NCBI GenBank assembly: GCA_018433925.1
Contig: JAHDQI010000319.1
Span: 1-39,364, forward strand
Reading direction: 5' to 3'
DNA length: 39,364 bases
Source: Phycisphaerae bacterium
Lineage (GTDB): Bacteria; Planctomycetota; Phycisphaerae; Sedimentisphaerales; Anaerohalosphaeraceae
Shown here: in pieces, positions 1 to 39,364 of the stretch
Layout of the letters: every line of letters begins with the position of its first letter
Numbering within the stretch: the first letter of the stretch is position 1
Made by a program: the position numbers and the translations under genes
Notes under the pieces: generated by a model
Seen by the model: the letters and a program-made list of their open reading frames with translations, nothing else
Databases searched by the model: none
What the model was told of the DNA's origin: nothing

Positions 1-1458
1 AAAATCCAGTTGAATCGTCCCAAGTTGCCAGGAACGGCCGAGACAATCGCTGATGTGAAAGTCGATTTTAGGCCCGTAAAAGGCCCCGTCGCCTTCATTG
101 ATCTGGTACTCCATCTTCTTGTGTTTGAGGGCCCCTGCCAGGGCCTCGGTCGCAATCTCCCAAATCTCATCCGATCCGATATGATTTTCCGGCTTCGTGG
201 ACAGTTCCACATGGTAGTCTTCAAATCCAAAGGTCGAGTACATTTCCTGCACGAGGTTGATGACGCCGATGATTTCGCTTTCGATCTGATCAGGCATGCA
301 GAAAATATGGGCATCATCCTGAGTAAACTGCCTGACCCGCACCAGCCCGTGCATCTGTCCGCTGGCCTCATAACGATGCACCAGACCAAGCTCGGCCACC
401 CGCATGGGAAATTCCCGATACGAATGCTTTCGAGCATTGTAAATCAGCAGTCCGCCCGGGCAATTCATGGGCTTGATCGCGTAATTCACGTCATCAACAG
501 TCGTAAAATACATATTTTCTTTATAATGATCCCAATGGCCGCTTCGGTGCCATAGTGATTCATTCAGGATAATCGGGGTCTTGACCTCCGAATAGCCGTA
601 TTTCTTATGGATTTGCCTCCAAAAGTCGATGATTTCATTCCACAAAATCATCCCCTTCGGATGCAGGAACGCAAAACCCGGCCCCTCTTCGTGAAAACTG
701 AACAGATCCATCTGCTTGCCGATGAGCCGGTGATCCCGCTTCTTGGCTTCTTCGATACGCTCCAGGTAGGCCTGCAAATCCTTCTTTGACGACCAGACGG
801 TCCCGTACACCCGTTGGAGCATTTTCTGGCTTGCATCGCCGTGCCAGTAGGCCCCCGCCACACTCATGACCTTGAAGGCCTTTGGATCGATGCTGCCGGT
901 TCGGGGGATATGCGGCCCCCGGCAGAGATCCTCAAAACCATCGCCCTGCCGGTAAAAACTGATGATATCGCCGGTCGCCCGATGGATATTGTCAAGTTTG
1001 TACGGATCACCCGCCATTTTTTCCAGGGCTTCGTGCCGCTTCATTTCAATACGGACAAAGGGCTGGTCAGCTTTTACGATACGGGCCATCTCCTTTTCAA
1101 TCTTCTCAAAATCCTCCGGCCGAATCGGCTCATCCAGGTCGATGTCGTAATAAAAGCCGTCCTCGACAGTAGGACCATAGACCAGTTTGGCATCCGGCCA
1201 GAGCGTACAGATGGCCTCGGCCATGATATGGGCACAGCTATGACGCAAAATGTCCAGACCCTCCGGATCCCGGGCAGTAATGATTTGCAGGGTCGTTTCG
1301 CCGGAGATGGGGGTAGATAAATCGGTTATTCGGCCGTCAATCTTGGCCCCCAGGGCGGCCTGGGCAAGCCGAGATCCGATTTGTTCTGCGAATTGATAGG
1401 CGGTCGTCCCGTCCGCGTTTTCGAGGATCGATCCGTCAGGAAGCTTTACTTTCGCCAT
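1..1458 (-). CDS. thrS: Threonyl-tRNA synthetase, 3' end cut off by the window
   Basis: It charges tRNA-Thr with threonine in the cytoplasm. Translation of the minus strand from the ATG at 1456-1458 gives 486 codons of a family usually about 640 residues long, so roughly the last quarter lies outside the window. An N-terminal TGS domain (MAKVKLPDGSILENADGTTA) is followed by the second additional (editing) domain with HSCAHIMAEAI and CRGPHIP. The class II catalytic core then shows MNCPGG (a zinc-ligand Cys), VHRYEASGQMHGLVRVR (motif 2) and FTQDDAHIFC (a zinc-ligand His). A GGAAAGG ribosome binding site lies just before the ATG. The gene has its own promoter about 75 bases upstream and is separate from the run that ends at 1660. 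Identification is secure. Nothing can be said about the anticodon-binding domain. Confidence 0.97.
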   Translation of the reverse strand, partial: MAKVKLPDGSILENADGTTAYQFAEQIGSRLAQAALGAKIDGRITDLSTPISGETTLQIITARDPEGLDILRHSCAHIMAEAICTLWPDAKLVYGPTVEDGFYYDIDLDEPIRPEDFEKIEKEMARIVKADQPFVRIEMKRHEALEKMAGDPYKLDNIHRATGDIISFYRQGDGFEDLCRGPHIPRTGSIDPKAFKVMSVAGAYWHGDASQKMLQRVYGTVWSSKKDLQAYLERIEEAKKRDHRLIGKQMDLFSFHEEGPGFAFLHPKGMILWNEIIDFWRQIHKKYGYSEVKTPIILNESLWHRSGHWDHYKENMYFTTVDDVNYAIKPMNCPGGLLIYNARKHSYREFPMRVAELGLVHRYEASGQMHGLVRVRQFTQDDAHIFCMPDQIESEIIGVINLVQEMYSTFGFEDYHVELSTKPENHIGSDEIWEIATEALAGALKHKKMEYQINEGDGAFYGPKIDFHISDCLGRSWQLGTIQLDF

Positions 1459-1538
1459 ATTCCTTTCCAAACCCTGTCTATCATCTTCACGGCAGGCACC
1501 CGCCGTCTTTTCTCATTATCGTTATTTTCCGGAGTTTT

Positions 1539-1566
1539 AATATACCCAATTTCACCAAAAAGTCAA
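1539..1566 (-). promoter_or_regulatory. Sigma-70-type promoter of thrS
   Basis: On the minus strand TTGACT (1561-1566) is followed after 16 bases by TATATT (1539-1544). Transcription would start near 1532, giving a leader of about 75 bases. The leader contains a small hairpin (ACGGC paired with GCCGT) before the Shine-Dalgarno. No T-box or other known leader motif was recognised. Confidence 0.7.
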
Positions 1567-1591
1567 CAGGCCATTTTATCGCCCTTTTTTA

Positions 1592-1630
1592 CGAAAAATC
1601 GATGTTGTAGAGTCGATATTTCGTTTTTTT
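1592..1630 (+). terminator. Intrinsic-terminator-like hairpin on the plus strand
   Basis: CGAAAAATCGA (1592-1602) pairs with TCGATATTTCG (1613-1623) through ten base pairs and one mismatch around a ten-base loop. Seven T residues follow directly (1624-1630). The T-run follows the hairpin only on the plus strand, although both flanking genes are on the minus strand. It may stop transcripts running antisense to thrS or to the upstream gene. Confidence 0.5.
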
Positions 1631-1659
1631 AAGTATACAAAGCCGCCTTTGCCTAACCG

Positions 1660-2193
1660 TTAGGGCTTTTCAGGAATGCTTTCTTTGGCCGGATATTTGA
1701 GAGAATAGAGAATCCATATCACAGCCAGCAAGCCGAGTGAACTGGAGATCAGGACACCGGTGGAGGTGACGTGCTCAGTACCGGTCAGGTGTTTTGTCAG
1801 TCCCATCAGCGGGGAATAGTCCAGCCAGCCCAGTTCAGCCGGCAGCCATCGGCCCTGGATCAGGTAATAGAAAATATCCTCCCAGCCGGTGGCAAACAGC
1901 AGAATTCCGCTGATCGCCAGCCGAAAGGACTTGGCCGCCCATCCGAGCAGGACAAACAGGCACACACCCAGCGGCATAAAGGCAAGCTGCCAGCGCAGGA
2001 TCGGTGTCTGCCGGCCGAACATCACGGCATTAAATTCCTGATCCCAGATGATGTTGTATTTGCCGGCAATGGGATGATAGATCTTTTCGAGTACGATGTA
2101 ATCCACATAAGCCAGCAGGAGAATTGAAATAAAAAGAAGGATTGCGAATTTCACCCGAAGACGTTTTCCCTCTGGAGTACCGGTTTTGTCCAT
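1660..2193 (-). CDS. Unknown four-helix membrane protein
   Basis: This 177-residue protein was not recognised. Four hydrophobic segments are visible at about residues 16-35, 66-87, 92-112 and 146-165. A polar loop of about 30 residues (KIYHPIAGKYNIIWDQEF) lies between the first two, and there is a charged tail. Two Trp-rich stretches (GWEDIFYYLIQGRW, LGWLDYSPLMG) sit in the connection after the third helix. No catalytic motif is apparent. The gene starts 22 bases after the DUF2062 gene stops and is the last of the minus-strand run, so it is probably co-transcribed. Its stop codon lies inside a small inverted repeat (CCTAA / TTAGG), but no U-tract follows, so a terminator is not evident. Confidence 0.75.
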   Translation of the reverse strand: MDKTGTPEGKRLRVKFAILLFISILLLAYVDYIVLEKIYHPIAGKYNIIWDQEFNAVMFGRQTPILRWQLAFMPLGVCLFVLLGWAAKSFRLAISGILLFATGWEDIFYYLIQGRWLPAELGWLDYSPLMGLTKHLTGTEHVTSTGVLISSSLGLLAVIWILYSLKYPAKESIPEKP

Positions 2194-2215
2194 TTCCGCT
2201 GGTTCCTTTCTGTAT

Positions 2216-2812
2216 TCAGGGGTTCTTTCGTGCTGTTGTGGTTTGATTTGAATCCGGATTCGGCGATTCGGTCGGCTGCTTTCGGAGTGTTCGTTTATTT
2301 CTCTGCCTTCTCGTCAATTCCCAGAGACCTCCGACAATGATATTGGCGCCCAGCGCCGAGCCGAGAGAAAAAATAAATGAGCCGGTCCAAAGATACAGTC
2401 CCTGCATAAGCACGCCGACGGTTTTGCCCTCAATGTTATACAATTCAATAATCTCCCTCAGCGGGGTAAAATCATCCAGCAGGTATCTGCCCAGCCGCCA
2501 TGCAGCCAGGTAAATCGGCAGCGCGGTAAGGGGGTTGGTGACCCAGCAGGCCGCCAGGGCGATGGGCAGATTCACCTTGAAGCAAATCGCCCCAAACGCA
2601 GCCAGGATCATCTGAATACCCAGGGTAGGCATAAACGCCACAAACAGCCCAAGCGCCAGGCCTCCGACAACGGAACGTTTGTTGATTTTCCACAGATTAT
2701 TATCGAAGATCCGATGTCCCCAGATATGAAAGAGAGGTGTATCTTTCAGTTTTCGCTTGATTGCCGACTGTTTTCTTTGCCATTTCCGCAGCCAGAGCCA
2801 CATATCCCGCAT
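2216..2812 (-). CDS. DUF2062 family membrane protein
   Basis: A 198-residue protein with a basic, Trp-rich N-terminus (RKWQRKQSAIKRKLK) and several membrane segments from about residue 48 to 165. The core GLALGLFVAFMPTLGIQM, then NLPIALAACWVTNPLT and a following Pro-Ile-Tyr, is the conserved glycine/proline-rich signature of DUF2062. Members are small inner-membrane proteins of unknown biochemical role. The C-terminal 30 residues are hydrophilic and rich in Asn, Thr and Arg. The gene starts 57 bases after nifS stops and is probably read through from the Cys/Fe-S operon. The neighbours give no clear hint of its function. Confidence 0.85.
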   Translation of the reverse strand: MRDMWLWLRKWQRKQSAIKRKLKDTPLFHIWGHRIFDNNLWKINKRSVVGGLALGLFVAFMPTLGIQMILAAFGAICFKVNLPIALAACWVTNPLTALPIYLAAWRLGRYLLDDFTPLREIIELYNIEGKTVGVLMQGLYLWTGSFIFSLGSALGANIIVGGLWELTRRQRNKRTLRKQPTESPNPDSNQTTTARKNP

Positions 2813-2869
2813 CCCTTTGTCAAAATCTTGTTTCCTTTACATGCTATCGGGAAGAGAACTCCCTCCGCT

Positions 2870-4033
2870 TTAAGCGGTTTTGACAAAAGGACTCAATTCT
2901 CGCAATCGATGAATGATGGGCCCGATTTTCTGGGCGACAAAGTCCACCTCCTCTTCGGTATTAAAGCGGCTTAAACTGAATCGCACGGAGCCGTGAGCCG
3001 CCGTAAAGGGCACCCCCATCGCACGCATCACATGCGAGGGTTCCAGGGAGCCGGACGTACAGGCCGAGCCGGAGCTTGCACAAATCCCGTACTGGTTGAG
3101 CATCATGAGAATGGACTCTCCCTCGATAAATTCAAAGCTGACATTGAGTGTATTCGGCAGCCGGTTCTCACGGTCGCCATTGACCATCGAATCGGGGCAG
3201 ACGGCCAGAATCTTCTCTTCAAGTCTGTCTCGCAGCGACCGCACGCGGGTGTTCTCATCGTCCATGGAGTCGGCGGCCAGTTGACAGGCCTTTCCGAGCG
3301 CCGCAATACCGGCAACGTTTTCAGTCCCGCCCCGACGGCCCGCTTCCTGATGCCCCCCCAGCAGGAACGGCGCCAGCCGCGTACCCCGGCGAACATAAAG
3401 CACCCCGATCCCCTTGGGAGCATGCAGTTTGTGGCCGGACAGGGAAAGCATATCAATATTGCTGCGGCGAAGGGTCAACGGAATTTTGCCGACGGCCTGG
3501 ACAGCGTCTGTATGAAAAGGCACCCCACGAGCCCGGCAGATCGCCCCGATTTCCTCGACGGGGAAGATCACACCGGTCTCATTATTCGCATACATGATCG
3601 TAACCAGGGCGGTATTGTCGTCAATGACCTCGGCCAGTTCATCGAGATTCAGATTGCCCTCTTTATCGACGCTAAGCTCATACACCTGGTAGCCGTGATG
3701 TTCCAACTCGCGGCAGGGACTCAGAACCGCCGGATGTTCAACCCGGCTGGTAATAACCTTGCGGCGGCGAGGATAAGTGGCCAGGGTACCGCGAATAGCG
3801 GCATTGTCACTTTCGGTGCCGCAGCTTGTAAAAATGATCTCATCGGGATCGCAGCCGAGCAGATCGGCGATACGCTGCCGGGACTGCTGGACTTTTTTGG
3901 CAACCTGCCCCCCGAAGCTGTGCATACTCGAGGGGTTGCCGTACAACTCGCCCAGGTACGGCATCATTTCCTCGATGACGGCATCGTCCACTTTGGTCGT
4001 GGCGTTATTATCCATGTATATTACGCGGTTCAT
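2870..4033 (-). CDS. nifS: Cysteine desulfurase, NifS type
   Basis: This PLP enzyme takes sulfur from cysteine as a persulfide and hands it to a scaffold, here most likely the NifU encoded just before it. Starting at MNRVIYMDNNATTKVD gives 387 residues. The PLP lysine in SLSGHKLHAPKG is residue 202 and the catalytic cysteine in SSGSACTSGS is residue 325. These are the same numbers as in Azotobacter vinelandii NifS. The longer frame beginning at 4090 would overlap nifU by 56 bases. The ATG at 4031-4033 lies one base after the nifU stop and has a GGGAGG ribosome binding site inside the end of nifU, which points to translational coupling. A housekeeping IscS role is possible, but the pairing with a full-length NifU favours the NIF type. 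Confidence 0.95.
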   Translation of the reverse strand: MNRVIYMDNNATTKVDDAVIEEMMPYLGELYGNPSSMHSFGGQVAKKVQQSRQRIADLLGCDPDEIIFTSCGTESDNAAIRGTLATYPRRRKVITSRVEHPAVLSPCRELEHHGYQVYELSVDKEGNLNLDELAEVIDDNTALVTIMYANNETGVIFPVEEIGAICRARGVPFHTDAVQAVGKIPLTLRRSNIDMLSLSGHKLHAPKGIGVLYVRRGTRLAPFLLGGHQEAGRRGGTENVAGIAALGKACQLAADSMDDENTRVRSLRDRLEEKILAVCPDSMVNGDRENRLPNTLNVSFEFIEGESILMMLNQYGICASSGSACTSGSLEPSHVMRAMGVPFTAAHGSVRFSLSRFNTEEEVDFVAQKIGPIIHRLRELSPFVKTA

Positions 4034-4034
4034 C

Positions 4035-4925
4035 TTATACCTCCCGATGCTGATGGGGCTGGTTTCGTGAGTCGGTTCCTTCTTCGACAACCAGGTCCGG
4101 GCTTACATATTCGCGCAGCCGCGCCTCGACAACTTCCTTCAGGGTATAGTCGGCCAGTTTACAGCTTGCGCACATGCCGCGAAACGCCACGATCACCCGG
4201 TCATCAACGACATCAATCAGCTCGATGTCGCCGCCGTGAATCCGCATGGCCGGGCGAATCTGCTCCTGCATGGTATCCTGGATCAGGGCGATTTTCTGAA
4301 TATTGGTCAGCTTGCGGGGACGCGGTTCAGGATGGATCCGCAGTTTTTTAACCCGGTCGCCCTGCACTTCGGCAATCAGTTTTTCGATCTGGCCCTTGCA
4401 GCCGCCGCAGCCGCCCCCCGCCTTGCAGTAATTGGTCACCTGTTCAACGGAAGTCAGATCATTGTCATGAACGACTCGCTTGATTTCTTCATCGGTCACA
4501 CCAAAACAGGTACAGACGACCCGCCCTTTTTTGGATTTGGGGGCCGCGGCCCGGCCTTTGGCCCGATAGTTTTCAATCGCCGCCATCAGGGCCTCGTGCC
4601 CCATTACCGAGCAGTGCATTTTCTGATCCGGCAGACCGCCGAGCTGCTTGACAATATCCTGGTTGGTTATCTTCTCGGCTTCTTCAAGGGTCAGACCCTT
4701 GACCATCTCCGTGAGAACCGAGGAAGAGGCGATCGCGCTGGCACAGCCAAAGGTCTTGAACATGGCCTCCGCGATGCGGCCGTCTTTACCCAGTTTGAAG
4801 GTAAACGTCAACGCATCCCCGCAGGCCAGCGAACCAACCTCGCCGGTCCCGTCAGCATCTTTCAAAATGCCGACATTCTGCGGATGAAAAAAATGCTCCA
4901 TCACATCGTCTGTATAATCCCACAT
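4035..4925 (-). CDS. nifU: NifU-type Fe-S cluster scaffold, full three-domain form
   Basis: A 296-residue protein on which Fe-S clusters are built before transfer to apo-enzymes. Three domains are visible. The IscU-like N-terminal domain carries Cys35, Cys61 and Cys105 (LACGDA, FGCASA, MHCSV). The central BFD-like [2Fe-2S] domain carries Cys138, Cys140, Cys173 and Cys176 (VVCTCFG, GGGCGGCKG). The C-terminal NifU domain has the CASC pair Cys252/Cys255. The arrangement and spacing match diazotroph NifU closely. It is followed directly by nifS. No nitrogenase genes are in the window. NIF-type assembly systems also occur in non-fixing anaerobes, where they serve general Fe-S assembly, and that is the likely role here. 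Confidence 0.95.
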   Translation of the reverse strand: MWDYTDDVMEHFFHPQNVGILKDADGTGEVGSLACGDALTFTFKLGKDGRIAEAMFKTFGCASAIASSSVLTEMVKGLTLEEAEKITNQDIVKQLGGLPDQKMHCSVMGHEALMAAIENYRAKGRAAAPKSKKGRVVCTCFGVTDEEIKRVVHDNDLTSVEQVTNYCKAGGGCGGCKGQIEKLIAEVQGDRVKKLRIHPEPRPRKLTNIQKIALIQDTMQEQIRPAMRIHGGDIELIDVVDDRVIVAFRGMCASCKLADYTLKEVVEARLREYVSPDLVVEEGTDSRNQPHQHREV

Positions 4926-4968
4926 AATCCGTCTCCGGTATTCCCCTACCTATACGTCGGAGGGGTCT

Positions 4969-6276
<1,308 letters not shown>

Positions 6277-6299
6277 CTATAATATTCGTTTTCTCCGTT

Positions 6300-7211
6300 T
6301 TAATCAGGCAGCACCTCGATCATCCGGTCCAGGGCCTGCCGGGCCGCGACCCGAACCGCTTCCGGAACCGTAATCTGATGACCCATATCCTCCAGGGACC
6401 ACAGCACCTTTTCGAGAGTGATTTTCTTCATATTGGGACAAATCGCCCGTTCCGAAACACACACAAATTCTTTCTCCGGATACTGTTTTTTTAACGTATG
6501 AACAATGCCTTCTTCTGTGGCGATAATAAAACTCCGTGCCGGGCTTTCCCCGGCGAACCGAAGCATCTGCCCGGTACTCAAGAGCCGATCAGCCAGCGCC
6601 CGCACCTGCGGCCCGCATTCCGGGTGGGCCAGAACCAGTGCATCCGGATGATGCTCCCGGGCGGCCTGAATGTCGTCGGGACTAATCCGCACATGGGTCG
6701 GGCAGTAGCCGGGCCATAAAATCATCTCGCGGCCGGTCTGCTCCTGCACAAAAGCCCCAAGATGCTGATCGGGAACAAAGAGAATGTTCTTTTCTTTCGG
6801 CAGAAGACTGACCAGTTTGACAGCGTTGCTGCTCGTGCAGCAGTAGTCGCTGAGGGCCTTGACCTCGGCCGGCGAATTGACATAGCAAACCACAAGGGCC
6901 TCCGGATGCTTGCGCTTCATCTCCTCAAGCTGGCGGGCGGTTATCATGTCGGCCATGGGACAGCCCGCGTTCCGCTCCGGCAGCAGAACGGTTTTATTCG
7001 GCGACAAAATGGCCGCTGTTTCGGCCATAAAAAGCACGCCGCAAAAAACGATTACCTCCGCATCGGTCCGGGAGGCCTCCACGCTCAGACCCAGGGAATC
7101 TCCTACAAAGTCAGCCAGATCCTGAATCGGCCCCGGCTGGTAATTATGAGCCAGGATCACGGCATTTCTCTGTTTCTTGAGTTGCTGAATTTTATCCAGA
7201 ATAGCGGTCAC
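6300..7211 (-). CDS. nadA: Quinolinate synthase A
   Basis: It condenses iminoaspartate with dihydroxyacetone phosphate to give quinolinate, the NAD precursor, using a [4Fe-4S] cluster. At 303 residues it has normal length for the compact form. The three cluster cysteines appear to be Cys84 (NAGCPMAD), Cys170 (WPGYCPTH) and Cys258 (AICPNMKK), matching the known spacing. The substrate-site motifs AHNYQ near the start, HPECGP and STGQM are present. The ATG overlaps the cysE stop by four bases (ATGA), so the two are translationally coupled. No nadB or nadC is nearby. Its place in a sulfur and Fe-S operon fits its need for a cluster rather than NAD pathway clustering. Confidence 0.96.
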   Translation of the reverse strand: MTAILDKIQQLKKQRNAVILAHNYQPGPIQDLADFVGDSLGLSVEASRTDAEVIVFCGVLFMAETAAILSPNKTVLLPERNAGCPMADMITARQLEEMKRKHPEALVVCYVNSPAEVKALSDYCCTSSNAVKLVSLLPKEKNILFVPDQHLGAFVQEQTGREMILWPGYCPTHVRISPDDIQAAREHHPDALVLAHPECGPQVRALADRLLSTGQMLRFAGESPARSFIIATEEGIVHTLKKQYPEKEFVCVSERAICPNMKKITLEKVLWSLEDMGHQITVPEAVRVAARQALDRMIEVLPD

Positions 7212-8152
7212 TTTTTGACTCCGTTCTTTGAGCGGTCTCGTTTTCGTCCTCGTGTCACATACATCGATTCGGGCTTGGCCACCGTCACCACCGTGCCGGC
7301 AGGGATGGACTCGCGAATCCAGACATTGCCCCCGATGACGGCGCCGCGGCCGATGGTGATATCGCCCAGCAGCGTCGCCTCGGCATAAACCGTAACCCCA
7401 TCCTCCAGGGTCGGATGACGTTTCTGCCCCCGGATGATTCGGCCCCGTTCATCCCGGGGAAAACTCAGCGCCCCAAGCGTCACCCCCTGGTACATCTTGA
7501 CATGATTTCCGATAATCGAGGTCTCGCCAATGACAACGCCGGTCCCGTGATCGATAAAGAAATGGTTCCCGATTGTAGCCCCCGGATGAATGTCAATACC
7601 GGTTTGACTGTGAGCCCACTCGGACAGGATCCGCGGAATCAGCGGCACTTCCATTGTATACAGTTCATGCGCAATGCGGTGAGTGGCAATAGCAATAATA
7701 TACGGGTAACTGATTACCACTTCCTCGAACGACTTGGCCGCCGGATCGCCTTCATAAGCGGCCTGCACATCGGCCTTGAGCAGTCGCCGAATTTCCGGCA
7801 GCCGGCTGAGCAATTGTTCACTGCAGCGGGCAGCCATCCGGGGACAGTCGCAGGGATGGCAGTCTTTCAGACGGCATCGATGACGCAGCGCCCGCTCAAT
7901 CTGCTCGGCAAGATCCCGCTGGGCAGCCAGCAGAAGCTCATGAACCACTGAAAAAATCGTATCTTTAGTAACCGATCGTTTGCCTGTATAGCCGGGGAAT
8001 AAAATCTCAAGAAGAATCTCAAGAACATGGATAATACGGTCGCGTACCGGAAGATTCTTGTTGTCTATAAAATTAATACCCGAATCATCCTCATACGTCT
8101 GGACGATTTGGTCAGTGACGGCATCATAATTAAAGACCTTCTCCGAATCCAT
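7208..8152 (-). CDS. cysE: Serine O-acetyltransferase (EpsC-like long form)
   Basis: It acetylates serine to O-acetylserine, the substrate of the cysteine synthase encoded just upstream. Of 314 residues, the first 170 or so form a helical N-terminal domain with a Cys-rich patch (HRCRLKDCHPCDCPRM). The rest is a left-handed beta-helix of hexapeptide repeats: GIDIHPGATIG, then FIDHGTGVVIGET with the catalytic His, then HVKMYQGVTLGA. This order is that of the EpsC/SAT family. The C-terminus ends in basic residues (GRKRDRSKNGVKK) and lacks the terminal isoleucine that plugs the CysK active site in the classic cysteine synthase complex. It lies 11 bases after cysK and overlaps nadA. Confidence 0.92.
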   Translation of the reverse strand: MDSEKVFNYDAVTDQIVQTYEDDSGINFIDNKNLPVRDRIIHVLEILLEILFPGYTGKRSVTKDTIFSVVHELLLAAQRDLAEQIERALRHRCRLKDCHPCDCPRMAARCSEQLLSRLPEIRRLLKADVQAAYEGDPAAKSFEEVVISYPYIIAIATHRIAHELYTMEVPLIPRILSEWAHSQTGIDIHPGATIGNHFFIDHGTGVVIGETSIIGNHVKMYQGVTLGALSFPRDERGRIIRGQKRHPTLEDGVTVYAEATLLGDITIGRGAVIGGNVWIRESIPAGTVVTVAKPESMYVTRGRKRDRSKNGVKK

Positions 8153-8163
8153 GGTTTTCGCAT

Positions 8164-9090
8164 TTAAAGTTGGGAGTACAAATCTGTGGAAAGATAGCGT
8201 TCTCCCGTATCACACATGATAAAGACAATCTGCTTGCCTTCGTTCTCCGGCTGTCTGGAAAGCTCCACCGCCGCATGGCAGGCCGCCCCGGCGCTGATGC
8301 CGCCGAGGATCCCTTCCAAACGAGCCATTTTGCGGGCCGCCTCAAGCGCTTGATCATTGGTCACTGTCAGAATGCGGTCATAAACCTGCGTGTTGAGTAC
8401 CTGCGGTACGAAACCGGCTCCGATCCCCTGGATCTTGTGCGGACCGGGTTTGCCGCCGGACAACACCGGTGAATCGGCAGGTTCTACCGCAATGACCTCC
8501 AGGTTTGGATTTTTCTCTTTCAACGCCTCTCCGCAGCCGGTGATGGTTCCGCCGGTCCCGACACCGGATACAAGAATATCCACCTTCCCGTCAGTATCCT
8601 CCCAGATCTCCACCGCCGTGGTCTGTCGATGGGCCTGCGGGTTGGCCGGATTCTGAAACTGCTGCAGAATCATTGAATGGGCGGTGGACGCCTGAATTTT
8701 CTTGGCTTCCTCAATCGCCCCCTGCATACCAAGCACCGCCGGGGTCAGCACAATCTGCGCCCCCAGGATAGCCAGCAGCTTGCGCCGCTCAATGCTCATC
8801 GATTCAGGCATCGTCAAAATTAATTTGTACCCGCGGGAGGCGCACACAAAAGCCAGGCCGACGCCCGTATTCCCGCTGGTCGGCTCAATCAAAACAGTAT
8901 CTTTCGTCAAAAGCCCCTGTTCCTCAGCGGACTGAATCATGGAAACCGCGATGCGATCCTTGACGCTGCTGCACGGATTAAAAGATTCCATTTTCGCCAG
9001 CACGGTTCCATACGAACCGCCCATCCGATTCAGTCGAACAAGCGGGGTCCGCCCGACGGTTTCGGTTATGTCGTCAAATATTCGGCCCAT
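8164..9090 (-). CDS. cysK: Cysteine synthase A (O-acetylserine sulfhydrylase)
   Basis: This PLP enzyme makes cysteine from O-acetylserine and sulfide. It is 308 residues, the usual CysK length. The PLP lysine is residue 44 in [11 protein letters not shown], the substrate loop reads [13 protein letters not shown], and the phosphate-binding loop is [11 protein letters not shown]. The C-terminal [13 protein letters not shown] is typical of CysK. A GGAG ribosome binding site lies nine bases before the ATG. It is the first enzyme gene after the Rrf2 regulator (18-base gap) and precedes cysE, so the two steps of cysteine synthesis are adjacent and very likely co-regulated. Confidence 0.97.
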
Positions 9091-9108
9091 GTATTTCTCC
9101 GAATTTGG

Positions 9109-9546
9109 TCAAATCTGATAATTCTTCGTCTCCTTTGCCTGCACAGACTGATCAACCAGATCCTTCAGCGTCCGGGATTTCAATACGTCCATAATTGCGT
9201 TTTGAATTTCATCCCAGATCTGGCGGGTTGCGCAATCGGTACAGCGAGGACAATATTCCGAATGCTCCAGGCACTCGACCGGAGTGATCGGACCTTCGAG
9301 CGTCACAAAAATGTCTTTCAGGTAAATCTCAGCCGGCGGCCGGGCCAGCATATATCCGCCGCGGGGACCGCGGATACTGCGTACAAGCCCCGAACTCTTC
9401 AGCATCGCGATGAGCTGCTCCAGGTATTTATTAGAGATGTCCTCGCGATCGGCAATCGCCTTAATCTGCAGGGGTTTTTTTCCGTACTCAAGCGCCAACT
9501 CAAGCATGGCCCGCATTCCATAACGTGTTCTTGATGATAGTTTCAT
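9109..9546 (-). CDS. Rrf2 family transcription regulator (IscR/CymR-like)
   Basis: A 145-residue winged-helix repressor that heads the cysteine / Fe-S run and probably controls it. MKLSSRTRYGMRAMLELA and ISNKYLEQLIAMLKSSGLV followed by RGPRGGYML are the DNA-binding signature of Rrf2 proteins. Four cysteines at residues 92, 99, 102 and 105 (VECLEHSEYCPRCTDC) sit where IscR carries its cluster ligands, so an Fe-S cluster or thiol sensor is likely. CymR, the cysteine repressor, binds the CysK-CysE system instead and lacks such a cysteine set, so the IscR side seems closer. The AGGAG ribosome binding site and ATG are clear. An inverted repeat beside its own -10 box suggests autoregulation. Confidence 0.93.
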   Translation of the reverse strand: MKLSSRTRYGMRAMLELALEYGKKPLQIKAIADREDISNKYLEQLIAMLKSSGLVRSIRGPRGGYMLARPPAEIYLKDIFVTLEGPITPVECLEHSEYCPRCTDCATRQIWDEIQNAIMDVLKSRTLKDLVDQSVQAKETKNYQI

Positions 9547-9569
9547 GGTAATCTCCTATATTTCCCAGT

Positions 9570-9589
9570 ATTATAGTAGTTTACAAACT
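9570..9589 (-). promoter_or_regulatory. Promoter -10 box with overlapping inverted repeat, upstream of the Rrf2 gene
   Basis: On the minus strand a perfect TATAAT lies at 9570-9575, 23 bases before the Rrf2 start codon. Just upstream of it is AGTTTGTAAACT (9578-9589), an inverted repeat with five-base arms and a two-base centre. The -35 region is poor, as often seen for activator- or repressor-controlled promoters. The repeat is a candidate operator for the Rrf2 protein. Confidence 0.55.
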
Positions 9590-9695
9590 TTCTACTTTAC
9601 AATCAAGCATTTGTGCGAAATAAAATACAATATTCTTATAAACATATCAAGAATCTTCTTATCCGGATTCTCCGGCTCTCTTATATGATTTAGAG

Positions 9696-9724
9696 TTGAC
9701 AATACCCGACGCTCCGCGTACTAT
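9696..9724 (+). promoter_or_regulatory. Sigma-70-type promoter of the glycosyltransferase operon
   Basis: TTGACA (9696-9701) and TACTAT (9719-9724) are separated by 17 bases. Transcription would begin near 9731. This also rules out a translation start at the TTG inside the -35 box and supports the ATG at 9768. Confidence 0.75.
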
Positions 9725-9767
9725 TTCAAGATCATCGGCAACGAGATCAACGAAAGGACACGGCAAG

Positions 9768-12059
9768 ATGACCAACGATTCCAAACTGACTGTTGCGTTC
9801 ATATCTTCTTATATACCAAGACGTTGTGGAATCGCCACCTTTTGTTCGGATCTGATCAGTTCGATTCATAACGGCGCCGGAGACGTTTTTGAGCCGCTGG
9901 TAGTCGCTATGACGGCCGGCACCGAACACGCCTATAAAGACCCGGTAAAATTCGAGGTCCGAAAAAATGTCAAAAATGACTATTTAAGTGCCGCCGATTT
10001 CCTGAATTTCAGCCATGTCGATCTGATCTGTCTCCAGCATGAATACGGTCTGTTTGGCGGACCGGGAGGAAGGTACCTCAACCTGCTTCTCGAACGGACA
10101 AACGCACCGGTTCTGACAACGCTCCATACGATTCTCGAAAACCCGCCCGACGACATTTACCAGGCCACCATCAATATCGGAACGCTTTCCGAGAAAATCA
10201 TTGTCATGAATGAACGCGGCATCGCGATGCTGCGGGATATCTACGGTATCGATCCGTCAAAAGTCATGCTGATTCCACACGGAATCCCCGATCTGCCTTT
10301 CGTAGACAGCAGCTATTACAAACATAAATTCAGCGTCGAGGGACGAAAAACCATTCTGACCTTCGGCCTGCTCAACCGCAATAAAGGGGTCGAAAACATG
10401 CTCAAGGCCCTCCCGTCAATTGTGGAGGCCGACCCCCGCGTCCTGTATATTGTTCTTGGTGCCACTCACCCCGAAGTCCTCCGCCAGGACGGGGAGGAAT
10501 ACCGATTCGAACTCCAGCGGATCGCAGACGAACTCGGCCTTCAGGATCATGTGCTGTTTTATAATCAATACGTTTCTGATGAACAGTTGCATCACTTTCT
10601 CTGCGCCGCGGATATCTACGTCACTCCCTATCAGCAGCGCCAGCAGCTTACCAGCGGAACACTGGCCTTCGCGGTCGGCACGGGCAAGGCCGTCGTCTCC
10701 ACGCCTTACTGGGCAGCCGAGGAGCTGCTGAGCGAAGGACGGGGCTGCCTGGTGCCCTTTGAAGAGCCCCGCCAACTGGCCGATAAAATCATACGAATTC
10801 TGCAGAACGAGAATTATTTTTCTGACTTGCGGCGCCGGGCCTACGATTACGGACGAAACATCATCTGGCCGACCATAGGTCAAAAATACTGGACGCTGTT
10901 TACGGACCGGCATCAGGCCCTGACCAAAAAAACAACCGGGGAAACGCTGCCGCTGCGAAAAATACCCGAACCCTCGCTGGTGCATATTCGCCGGTTAACC
11001 GATACCACAGGCCTTCTTCAGCATGCCCGGTTTACCCTTCCGGACCGCCGCCATGGATATTGTACCGACGACAACGCCCGCATCATCGTCGCGATGGCCA
11101 AATACATGGCCCAATACAATGACCCCCAGGCCCTCGAACTGCTCAGCATATACCTGTCCTTTCTGATGCATGCCCAGGAAACTGACGGAACCTTCCATAA
11201 CTTCATGAGTTATGATCGACAGTGGATCGAACCGGAGCCGGACCACGACTCCCTCGGCCGGGCTTTATGGGCGCTGGGAACCCTTATGGGCAAACCCGTT
11301 TTCCGGGAAATGGTTCCGATCCTGAAAGATTATTTTGATCGCTCGGCCGTCCACATACCCTCCCAGTCGCCCCGAGGAAAAGCATATTGCATCCTCGGAA
11401 TGACCGAATATCTGCGCCAGTTTTCCGGAGCCAGCGAAATCAAAAGATACCTCTCCGGCGCCGCCGATTCCCTCCTCGATCTGTACCGGCAATGTGCCGA
11501 CCCCTCCTGGCGATGGTTCGAAGAAGTCCTCTGTTATGACAACGCCGTTCTGCCCCACGGCCTTTTCCTGGCCTACAGGATAACCGGCGAGCAGCGCTAT
11601 CTTACAGCCGCCCGGGAAAGTTGTGACTTTCTGATGGAAACCACCTATACCGGCAAACATTTCAGTTTCATCGGCTGCCGGGGATGGTACCGCAAGGGAC
11701 AATCGCGAGCCCGCTTTGACCAGCAGCCGCTCGAAGCCGGATCAACCGTTCTCATGCTGCGCGACGCCTATGAGGCCACCGGCAACAACCGGTACCTGAC
11801 GCTCCAGAAAGAGGCCTTCGACTGGTTCCTCGGAAAAAACGATTTGCACATTCCGGTCTACGATTTTCGCACCCGCGGATGCTATGACGGATTGGAATCA
11901 GCCGGAGTCAATCTTAACCAGGGCGCCGAAAGCATGATCAGCTTCTTGCTGGCTCTGCTGAGCATCGTCGAACATGTCAGCTTTGACCTGAAAACGCTTT
12001 CGGCTCAAAACCCTGCCGTACACGAAAATCAACCGCGGCCCATCGAGGAAAAGGGCTGA
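9768..12059 (+). CDS. GT4-like glycosyltransferase fused to a helical, toroid-like C-terminal domain
   Basis: A 763-residue protein starting MTNDSKLTVAFISSY, with a GAAAGGA ribosome binding site ten bases upstream. Residues 1 to about 385 form a GT-B glycosyltransferase: an N-terminal PRRCGIATFCSDL glycine loop, then LTFGLLNRNKGVENMLKALP and TSGTLAFAVGTGKAVVSTPY followed by WAAEELLSEGRGCLVPF. The usual E-x7-E nucleotide-sugar motif of GT4 is not apparent. The next 380 residues are helical and rich in aromatic residues (RHGYCTDDNARIIVAM, PDHDSLGRALWALG, GAESMISFLLALLS), as in six-hairpin glycosidase or phosphorylase-like folds. Such pairs often accompany beta-mannoside metabolism, but none of those genes is here. 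The stop overlaps the xth start by one base. Donor and acceptor are unknown. Confidence 0.85.
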   Translation: MTNDSKLTVAFISSYIPRRCGIATFCSDLISSIHNGAGDVFEPLVVAMTAGTEHAYKDPVKFEVRKNVKNDYLSAADFLNFSHVDLICLQHEYGLFGGPGGRYLNLLLERTNAPVLTTLHTILENPPDDIYQATINIGTLSEKIIVMNERGIAMLRDIYGIDPSKVMLIPHGIPDLPFVDSSYYKHKFSVEGRKTILTFGLLNRNKGVENMLKALPSIVEADPRVLYIVLGATHPEVLRQDGEEYRFELQRIADELGLQDHVLFYNQYVSDEQLHHFLCAADIYVTPYQQRQQLTSGTLAFAVGTGKAVVSTPYWAAEELLSEGRGCLVPFEEPRQLADKIIRILQNENYFSDLRRRAYDYGRNIIWPTIGQKYWTLFTDRHQALTKKTTGETLPLRKIPEPSLVHIRRLTDTTGLLQHARFTLPDRRHGYCTDDNARIIVAMAKYMAQYNDPQALELLSIYLSFLMHAQETDGTFHNFMSYDRQWIEPEPDHDSLGRALWALGTLMGKPVFREMVPILKDYFDRSAVHIPSQSPRGKAYCILGMTEYLRQFSGASEIKRYLSGAADSLLDLYRQCADPSWRWFEEVLCYDNAVLPHGLFLAYRITGEQRYLTAARESCDFLMETTYTGKHFSFIGCRGWYRKGQSRARFDQQPLEAGSTVLMLRDAYEATGNNRYLTLQKEAFDWFLGKNDLHIPVYDFRTRGCYDGLESAGVNLNQGAESMISFLLALLSIVEHVSFDLKTLSAQNPAVHENQPRPIEEKG

Positions 12060-12829
12060 TGAAAATCGCCACTTTCAACGCCAACTCCATACGAAGTCGG
12101 GCAGAGATCATCCGCCGATGGCTGCAGAAACATCAGCCCGCCGTCCTCTGCATTCAGGAAACCAAGGTAACCGATGACCAATTTCCGCTTGATGCCTTCG
12201 CCGATACCGGTTATGAAATCCTCTTTCGCGGACAGAAGAAGTACAATGGAGTGGCCATTTTCAGCCGGCTGCCGCTTACGGAAACGGAATGGGAACTGCC
12301 GAAGGATACCCGGCGGGAGGCCCGCTTCTTAAAGGCCCGCGCAGGAAATGTCTCTATTGTCAATACCTATATCCCCCAGGGACAAAGCCCGGACTCCGAT
12401 AAATTCCAGTACAAGCTCGAATTTTTTCGCCTCCTGAAATCCTATTTTCAATCCGCTTTTGATCCGGCCGACCCCGTTATCTGGTGCGGGGATTTCAACG
12501 TAGCGAGGGAATCGATCGATGTTTATGATCCCAAGAGGCTGTGGGGGCATGTCTGCTATTGCCAACCGGTACAGGAGGCGCTCGAAGAGGTCATGAAGTG
12601 GGGATTTAACGATGTATTTCGCCGGCTTCATCCCGAACCGGAACAATACACATTCTGGGATTACAGGACCCCCAATGCCCTTAAAAGAAAGATGGGCTGG
12701 CGGCTTGATTACATCATGGCAACCAGGACGCTGGCCGAAAAATGTCGTACCTGCCTGATTGATCTCGAAAGCCGCATGCTGGACAAACCAAGCGATCACA
12801 CCTTCCTCATCGGAGACTTCGATCTCTAA
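12059..12829 (+). CDS. xth: Exodeoxyribonuclease III
   Basis: A 256-residue AP endonuclease / 3'-5' exonuclease of the EEP superfamily, acting in base excision repair. Asn7 (TFNANS), Glu34 (IQETK), GDFNVARESIDVYDPK, WRLDYIMATRTL and the C-terminal PSDHTFLIGDFDL catalytic Asp-His are all in place. The length matches ExoIII. Its ATG overlaps the TGA of the glycosyltransferase (TGATG), so it is translated by coupling and shares the promoter at 9696. The functional link between the two genes is not obvious. No strong terminator follows, only the AT-rich palindrome at 12919-12939. Confidence 0.95.
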   Translation: MKIATFNANSIRSRAEIIRRWLQKHQPAVLCIQETKVTDDQFPLDAFADTGYEILFRGQKKYNGVAIFSRLPLTETEWELPKDTRREARFLKARAGNVSIVNTYIPQGQSPDSDKFQYKLEFFRLLKSYFQSAFDPADPVIWCGDFNVARESIDVYDPKRLWGHVCYCQPVQEALEEVMKWGFNDVFRRLHPEPEQYTFWDYRTPNALKRKMGWRLDYIMATRTLAEKCRTCLIDLESRMLDKPSDHTFLIGDFDL

Positions 12830-12911
12830 AAGAGCTGCCAAAAAGACGGCTTGAATGTTTCCATAAAAAAAAGTAAGATATTTAAAATTTTCGTGCGTAA
12901 AAAAACTGATG

Positions 12912-12947
12912 TTGACGACATAATTCTATGAGAATTATGCATTTTTT
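12912..12947 (+). promoter_or_regulatory. Candidate promoter with perfect 9-bp inverted repeat
   Basis: TTGACG (12912-12917) and TATGCA (12936-12941) are 18 bases apart. Between and overlapping them, CATAATTCT (12919-12927) and AGAATTATG (12931-12939) form a perfect inverted repeat around a three-base centre. It is a possible repressor operator for the HPr-domain gene. Because six T residues follow (12942-12947), a weak AT-rich terminator of xth is the alternative reading. Confidence 0.45.
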
Positions 12948-12956
12948 ACAAGCTGA

Positions 12957-14552
12957 ATGGGTCTGATGAAAAAGGTGATTTGTCACTCTCCTGACGGGAG
13001 TTATCCAGATATGATTCCGACAACAATTTCGTATGAGGATTTTCATCGCCTGATAGCCCGGCGTTCAGGGTCGCTCTTTCGCGCCTCTGCATTTCTGGTC
13101 GCTCATGCACACTCCCATAAAATCCTGACCCGACCCCTCCTCGGTGAACTGCTCTATCAATCCACGCTGCTCGAAGAATTGCTGGATGCTTATGGCGCCA
13201 GGAACAACTCACACTGGGAACGATTTCGCTCGCTGATCGCCGCGATCAAACTGTTTTCCTATGTCAGCTACGAACTTCTTCACATCCAGCACAGCATCCC
13301 GGCCTATCGTCTTTTGCCCGTGGAAGAGGATTTCAGCAAACGCACGGCCGAGACCATTGGATTTACGGAAAACATTCTTTCAGACGCCACCCGCCGCCTG
13401 CTGGACGAGGCCCAAAAGCTCAACCTGCCCGTTCATCATGTCGATCTTCCCGAAGAATATTACAGCGAAACCCTTCCCCCCGGCCGGCTCCCGCATGACC
13501 TGGCCACCCGAAAACTCGAAACCGTCTCACAGACAATTTCTCTTCTGGCAACGGCTTTTCTGAACCTGTCGGCCGAATGCAAGCAGGCCCTTCCGAAAGG
13601 ACAGGTCCAGTCCGATTCCTTCCTCTGCGAATACATCGGACCGGTCAGCGAAGACAAACTGCGATCGCTGGAGCTGCGGTTTCATAACCTCCAGTCCCTC
13701 TACGACACCTATGTATCCACAACCGTAGCCGAGGGCATTGACGAGGAACTGCCCGTGATGCGCGGCCATATCAGTGTGGTGCTTCATCTGCTTCGTACCG
13801 CGCGGGATTTTGCCCACTATATTGAACGCCATGCCGGTCCCTATCAGGCCAAACTGCCCCCCCACCGAAAACGGCTGGTCGAACCGGAAACCCTGCTTCA
13901 GATCATGCTCAATTATTCCATCCACTTTGTCGTTCAATACCTGACCTGTGCCGAGAAACTCTGCCGGGACATGCTCAAACGCTATACCGAGATAGAGACC
14001 ATTGAAGTCCCGGTGCCCCCTTACCGCGGATTTCACGTGCGGCCGTCAACCCTCGTTTCCAAGCTGGTCCTGCATTACGGCAGCGATGTGACGATGGAAC
14101 TGGATGGCGAAGAATACGACGCCAAATCGCCCCTCGAACTGTTTCGGGCCAACGAAAAAATCAACGCGCAAAAACGAAAAGCCCTGGCCGCTGAAATTCT
14201 TCGGCTCAACCTGCTGCCCGAAAGCACGGCCGAACAGGACATACGAAAAGTCATCCGCTCAATCCTCATTGCCCTTTCCGAAAAGGGAAATTTGATTGTT
14301 TACGAGCAACCTCTGCAGATTGAAAATCCTCCCGTCCGTGCCGGGGCCTCCCTGCTCGAACAGGTCAATGATGAAATTGCACGACTCCAGGTCACCGGAA
14401 AAATCGACATCGTCACAGACACCCGCGTCCGCTTTACAGGCGATAAACGAGTCCTCGAAGACATCCAATTACTGGCCGAAAACGGCTACGGAGAAGACCG
14501 AACCGGAAGCAATATCCCCCTTCCGGAAGGCCTTCACTATCTCAGAAAGTAA
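12957..14552 (+). CDS. Large multidomain protein with an embedded HPr-like phosphocarrier domain
   Basis: A protein of up to 531 residues. Residues 1 to about 340 are mostly helical and unrecognised (SYVSYELLHIQHSIPAYRLL, HISVVLHLLRTARDF). From about residue 348 an HPr-like domain follows: VPVPPYRGFHVRPSTLV, with the phosphorylatable His at residue 360. ELDGEEYDAKSPLE places a Ser at 391, exactly 31 residues later, as His15 and Ser46 are in HPr. A helical insertion then separates this from a last strand (GNLIVYEQPLQI), and about 100 further residues follow. In PTS systems HPr carries phosphate from enzyme I, and Ser46 is set by HPr kinase. No PTS enzyme is adjacent. The start is uncertain: the ATG at 12957 has no ribosome binding site, while the ATG at 13011 has GGGAG ten bases upstream and fits the promoter at 12912 better. 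Confidence 0.85.
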   Translation: MGLMKKVICHSPDGSYPDMIPTTISYEDFHRLIARRSGSLFRASAFLVAHAHSHKILTRPLLGELLYQSTLLEELLDAYGARNNSHWERFRSLIAAIKLFSYVSYELLHIQHSIPAYRLLPVEEDFSKRTAETIGFTENILSDATRRLLDEAQKLNLPVHHVDLPEEYYSETLPPGRLPHDLATRKLETVSQTISLLATAFLNLSAECKQALPKGQVQSDSFLCEYIGPVSEDKLRSLELRFHNLQSLYDTYVSTTVAEGIDEELPVMRGHISVVLHLLRTARDFAHYIERHAGPYQAKLPPHRKRLVEPETLLQIMLNYSIHFVVQYLTCAEKLCRDMLKRYTEIETIEVPVPPYRGFHVRPSTLVSKLVLHYGSDVTMELDGEEYDAKSPLELFRANEKINAQKRKALAAEILRLNLLPESTAEQDIRKVIRSILIALSEKGNLIVYEQPLQIENPPVRAGASLLEQVNDEIARLQVTGKIDIVTDTRVRFTGDKRVLEDIQLLAENGYGEDRTGSNIPLPEGLHYLRK

Positions 14553-14572
14553 AGGCCCTAAAGACAACCCGC

Positions 14573-15718
14573 CTAATCAACAGGCACAGAAACCGCTTCG
14601 GCTGCCCCTTCCGCCTCCTCTTGCTCTTCCGATGGAGAATCGGCGGAAGGAGCCGGAATCTCCTCCAGCAGCTCACTAAGCGGCCGCGTCATCTCATCGG
14701 CCTTAAAAGCGGGAATCTGGTAAATCCAGCCGCTGTGTTTATGCACAAATGTTTCCGCCGCCTCCTTGGCCAAGAACAGCGCTTCCCGCTGACGGAGCTG
14801 CTCCTCACTCTCGACCTGTTTCTGAACCTCCGGCTCCGGTCCGGTATAACGGGCGGAAAGACGGGCATACCACATCTGGTCCTTCTCAGCAAGCCGAACC
14901 GTATAAACCAGATGGTTGCGCAACTGGCACACATAGGTATAGGTAAAGTCCAGCGACGGAACATCGGAGGCCGCCAGAACATCGTCAGCGCGAAAATAAG
15001 TCAGGGCGCCGAACAGCGTCCGGTGGTTGGACCCCTTGAATTGTTTGCCCGGCGGCATAGACTCGAGCACGATCTCAGAACCGGTTTCCGGACTCAGGAG
15101 CGTAAAACTCGCCTGGTTCGGATCAGTGACGGTCACCCGCTCAATCGTTTCACGATCCACCTCGACAACCTGGGCAGGGATATAATCCATCGGCCGGATC
15201 GAGAGATAAGGCGTCTCACGAAGCCGGTACACATCGTTTTCGCCGGCCAAACGAACATGGCTGAAAGAAGCGTCTTCCTGGGTTTTCGTCTCTGAGATAA
15301 AAAGCCCGACGATAACCGTCTGATCTCCGTCAAGAAATTCGATTCCGTATCGGGCGGTCTCGGCAGTGACCCCCAGCTCGGCATGATTCTCCGGATTGGA
15401 GGTAATCAGCGCATCGGAGCTGATCCGAATATCCACACAGTCCGAAATCAGCGAATTAACCTTCTGGATCTGGGCCGGATATCCCTGTTTATTGCGTACA
15501 ACAAAACCCGACTCCTTTCGCTCCAGCAGGATCGGCTCTGCGGTGTCTTTGGAGGTGATGCGAAGGCCCTCAATCCGGTCAATATCCAATCCCTCGATCA
15601 GAGGAAAAACGGTAATCTGAGCGGCCTTATAACTCCGGCCCAGCCGGGACTGAAGAAAGGCCAGCCCCGCCATAACAACAGCAATGATCCCTAATATCGC
15701 AAGTTTCCTGTCACTCAT
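14573..15718 (-). CDS. DUF4340 domain protein, partner of the Gld-type ABC exporter
   Basis: A 381-residue protein with one N-terminal membrane anchor (LAILGIIAVVMAGLAFLQ) and an extracytoplasmic remainder. The regions DRIEGLRITSKDTAEPILLERKES and IEFLDGDQTVIVGLF have the repeated beta-strand style of DUF4340 proteins, which usually sit beside GldG-like genes. The tail after about residue 345 is acidic and low-complexity (SPSEEQEEAEGAAEAVSVP). It begins 34 bases after gldG stops, with GGAAG before the ATG, so it is the last gene of the ABC operon. Its biochemical role is unknown; it probably assembles with the GldG-like subunit at the membrane. Confidence 0.85.
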   Translation of the reverse strand: MSDRKLAILGIIAVVMAGLAFLQSRLGRSYKAAQITVFPLIEGLDIDRIEGLRITSKDTAEPILLERKESGFVVRNKQGYPAQIQKVNSLISDCVDIRISSDALITSNPENHAELGVTAETARYGIEFLDGDQTVIVGLFISETKTQEDASFSHVRLAGENDVYRLRETPYLSIRPMDYIPAQVVEVDRETIERVTVTDPNQASFTLLSPETGSEIVLESMPPGKQFKGSNHRTLFGALTYFRADDVLAASDVPSLDFTYTYVCQLRNHLVYTVRLAEKDQMWYARLSARYTGPEPEVQKQVESEEQLRQREALFLAKEAAETFVHKHSGWIYQIPAFKADEMTRPLSELLEEIPAPSADSPSEEQEEAEGAAEAVSVPVD

Positions 15719-15752
15719 CTTCCATTACTCCCGATCAGTCCCTGTCCATTGA

Positions 15753-17741
15753 TTACTGCTCCCGCGTATGGCGGATATAATACCGGCGTTTAATACCCCG
15801 ATAAATGCCCAGCCCGACGGCAGCGGCCAGCACAACCAGCGGCCCGGGAAGGGTGCAGAAATTCCGAAGCCGGTTTTTAAGCGCTTCCTTGTCAGCCACT
15901 TTTTTCATCTTCACTTCACGCAGCCGCATCTCCGCTTCATGAAGCTTAACCTCGATGTCTTTCTTCTCATCGAGAATCGTCCGGTTAATCAGCTCCTGCT
16001 CCTTGTTTTCCAGTCCGGCCAGCTTTTCATTAAGCTGCTGTTCAAATCCTTTGATTTCCGCCATGATGCGGGCTTCTTCCTCGGCGGTTTTTTCCTCTGC
16101 CTGTTTTTCAATCTGATCGACGCGGGTAAAGGGACGTTTGAAATTACCGCGCGACCGAAGCCGGATCAGGTCTGTGGAACCGGATAATTCCTCCAGGGCA
16201 TTAAGTACAAACGCCCCATTATCTCCCATCGCTGACAGACCGAAAAATGTTCGTTGGTAGGCAAGGGCATCGCTCAAAAAGTCCACGTCTGCGGTTACGA
16301 TCACCGTCGCGGGCTCTTGGGCGGCCTCCAGATGGGCGGCCTTCCGAATCTCGGATTCTTCCTCCTCGCCTGTCTCCTCAGCCCCTTCCGCGTCTTCCGC
16401 CTCCTCCGCAGGCGGCGGCCCATCCGGAAAAGCGCTGCGAAAAGTCCCGGTCACCCGATAAGCAATCACCTGCGGAGAAGTCCCGTCCCGAAACCGCCGA
16501 AGGATATCCCCATAGTTGGGAGCCCGCAGCTCAAAGGGGCTTGAGACCGTCCACGTATTGCCCCCGGAACTGGTCATCAGCAGCGGCACGTATTCGAGAT
16601 CCTCCGGAAGAGACTCCGTAGCGGCTTTTTTCTTCAAAACCCCCGGAAACCAGAAAGTCATTTCATTAAGGTTGGCCGTCATGGGCGCCTCTTTATTAAA
16701 GCACTCATACGCCGAGGAAAGTCGCAGATACGGAAGAATCTTTTCCGGCCGCTGGTCCGGCGAGGGCGACCCGGTCCCGGCCAGCATTCGATCTCCGCTG
16801 AAGGTATTGGCCGGCATCTCCAGCCCCCACGCCGCAAGCAGATCAGGCAGGCCGGAAGACGCCTCATGCTGCATTCCGTACTGCATCTGGGCCGGTTCCG
16901 GCCGGTCAATAATCGAAAACGGATCAACCGCCACAACCGCCCGGCCGCCGCGAAGCACATACTGGTCGATCGCATATCGGGTCTTGTCCGGAAGGTCCTT
17001 CGGATGGATCACCAGCAGCAGGTCCACATCCCGGATGGCATCCGTATCGGCGGCAATCGAGCGAACCTCCGGGTACATCTGCTGCAACTGACGGATAATG
17101 CCCCAGGCAGGGGTGGGCTGTTGGCCCTGCATCCGCATCATCGCCGCCATATAACCGGACACATCATCGCCCATCACCGGCAAAGAGCTCAAAACGCCGA
17201 TTCGAGTTCGCGGCGGATTGACCGCCGTATCAATCAGATAGGTTAGATCGTACTCAATAAAGTGTTCCCGGTCCGGTGTAAAGAACGAGATTGTTTTGGT
17301 CACGCCCAACTCGGTCTGCAGCACCAGCCCGAAGAAAAAGTTTTCCTCTTCCGTAATGGAAAACCGACGCAGCCCGTGCCGGATGGCCGCCAGTTCCTCC
17401 TGCGAATAAGGCCGGGGGTCCAGAATCTCCAGTTGAATCATCCCGTTCGAATGAATCACGTATTCCTCAAGAATCGCTCTTACATAATCGTAATAGGCGT
17501 TAAAAAAGCGAATCTGGTCCGGGGCATTGATCGCCGCCGTCTTGGTATAATAAAGCCGCAGCGTCACCGGCTGCCGAAGCCCCTGGACGATACGCTGGGT
17601 TCCCTCCGATAGGGTATACAGCTTTTGCTCCGTAATATCCGCCCGCAGGGAGCCGGACAGACGGCCGACAATCTGGATGGCGGATACGGCGATCACCAAA
17701 AGAAAAAAGACCGCCAGGAAAAGTCGCAGCATTCGGTTCAT
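15753..17741 (-). CDS. GldG-like ABC transporter auxiliary protein
   Basis: A 662-residue protein with an N-terminal membrane helix (LFLAVFFLLVIAVSAIQIV) and a C-terminal one (LPGPLVVLAAAVGLGIY). It thus has a large domain outside the cytoplasm. After the first helix, ITEQKLYTLSEGTQRIVQGL and RLYYTKTAAINAP are the hallmark of GldG / 'ABC-type uncharacterized transport' proteins. A middle region (DVDLLLVIHPKDLPDKTRYAIDQYVLRGG) has the Rossmann-like, GATase-like character of the family. Residues of about 550-640 are rich in Glu and Lys and likely form a coiled coil. The ATG overlaps the permease stop by one base. An acidic low-complexity stretch (about residues 445-470) resembles the tail of the DUF4340 partner. 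The substrate is unknown. Confidence 0.88.
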   Translation of the reverse strand: MNRMLRLFLAVFFLLVIAVSAIQIVGRLSGSLRADITEQKLYTLSEGTQRIVQGLRQPVTLRLYYTKTAAINAPDQIRFFNAYYDYVRAILEEYVIHSNGMIQLEILDPRPYSQEELAAIRHGLRRFSITEEENFFFGLVLQTELGVTKTISFFTPDREHFIEYDLTYLIDTAVNPPRTRIGVLSSLPVMGDDVSGYMAAMMRMQGQQPTPAWGIIRQLQQMYPEVRSIAADTDAIRDVDLLLVIHPKDLPDKTRYAIDQYVLRGGRAVVAVDPFSIIDRPEPAQMQYGMQHEASSGLPDLLAAWGLEMPANTFSGDRMLAGTGSPSPDQRPEKILPYLRLSSAYECFNKEAPMTANLNEMTFWFPGVLKKKAATESLPEDLEYVPLLMTSSGGNTWTVSSPFELRAPNYGDILRRFRDGTSPQVIAYRVTGTFRSAFPDGPPPAEEAEDAEGAEETGEEEESEIRKAAHLEAAQEPATVIVTADVDFLSDALAYQRTFFGLSAMGDNGAFVLNALEELSGSTDLIRLRSRGNFKRPFTRVDQIEKQAEEKTAEEEARIMAEIKGFEQQLNEKLAGLENKEQELINRTILDEKKDIEVKLHEAEMRLREVKMKKVADKEALKNRLRNFCTLPGPLVVLAAAVGLGIYRGIKRRYYIRHTREQ

Positions 17742-18472
17742 CAGTGGGCCTTCCTTTCTTCCAGAACAAGCATGGAGGCATAAACCCAGGCGGCGATCAG
17801 GATGACAAAATACGCCAAATCTTTGGCCTCGATCACGCCCCGCTGAATCGATTCAAAATGGATCTGGAAACTGAGATTTTCCATCAGTGAAAGCAGCGCC
17901 GGTGAAACGGACGCAGACAGGTACTCAAGCGTCGTCGGCATCCCCGCGTAAACGAGGATTCCGCAGGCCACCACCGAGAGAATAAAGCTGATGACCTGAT
18001 TTTTCGTCACGGTCGAAAAGAAAGAGCCGATGGCCAGAAAGCCCCCCGCCATAAGCAGCGCTCCCAGGTAACCCGCCCAGATCAGCCCGGCGTCCGGGCG
18101 GCCCAGGTAAAAGACCGTCACCGGAAGCGGAAACGTCAGCAGCAGCGCAATGCCCAGAAAAGCCCAGGCCGCGAAGAACTTGCCGAGGACCGCCTGCGGC
18201 ACCGTAATCGGCAGCGTCAAAAGCAGTTCCACCGAGCCGGTTTTCCGCTCCTCCGCCCAGAGCCGCATGGCCACCGAGGGCACCATAAAGATAAACAGCA
18301 GCGGAAGCGCCTTGAAAAACAGACTCAAATCCGCCTGTCGCAGCTCAAAAAAGCCGTCCCGAAACGGAAGATAGCCCGCGAAAAAAAGAAAAATAACCAG
18401 AAACACATACGCTACCGGGGTCGAAAAATACCCCTTCAATTCCCGTTTGAATACCGCCCAAAAACCATTCAT
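17741..18472 (-). CDS. ABC transporter permease, GldF-like (ABC-2 type)
   Basis: A 243-residue integral membrane protein starting MNGFWAVFKRELKGYFSTP, a typical ABC-2 permease N-terminus in which a cytoplasmic helix precedes the first membrane span. Six hydrophobic segments can be seen. Between the second and third lies MRLWAEERKTGSVELLLTLP, the conserved E-E-(R/K)-x-G-(S/T) motif that contacts the ATPase. A longer frame reaches a GTG at 18520, but the ATG at 18470-18472 has a GGGAG ribosome binding site nine bases upstream and fits the family. The gene lies between the ATPase and the GldG-like gene and forms the channel of the exporter. Confidence 0.9.
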   Translation of the reverse strand: MNGFWAVFKRELKGYFSTPVAYVFLVIFLFFAGYLPFRDGFFELRQADLSLFFKALPLLFIFMVPSVAMRLWAEERKTGSVELLLTLPITVPQAVLGKFFAAWAFLGIALLLTFPLPVTVFYLGRPDAGLIWAGYLGALLMAGGFLAIGSFFSTVTKNQVISFILSVVACGILVYAGMPTTLEYLSASVSPALLSLMENLSFQIHFESIQRGVIEAKDLAYFVILIAAWVYASMLVLEERKAH

Positions 18473-18520
18473 CGTATGAACTCCCTGCCTTGAAATCATT
18501 GGGATTACACGTGACTGCAC

Positions 18521-19243
18521 TCAGGCAGACTTTTTCTCCAGAGTGATACGCCGAAACACCTCATCCAGCGGAACCTGGTACTCTTCCTGAAGCTTTTTCG
18601 GTGTTGAATCGACCCGGATCTTACCCTTGGCAATAATAATCGCCCGGCTGCATACCTGCTCGACCTCTTCCAGAATATGGGTCGATACAATAATGCATTT
18701 TTCCTTGGCCATTTGCAGAATCAACTGCCGCACCTCATGCTTCTGGTTCGGGTCCAGACCATCCGTCGGCTCATCCAGAATCAGCACCTGCGGATCGTGA
18801 AGCAGGGCCTGAGCCAGTCCCACACGCCGCTTGTATCCCTTGGAAAGCGTGTCAAACGTCTGGTGATAAACCGATTCGATGGAACACATGGGGACAATCC
18901 GGTCCAGGGCCTCTGTCCGGGCCGTCCCCTTGATCTGCCGGGCGTCACAGACAAACCTCAAAAAGCCCGACACCGTCATCTCCGGGTAAGCCGGGGCATT
19001 CTCGGCAAGGTAACCAATCGACTGCCGCACACCCACCGGGTCACGGAGGATATCATGGCCGCAGATCGAGGCCGTCCCGCTGTCCGGCTTCAAAAAGCAC
19101 GCCAGCATCTTCATCGCCGTACTCTTGCCGGCCCCGTTAGGCCCCAGAAAACCCAGCACATCCCCTTTTTCCACCCGGAATGAAATGCCGTCAACCGCCA
19201 CGATCGGCCCGAAGGTTCGGGTCAATTGCTGTACTTCAATCAT
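18521..19243 (-). CDS. ABC transporter ATP-binding protein, GldA-like
   Basis: A 240-residue ATPase that powers the ABC-2 exporter. Walker A is GPNGAGKST at residues 34-42, the signature region is LSKGYKRR at 133-140, and Walker B plus the catalytic Glu are LILDEPTDGLDP with Asp157 and Glu158. The switch His follows in STHILEEVEQVC. LSKGYKRRVGLAQAL is the form seen in GldA and related exporters. It is the first gene of the operon, 48 bases before the permease start, with a strong promoter about 83 bases upstream of its ATG. In Bacteroidota the Gld ABC set is linked to gliding; here such a role is not implied. Confidence 0.95.
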   Translation of the reverse strand: MIEVQQLTRTFGPIVAVDGISFRVEKGDVLGFLGPNGAGKSTAMKMLACFLKPDSGTASICGHDILRDPVGVRQSIGYLAENAPAYPEMTVSGFLRFVCDARQIKGTARTEALDRIVPMCSIESVYHQTFDTLSKGYKRRVGLAQALLHDPQVLILDEPTDGLDPNQKHEVRQLILQMAKEKCIIVSTHILEEVEQVCSRAIIIAKGKIRVDSTPKKLQEEYQVPLDEVFRRITLEKKSA

Positions 19244-19332
19244 TGTTTGACTCCGTTTTTTCTGATATCAAACTCAGATTTGAGCCCGCCGCAGACAAGC
19301 CCGTTTGTTTATGAAACCGTTTTAGAGTACTG

Positions 19333-19361
19333 TATGTAGAATTTTTTTACGAAAATGTCAA
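19333..19361 (-). promoter_or_regulatory. Sigma-70-type promoter of the Gld-type ABC operon
   Basis: On the minus strand a perfect TTGACA (19356-19361) is followed after 17 bases by TACATA (19333-19338). Transcription would start near 19326, leaving a leader of about 83 bases before the ATPase gene. Confidence 0.75.
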
Positions 19362-19427
19362 GACCTTGTTTGCGTTTTTTTTGAGCAAATATAATAGATG
19401 GGTTTTGTCCGCTTATAAGCGAAATGA

Positions 19428-19472
19428 CCCAAAAAAAGAAAGGGCCGCCCTGCCCCGCGGCAGAACGGCCCT
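19428..19472 (-). terminator. Intrinsic terminator of the giant surface-protein gene
   Basis: Read on the minus strand, AGGGCCG (outer) and CTGCC (inner) pair with GGCAG and CGGCCCT to form a GC-rich hairpin. A run of T residues broken by one C follows. It begins 26 bases after the stop at 19498 and separates this gene from the ABC operon promoter. Confidence 0.85.
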
Positions 19473-19497
19473 GTTTGCTTCAATCAGTCAACCCCGA

Positions 19498-22400
19498 CTA
19501 CGGCACGATCGGTACCGGCAGATTCGGACACGTCTCAGCATCCTGTCCGGCCCGGCAGGTCGCACTCGGCTGCGTGGCGTTGCGATTCGGCGAACGATCC
19601 CGTACCTCAATGTAATACCGATACGGCGCCGATCCGACATAAACCGGGACCCAGAACTCATTGGGCTGCAGATTATTGATATCCACCGTCGGCGGAGGAT
19701 TGATTTGTCCCGTGGCGTACAATTCGAGAAGGTTGTCCTCATTCATCCACGGGCTGGTATTCCCCGCCGCGTCCAGGCAGACAAACCGGTACTCAACACC
19801 GCTGGCATCATCGGCCGCAGCGGCACGCATGTAATGATACCAGGTGTCTTCCAGTTGATGCCGCGGCCAGACCTCCCACTGCGCCGGACTCGGCGTCGGG
19901 ATAATATCATCGATCTCAATCGTATTAGCCGCAAAGACAGCAGAAGAAGTCGTCGGGACCACATCATGGTAACGGCCCTCAAAATCGCGGAAGACCAACT
20001 GGCTGAAGGTCCGGTAGTAATACGTTTCCCCAAGCTGAAGTCCCGTATCCACAAAAATCCACGGCTGTGTCTTATAGGCCTTGAAGATCGAACCCGGATC
20101 ATAGGCCTGCTGAATGATTGGATCGCCGACAGCGTTGCCCAGGGCATCCGTCTTCTGGAAGCAGTAATCAATATGGAAACTGCCGTCCAGCGGAGCTGTC
20201 ACTTCCGGCAGACTGCCCGCTTCCACCTGGACTGCTTCCATCTCAATCTCATCCTCCGAGATGCCGGCCGGGACCCGTTCAAACTCCGACGGATCAGGCG
20301 TCAGCAGGTCATAATTTGTCCCCGGAATAATACCGGCGACCACCGACCGCTCTGTCTCATTGCCGCTGCCGTCCTGTGCAAACACCACAAACTCATACGG
20401 CTCGCCGGGAATCAGCCCGTCGAGAGTCAGATTGCGGTCGGGATCCCAACTGGCAGGATCGGTTACATAGGTATTCGGGTCATTGCTTCTGACGATGACA
20501 AATTGATATTTGATATAGCTGTCCGGCCACCAGTCATCATGGGCCTCAACCGCTGACATGACAATCCTGTCGATGCGATAATTCGGATTCGGCACGATTT
20601 CATTGTTGACCGTTATGGTCGTCGGCAGCAGCGACGGCTCGGTTTCCCATCTCATCGGACTGGGTGTCGGAGGCGTCTCATCGCGCTCCAGCCAGCAATC
20701 TACCAAAAGGGATATGTCCTGAGCATCCACGATTGTATCCAGATTCAGGTCCGCTCCGTCGCACCAGTCCATCTCATTACAGGATTCTCCAAGCCATTCG
20801 GAGGCCAGATGGGCCCAATCCTCAATATCTATCTGACCGCTGAGGTTCAGGGCGTTATCCACCTTGGCACATTTCGTGCGGCGGGTGATAAAATAGTGAT
20901 ATCCGAGATCAACCAGGTCCCGGTCAAGCATACCGGAAACCTGGGTCGTATACCCATCCAGGTCCAGCGCGGCGGCCAGTCCGCTGCCGGTATCCACAGC
21001 CGGACTATCCGGATTCAGATAGTATTTTTCTTCCGGCAGGATCGTGCGTCCGTCTTCTTCAGGCGATTCAAACAGCGGATCAAGAGACAGGATCCCGGCC
21101 TGCTTATCCAGCTCATTGCCCGGACGGACATAAACCGCGTTGCCGGAAGTGAGAATGTTCTGCACATTCGAGTAAGACATTGTCATCGTCGATTTATAAT
21201 ACTCCTCTTCAAAGCCGGAGCCGACTGTTGCCTGGGTTCCCTGCAGGGCCGCGTTGGACCAGAGAATACCGTCTTTGACCTCCACAGTACTGCCGTAGCC
21301 CACAAACAGGCCCCCGCCGGTTCCCGGCTGTCCGCTCACCCAGTTGTCCGCAAACGTACAATGCAGCAGGTCCGCGGCCGTAAACCAGTTAATCGAGGCC
21401 CCGCCGCCGTCACGAGCCGCCCGGTTCTGGATAAACAGGCAGTTGTGAATCGTCGACGTATTCCCCGTAAATCCGGCCATATACAGCCCGCCGCCGGAAA
21501 TCCCCGACAGGTTGTTGCCGAAGACCGAATCCTTCAGATACAGGTCCACTCCGCCGACATACATGCCGCCGCCCTGCCCGACAGCCGTCATCTCGGCCAC
21601 CGGAACCAAAAGCGGATTCGGATCGATCGGATCCGAGGTGCCCGCCACCGGAACGCGAACCAGGTTTTGCTTAAAGAAGGATTTTTCAACCGTCGCTTTC
21701 TTGTCAATCTGCATAAACCCGGCCCCAAGGTAGGCCTCGTTATCAGCCAGGTTGCAGTCCGTAATCGTAGTCGTTGACAGGTTGGCATAAATGCCCCCGC
21801 CGTCAGCCGCCGCGTTATTGACCATCGTGCATTCGTCAAAGATCGCGATGCAGTTGTACTCATAGGCCACACCGCCGCCAAAGCTGACATGGAACGAATG
21901 CGGCAGATCCACGGTCGTGTTATCAGCGATGTTATCCTCGAACCGGCAGCCCTTAAACTCCAGCTCGCAGTCGTGAGCCGCATACACCGCTCCGCCCGCC
22001 GTGGGCATATTAAGCGGACGATCCGGCCACGGAGATTCGCCTCCAGCAAGAGGTCCGCCAACGCCGGTCCGGCCGCCCTGCGTTCGGTTGTTCTCAAAAA
22101 CGCAGTCCCTGAATTTCGCGTTGCTCTTAAATTCGCAATACACAGCCCCGCCGTAACCGCTGTAACGGGCCGCGTCCAGAAGCTGGTCATACGGGTCGCC
22201 CAGCGGATCGATCGGATCACCGCTGTAAGCGGCTAAAAATTCATCCCAGCTTGTAAACAGGTTTTCACCCGTCTCTCGATCCTGCCAGCCAAACCACCGC
22301 GACCACTCATCCATATCATAATCGCCGAAAAATTGGGTGTAATAGCTGATCGCACTGCCATATTTATCTCCGTAAGCATTAAACGCCCAGCCGTCCCAGC

Positions 22401-25400
22401 CCCGGGTTTCCCTCAGATACTGCTCATTGTAGTCATCATAGACCCAGCCGCCGCCGCGACCGCCGTCGTACATAATACCCTGGTCCACCCAGCCGGCCGC
22501 ACCATTACCGCCGGTCGCGCCCCGGGCTTCGTTCCCGGTAAAGACGCAGCGGGTAAACGTCGGGCTGCTGCTCAGGCCGCAATAAACCGCCCCGCCGTAC
22601 GCCGGGCTCGGCCAGCCGCCGTCCCCGCCGGTCGGATGCGATTCTGCCCCCGCAAAGCCGTTTTCACCGTCCTGGGCCCAGGCCAAATTGTTCTCAAATG
22701 TGCAATCAGTAATAGTCGGTGAACTATCAAACAACTGAAGGGCTCCGCCCAGCATCGCCATTTGATGGAATCCATCCGTTCCGGCCGGAACGTCTCCTTC
22801 GTGGAAAAGGAAATCCTGTCGAAACTGGCAATTGCTGAACACGCAGTTTCGGATCTCAATGTCCGCGTTGACCAGATGCATGCGGCTCTGATCAAGCGTA
22901 ACCCCTTCGATCACCGTTCCCTTATCCAGGTTGTGGAGCTGGAATCGGAAATCACGGAAGATCGTGGCCCGAACCGTATCTTCATTACCCGGATTCGACC
23001 CGGAAATAGTCAGCCGCTTGTTCTGCAGAACAATATTATTAACGCCCGATCCAAACTGGCTGCCCGCCACATAAAGGCCCGGCGCCACCCAGATAAAATC
23101 GCCGTCCTGCGCATCCGAAATGGCCTCGCCCAGCGTATCATACCCGCTCGAGGTTCCGACAAACAGCGTCTTCCGGAACCGGGCGTGCGCCCCGATGGAT
23201 TTATTACGCGACATCAGAACCCGGTTCGTGTGCTCCTGCGACTTATCATCAAACGTTCCGCCGGACCACTTGGTCAGCAAGTAGCCGTCTTGGATGGTTG
23301 CCTCCAGTTCCACAATCGCGCCCAGCGGATAGCGGACCAGGGACGGGGCCGGCGTAATCGTTCCCAGTGCCGGATTGACATACCCGTCCTCATCTTTCAC
23401 GCAAAGCTCGAGCAGGTAAAGCTCATCCGGTTCCGGGATCGTATAGTGATAGCCAAGATCCACCCCATTCCCATCCGGAGCCGGATTGGTTTCCGCCGGA
23501 TCGGTCGTATAGCCGTCAGAGAATCCGGCCTGAACGGCCGACACACTGCCGGCGTCAAGGGCCGGGCTGGTCGCCTGGTTCAGGTAATAAGCGCCCAGCG
23601 GACCGGTCTCAAACCTCGGATTACCGGAACGAATTTCGCTATAGCCCGGAGCGGTGGCCGCCGCGTAAATCAACTGATCGGCGCCGTTATACACATCCCC
23701 GCCCGCATTGCCGTAGAACAGGGCATAAGAAACCACAGAGTCTCCCCCCGGCTTCTCATAAATGCCCACGCCCTCGTTGCCGCTGACGATGGAATTGGCC
23801 ATATCGACAACCGAAGCATTGTCCGCATACAGACCGCCGCCCACCCCGATCTCGCTGATATTGTCCGACAGCGTACTGTTATCAATCTCCAGGTGGACAT
23901 ACTGCAAACACGAAACGCCGCCGCCGGTCTGCTCAGAAGAGTTGCCGGTCACCAGCGTATTCCACAGGTTTTGCTGGAAATAGTCCTGGCTGCCCGTAAT
24001 GCACAGGCCGCCGCCCGAAGAAAGAAGACCCGTGGCCTTGTTCTTTTCAATCCGGGTGTCCTTAATCGTAAACGGACCGTCGGTAATATGCAGACCGCCG
24101 CCGTATCCTTCGCCGGTAGCGCTGCGGTGAGCCCCGGCATCGATGCCGGCCGCCGTGTTTTCATAAACCACACAGCCCTGGACCGTCAAATCGGTACGGC
24201 TCGCACGCAGGGCCCCGCCGCTGGCGGCCTTATTCTGAATCATAAAGCAGTCCGTCAGTTCAAAGATCGTATCCTTGGCAAACACCGCGCCGCCCAGACC
24301 GCTGGCCTGGTTGCCGCTGAATTCACACCTGTCAAATGTCAGGTAAATCGTATGAACATACGGCGAAGGAACCTGCATATAGGAGAACACCCCGCCGCCG
24401 TGACCGAGAGACCGGTTGCCATTGAGGGTACAATCGGTCAGCACCAGGTCGCTGAGCGTATGAATCGCACCGCCGCTTGAATGAGACAGGTTCCCGTAAA
24501 AACGGCTGTCCGTAATCAGAATCGGCTGCTTGGCATTGACCTCGACCGTAATCGCACCGCCCAGATCCAACTCGCTGTAGTTGAATAAATCGTCTTCCGT
24601 CTCCGGCTCGACAAAGGTGAAGTTGTTGATAAACTCCGCCGACTCGATGTAAAGATCGGCCCCGGTGCGGCAATAAAGAGCCCCGCCCAGACTGTCCTCA
24701 AAGAGAGGAGTCAAAGAAATCGGCTCAGGTCCCGTCTCATCCAGGCCGGGCACAATCGTCAGCGACACATTCAGGCCGCTGTAAATCGCCCCGCCCAGCG
24801 TCGGAACCGGCGGATCATTATAGGTAAACACCTCGTAGGCCTCGTTGCCGATAAACTGGCAGCCCTGCAGCGTCACATCCGCGTTTTCTTCAATAAACAG
24901 CGCCCCGCCGGCCCGCAGACCGTTGGAAATCAGGATGCCGTTACGGCCGTCGCGCATGCCCTCCTCACCCCATGGATCATTGCCCCAGGGTTCCGGATAA
25001 TCGCTGCCGTCCGCTTCGCTGCCGCCGGCGTGCACATAACCGGGCCGCGCGTAATTGCCTTCAAAGACGCAATTTAGAATCGTCGGGTTGCAGCCGTTAG
25101 CCACATAGATCGCCCCGCCCCGGCCGTCGCCTTCCCCATACCCGGCCTGCGGATTGACGCCGTACTGAACGGCCCATGCGACGCCGGCCGGGTCGTTTCC
25201 GCCCCAGCCGTATCGGACGCTATTGTAAGCCAGGCCCGCGTTGCCGGGAATGCCGCCCCAGCCGCCCGTGGCCCGGTTATTCTTAAACTGGCAATTGATA
25301 ATCGTCGGGTTGCTCTTGCCGACAATGGCAATCGCCCCGCCGTAGCCGTCGCCGGTGCCCTTCCCGGAATGCCCGCCCGACTGGCTGTCAAGATCCTCTT

Positions 25401-28400
25401 CCGTAATAAGATTTTGCGGCCATAAGCCGTTTTCACCGTCGCCGCCGACACCCCCGGACACCGTGCAGTTCTCAAAGACACAGTTGCGGATAACCGGCGA
25501 ACTGCCGTTTTCAAGCAAAATCGCACCGCCGTAGCTGTCTCGGTTCGCGTCTTCACCCGACAGACCACGAGTCGGAGGCAGCGGGTCCGGCGGATTCTCA
25601 AACGGCCACGGCCAGAAACCGGTATCAATCGCATAACTGGCTCCGATTTCGGCCGTAAAGGCGTTGCGAATCGTCACCCCTTCAATGCGGGTCTCGCTGC
25701 TCTGACCGCCGTTGAAGTGGAAGGCCCGCTTTGATAGATACCGGCTGCCCTGGCAATCAATAATCGTCTGCGCAACCGTCTGCGGGTCATTCGGGTCCCA
25801 CGAGGTCACCACCAGGTTCATATCGCCGAAGTTCAGCCCGTCCGGATTCTCGATCAGGTACGGCTGATCCGGACGCGGGGCCAGCACGACAATATCGCCG
25901 TCGCGGGCCGCCAGCAGGGCGTCCTCGATTGTATCAAAGCTTTCCGGCACATACAGCTTCGTCGCCACCGCCAACTCAAACTCCACGGTGACAATTTTAT
26001 CTTCATTCATCGTCACATAATTCGTGAATGCCTTCGACTGGTCGTCATCCGTACCGGTCCATTGTTTCACTCGATACAGATTCGGATCCGTCACCGCGTC
26101 CAGCCGAACTCGAACCCCCTGCGTCAGCGAGATCGGCGGCAGGACCACGGCCGGCCCTTCCTGGCCCGAATCGCTGTCCGAAGACCAGGTGGCCTGAATC
26201 TCGCCCATCGGGTCCACTTTCGCGATATATACGCTCGCGTTCAGCATATAATACTGAACCTCTTCTACATTGTAATGATAGCCCAGGTCAATCGGCTCGG
26301 CATCTTCGATATGATCGGTCCGCGTCGTCACCTCAAACCCAAGAAAAGCCCCCAGGTCAGCGATGTAACTGGTCGAGACCTCACTGTTCGGAATCCCCCG
26401 ATCGATGCAGCCGCTGTCTGCCGACTGCCCGGCGCCCTGATGGCTCAGATAATACGATTTGCCCGCGCTGGCTCCGGCAGCCACAAACAACGGATTCATA
26501 TCAAACACTGAACGATTCACCCCGTCATACCACAAGTCAAAAACAAGCATGCTTTCCAGCGGCATCGCCCGGTACGCCCCATACGCATCGAGATCATCGG
26601 CCGACCCTTCGAGATCCGTATAAGAAAGACCGATGGTGCAATAAGCCGTATCCGTTTTCAGCGGATTGCCAAGCGCCAACTGTTTGCCGAGAGCCGCGTC
26701 GTTGTTCCAGACGATACTGTTTTCAAGAAAGACAAAGGTTTCAATCGCCGGCGATCCGGCACTCCAGGAGGTATCGTTGCCGCAACTGACCGCCCCGCCG
26801 TATCCCGACAGGCCGGTCACTTCATTATCCGCCACCGTACAGTTAATCAGGTACGGTTCGGCGCTGTTCATCGCCGCAAAACCCCCGCCGTCTCGGCCCG
26901 CGCTGTTCTGAGCGATCAGGCAATTAACAAAGTCCTGCGTACCGCCGGGAATCGACGAAAAGGAGCCGACGATATAAACGCCGCCGCCGCTGGACTCCGC
27001 GAGATTCTCCGTAATCCGGCAATCATACATACGGACGGATTCACTGATGCAGTACAGGGCGCCGCCCGAAGCCGTCAGCGTCTCGCTGTTCTCAAGGGCC
27101 GCGGCCGTGTTTTGCGAGAAAATACTTTTTTCTACTGTAAAATCGGATTCGGCGCTGAATATCGCACCGCCGTATTCGGCAATATTATCGGTAAACTCAC
27201 AATCGTTCACATCGGCCACAACGCCGAAAACGCAGACCGCACCGCCCATTTCGGCAAGCCCGCCGGTAAACGTGCTGTTTTCGATATGCACATCCATAAA
27301 AGTAATATAGTCGTCCACCCAGATCGCTCCGCCCGTGGAGCTCGATTGGCCCGAAATGGTCGTCGAATCCGCGATGTTCTCCTCAAACCTGCAGCCGGAC
27401 ACGTTCAACTGTCCCCCGGCCCCGAATTCATTATACCCAATCGCACCGCCGCCTTCGCCGCCCCGGGGATCAATACCAATCTCGGAATAACCCGCCGCGT
27501 TTTCCTGAAATACGCAGTCCGTAAACGTCACGCTGATCGGCGTGTGATCGAAACATACAGCGCCTCCGTCATCCGCGGCGCTGTTCTGGAAAAACAGGCA
27601 GTCCGTAAAGGTGCTGGTAGACGCCCCGTCAATATACAAACCGCCGCCGTCATCATTGTCGGCCCGGTTACTCGAAAACGTCGAATCGGACGCCGTCAGG
27701 ATCGAAAAGTCCTCTATAAAAACGCCGCCGCCGTAGGAATTTGTGTTCCATTGCAGATAAAAGAGCGGATCAGGTCCCTGGATCTCGCCGGATACGCCGC
27801 CTGCGCCCGGCTCGCCGTGCTCACCCGTCCGGTGCCCTGAGCCGCCGCCGCCGCCGATACCGCCCGGCGCATTGCCATTATCCCCGCCGTCGCCGCCGTC
27901 CCCGCCGTCACCGCCGTTGCCGCCGAACGCAAAGACCCCCCAATCCATAAACAGGAGAGCATCCGGATAATTATAATAACCCGTATCGGCCCAGGTATCC
28001 ACACCGCCTGCGTCACCGCCGCGGCCGCCGTTGCCGCCCACACCGTGAGGAGCCGTCTCATCTCCGGCATTGCCGCCGTCGCCTCCGTCACCGCCGGCGC
28101 CGCCCTGGTATTGTTCAATTGTCCGATCCAGTACAACATCTGTCCCGTCTCGAAGAACGATGATCCCATCCCGCTGAAGCGTGGTCCGGTTATTGAAAAA
28201 CGTAGATCCTGTAATCGTCAAGTCCGTCGAGTTGCCCGCGTAAACTGCACCGCCGTAGACAACCTGCCAGCTATCCATCGCTCCGCCGCCGTCGTGGCCG
28301 GCGTTGCCGCCGGCGCCGCCCTGACCGCCCTGGCCGCCCTGGCCGGCAGGTCCGTCCTCGCCGGGTTCTCCGTCAACGCCCCCGTCGGTACCCGTACCGC

Positions 28401-31400
28401 CTGTACCGCCCGTTCCTCCGGTCCCCCCGCTGCCCGCATTGCCCGCGTTGCCGGCGGCCCCGCCATAATTGCCCGTCCCGATGATCACGCCGCACCCCGA
28501 GATCGTGCTGTCACGAATTTCCGGCCGAAGGGTCTGGCCGACTGTGTTGCCCGCAAAATAAATCGCACCACCGAACGCGTTGCCCCCGTTGCCGCCGTGA
28601 CCTCCGTCACCGCCGGCGCCCCCGTCACCGCCGTGGCCGCCCGGACCCCCGTCACCGCCGGGGCCGCCGGGGCCGCCGCCAATACCGTCAATACCGGCGC
28701 CGCCGTTACCCCCGTTACCGCCGTTACCGCCGTTGCCCCCATCGCCCCCGTCACCGCCATTGCCCCCGTTGCCGCCGGAGCCCGCGTTGCCGCCAAGCGC
28801 AAAACACCCGTTAATGGTGCAGCTCCGGATTAGCGGAGCGCTGCCGAGATCGGCATAAATCGCACCCCCGTACCCATGACCGCCGTGACCGCCGTCCTGG
28901 CCTCGCGACCCGGGAAATCCGTGCAGACCATTGGGATCCCCCTCTGCTATGCCGCCCGGCTGACCCGGCGAACCCGCCATGCCGTCGGCTCCGTCCTCAC
29001 CGTCTTCGCCGTCCGTGCCGTCCGGACTTGCCTCACGGCCTTCCTGATTCACAGGCCGCCCGTCTCTGCCGTCACTGCCGTCCTGACCCTGCGCACGGCA
29101 ATTCAAAAACACACAGTTGGCAATCGTCGGACTCGACCCATTGCTGCAGAGAATGGCTCCGCCCAGCGCATCGGCCCCGGTCACTCCCTCTACAATTGAA
29201 GGCAGCGGCTCGATCGCTTCAGCATTCTGAATTGTAAAGCCGTCCAGAAGCGTATCTCGACCCTGCCCCGATTCAAACACAAATGCCCTGTCATCCCCCC
29301 CCCGTCCGTTCAGGGAAGGATCAATAACGGTCGTAGCCACAATAAACGGATCGTTCGGATTGATACTGCGCACGGTAATCGGCCAGGCCGGAAAATGAAT
29401 GTTTTCTTCCGGATAAATACCTGGATACACAATCACCGTATCGCCGGGATTCGATGAATCGATCGCCGCCTGAATGGTCCGGTACGGATAAGGCACTTCC
29501 AGCACACGCTGGCCCGTTCCCGTAAACGCCCCCCCCGGAGAAGTGGACTCGGTCTCATAAAGAATGCTTGACGGATCGCCCGGAGAGGCGGTTTTCTGCC
29601 GCATGTACCCCTCAAAGACATATTCAAATCCCTCCTCCTGGGACACCTCGACCGTGTATTCATTCGAACTCTGCCACCCGCTGTCAAATGGATCCGGGTC
29701 CAGTTCTTCGTACATACGGTAATAATCCACCACAATCAGCGCACGCCGCCCGATCAGCGGATTGCCGGACGGAACAATCACCTGTCCGCTGACAAGATAT
29801 TCCTCGCCCGGCTCCACCAGCACTTCCTGGTACCAGCCCGAGTCCATGAAATACAGAACCGCCGACGCGGAATCCTCGTAATACCCCGCATCCGACGCGA
29901 TATATGCGTTCTGCCCCCATGAATTCCAGCCGCCTGCGTCCGCTTCAAAATCACCGTTGATAATCCGATTGCCGCTGCTTCCAATCAGTTGAATCTGGTC
30001 AAAATACGCAAAACCCAGCCCCGTATAGTCCCCCCCGGGATCCAGCGTCATAAGCGAAATCCGAACCTTATCCACACCGGCCGGGATCGTAATGGTGTCC
30101 TGAATCAAATGCCATGTATCCGTCGGGTCCGTACTCAGAACCTCGCCGATCTCTTCAGAGCCGACCAGCGTCTCTGCGTACCGGCTGGCGGAAGTACAGT
30201 CAAAATAATATTCCACACCGTTTTCATCGTACCCCCGGTGCAGTTTCATGGAAATGTTCTTTTTCCGATAGATTTCAATCTCCCGCGGCAGCGATTCCCA
30301 CAGAGCCGGGTCCGGAGCCGGAGGCAGGTTGTCATAACCCGAAGCCGTGATCGTTGTGACGGCATTGGACCATTCCGTCGCATTCCCATAGGCATCCCGT
30401 GAGCGGCACTGGAAGGTATAGGACGTGCCCTCCTCGGCCTCGGTAATAAGAAACAATTGCGATTCCTGCCACCCGCTGTTGAGACTCGGATCAGTCGGAT
30501 ATTCCAGACAGACAAATTCATATTCAATACCGCCGGAAATATCGCTGGCCAGGGCCGCCTTCATGGCAATATGCTTCAGCCCCGTCGCCTGCGGCTCAAA
30601 AAACCACTCCGCCGGATTCGGGGTCGGGGAAACCGTATCGGCCACTTCCAGCGAGGAAAGGGCATTATACAAATTCAGACGCCCTCCCGACACACAGCTC
30701 GTCGCCAGCCCTTCAATCGGATCAACGCTCGACAGAATAACCTGCTTGACTTCCTCGGCCGTCAGCGAAGGAAGGACCGACCAGACCAGCGCACAGGCGC
30801 CGGCCACATGCGGACAGGCCATCGAGGTCCCCTGGTACGATTGATACCCGTCCGGAATCCCATCGTCATCCAGCTCAAGCGGAACGGTACTGACAATATC
30901 CACACCCGGCGCCGCCAGATCGACTGTCGTCAGACCCCAGTTCGAAAAAGACGGCCGCATATCATCATGATTCGTCGCCATGACCGAGATAATACTGTCC
31001 AGGTCATAACTGGCCGGGAAAGCGGGATTGGTATCGTTGTTGTTGCTTTCATTGCCCGCGGCCGCCACAAACAACAGGCCCGCCCGCTCACTGGCAAGCA
31101 TCGCGTCATAACGCGCCTGACTGAAGGTATATCCCCCGTACGAATTATTCGTAACCCAGGCGCCCATCCGAACGGCATAATTGATCGCCGCGATAATGGC
31201 AGAATCCGGCAGCGGATGATAAATTTCATCCTCCAGCTCAAGAAGAATGCTGGCCTTCAGCGCCATTATCCGAACATTCCAGTTGACCCCGGCAACCCCC
31301 TGATTGTTATTGCCGACTGCCCCGATCGTTCCCGATACATGCGTGCCGTGACCGGCTTCATCCAGGGGGTCGGAATCCCCTTCGCCAAAATCATACCCGT

Positions 31401-32010
31401 AGATATCATCTACATAGCCGTTGCCGTCATCATCGACACCCGGAGTCCCGTTCAACTCCGCCTCATTGACCCACAGATTGGCCGCCAGATCCGGATGCTC
31501 ATAATTTACACCCGTATCAATCACGCCGACAAGTACCTGCCGGCTTCCCGTCGCAAGGTCCCAGGCCTCCACCGCGTCAATATCCGCATCCGCTGTCCCG
31601 CCGGTTTGCCCCGTATTGTGCATCCCCCACAATTGGTTGAAGTACGTATCGTTCGGAACAAGCTGCGGCCACGAGAAATAATCCGGATCCGCATAGCGAA
31701 CACCCGGATGGGTCTGAAATGAAATTCGAGCATTCGATACAGTCGCCCCCTGCGGCAGACGCACCAGCCCCAGGCCCGGTACAAGCTCATACATCGTCTC
31801 AAGGGTTCCGCCCCCGGCCGCCTGAATCACCGCTTGACGCGCAGCCGTCGCCGCCGAACCCGTGCCTTCTTCATGGAAACGGACCAGCAAATAGCCCTCT
31901 CGATAAGAGGGCAAATTTTGTGGATGGCTCGGATTCTGAAAAAAGCCCGCAAGACAAACCGCAGACAGAAGACTGACGATAATGGCTCCAATAAATACTT
32001 TTCGTGCCAT
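19498..32010 (-). CDS. Giant secreted subtilisin-like / beta-helix / dockerin-like protein (about 4170 aa)
   Basis: One uninterrupted frame. The ATG at 32008-32010 has GGAGGG four bases upstream and opens a signal peptide (MARKVFIGAIIVSLLSAVCL), so it is preferred over the in-frame ATG at 32058. Approximate residues: an S8 peptidase domain to about 460 with Asp165 (VIDTG), His221 (GHGTHVSG), Asn320 (AAGNES) and Ser396 (GTSMACPHVAG), a complete triad. Two Fn3-like domains follow at about 470-830, the second holding an inserted carbohydrate-binding-like segment (NGDFEADAGGWNSWG). Then come three right-handed beta-helix modules (about 835-1910, 2010-2855, 2945-3705). Each opens with a '-TI-AI---GD-I-V-PG-Y' line, contains many GGA(I/V)Y rungs and ends in DLGYHY. 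An InlB-B-like segment follows modules 1 and 2. A dockerin-like pair (about 3712-3775, ending SEWL and DCWL) and Fn3-like domains opening TPSPMRW or TPSPAQW complete it. No PEP-CTERM, LPXTG or autotransporter barrel is seen, so the secretion route and anchoring are unknown. A role in polysaccharide binding or degradation, or in surface attachment, is an inference. Confidence 0.9.
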   Translation of the reverse strand: MARKVFIGAIIVSLLSAVCLAGFFQNPSHPQNLPSYREGYLLVRFHEEGTGSAATAARQAVIQAAGGGTLETMYELVPGLGLVRLPQGATVSNARISFQTHPGVRYADPDYFSWPQLVPNDTYFNQLWGMHNTGQTGGTADADIDAVEAWDLATGSRQVLVGVIDTGVNYEHPDLAANLWVNEAELNGTPGVDDDGNGYVDDIYGYDFGEGDSDPLDEAGHGTHVSGTIGAVGNNNQGVAGVNWNVRIMALKASILLELEDEIYHPLPDSAIIAAINYAVRMGAWVTNNSYGGYTFSQARYDAMLASERAGLLFVAAAGNESNNNDTNPAFPASYDLDSIISVMATNHDDMRPSFSNWGLTTVDLAAPGVDIVSTVPLELDDDGIPDGYQSYQGTSMACPHVAGACALVWSVLPSLTAEEVKQVILSSVDPIEGLATSCVSGGRLNLYNALSSLEVADTVSPTPNPAEWFFEPQATGLKHIAMKAALASDISGGIEYEFVCLEYPTDPSLNSGWQESQLFLITEAEEGTSYTFQCRSRDAYGNATEWSNAVTTITASGYDNLPPAPDPALWESLPREIEIYRKKNISMKLHRGYDENGVEYYFDCTSASRYAETLVGSEEIGEVLSTDPTDTWHLIQDTITIPAGVDKVRISLMTLDPGGDYTGLGFAYFDQIQLIGSSGNRIINGDFEADAGGWNSWGQNAYIASDAGYYEDSASAVLYFMDSGWYQEVLVEPGEEYLVSGQVIVPSGNPLIGRRALIVVDYYRMYEELDPDPFDSGWQSSNEYTVEVSQEEGFEYVFEGYMRQKTASPGDPSSILYETESTSPGGAFTGTGQRVLEVPYPYRTIQAAIDSSNPGDTVIVYPGIYPEENIHFPAWPITVRSINPNDPFIVATTVIDPSLNGRGGDDRAFVFESGQGRDTLLDGFTIQNAEAIEPLPSIVEGVTGADALGGAILCSNGSSPTIANCVFLNCRAQGQDGSDGRDGRPVNQEGREASPDGTDGEDGEDGADGMAGSPGQPGGIAEGDPNGLHGFPGSRGQDGGHGGHGYGGAIYADLGSAPLIRSCTINGCFALGGNAGSGGNGGNGGDGGDGGNGGNGGNGGNGGAGIDGIGGGPGGPGGDGGPGGHGGDGGAGGDGGHGGNGGNAFGGAIYFAGNTVGQTLRPEIRDSTISGCGVIIGTGNYGGAAGNAGNAGSGGTGGTGGTGGTGTDGGVDGEPGEDGPAGQGGQGGQGGAGGNAGHDGGGAMDSWQVVYGGAVYAGNSTDLTITGSTFFNNRTTLQRDGIIVLRDGTDVVLDRTIEQYQGGAGGDGGDGGNAGDETAPHGVGGNGGRGGDAGGVDTWADTGYYNYPDALLFMDWGVFAFGGNGGDGGDGGDGGDNGNAPGGIGGGGGSGHRTGEHGEPGAGGVSGEIQGPDPLFYLQWNTNSYGGGVFIEDFSILTASDSTFSSNRADNDDGGGLYIDGASTSTFTDCLFFQNSAADDGGAVCFDHTPISVTFTDCVFQENAAGYSEIGIDPRGGEGGGAIGYNEFGAGGQLNVSGCRFEENIADSTTISGQSSSTGGAIWVDDYITFMDVHIENSTFTGGLAEMGGAVCVFGVVADVNDCEFTDNIAEYGGAIFSAESDFTVEKSIFSQNTAAALENSETLTASGGALYCISESVRMYDCRITENLAESSGGGVYIVGSFSSIPGGTQDFVNCLIAQNSAGRDGGGFAAMNSAEPYLINCTVADNEVTGLSGYGGAVSCGNDTSWSAGSPAIETFVFLENSIVWNNDAALGKQLALGNPLKTDTAYCTIGLSYTDLEGSADDLDAYGAYRAMPLESMLVFDLWYDGVNRSVFDMNPLFVAAGASAGKSYYLSHQGAGQSADSGCIDRGIPNSEVSTSYIADLGAFLGFEVTTRTDHIEDAEPIDLGYHYNVEEVQYYMLNASVYIAKVDPMGEIQATWSSDSDSGQEGPAVVLPPISLTQGVRVRLDAVTDPNLYRVKQWTGTDDDQSKAFTNYVTMNEDKIVTVEFELAVATKLYVPESFDTIEDALLAARDGDIVVLAPRPDQPYLIENPDGLNFGDMNLVVTSWDPNDPQTVAQTIIDCQGSRYLSKRAFHFNGGQSSETRIEGVTIRNAFTAEIGASYAIDTGFWPWPFENPPDPLPPTRGLSGEDANRDSYGGAILLENGSSPVIRNCVFENCTVSGGVGGDGENGLWPQNLITEEDLDSQSGGHSGKGTGDGYGGAIAIVGKSNPTIINCQFKNNRATGGWGGIPGNAGLAYNSVRYGWGGNDPAGVAWAVQYGVNPQAGYGEGDGRGGAIYVANGCNPTILNCVFEGNYARPGYVHAGGSEADGSDYPEPWGNDPWGEEGMRDGRNGILISNGLRAGGALFIEENADVTLQGCQFIGNEAYEVFTYNDPPVPTLGGAIYSGLNVSLTIVPGLDETGPEPISLTPLFEDSLGGALYCRTGADLYIESAEFINNFTFVEPETEDDLFNYSELDLGGAITVEVNAKQPILITDSRFYGNLSHSSGGAIHTLSDLVLTDCTLNGNRSLGHGGGVFSYMQVPSPYVHTIYLTFDRCEFSGNQASGLGGAVFAKDTIFELTDCFMIQNKAASGGALRASRTDLTVQGCVVYENTAAGIDAGAHRSATGEGYGGGLHITDGPFTIKDTRIEKNKATGLLSSGGGLCITGSQDYFQQNLWNTLVTGNSSEQTGGGVSCLQYVHLEIDNSTLSDNISEIGVGGGLYADNASVVDMANSIVSGNEGVGIYEKPGGDSVVSYALFYGNAGGDVYNGADQLIYAAATAPGYSEIRSGNPRFETGPLGAYYLNQATSPALDAGSVSAVQAGFSDGYTTDPAETNPAPDGNGVDLGYHYTIPEPDELYLLELCVKDEDGYVNPALGTITPAPSLVRYPLGAIVELEATIQDGYLLTKWSGGTFDDKSQEHTNRVLMSRNKSIGAHARFRKTLFVGTSSGYDTLGEAISDAQDGDFIWVAPGLYVAGSQFGSGVNNIVLQNKRLTISGSNPGNEDTVRATIFRDFRFQLHNLDKGTVIEGVTLDQSRMHLVNADIEIRNCVFSNCQFRQDFLFHEGDVPAGTDGFHQMAMLGGALQLFDSSPTITDCTFENNLAWAQDGENGFAGAESHPTGGDGGWPSPAYGGAVYCGLSSSPTFTRCVFTGNEARGATGGNGAAGWVDQGIMYDGGRGGGWVYDDYNEQYLRETRGWDGWAFNAYGDKYGSAISYYTQFFGDYDMDEWSRWFGWQDRETGENLFTSWDEFLAAYSGDPIDPLGDPYDQLLDAARYSGYGGAVYCEFKSNAKFRDCVFENNRTQGGRTGVGGPLAGGESPWPDRPLNMPTAGGAVYAAHDCELEFKGCRFEDNIADNTTVDLPHSFHVSFGGGVAYEYNCIAIFDECTMVNNAAADGGGIYANLSTTTITDCNLADNEAYLGAGFMQIDKKATVEKSFFKQNLVRVPVAGTSDPIDPNPLLVPVAEMTAVGQGGGMYVGGVDLYLKDSVFGNNLSGISGGGLYMAGFTGNTSTIHNCLFIQNRAARDGGGASINWFTAADLLHCTFADNWVSGQPGTGGGLFVGYGSTVEVKDGILWSNAALQGTQATVGSGFEEEYYKSTMTMSYSNVQNILTSGNAVYVRPGNELDKQAGILSLDPLFESPEEDGRTILPEEKYYLNPDSPAVDTGSGLAAALDLDGYTTQVSGMLDRDLVDLGYHYFITRRTKCAKVDNALNLSGQIDIEDWAHLASEWLGESCNEMDWCDGADLNLDTIVDAQDISLLVDCWLERDETPPTPSPMRWETEPSLLPTTITVNNEIVPNPNYRIDRIVMSAVEAHDDWWPDSYIKYQFVIVRSNDPNTYVTDPASWDPDRNLTLDGLIPGEPYEFVVFAQDGSGNETERSVVAGIIPGTNYDLLTPDPSEFERVPAGISEDEIEMEAVQVEAGSLPEVTAPLDGSFHIDYCFQKTDALGNAVGDPIIQQAYDPGSIFKAYKTQPWIFVDTGLQLGETYYYRTFSQLVFRDFEGRYHDVVPTTSSAVFAANTIEIDDIIPTPSPAQWEVWPRHQLEDTWYHYMRAAAADDASGVEYRFVCLDAAGNTSPWMNEDNLLELYATGQINPPPTVDINNLQPNEFWVPVYVGSAPYRYYIEVRDRSPNRNATQPSATCRAGQDAETCPNLPVPIVP
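27770..29100 (-). repeat. Glycine-rich (GGN / G-x-x) repeat inserts within beta-helix module 1
   Basis: Five stretches of near-perfect Gly-Gly-X repeats lie inside the giant gene, for example GGNGGNGGDGGDGGNGGNGG and GTGGTGGTGGTG. The first is more collagen-like (G-x-x with Asp, Pro, Glu). Each stretch falls between a '-I-NC-F' strand and the following YGGA(I/V)Y rung, so they read as loops extruded from the helix. At DNA level they are arrays of ccg-ccg-tca/ttg-type triplets on the plus strand. Confidence 0.85.
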
Positions 32011-32485
32011 GGCACCCTCCGTATAGGTCCTGTATGTTTCCATTTTGCCTGTTTCCAATCGTAAGTAGTTTATACAAAGCAGTTAAGACGGGCAATATAG
32101 ACACTGCCCGTTTGCAAACGATACACGTAAGGTATCGGATAACAGAAAAGGCGAGTTTATATTACCTTACCAAATTACCTATTCTCCGTCAAGTTGATTT
32201 GAAAATACACAGCATAAACAAACTGGTAAAAATCGATGTTATCAGACGTACTAAAACCCCCAGAATGTATTTCGACTTATTATGTCTTTAATGAGAGCCG
32301 ATAGACCTATAAAAACACAGAAAACAGTATTTATATATGATCTTTGCACCCATTATAGTAAATTGGATTGACCAAGTGTTACATTTTTTTCTTATTTTTA
32401 GTGATTTTTTTAAATTTCGCCTTAAAATCTTTATTTTATGAATTATCAATGTCCTGTATTGAAAGGAAACTTTTCGGATACACCT
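32011..32485. promoter_or_regulatory. AT-rich divergent intergenic region: structured leader of the giant gene and aroA upstream region
   Basis: There is no convincing gene in these 475 bases. On the minus strand a TATAAT lies at 32352-32357 with a weak -35; transcription from it would give a leader of about 335 bases. A nearer TTGACG (32185-32190) with a poor -10 is possible. The leader holds ACGGGCA / TGCCCGT (32088-32094 with 32105-32111), CGATAC / GTATCG (32119-32124 with 32132-32137) and the palindrome CGTTTGCAAACG (32109-32120). GTAAGGTA / TACCTTAC (32127-32134 with 32163-32170) competes with the second stem. On the plus strand TTGACC (32368-32373), followed after 18 bases by TTATTT, may serve aroA. 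No known riboswitch was recognised. Confidence 0.5.
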
Positions 32486-33769
32486 ATGAATGTAAAAGTC
32501 AGCAAATCCCAACTTTCCGGCTCGGCCGCGATACCGGCATCAAAATCCCATACAATCCGCGCGGTCGCCATCGCCTCCCTCGCCGAAGGCCGCAGCACAA
32601 TCCGCCGCCCCCTCAGTTCCAGCGACACCCTCAGTGCCGTCGAGTGTTATCGCGCCCTCGGTGCTCGAATCGACACCTCAAACACCGGCCAATGGATCAT
32701 AAACGGCATGGCCGGGACCATCCGCAACCAGCAAGCACAAATCGATGTCGGCAACTCAGGCACCACCCTCCGGCTGGCAATCGGATCGGCTGCGCTGGCT
32801 GGTCCGGAAGCGAAAATCCATTTTACAGGCGATCAGCAAATCCAAACCCGCTCCGTCGCCGCCCTGCTTCAATCCCTCGCCGATTTAGGGGCCGCAGGAA
32901 CTTCACTCAAAAACAACGGCTGTGCCCCTCTCGAAATACGCGGCACGCTCACCGGCGGAAAAACCACAATAGAATGCTTTACCAGCCAGTTTCTGTCCTC
33001 ATTACTGCTGGCCTGCCCACTGGCGCAAAATTCTTCCGAAATTGATGTAACTCTATTAAATGAAGCGGATTACGTCCAGATGACACTCGACTGGCTGGAC
33101 CGTCAGGGCATCCAGTATGAAAATCGGAATTTCAAGCATTTCTCCATCCCCGGCCGCCAGTGCTACAAAGCGTTTGATCTCCCCATTCCCGCTGATTTCT
33201 CCAGTGCCACCTTTTTCCTCTGCGCCGGAGCCATACTCGGCCGAGATATAGAGCTTACGGGTCTTGATTTTGCCGACAGCCAGCCCGACAAGGCCGTCGC
33301 GGACTATCTCAAGGCCATGGGAGCGAAAATCCGCATTGATGAAGCCGCGGTCCATATCGCACAATCCGCCCTGAAAGGCATCGACATCGACATGAACCGC
33401 ACGCCCGATGCCCTGCCCGCCATGGCCGTCACCGCCGCCTTCGCCGAAGGCACAACCCGCCTTCTCAATGTCCCCCAGGCCCGAAAAAAGGAGACCGACC
33501 GCATCGCCTGTATGGCCGCCGAACTGAAAAAACTCGGAGCCGATGTGGAGGAGCTCACCGACGGCCTGGTCATTCACGGAGGCAGGCCGCTCTCGGCCGC
33601 TCCCCTTCACGGCTGGGCCGATCACCGCATCGTCATGGCCCTTTCACTGGCCGGCATGGCCCTCAACGGCCAAACCACCATCGACACCGCCGAGGCCACC
33701 AGCGTCACCTTCCCCACCTTCGTACCCCTTATGCAATCCCTTGGCGCAAAAATAACCATGCTTCCCTGA
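32486..33769 (+). CDS. aroA: 3-phosphoshikimate 1-carboxyvinyltransferase (EPSP synthase)
   Basis: It joins PEP to shikimate 3-phosphate, the sixth step of the shikimate pathway. Starting at MNVKVSKSQLSGS gives 427 residues, the normal length. Lys20-Ser21 in PASKSHTIR binds PEP and S3P, VGNSGTTLRLAIG is the S3P loop, TPDALPAMAV carries the catalytic Asp, and ARKKETDRI and WADHRIVMALSLAG are the other signatures. An in-frame ATG at 32438 would add 16 residues unlike the family start. No good ribosome binding site supports either; AAGGA lies rather far upstream (about 18 bases) of 32486. No other aro gene is adjacent. The protein looks intact. Confidence 0.95.
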   Translation: MNVKVSKSQLSGSAAIPASKSHTIRAVAIASLAEGRSTIRRPLSSSDTLSAVECYRALGARIDTSNTGQWIINGMAGTIRNQQAQIDVGNSGTTLRLAIGSAALAGPEAKIHFTGDQQIQTRSVAALLQSLADLGAAGTSLKNNGCAPLEIRGTLTGGKTTIECFTSQFLSSLLLACPLAQNSSEIDVTLLNEADYVQMTLDWLDRQGIQYENRNFKHFSIPGRQCYKAFDLPIPADFSSATFFLCAGAILGRDIELTGLDFADSQPDKAVADYLKAMGAKIRIDEAAVHIAQSALKGIDIDMNRTPDALPAMAVTAAFAEGTTRLLNVPQARKKETDRIACMAAELKKLGADVEELTDGLVIHGGRPLSAAPLHGWADHRIVMALSLAGMALNGQTTIDTAEATSVTFPTFVPLMQSLGAKITMLP

Positions 33770-33777
33770 ATAAATAC

Positions 33778-33805
33778 TTGTTTTCTCCCCGATCAGTGGT
33801 ATGCT
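33778..33805 (+). promoter_or_regulatory. Possible promoter of the DUF4914-like gene
   Basis: TTGTTT (33778-33783) and TATGCT (33800-33805) are 16 bases apart in the 91-base gap after aroA. The match is moderate. Read-through from aroA is equally possible, since no terminator is seen in the gap. Confidence 0.35.
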
Positions 33806-33860
33806 TGTTTGGCTTTTATAACCTAAGACAAGGGTAAACCGTATCTGTTAGGAAAATCAA

Positions 33861-35765
33861 ATGTCCGGAACAAAAGATTTTTGTGCGCAATGGCAGCAGT
33901 TTGAGCTGCCGTCCCCATGTAGGCATCTGCTCAGCCATTGCCGTTCATTGGTATTCCCGGCCAATCGAGAAGAGATTCTTAAAATGGCAATGGGCGGAAA
34001 AAAAACAGGAACCTTCGAGGTCTCTTATGACATCCCCGGAAGAGGAACCGTGGTCGAGGCCACGGTCACCGCATGCAAAAACGGCCTGTCCGTCAATTAT
34101 ACAGAACCCTATATGCGGCGACGTGACCCGGACTGCATGTATATCGCTGACGACCGCGAAACAGACAAATCCCGTTTCCAGGAGCATTTCCCGGATGCCT
34201 TCGACTCGATTCGACAGCAGACCTTCGATTGGCTGGTCCGGCAGGAACTCGTTGTCACGCTCTTTACCATTGGCTCCTTCGATGAAAACAGCGGTCAGGG
34301 GGCCATGCTGATCGCCCCCAAAAACGCCGGGTTTTTTGTCGGCGGACTGGCGGACTTGCAGGGCATGATCCCGCCGGATAACGTCCCCGAAAATTTCAGG
34401 GTCCGCAGTGTTATTTACCTGGCCCCGACCTTCCGGCATACGCACTGTAACGGCAAGCAGGTGGTGGTTCACAATCGCCTCCCGGACCTCCATGAAATCT
34501 TTTCCTACAACCTCTATCCCGGCCCCAGCGCAAAAAAAGGAATCTACGGCGTACTCCTGGCCATTGGCGAAGATGAGGACTGGCCCACCCTCCACGGATC
34601 CACGGTTCAGGTCGTCACGCCTTATGACAACATTACAACCATCATGCACGAAGGCGCCAGCGGAGGCGGCAAAAGCGAAATGCTCGAGTACGTACACCGC
34701 GAAGAAGACGGCCGCCTCCTCCTCGGCACCAACACCCTGACCGGTGAGCAGCGATTCGTCGTACTCAACCAGGCCTGCCAGTTAAATCCCGTCACGGATG
34801 ATATGGCTATGTGTGTGCCCAACATGGAGAACGCAGACGGCTATCTTCTCGCAAGAGACGCCGAACAGGCCTGGTTTGTTCGCCTGGATCATATCCGAAA
34901 ATACGGAACTGACCCGCACCTTGAAAGCATCCTCATGCATCCCGGCGAACCGCTGATCTTCATAAACCTTGACGCCGTCCCCGGCTCCACCTGCCTCATC
35001 TGGGATCACACTGAAGATGCGCCGGCAAAGCCCTGTCCGAATCCGCGCGTAATCCTTCCCAGGCGGCTGGTCCCCAACGCCGTCCACGAAACCGTGGAAG
35101 TCATGATCCGCAGTTTCGGCATCCGGACGCCCCCCTGCACCCGGGAAAAACCCTCCTATGGAATCGCCGGTTATCTGCATATTCTGCCGGCCGCGCTGGC
35201 CTGGCTGTGGCGGCTGGTCGCGCCGAGAGGACATGCCAATCCAAGCATCACCGATACCGAGGGAATGACCAGTGAGGGGGTCGGTTCCTACTGGCCCTTC
35301 GCTACCGGACGCCTGGTCGATCATGCCAATCTGCTCCTCCGGCAGATCCGTGCCACACCCAAGGTACGATATGCCCTCATGCCCAATCAGCATGTAGGGG
35401 CCTGGAAAGTCGGCTTCATGCCCCAGTGGATCAGCCGCGAGTACCTCGGAAGAAGGGGCCTGGCCCGTTTCTATCCCCATCAGATCGCCCCGGCACGCTG
35501 TCCCCTTCTCGGCTACGCCTTTAACTCCATGCAGGTCGAAGGCACCCCGATCCCTCTCTTTTTCCTTCATCCGGAGAACCAGCCCGAAATCGGCATCGAG
35601 GGATATGACGCCGGCGCCGAAATCCTCCGTGCATTTTTTATCAAAGAACTCCAAAAATTCCGACAGCCCGATCTCGATCCACTCGGAAAGGAAATTATCG
35701 CCTGCGGCCTCGACGGCGGCACCGCGCAGGATTACGAAAACCTTTTATACGATGTCTTTTCCTGA
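33861..35765 (+). CDS. DUF4914-like protein with HPr-kinase / PEPCK-like P-loop
   Basis: A 634-residue cytoplasmic protein with AGGA before the ATG. By length and sequence style (ACKNGLSVNYTEPYMRRRDP) it appears to belong to DUF4914, which has no assigned function. A P-loop, GASGGGKSE at residues 265-273 with Lys271, stands in mid-protein. It is close to the Walker A of HPr kinase/phosphorylase (GESGIGKSE-like) and to that of PEP carboxykinase, which share a fold. Further on, PNPRVILPRRLVP, GHANPSITDTEGMTSEGVGS and YWPFATGRL look like conserved active-site segments of a nucleotide-dependent enzyme. No membrane helix or signal peptide is seen. The gene lies alone between aroA and a terminator. 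A kinase or carboxykinase-like activity is an inference from the P-loop only. Confidence 0.75.
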   Translation: MSGTKDFCAQWQQFELPSPCRHLLSHCRSLVFPANREEILKMAMGGKKTGTFEVSYDIPGRGTVVEATVTACKNGLSVNYTEPYMRRRDPDCMYIADDRETDKSRFQEHFPDAFDSIRQQTFDWLVRQELVVTLFTIGSFDENSGQGAMLIAPKNAGFFVGGLADLQGMIPPDNVPENFRVRSVIYLAPTFRHTHCNGKQVVVHNRLPDLHEIFSYNLYPGPSAKKGIYGVLLAIGEDEDWPTLHGSTVQVVTPYDNITTIMHEGASGGGKSEMLEYVHREEDGRLLLGTNTLTGEQRFVVLNQACQLNPVTDDMAMCVPNMENADGYLLARDAEQAWFVRLDHIRKYGTDPHLESILMHPGEPLIFINLDAVPGSTCLIWDHTEDAPAKPCPNPRVILPRRLVPNAVHETVEVMIRSFGIRTPPCTREKPSYGIAGYLHILPAALAWLWRLVAPRGHANPSITDTEGMTSEGVGSYWPFATGRLVDHANLLLRQIRATPKVRYALMPNQHVGAWKVGFMPQWISREYLGRRGLARFYPHQIAPARCPLLGYAFNSMQVEGTPIPLFFLHPENQPEIGIEGYDAGAEILRAFFIKELQKFRQPDLDPLGKEIIACGLDGGTAQDYENLLYDVFS

Positions 35766-35843
35766 CCGGCGAAGGAAATGAATGAACGTCTCGTCTAAAA
35801 ACGGAAGGCATAACACGCATTAAAAAAGCGGAAACATAAGCAC

Positions 35844-35877
35844 AAAAAAAAGGCCTGTACAGGACAGACCTTTTTTA
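35844..35877. terminator. Bidirectional intrinsic terminator
   Basis: AAGGCCTGT and ACAGACCTT arms form a hairpin with A-runs before and T-runs after it on either strand. On the plus strand it can stop the DUF4914-like gene, about 80 bases past its stop. On the minus strand it ends the small RNA gene at 35880-36075. Confidence 0.8.
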
Positions 35878-35879
35878 TA

Positions 35880-36075
35880 GTAGGTTCCTCCGCAGATGCC
35901 GTGCAGAAACGATTGAAAGCAACCCTGTATTTCAAAGTGGGCGACCGTTGCGGAAGTCCGAACGTCCTGTCAGGCAGGCTTGTTCGATCCTCTCCGGTCT
36001 GGCCTCCCCGTTAGGGTGCATCGGTTCTTTCAAATGAACGCTTCCGTCACGCACACCGCAGGGGCCAACCTGCAT
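35880..36075 (-). ncRNA. Structured small RNA, candidate 6S RNA
   Basis: An orphan transcription unit of about 195 bases on the minus strand, with its own promoter at 36081-36109 and a terminator at 35844-35877. The two ends pair in a long, slightly bulged rod. The 5' part (GGUU..CC.CUGCGG.UGU.CGUG, from 36070) pairs with the 3' part that ends GGAGGAACC at 35883, about 19 base pairs. An apical stem follows: GACCG / CGGUC, then UCGAAC / GUUCGG, capped by CCUG / CAGG. Between them is a large open region with a small hairpin (UUGAAA / UUUCAA) on the 3' side. Closing stem, central bubble with a 3'-side hairpin, apical stem and about 190-nt size are the plan of 6S RNA, which sequesters sigma-70 RNA polymerase. 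An alternative fold with local stem-loops is possible. It lacks the SRP RNA loop (GGAAGCAGC) and RNase P or tmRNA core motifs. Confidence 0.6.
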
Positions 36076-36080
36076 GTTTA

Positions 36081-36109
36081 ACTATAACAAATACTCGGAC
36101 AAAAAGCAA
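36081..36109 (-). promoter_or_regulatory. Promoter of the 6S-like RNA
   Basis: On the minus strand TTGCTT (36104-36109) and TATAGT (36081-36086) are 17 bases apart. The predicted start is near 36075, a few bases before the first paired base of the RNA (36070). Confidence 0.7.
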
Positions 36110-36398
36110 GGATTTGATAAATCAAAATCAGCAAATCAAAAATTTTTCTGACTCCCTCTCCAAAAAAACAGCAGTTATATTTCTCCTCTTTTTAACGAAC
36201 GACTCTTATCCTGATTAAAATCAGCCGGTTAGGAATGATCGGTAAAAAGACTCTCTTTTTTTACAATTTTTTTCGAGTCCAATTCACCCACAACATGATA
36301 TAATACGGGCATAACACGGCAGGGAACCCTCACTGAATTGCAGGGAAAAATCAATTGTTTTTTTCACCGCGCAGCGCGGCCGAAAAGTACGCTGTTCT
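36110..36398. other. AT-rich gap between the small RNA promoter and pheT
   Basis: There is no gene here. On the plus strand an extended -10 (TG-A-TATAAT, 36296-36304) has no good -35. About 30 bases past the predicted start, AATTG / CAATT (36336-36340 with 36352-36356) is followed by seven T residues (36358-36364), so a transcript of about 55 bases is conceivable. Also visible are a perfect CTGATT / AATCAG inverted repeat (36211-36224) and a CCGCG / CGCGG hairpin just after pheT (near 36366-36380). That hairpin lacks a T-tract on either strand, so no clear pheT terminator is seen. Confidence 0.4.
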
Positions 36399-38420
36399 TT
36401 AGACCGTTCGCAATTCGGCGCCAACCTTCTTTTTCACGTTCGCCAGAATCGCCTGCTCAAACGCATCCACCTGCTCATGCCGCAGGGTACCGTCCTCATC
36501 GCGAAACCGCAGGGAAACCGTCACGCTTTTTTTGCCCGCCGGGATGGGCTTACCCCGATACAGTCCGCCGAACTGCACTTGCTCAAGCTCGTCGGGAGCC
36601 GACACAACAATCGCTTTTTCAATCTCAACCCACGAAACCGGCTCATCCAGAACCAGCGAAAGATCACGGGTAATCGCCGGAAACCGCGGCAGCGACCGGG
36701 CCGTCGGCAGCGCATCGGCCGACAGGTCAATCAGCATCTGAAAATCCAGTTCCGCCGCGCAGACCATCCCCTTGTCCAGATCCATCTGACCGGCAATCTC
36801 ATTCCGCAAAACACCCGCCAGACCAACCCGCTTTCCCGAAACAAGAATCTCCGCTCCCGCCTGCGCCCATTTCAGCGAGACCGGACACAGTTGCGGCCCC
36901 GTCCCAAAGGTCAGACGCTCAATCAGTCCCTCCAGCACCCCGCGAAAGGCCTGAAAGTCCAGTTCCCCCGCCAGGGCCAGCTTCGTCCCCTGCTCCGGCA
37001 GCACCTGACCGGCCGACGGCGGCAAAAAAGTGTCCGCCAGTTCATACACCCGGCACGGAACATTCCCCGCGTGAGCATTCGACTGCATTACACGGACCAG
37101 CGATCCGATCAAATGCTGACGCAGCAGGTTGGCGCTTTTCCGCGAAACATCCCCCACCGATAAATGATCCTCAACCGAGGTGGTGGAAAACAAACCGGCA
37201 ATCTTTGGATCCACAAACGTTACATTAACCGTCTCAAAAAAGCCGCATCCGTTAAGATACGAGCGAACCCTGCCGGCCGTCTTTTCCCGCCTGTCCACCG
37301 GCGCCACCTCAATTCGAATCTTCGGTTCCACGGGAATCTTCTCATACCCGTAACACCGCGCCGCCTCTTCAATCAAATCCGCCTCCCGAAGCAAATCATG
37401 ACGCCAGCTCGGCGAACTGCACAAAATCACATCCTCCCCTTTTTTTTGCGGCGACAAACCCAGCGCCTCAAAAATCTTCAGAAACGTCGCTTTCGGAATC
37501 TCAATCCCCAGCAAATGCCGCATGCGGGAAAGACGCATCTCCGCCTGAGGCGCTTCCGACCGGCCCGGGTACACATCCACAATCCCCTGGGCAATCCGGC
37601 CCCCCGCCGCCTGCACAATCAACTGAGCGCAGCGACGCGAGGCCCAGTCAATTGCCTCAACATCCACCTGCCGCTCAAACCGGAAGGAGGCCTCCGAAGG
37701 AAGAGACAGATCGCGAGAGGTCCGCCGAATGCTGACCGGATCAAACGAGGCCTCCTCCAGCAGAATCGTCGTCGTCCTCTCCGTCACCTCCGTCTCCAGC
37801 CCCCCCATAACCCCGCCGACCGCGACCGGTTTTTCCGCGTCGGCAATCACCAGCATCGACGCCTGCAACTGACAATCGGTTCCGTCAATACTGACAATCC
37901 GCTCACCCGCTGCAGCCCGCCGAACGACTATCCGCCGCCCCCCGATCTTGTCATAATCAAATGCGTGCGGCGGCTGACCGTGCTCCAGCATCGCGTAATT
38001 CGTCGCGTCCACCACGTTATTGACGCTGCGCATCCCCACCGCCTCCAAACGCCTTGCCATCCACGCCGGTGACGGACCAACCTGAACCCCCGTGATCACC
38101 CGCGCTGTATAGCGACCGCAAAGCGACGGCTCATCAATCTGCACCCCAACCAAGTCACTCGCGGCCGTCTCCGATTCGGCGATCTCCACAACCGGCATCT
38201 TCAATACCCGTCCATAGGCCGCCGCCAGTTCCCGCGCAATCCCGATATGACTCAGACAATCCCCCCGGTTGCTCGTAATCTCCACATCCAGCACAGTATC
38301 CGAATCCGTATTTTCGATCCCCTCTATCGGAAATCCCAGGTCGCTGAGAGTCCCCGCGATCACCTCTGCCGTCTCGTTCAGTTCCACATACTCCCGAAGC
38401 CATTCCAAAGAAATTTTCAT
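36399..38420 (-). CDS. pheT: Phenylalanyl-tRNA synthetase beta subunit, short form
   Basis: The beta chain of the alpha2-beta2 enzyme that charges tRNA-Phe. It is 673 residues, against about 790-800 for the common form. The N-terminal MKISLEWLREYVEL runs straight into DTVLDVEITSNRGDCLSHIGIARELA. The EMAP-II-like tRNA-binding domain normally lying between them (about 110 residues) is absent. The B3/B4 editing region (SVNNVVDATNYAMLEHGQPPHAFD), B5 domain (MRLSRMRHLLGIEIPK), catalytic-like core and C-terminal FDX-ACB domain (LPRFPAITRDLSLVLDE to VDAFEQAILANVKKKVGAE) are complete. The reading frame is intact, so this looks like a natural short type, not decay. pheS is not in the window. A TTGACA promoter lies upstream. 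Confidence 0.95.
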   Translation of the reverse strand: MKISLEWLREYVELNETAEVIAGTLSDLGFPIEGIENTDSDTVLDVEITSNRGDCLSHIGIARELAAAYGRVLKMPVVEIAESETAASDLVGVQIDEPSLCGRYTARVITGVQVGPSPAWMARRLEAVGMRSVNNVVDATNYAMLEHGQPPHAFDYDKIGGRRIVVRRAAAGERIVSIDGTDCQLQASMLVIADAEKPVAVGGVMGGLETEVTERTTTILLEEASFDPVSIRRTSRDLSLPSEASFRFERQVDVEAIDWASRRCAQLIVQAAGGRIAQGIVDVYPGRSEAPQAEMRLSRMRHLLGIEIPKATFLKIFEALGLSPQKKGEDVILCSSPSWRHDLLREADLIEEAARCYGYEKIPVEPKIRIEVAPVDRREKTAGRVRSYLNGCGFFETVNVTFVDPKIAGLFSTTSVEDHLSVGDVSRKSANLLRQHLIGSLVRVMQSNAHAGNVPCRVYELADTFLPPSAGQVLPEQGTKLALAGELDFQAFRGVLEGLIERLTFGTGPQLCPVSLKWAQAGAEILVSGKRVGLAGVLRNEIAGQMDLDKGMVCAAELDFQMLIDLSADALPTARSLPRFPAITRDLSLVLDEPVSWVEIEKAIVVSAPDELEQVQFGGLYRGKPIPAGKKSVTVSLRFRDEDGTLRHEQVDAFEQAILANVKKKVGAELRTV

Positions 38421-38483
38421 CGCCTGCGCTTTCTCTCAAAGGAACATCCAGTCGCCGATTTCCGGCCCATTCGCAAAAAACAT

Positions 38484-38512
38484 ACCATACACCCCCGCTG
38501 CGAAACTGTCAA
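38484..38512 (-). promoter_or_regulatory. Sigma-70-type promoter of pheT
   Basis: On the minus strand TTGACA (38507-38512) and TATGGT (38484-38489) are 17 bases apart. Transcription would start near 38477, about 57 bases before the pheT ATG. No T-box or attenuator peptide was recognised in this short leader. Confidence 0.7.
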
Positions 38513-38625
38513 TATCAGCTTGAAATCAAACAAATCACACTTTCCTGTGAGTTCTTAATTCCATTTAATATAGGACGTTACGTAAATTCCGACTCCTTTC
38601 ATGCAAAATCGACCGATAAAAAAAC

Positions 38626-38913
38626 TTGATTCCTTCAACAAACTCCTATAAAATTGAACCTGATTTCTGGAGGCGTGAGGAAAACTGGAGCAAAAAGGTA
38701 CCCATTCAGTTTTCTCACCGAGTAATTTAAAACCGACGCATCCGCAGTCCGTGTCTTTGAACGTGGGACACAGGGCAATGCGCCAGGGCCAAAAATGAAC
38801 AATGCCAACGAACACAAATGCGCACAGGGAGGTGCGTTTCAGCGAAAAATTTGCGCCCGTTTTGCGCAACAGTGGCTCAAAAAGTCCGCAACACGCGTTC
38901 GGGGGGAACGACG
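38626..38913 (+). other. Structured leader or small RNA upstream of the sigma-54 activator gene
   Basis: No credible gene is present. A TATAAA box (38647-38652) has TTGATT 15 bases upstream (38626-38631). The transcript could form GTGAG-g-AAAACTG / CAGTTTTCTCAC (38675-38687 with 38707-38718, 12 pairs with one bulge), GTGTC / GACAC, and CGCAC / GTGCG around a six-base loop (38821-38836). The last part holds repeated TTTGCGC words near 38850-38870. The region ends at the GGGGGGA ribosome binding site of the next gene. It could be a long regulatory leader or a separate small RNA. Confidence 0.4.
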
Positions 38914-39364
38914 ATGACAACCATGATCGGACGATCAGAAGCGTTTCAGGCAATTCTCGAAACAATTCAGTCTGTCGCCGCGCGGCGATGCTGCATCACC
39001 ATCACCGGAGAAACCGGGACCGGCAAAGAAATGGTCGCTCGAAAAATACACGAATGGTCCAACCGTGCCGACCAGGTCTTCGTACCCGTAGACTGCACCA
39101 CCCTGACCGGACAGCTTTTCGAAAGCCAGTTATTCGGCCATGTCAGGGGCAGCTTTACCGGAGCCATCGAAAACACCCTCGGCTTTTTCCGAGCCGCAAA
39201 CGGCGGCACAATCTTCCTCGATGAAATCAGCGAAATCCCTCTCGAGCTGCAGGCCAAGCTCCTGCGCGTACTCCAGGAAAATTCCGTTACCCCGCTCGGA
39301 TCAACCCAAACCTTCTCCATCAACGTAAGGGTCCTGTGCGCCACCAACCGCGATTTACGCAAAA
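38914..39364 (+). CDS. Sigma-54-dependent transcription activator, AAA+ domain, cut off by the window end
   Basis: An AAA+ ATPase that remodels sigma-54 RNA polymerase; 150 codons are visible. Walker A is GETGTGKE at residues 32-39. The sigma-54 contact loop reads GSFTGA at 79-84 (the usual form is GAFTGA), and Walker B is GGTIFLDE at 97-104. CATNRDLRK follows at the window edge. A GGGGGGA ribosome binding site lies seven bases before the ATG, so the protein seems to begin directly with the AAA+ domain. It would then have no receiver or sensor domain in front. A GTG further upstream (38872) is in frame but would add only 14 residues. The DNA-binding domain, if any, is outside the window, and the target genes are unknown. 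Confidence 0.93.
   Translation, partial: MTTMIGRSEAFQAILETIQSVAARRCCITITGETGTGKEMVARKIHEWSNRADQVFVPVDCTTLTGQLFESQLFGHVRGSFTGAIENTLGFFRAANGGTIFLDEISEIPLELQAKLLRVLQENSVTPLGSTQTFSINVRVLCATNRDLRK

Follow-up and report, generated by a model that had tools for sequence, protein, structure and literature searches.

An HPr domain, here split by an insert, behind a large helical domain in a conserved Planctomycetota protein family

The open reading frame at positions 12957..14552 on the plus strand encodes a protein of 531 amino acids that contains a genuine HPr-like domain, a result on which the predicted fold, the homologues lacking its insert and the profile comparison agree. On the sequence and model evidence, the protein represents a conserved and previously unnamed Planctomycetota family, in which an HPr domain stands behind a large helical domain. 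The reading that we prefer, with a probability of about one half, is that of a regulatory protein whose helical domain would be controlled by enzyme I (EI)-dependent phosphorylation of His360.

The reading frame was found in the ORF listing and by translation just as the initial annotation of the window (the whole stretch of 39,364 nucleotides that was analysed) had described it, and translation reproduces GFHVRPST with His360 and DAKSPLE with Ser391 at a spacing of 31 residues. Most homologues begin at or near M19, so that the probable true start is at 13011 (+), giving 513 amino acids. The all-helical N-terminal domain comprises residues 19-345 (13011..13991, +), as delimited by the AF2 model and by conservation, and corresponds to no Pfam family. 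The HPr core follows in two parts on the same strand. Part 1, residues 346-407 (13992..14177), contains beta1, helix A, beta2, beta3 and helix B according to VIA-align, secondary structure and the Pfam and NCBIfam matches, and it includes the codons of His360 (14034..14036), the equivalent of HPr His15, and of Ser391 (14127..14129) at the position of HPr Ser46. Part 2, residues 490-515 (14424..14501), contains beta4 and helix C according to VIA-align and the aligned C-termini of the insert-free relatives. Alignment with these relatives places an insert of about 82 residues (408-489; 14178..14423, +) between the two parts, at the helix B / beta4 boundary, and a conserved C-terminal tail with the family pattern GNNIPLP..L.YLR (14502..14549, +) is seen in the alignments. 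Elsewhere in the window, a giant ORF of 4186 amino acids (19498-32058, minus strand) combines a subtilase domain with surface-protein repeats, among them several beta-helix stretches, and a 634-amino-acid protein (33861-35765, plus strand) consists nearly entirely of DUF4914.

The AF2 model of the protein has a pLDDT of 83.9. Its residues 346-515 superpose by VIA-align on the solved HPr structure 3lfg_B with a Z of 10.9 and an rmsd of 1.7 Å (82/89 residues), and the predicted structure has the full beta-alpha-beta-beta-alpha-beta-alpha order of HPr. The structure prediction thus recovered an HPr fold and not an unrelated one, and the HPr-like domain proposed near the C-terminus of a large helical protein is borne out by fold, homologues and profiles. 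Foldseek by itself placed HPr low for this model. The sequence matches are below the curated cut-offs, with TIGR01003 at E 1.3e-6 (28.3 bits, cut-off 47.9) and PF00381 at E 8e-4 (19.8 bits by hmmscan, cut-off 23); a PF00381 search of the genome, in which the protein was scored together with its neighbours, gave 23.4 bits. In the window protein these models match the first half of HPr alone, since the insert splits the domain. The resemblance to HPr nevertheless exceeds chance, and the motif G.H.RP[AST] arose in 0.07% of shuffled versions of the protein. Residues 408-489 are present in the close subfamily and missing from the insert-free relatives, among which 9 of the 10 scanned planctomycete sequences pass the PF00381 (PTS-HPr) cut-off (L153 lies below it). 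The HPr region of the insert-free sequences aligns by hhalign with free HPr of the window's order at 96.6% (E 5e-10, 80 columns). The HPr domain therefore stands, but instead of forming one compact segment of some 85 residues it is made up of 346-407 and 490-515, its beta4 and helix C being supplied by the conserved C-terminus of the protein. The domain is like those described by PF00381 and TIGR01003 in its fold, the order of its elements and its His-x-Arg-Pro active site. It differs from a standalone HPr in standing at the C-terminal end of a chain of about 440-530 amino acids, and in the close subfamily also in the interruption by about 82 residues and in a Ser46 position that is not kept.

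Conservation at the two sites was followed in 30 close-subfamily and 42 insert-free sequences, collected from whole genomes by protein and profile searches that did not use the motif as seed. A set of 80 loci had been retrieved partly with the motif RGFHVRPST, and they were excluded from the motif counts since their conservation of that motif is for this reason to be disregarded. His360, Arg362 and Pro363 are invariant (72/72 homologues), as would be expected for the active-site histidine of an HPr domain. Position 391 behaves differently from that invariant histidine. Serine is found there in 40 of the 42 insert-free relatives and in 19 of the 30 close-subfamily sequences, where the residue may be S, A, T, L, M, Y or F; all five sister genomes have Ala or Leu, and a proline follows directly in 29/30 of the close subfamily. 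Free HPrs of the window's order also keep Ser46, so a serine at this position is by itself no indicator of a kinase. Searches for HPr kinase left all 59 relatives without a match above the cut-off and, TIGR00679 included, matched nothing in the own genome; they likewise missed the B. subtilis control, and the absence of the kinase from these genomes is therefore probable, not certain. Among 392 genomes of the phylum one strong match, a true HPrK, was obtained (G364, 213 bits), the rest being short stretches of 20-38 bits. A dual-site regulation of the Firmicutes type, with a kinase acting on Ser391 as HPrK does on Ser46, would be in line with the 31-residue spacing and with the serine of the insert-free relatives, but the variability of the site in the close subfamily, the adjacent proline and the probable lack of a kinase make it highly improbable, and the proposal of Ser391 as a second HPr phosphosite is not supported.

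The own genome offers possible partners for phosphotransfer to His360. At a separate locus, a free HPr and the N-terminal domain of EI lie on one contig with EIIA alongside, and the 441 contigs gave no match to PF02378, the one EIIC family searched; together this suggests a PTS that is probably regulatory and not sugar-transporting. A published analysis assigned planctomycete EI to group R, whose organisms, some Proteobacteria aside, it states to be without PTS transporters (PMC2405797). The set of EI, HPr and EIIA, with no EIIC matched by PF02378, resembles that of the regulatory PTS-Ntr (EI, NPr, EIIA), from which the own genome differs by its extra HPr-bearing protein, possibly a branch or an output. 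Co-occurrence with EI was discarded as functional evidence, since 369/392 genomes of the phylum have EI and its presence beside the HPr-fusion family says little. Among the scanned genes of the window there are no PTS genes, in agreement with the initial annotation. Its broader proposal of a regulatory phosphoprotein using HPr chemistry is upheld in part: the genuine HPr domain and the invariant histidine are borne out, no EIIC was matched by PF02378 and a regulatory role would fit, but the serine site is not supported.

In the mechanism that we favour, the C-terminal HPr module would exchange phosphate on His360 with EI (or EIIA), and the phosphorylation state of His360 would alter the binding or the action of the attached helical domain. 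That His360 takes phosphate from EI is the most likely interpretation of an invariant site in a complete predicted fold, and the helical domain would, by inference, be the output of the HPr module. Helix B belongs to the face with which HPr usually binds its partners. The insert beside it might block EI, which counts against an EI-dependent mechanism, as does the loss of Gly358 (HPr Gly13), retained in the close set only, from the insert-free relatives. The same two features, together with the lack of PTS genes among the scanned window genes, could also be taken to mean that the HPr module is a docking or structural element only and that His360 is not phosphorylated. Such a role is difficult to reconcile with the absolute conservation of His360, Arg362 and Pro363 (72/72), which a phosphotransfer site requires, and we regard it as distinctly unlikely.

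The helical domain (residues 19-345), folded alone by AF2 from 62 sequences, gave a pLDDT of 91.8 and a pTM of 0.91. Near-invariant in it are N84, E232, H243, Q246, Y249, D250, R269, H277, H287, E290, R291 and H292. No Pfam family matches the domain of the window protein itself, and other members of the alignment give only scattered weak matches. No fold stands out in the comparison with the PDB, the PDB profile search returned a designed bundle only and no Rsd structure, and the viral structure library gave no match. The CHAD domain (PF05235) recurs in the fold lists and has helical bundles and conserved histidines in common with this domain. It was rejected as an identification, however, as profile-profile comparison with the CHAD proteins of six relatives gave an hhalign probability of 0.1%, and unrelated helical bundles reach a Z comparable to its 8.5.

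The conserved histidines raise the question of a second phosphoryl acceptor. His360 could pass phosphate to H243, H277, H287 or H292, in which case the helical domain would be a new acceptor or carrier domain of a multi-phosphoryl-transfer protein. Fusions of HPr with IIA or EI domains are already known, and in such proteins, e.g. FPr, HPr is likewise one module of a larger protein (PMC2405797). They differ from the window protein in that its partner domain resembles no PTS domain in profile searches of Pfam and PDB, which recognised no second PTS domain in the chain, and in that the scanned window genes hold no PTS genes. A ligand or metal site would explain the conserved His, Arg and Asp residues equally well, and although the helical-domain histidines are invariant or nearly so, we consider this transfer unlikely.

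The profile search across Planctomycetota, which the initial annotation had suggested, indicated a conserved family, with matches in 103 of the 392 genomes of the phylum, the weakest being short HPr-like matches only. Two genomes (G013 and G022) have matches at two separate places each, with identities of about 57-58% and 48% to the window protein; these are probable paralogues, and the match in another (L004 in G002) carries one in-frame TGA. Three loci labelled Competibacteraceae (L108, L114 and L134) form one clade nested in the Phycisphaerae-type tree. Their flanks are common to each other and not to Phycisphaerae, with genes that by eye resemble those for SerRS, RarA-like, LolA-like and FtsK-like proteins. 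A horizontal transfer of the family into these genomes is likely; among 299 sampled genomes of the phylum of Competibacteraceae, the one full-length match was the starting genome itself.

The gene neighbourhoods bear on the nature of a possible output. In 40 loci of the insert-free relatives (L145-L184) the gene lies within a conserved block of DnaA, NifS, ParA, PyrF, HemW, ParB and a sigma gene, which perhaps lies near the replication origin; the names of the block genes were assigned by eye, except for one adjoining sigma gene that was scanned and found to be RpoS/RpoD-like. Of the 39 loci having upstream sequence, 29 have a sigma gene directly next to the family gene in divergent orientation. 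The recurrent neighbours of the close subfamily (LysR, HAD, lipoprotein, ExoIII, flavodoxin, FabZ-like and DUF4340/ABC genes, named by eye except for the scanned window genes) have no PTS link.

Transcription control via a sigma factor is accordingly one candidate output, and would be a special case of the EI-dependent mechanism, in which the binding of an RpoS-like sigma factor to the helical domain would be gated by the HPr module. In E. coli, dephospho-HPr is a binding partner of Rsd, an anti-sigma factor, and inhibits its complex with sigma70 (PMC8509676; PDB 4xwj), and there too HPr acts on a helical protein; it is a precedent for this type of action only and not evidence for the window protein, in which the two parts are fused covalently, the sigma link is putative and the PDB profile search detected no sequence similarity to Rsd structures. 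The adjacency to a sigma gene is weak evidence of a functional link, since the whole block is conserved, and neither the scanned window genes nor the recurrent neighbours of the close relatives include a recognised sigma factor. Sigma regulation by this protein appears unlikely.

The HPr domain itself is already known, while its fusion to the helical domain, and its insert, were not found in a literature search limited to open-access papers. It is tempting to speculate that these helical regulators, carrying an HPr of their own, are a new type of PTS output protein in Planctomycetota, leading from the phosphorelay to transcription through a neighbouring RpoS-like sigma factor, but we hold this to be unlikely as well. 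EI is near-universal in the phylum (369/392), and published work reports no PTS transporters in the Planctomycetota it examined (PMC2405797); for the output of such a PTS, a conserved HPr-bearing protein whose helical domain matches no recognised family is a direct candidate.

Follow-up and report, generated by a model that had tools for sequence, protein, structure and literature searches.

The DUF4914 gene and its surroundings

The window, i.e., the whole 39,364-nucleotide stretch of Phycisphaerae DNA analyzed here, carries an open reading frame of 634 codons that runs from an ATG start to a stop and has no internal stops (Table 1). The encoded protein has a single Pfam match, PF16260 (DUF4914), which covers its whole length (residues 16-628) with 994.5 bits and exceeds the gathering score of 25.7 bits. 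A search of NCBIfam with this protein returned no match, and neither of the Pfam models PF01293 and PF00821, which describe the ATP- and GTP-dependent PEP carboxykinases (PEPCKs), matched it at the curated cut-off. Searches of the PDB with the single window sequence and with a HMMER profile of the DUF4914 family, both taken up to an E-value of 10, likewise matched no chain. The kinship with PEPCKs described below is therefore visible only by profile-profile and fold comparison. DUF4914 occurs in records titled with more than 10 phylum-level groups, and the terms "DUF4914" and "PF16260" were absent from open-licence PMC papers in a full-text search. Alignment A2 comprises the window protein and 43 relatives from named genomes, which are 56-77% identical to it.

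Table 1. Genes, motifs and aligned positions considered in the window
Feature	Position	Strand	Basis
HPr-like-domain protein, 531 aa (H360 aligned with His15, S391 with Ser46), judged to be outside the system	12957..14552	+	Pfam, NCBIfam, alignment
aroA (EPSP synthase), directly upstream of the DUF4914 gene	32438..33769	+	Pfam
DUF4914 protein, proposed PEPCK-type enzyme, 634 aa	33861..35765	+	ORF, Pfam, model, profile alignment
RRRDPD, residues 86-91; R88 aligned with E. coli PckA R65	34116..34133	+	hhalign
YPGPSAKKG, residues 219-227, counterpart of the PCK-specific motif; K225/K226 aligned with K212/K213	34515..34541	+	alignments
H245, aligned with E. coli PckA H232	34593..34595	+	alignments; 44/44
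P-loop (kinase-1a) GASGGGKSE, residues 265-273	34653..34679	+	sequence, alignments
D313-D314, kinase-2 Asp-Asp (compare IGDD, LQDD and LHDD in PEPCKs)	34797..34802	+	alignments; 44/44
N394-P395-R396, aligned with N331-T332-R333 of E. coli PckA	35040..35048	+	alignments; N394 and R396 44/44
Residues 508-523, position of the nucleotide-base region	35382..35429	+	alignments, PMC2684135 Table 2

The aroA product, EPSP synthase, uses PEP, and aroA lies 91 bases upstream of the DUF4914 gene on the same strand. This linkage was found elsewhere only in L050 and L004 among the loci searched, and is suggestive only. In 19 loci, MpsC-domain genes (PF10057) precede the DUF4914 gene in the same orientation; upstream sequence of 1 kb or more is present in 74 of the 80 loci. 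MpsABC is described as a bicarbonate transporter; such neighbors would fit a CO2-using enzyme, which is again suggestive only. The flanks of eight of the 80 DUF4914 loci hold genes for DUF3360 permeases (L069, L070, L073, L096, L115, L116, L119 and L121, mostly downstream and on the same strand), and MFS transporters are present in five. The DUF3360-type permease might carry a related organic acid. In L126, the DUF4914 gene adjoins the gene of a regulator of the AraC type that has a PocR sensory domain, and related regulators are found in some other loci.

Two further regions of the window lie on the reverse strand. Positions 19498-32058 form a single open reading frame for a giant, probably secreted protein of 4186 amino acids. 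It contains a PF00082 subtilase domain and stretches of right-handed beta-helix (PF13229), along with weaker matches to InlB repeats and fibronectin III. Positions 14576-19243 hold an ABC transporter set that resembles gliding-motility GldA/GldF/GldG, with scores below the NCBIfam cut-offs, and a DUF4340 protein.

Fold and catalytic positions shared with PEP carboxykinases

An AlphaFold2 model built from the 44 sequences of A2 has a pLDDT of 90.2 and a pTM of 0.90. When the model was compared with the PDB, all of the 50 best rows listed by Foldseek were PEPCKs, with the ATP, GTP and PPi kinds all represented (best E = 3.4e-22), and so were all of the 50 best rows listed by VIA-align. HPr kinase/phosphorylase (HprK) was not among the best 50 rows listed by either program, which excludes nothing. 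In VIA-align, the Thermus ATP-PEPCK 2pc9_B aligned with Z = 29.4 and an rmsd of 3.0 over 488 of 511 residues, the PPi-PEPCK 8e1u_D with Z = 28.4 over 584 residues, and the GTP-PEPCK 2fah with Z = 26.3. The best ATP and PPi rows, being 1.0 apart in Z, are near-tied.

We then compared profiles by hhalign, with PEPCK sets gathered from the phylum genomes and E-values that refer to single comparisons. DUF4914 aligned with 25 ATP-type PEPCKs, divergent ones included, at a probability of 96.9 (E = 1.4e-10) over 444 columns spanning residues 27-591, and with 15 GTP-type PEPCKs at a probability of 82.1 (E = 1e-5). Against the ATP and GTP sets, the reversed DUF4914 alignment gave 0.1 and 0.4, and the best of 20 column shuffles gave 0.5 and 5.7, respectively. 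For reference, the ATP-type and GTP-type PEPCKs matched each other at 99.2. The initial annotation had named PEPCK as a fold relative and suggested structure prediction followed by fold comparison. This suggestion is borne out by a model that is PEPCK-like from end to end and by a profile homology that reaches well beyond the P-loop. We consider it nearly certain that DUF4914 has the fold of the PEPCK/HprK superfamily, and profile alignment gives statistical support to a homology between DUF4914 and PEPCK sequences across most of the chain.

The likeness to ATP-PEPCK (PF01293; E. coli PckA, Thermus 2pc9) extends over the full-length fold and includes equivalents of R65, K212/K213, H232, the P-loop, the kinase-2 Asp-Asp, N331 and R333 of the E. 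coli enzyme. Unlike ATP-PEPCK, DUF4914 has a longer stretch between the P-loop and kinase-2, lacks the adenine-region motif and gives no match to the Pfam models for PEPCK; the identity in the VIA-align rows is 13-16%. The PPi-PEPCKs (8e1u and 6k31) have the most residues aligned among the rows listed (584 and 578 of 634, respectively), but they were compared by structure alone and have 1,108-1,126 residues. GTP-PEPCK (PF00821) shares with DUF4914 the fold, a similar length and alignable kinase-2 and Asn-x-Arg regions, whereas its SACGKTN P-loop and its guanine-binding WFR...WPGF motif are missing in DUF4914.

The P-loop string GASGGGKSE is present in the window protein exactly where the initial annotation had placed it, at residues 265-273. 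All of the 52 DUF4914 proteins examined contain the pattern GxSGxGK[ST], and 42 of them contain GASGGGKSE itself, so that the motif is not a chance occurrence. In addition to the correspondences in Table 1, S267-S272 align with S250-T255 and D313/D314 with D268/D269 of E. coli PckA. This numbering was counted on the alignment and agrees with the mutants named in PDB titles (R65Q, K213S, S250A, K254S and D269N). R88, K225, K226, H245, S267, G268, G270, K271, S272, D313, D314, N394 and R396 are all kept in the 44 sequences of A2 and in the nine of alignment A1; R86, R87 and P90 are also kept in 44 of 44 sequences of A2. R65 of E. coli PckA is the arginine that binds oxaloacetate or PEP, and the aligned positions are presumably the substrate arginines and metal ligands.

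YPGPSAKKG, which is found in 52 of 52 DUF4914 proteins, is a diverged form of the PCK-specific Lys-Lys motif, i.e., YGGE-MKK in ATP-PEPCK and YGGNxLLGKK in GTP-PEPCK (PMC2684135, Table 2). Residues 508-523, judged by eye, resemble neither the ATP-type nor the GTP-type nucleotide-base motif of the same table, and for this reason we do not name a phosphoryl donor. When the window protein was aligned by MAFFT to eight divergent PEPCKs (A3), 17 columns were invariant, the catalytic ones included; this result carries little weight because MAFFT forces an alignment. The eight, which are ATP-PEPCK-like proteins from phylum genomes (L145, L149, L152 and L174-L178), are 20-42% identical to L145, and several of them have QDD or NDD kinase-2 motifs. 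Several PEPCK sub-families of the phylum may stand unseparated among these proteins.

The proposal of an HPr kinase

HprK and PEPCK have a common core fold. The initial annotation had taken the P-loop of the DUF4914 protein as nearly that of HprK and had proposed that the protein could act on an HPr-domain protein of the same window, whose gene lies about 19 kb away. The likeness of the loop is genuine in that eight of nine positions fit GESGxGKSE, but the HprK form G[ED]SGxGKSE is found in none of the 52 DUF4914 proteins and in six of six genuine HprKs. The looser HprK-type pattern GxxGxGKS is present in 52 of 52 DUF4914 proteins and is a motif common to PEPCK too. Beyond the loop, the HprK signature RG[IL]G[IL][LIV]D was found in 0 of 52 DUF4914 proteins and in 6 of 6 HprKs. 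By hhalign, DUF4914 matched the six genuine HprKs (PF07475) at a probability of 6.7% over 29 columns that all lie near the P-loop, and a single HprK-like protein (L170) at 37.1 over 37 columns, again in the P-loop only. It is worth noting that the ATP-type PEPCK set itself reached only 38.2 against the same six HprKs, so that the HprK comparison alone is of limited power. HprKs are also half the size of DUF4914 proteins (308-343 amino acids).

The proposed substrate does contain an HPr-like part with an equivalent of Ser46 (S391), as had been claimed, but this serine is not conserved among its close orthologues. Only two of the seven close-orthologue rows (P0001 and L015-L020) have Ser, and the others have Ala, Thr or Phe. 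Among the 30 rows aligned from 36 matches, Ser is found in 24, and the His15 equivalent H360 in all 30. The match covers HPr positions 5-49 of 81, with a Pfam score of 19.8 bits versus a cut-off of 23 bits, and a score of 28.3 versus a cut-off of 47.9 for NCBIfam TIGR01003. Within this family, the Arg17 equivalent is present in 30 of 30 rows, and there are two subgroups that differ past the HPr-like part.

The two families co-occur no more often than chance would predict. Of the 149 phylum genomes, nine carry DUF4914 and 36 the HPr-like protein; two of the nine DUF4914 carriers have both, versus 2.2 expected by chance. When the seven close HPr-like orthologues were taken alone, the overlap was also two (P = 0.058), and both of these cases belong to the family of the window. 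In the window's genome, an ordinary HPr gene (G000:C24) lies between PTS EIIA and EI genes, and Pfam gave no PF07475 match in this genome or in the window DUF4914 protein. Only half of an ordinary HprK and HPr pair, which could have served the role instead, is present there, HPr being found and HprK not detected. PF07475 gave short and weak matches in 23 of the 149 phylum genomes, one of them over the cut-off. Among 50 DUF4914 genomes, which were picked by hand from 80 named loci, 47 have HPr and 29 have HprK over the cut-off. In Thermotoga maritima, a control genome, DUF4914 was found, and neither HPr nor HprK was found.

We consider it highly improbable that DUF4914 is a protein kinase with HPr or the window's HPr-like protein as its substrate. 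The P-loop that is one residue off that of HprK, the common core fold, the presence of HPr in nearly all carriers and the undetected HprK of the window's genome would all suit such a kinase. However, the similarity to HprK stops at the P-loop, the signature is missing throughout the family, and the serine is present in only two of the seven close orthologues. The presence of HPr is itself uninformative, since 143 of the 149 phylum genomes have it. An ordinary HprK alongside DUF4914 in many carriers, the T. maritima genome in which DUF4914 but no HPr was found, and co-occurrence with the HPr-like protein at the level of chance make a general HPr-kinase role very unlikely. The proposed kinase-substrate pair was therefore dropped, and the DUF4914 protein is most likely a metabolic enzyme rather than a kinase on HPr.

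A probable PEP carboxykinase and its metabolic context

PEPCK acts at the PEP-pyruvate-oxaloacetate node of central carbon metabolism. In the available part of a review of this node, the PEPCKs enumerated are the ATP-, GTP- and PPi-dependent ones only (PMC8100219). We propose that DUF4914 is probably a fourth PEPCK family beside these three, predicted to interconvert oxaloacetate with PEP and CO2. A shared fold alone shows no reaction, and this one is inferred. By analogy with the aligned positions, R88 and R396 would bind oxaloacetate (or PEP and CO2), a divalent metal would be coordinated through K226, H245 and D314, and the P-loop (S267-S272) together with D313 would hold the phosphate donor. 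The protein would then convert oxaloacetate and the phosphate donor into PEP, CO2 and a product, or the reverse. The direction would probably be PEP carboxylation in sugar fermenters, and possibly PEP supply elsewhere.

We next surveyed DUF4914 genomes for three Pfam families only: PF01293, PF00821 and PEP carboxylase (PF00311). Many of these carriers are metagenome-assembled genomes (MAGs) of unstated completeness, so that absences are soft. Over the cut-off, ATP-PEPCK was found in 17 of the 50 genomes and GTP-PEPCK in 23, with at least one of them in 37. In the remaining 13 carriers neither type was detected, and PF00311 was found in 0 of 13. These 13 include the isolates Thermoanaerobacterium saccharolyticum NTOU1, Thermoanaerobacter thermocopriae JCM 7501 and Clostridium oryzae DSM 28571, and one Dictyoglomus and one Chitinispirillum MAG. 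In each of these five, the DUF4914 protein scores between 1006 and 1104 bits. In T. maritima, PF01293, PF00821 and PF00311 were all undetected.

Some of these organisms have been discussed in the literature. In T. saccharolyticum, a PEP-carboxylating enzyme is supported by published 13C flux data (PMC7380578). The NTOU1 genome (G175) has DUF4914 and no match to PF01293, PF00821 or PF00311. Because the T. saccharolyticum genome has no PF01293 or PF00821 match, Tsac_2170 may be its DUF4914 protein; if so, some pipelines already label DUF4914 as PEPCK. Thermoanaerobacter genomes are likewise reported to have an annotated ATP-PEPCK (PMC3608648). Chitinispirillum alkaliphilum is reported to have no identified PEPCK or pyruvate carboxylase (PMC4814513), and the Chitinispirillum MAG (G155) has DUF4914, with no canonical PEPCK found.

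In the window's phylum, eight of the nine DUF4914 carriers have a canonical PEPCK, including the window's own genome, which has a GTP-type enzyme (G000:C223). The sole carrier without one (G056) has PEP carboxylase (PF00311). Canonical PEPCK is about as frequent in the DUF4914-negative genomes (122 of 140), so that there is no pattern of replacement in the phylum, and we rejected the idea that DUF4914 has replaced canonical PEPCK there.

The presence of a canonical PEPCK in 37 of the 50 carriers and in eight of nine in the phylum also means that a second role for DUF4914 is possible. This coexistence would be explained if DUF4914 were a small-molecule kinase or carboxykinase of PEPCK fold that acts on a compound other than oxaloacetate or PEP. 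A change of substrate would also suit the altered PCK-specific loop (YPGPSAKK), the altered base region and the very high conservation within A2, with many invariant positions that are not common to PEPCK. We nevertheless consider a changed substrate somewhat unlikely, as the catalytic PEPCK positions are all invariant, among them the counterparts of the arginines that bind oxaloacetate, and neither ATP- nor GTP-PEPCK was found in 13 of the 50 carriers or in T. maritima. A protein derived from PEPCK that has lost catalysis and serves as a sensor or regulator of PEP or oxaloacetate would likewise coexist with canonical PEPCK and would fit the AraC-type/PocR regulator adjoining DUF4914 in L126 and the related ones in some loci. 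A dead relative would not need the catalytic positions that are kept in 44 of 44 sequences, and we regard such a function as very improbable. Finally, DUF4914 could be a compact PPi-PEPCK of about 630 residues, i.e., a second, short lineage that converts PEP, CO2 and Pi into oxaloacetate and PPi or the reverse. We hold this identity to be doubtful; if true, anaerobic fermenters such as Thermotoga, Thermoanaerobacter and Thermoanaerobacterium would have the formation of oxaloacetate tied to their PPi economy.

As a fourth PEPCK family, DUF4914 would correct metabolic models, most directly those of T. maritima, Thermoanaerobacter, Thermoanaerobacterium and Chitinispirillum, in which neither canonical PEPCK nor PEP carboxylase was detected. 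For T. saccharolyticum, a PEP-carboxylating step is demanded by the flux data. A "domain of unknown function" would thereby become a question for one cheap enzyme assay.
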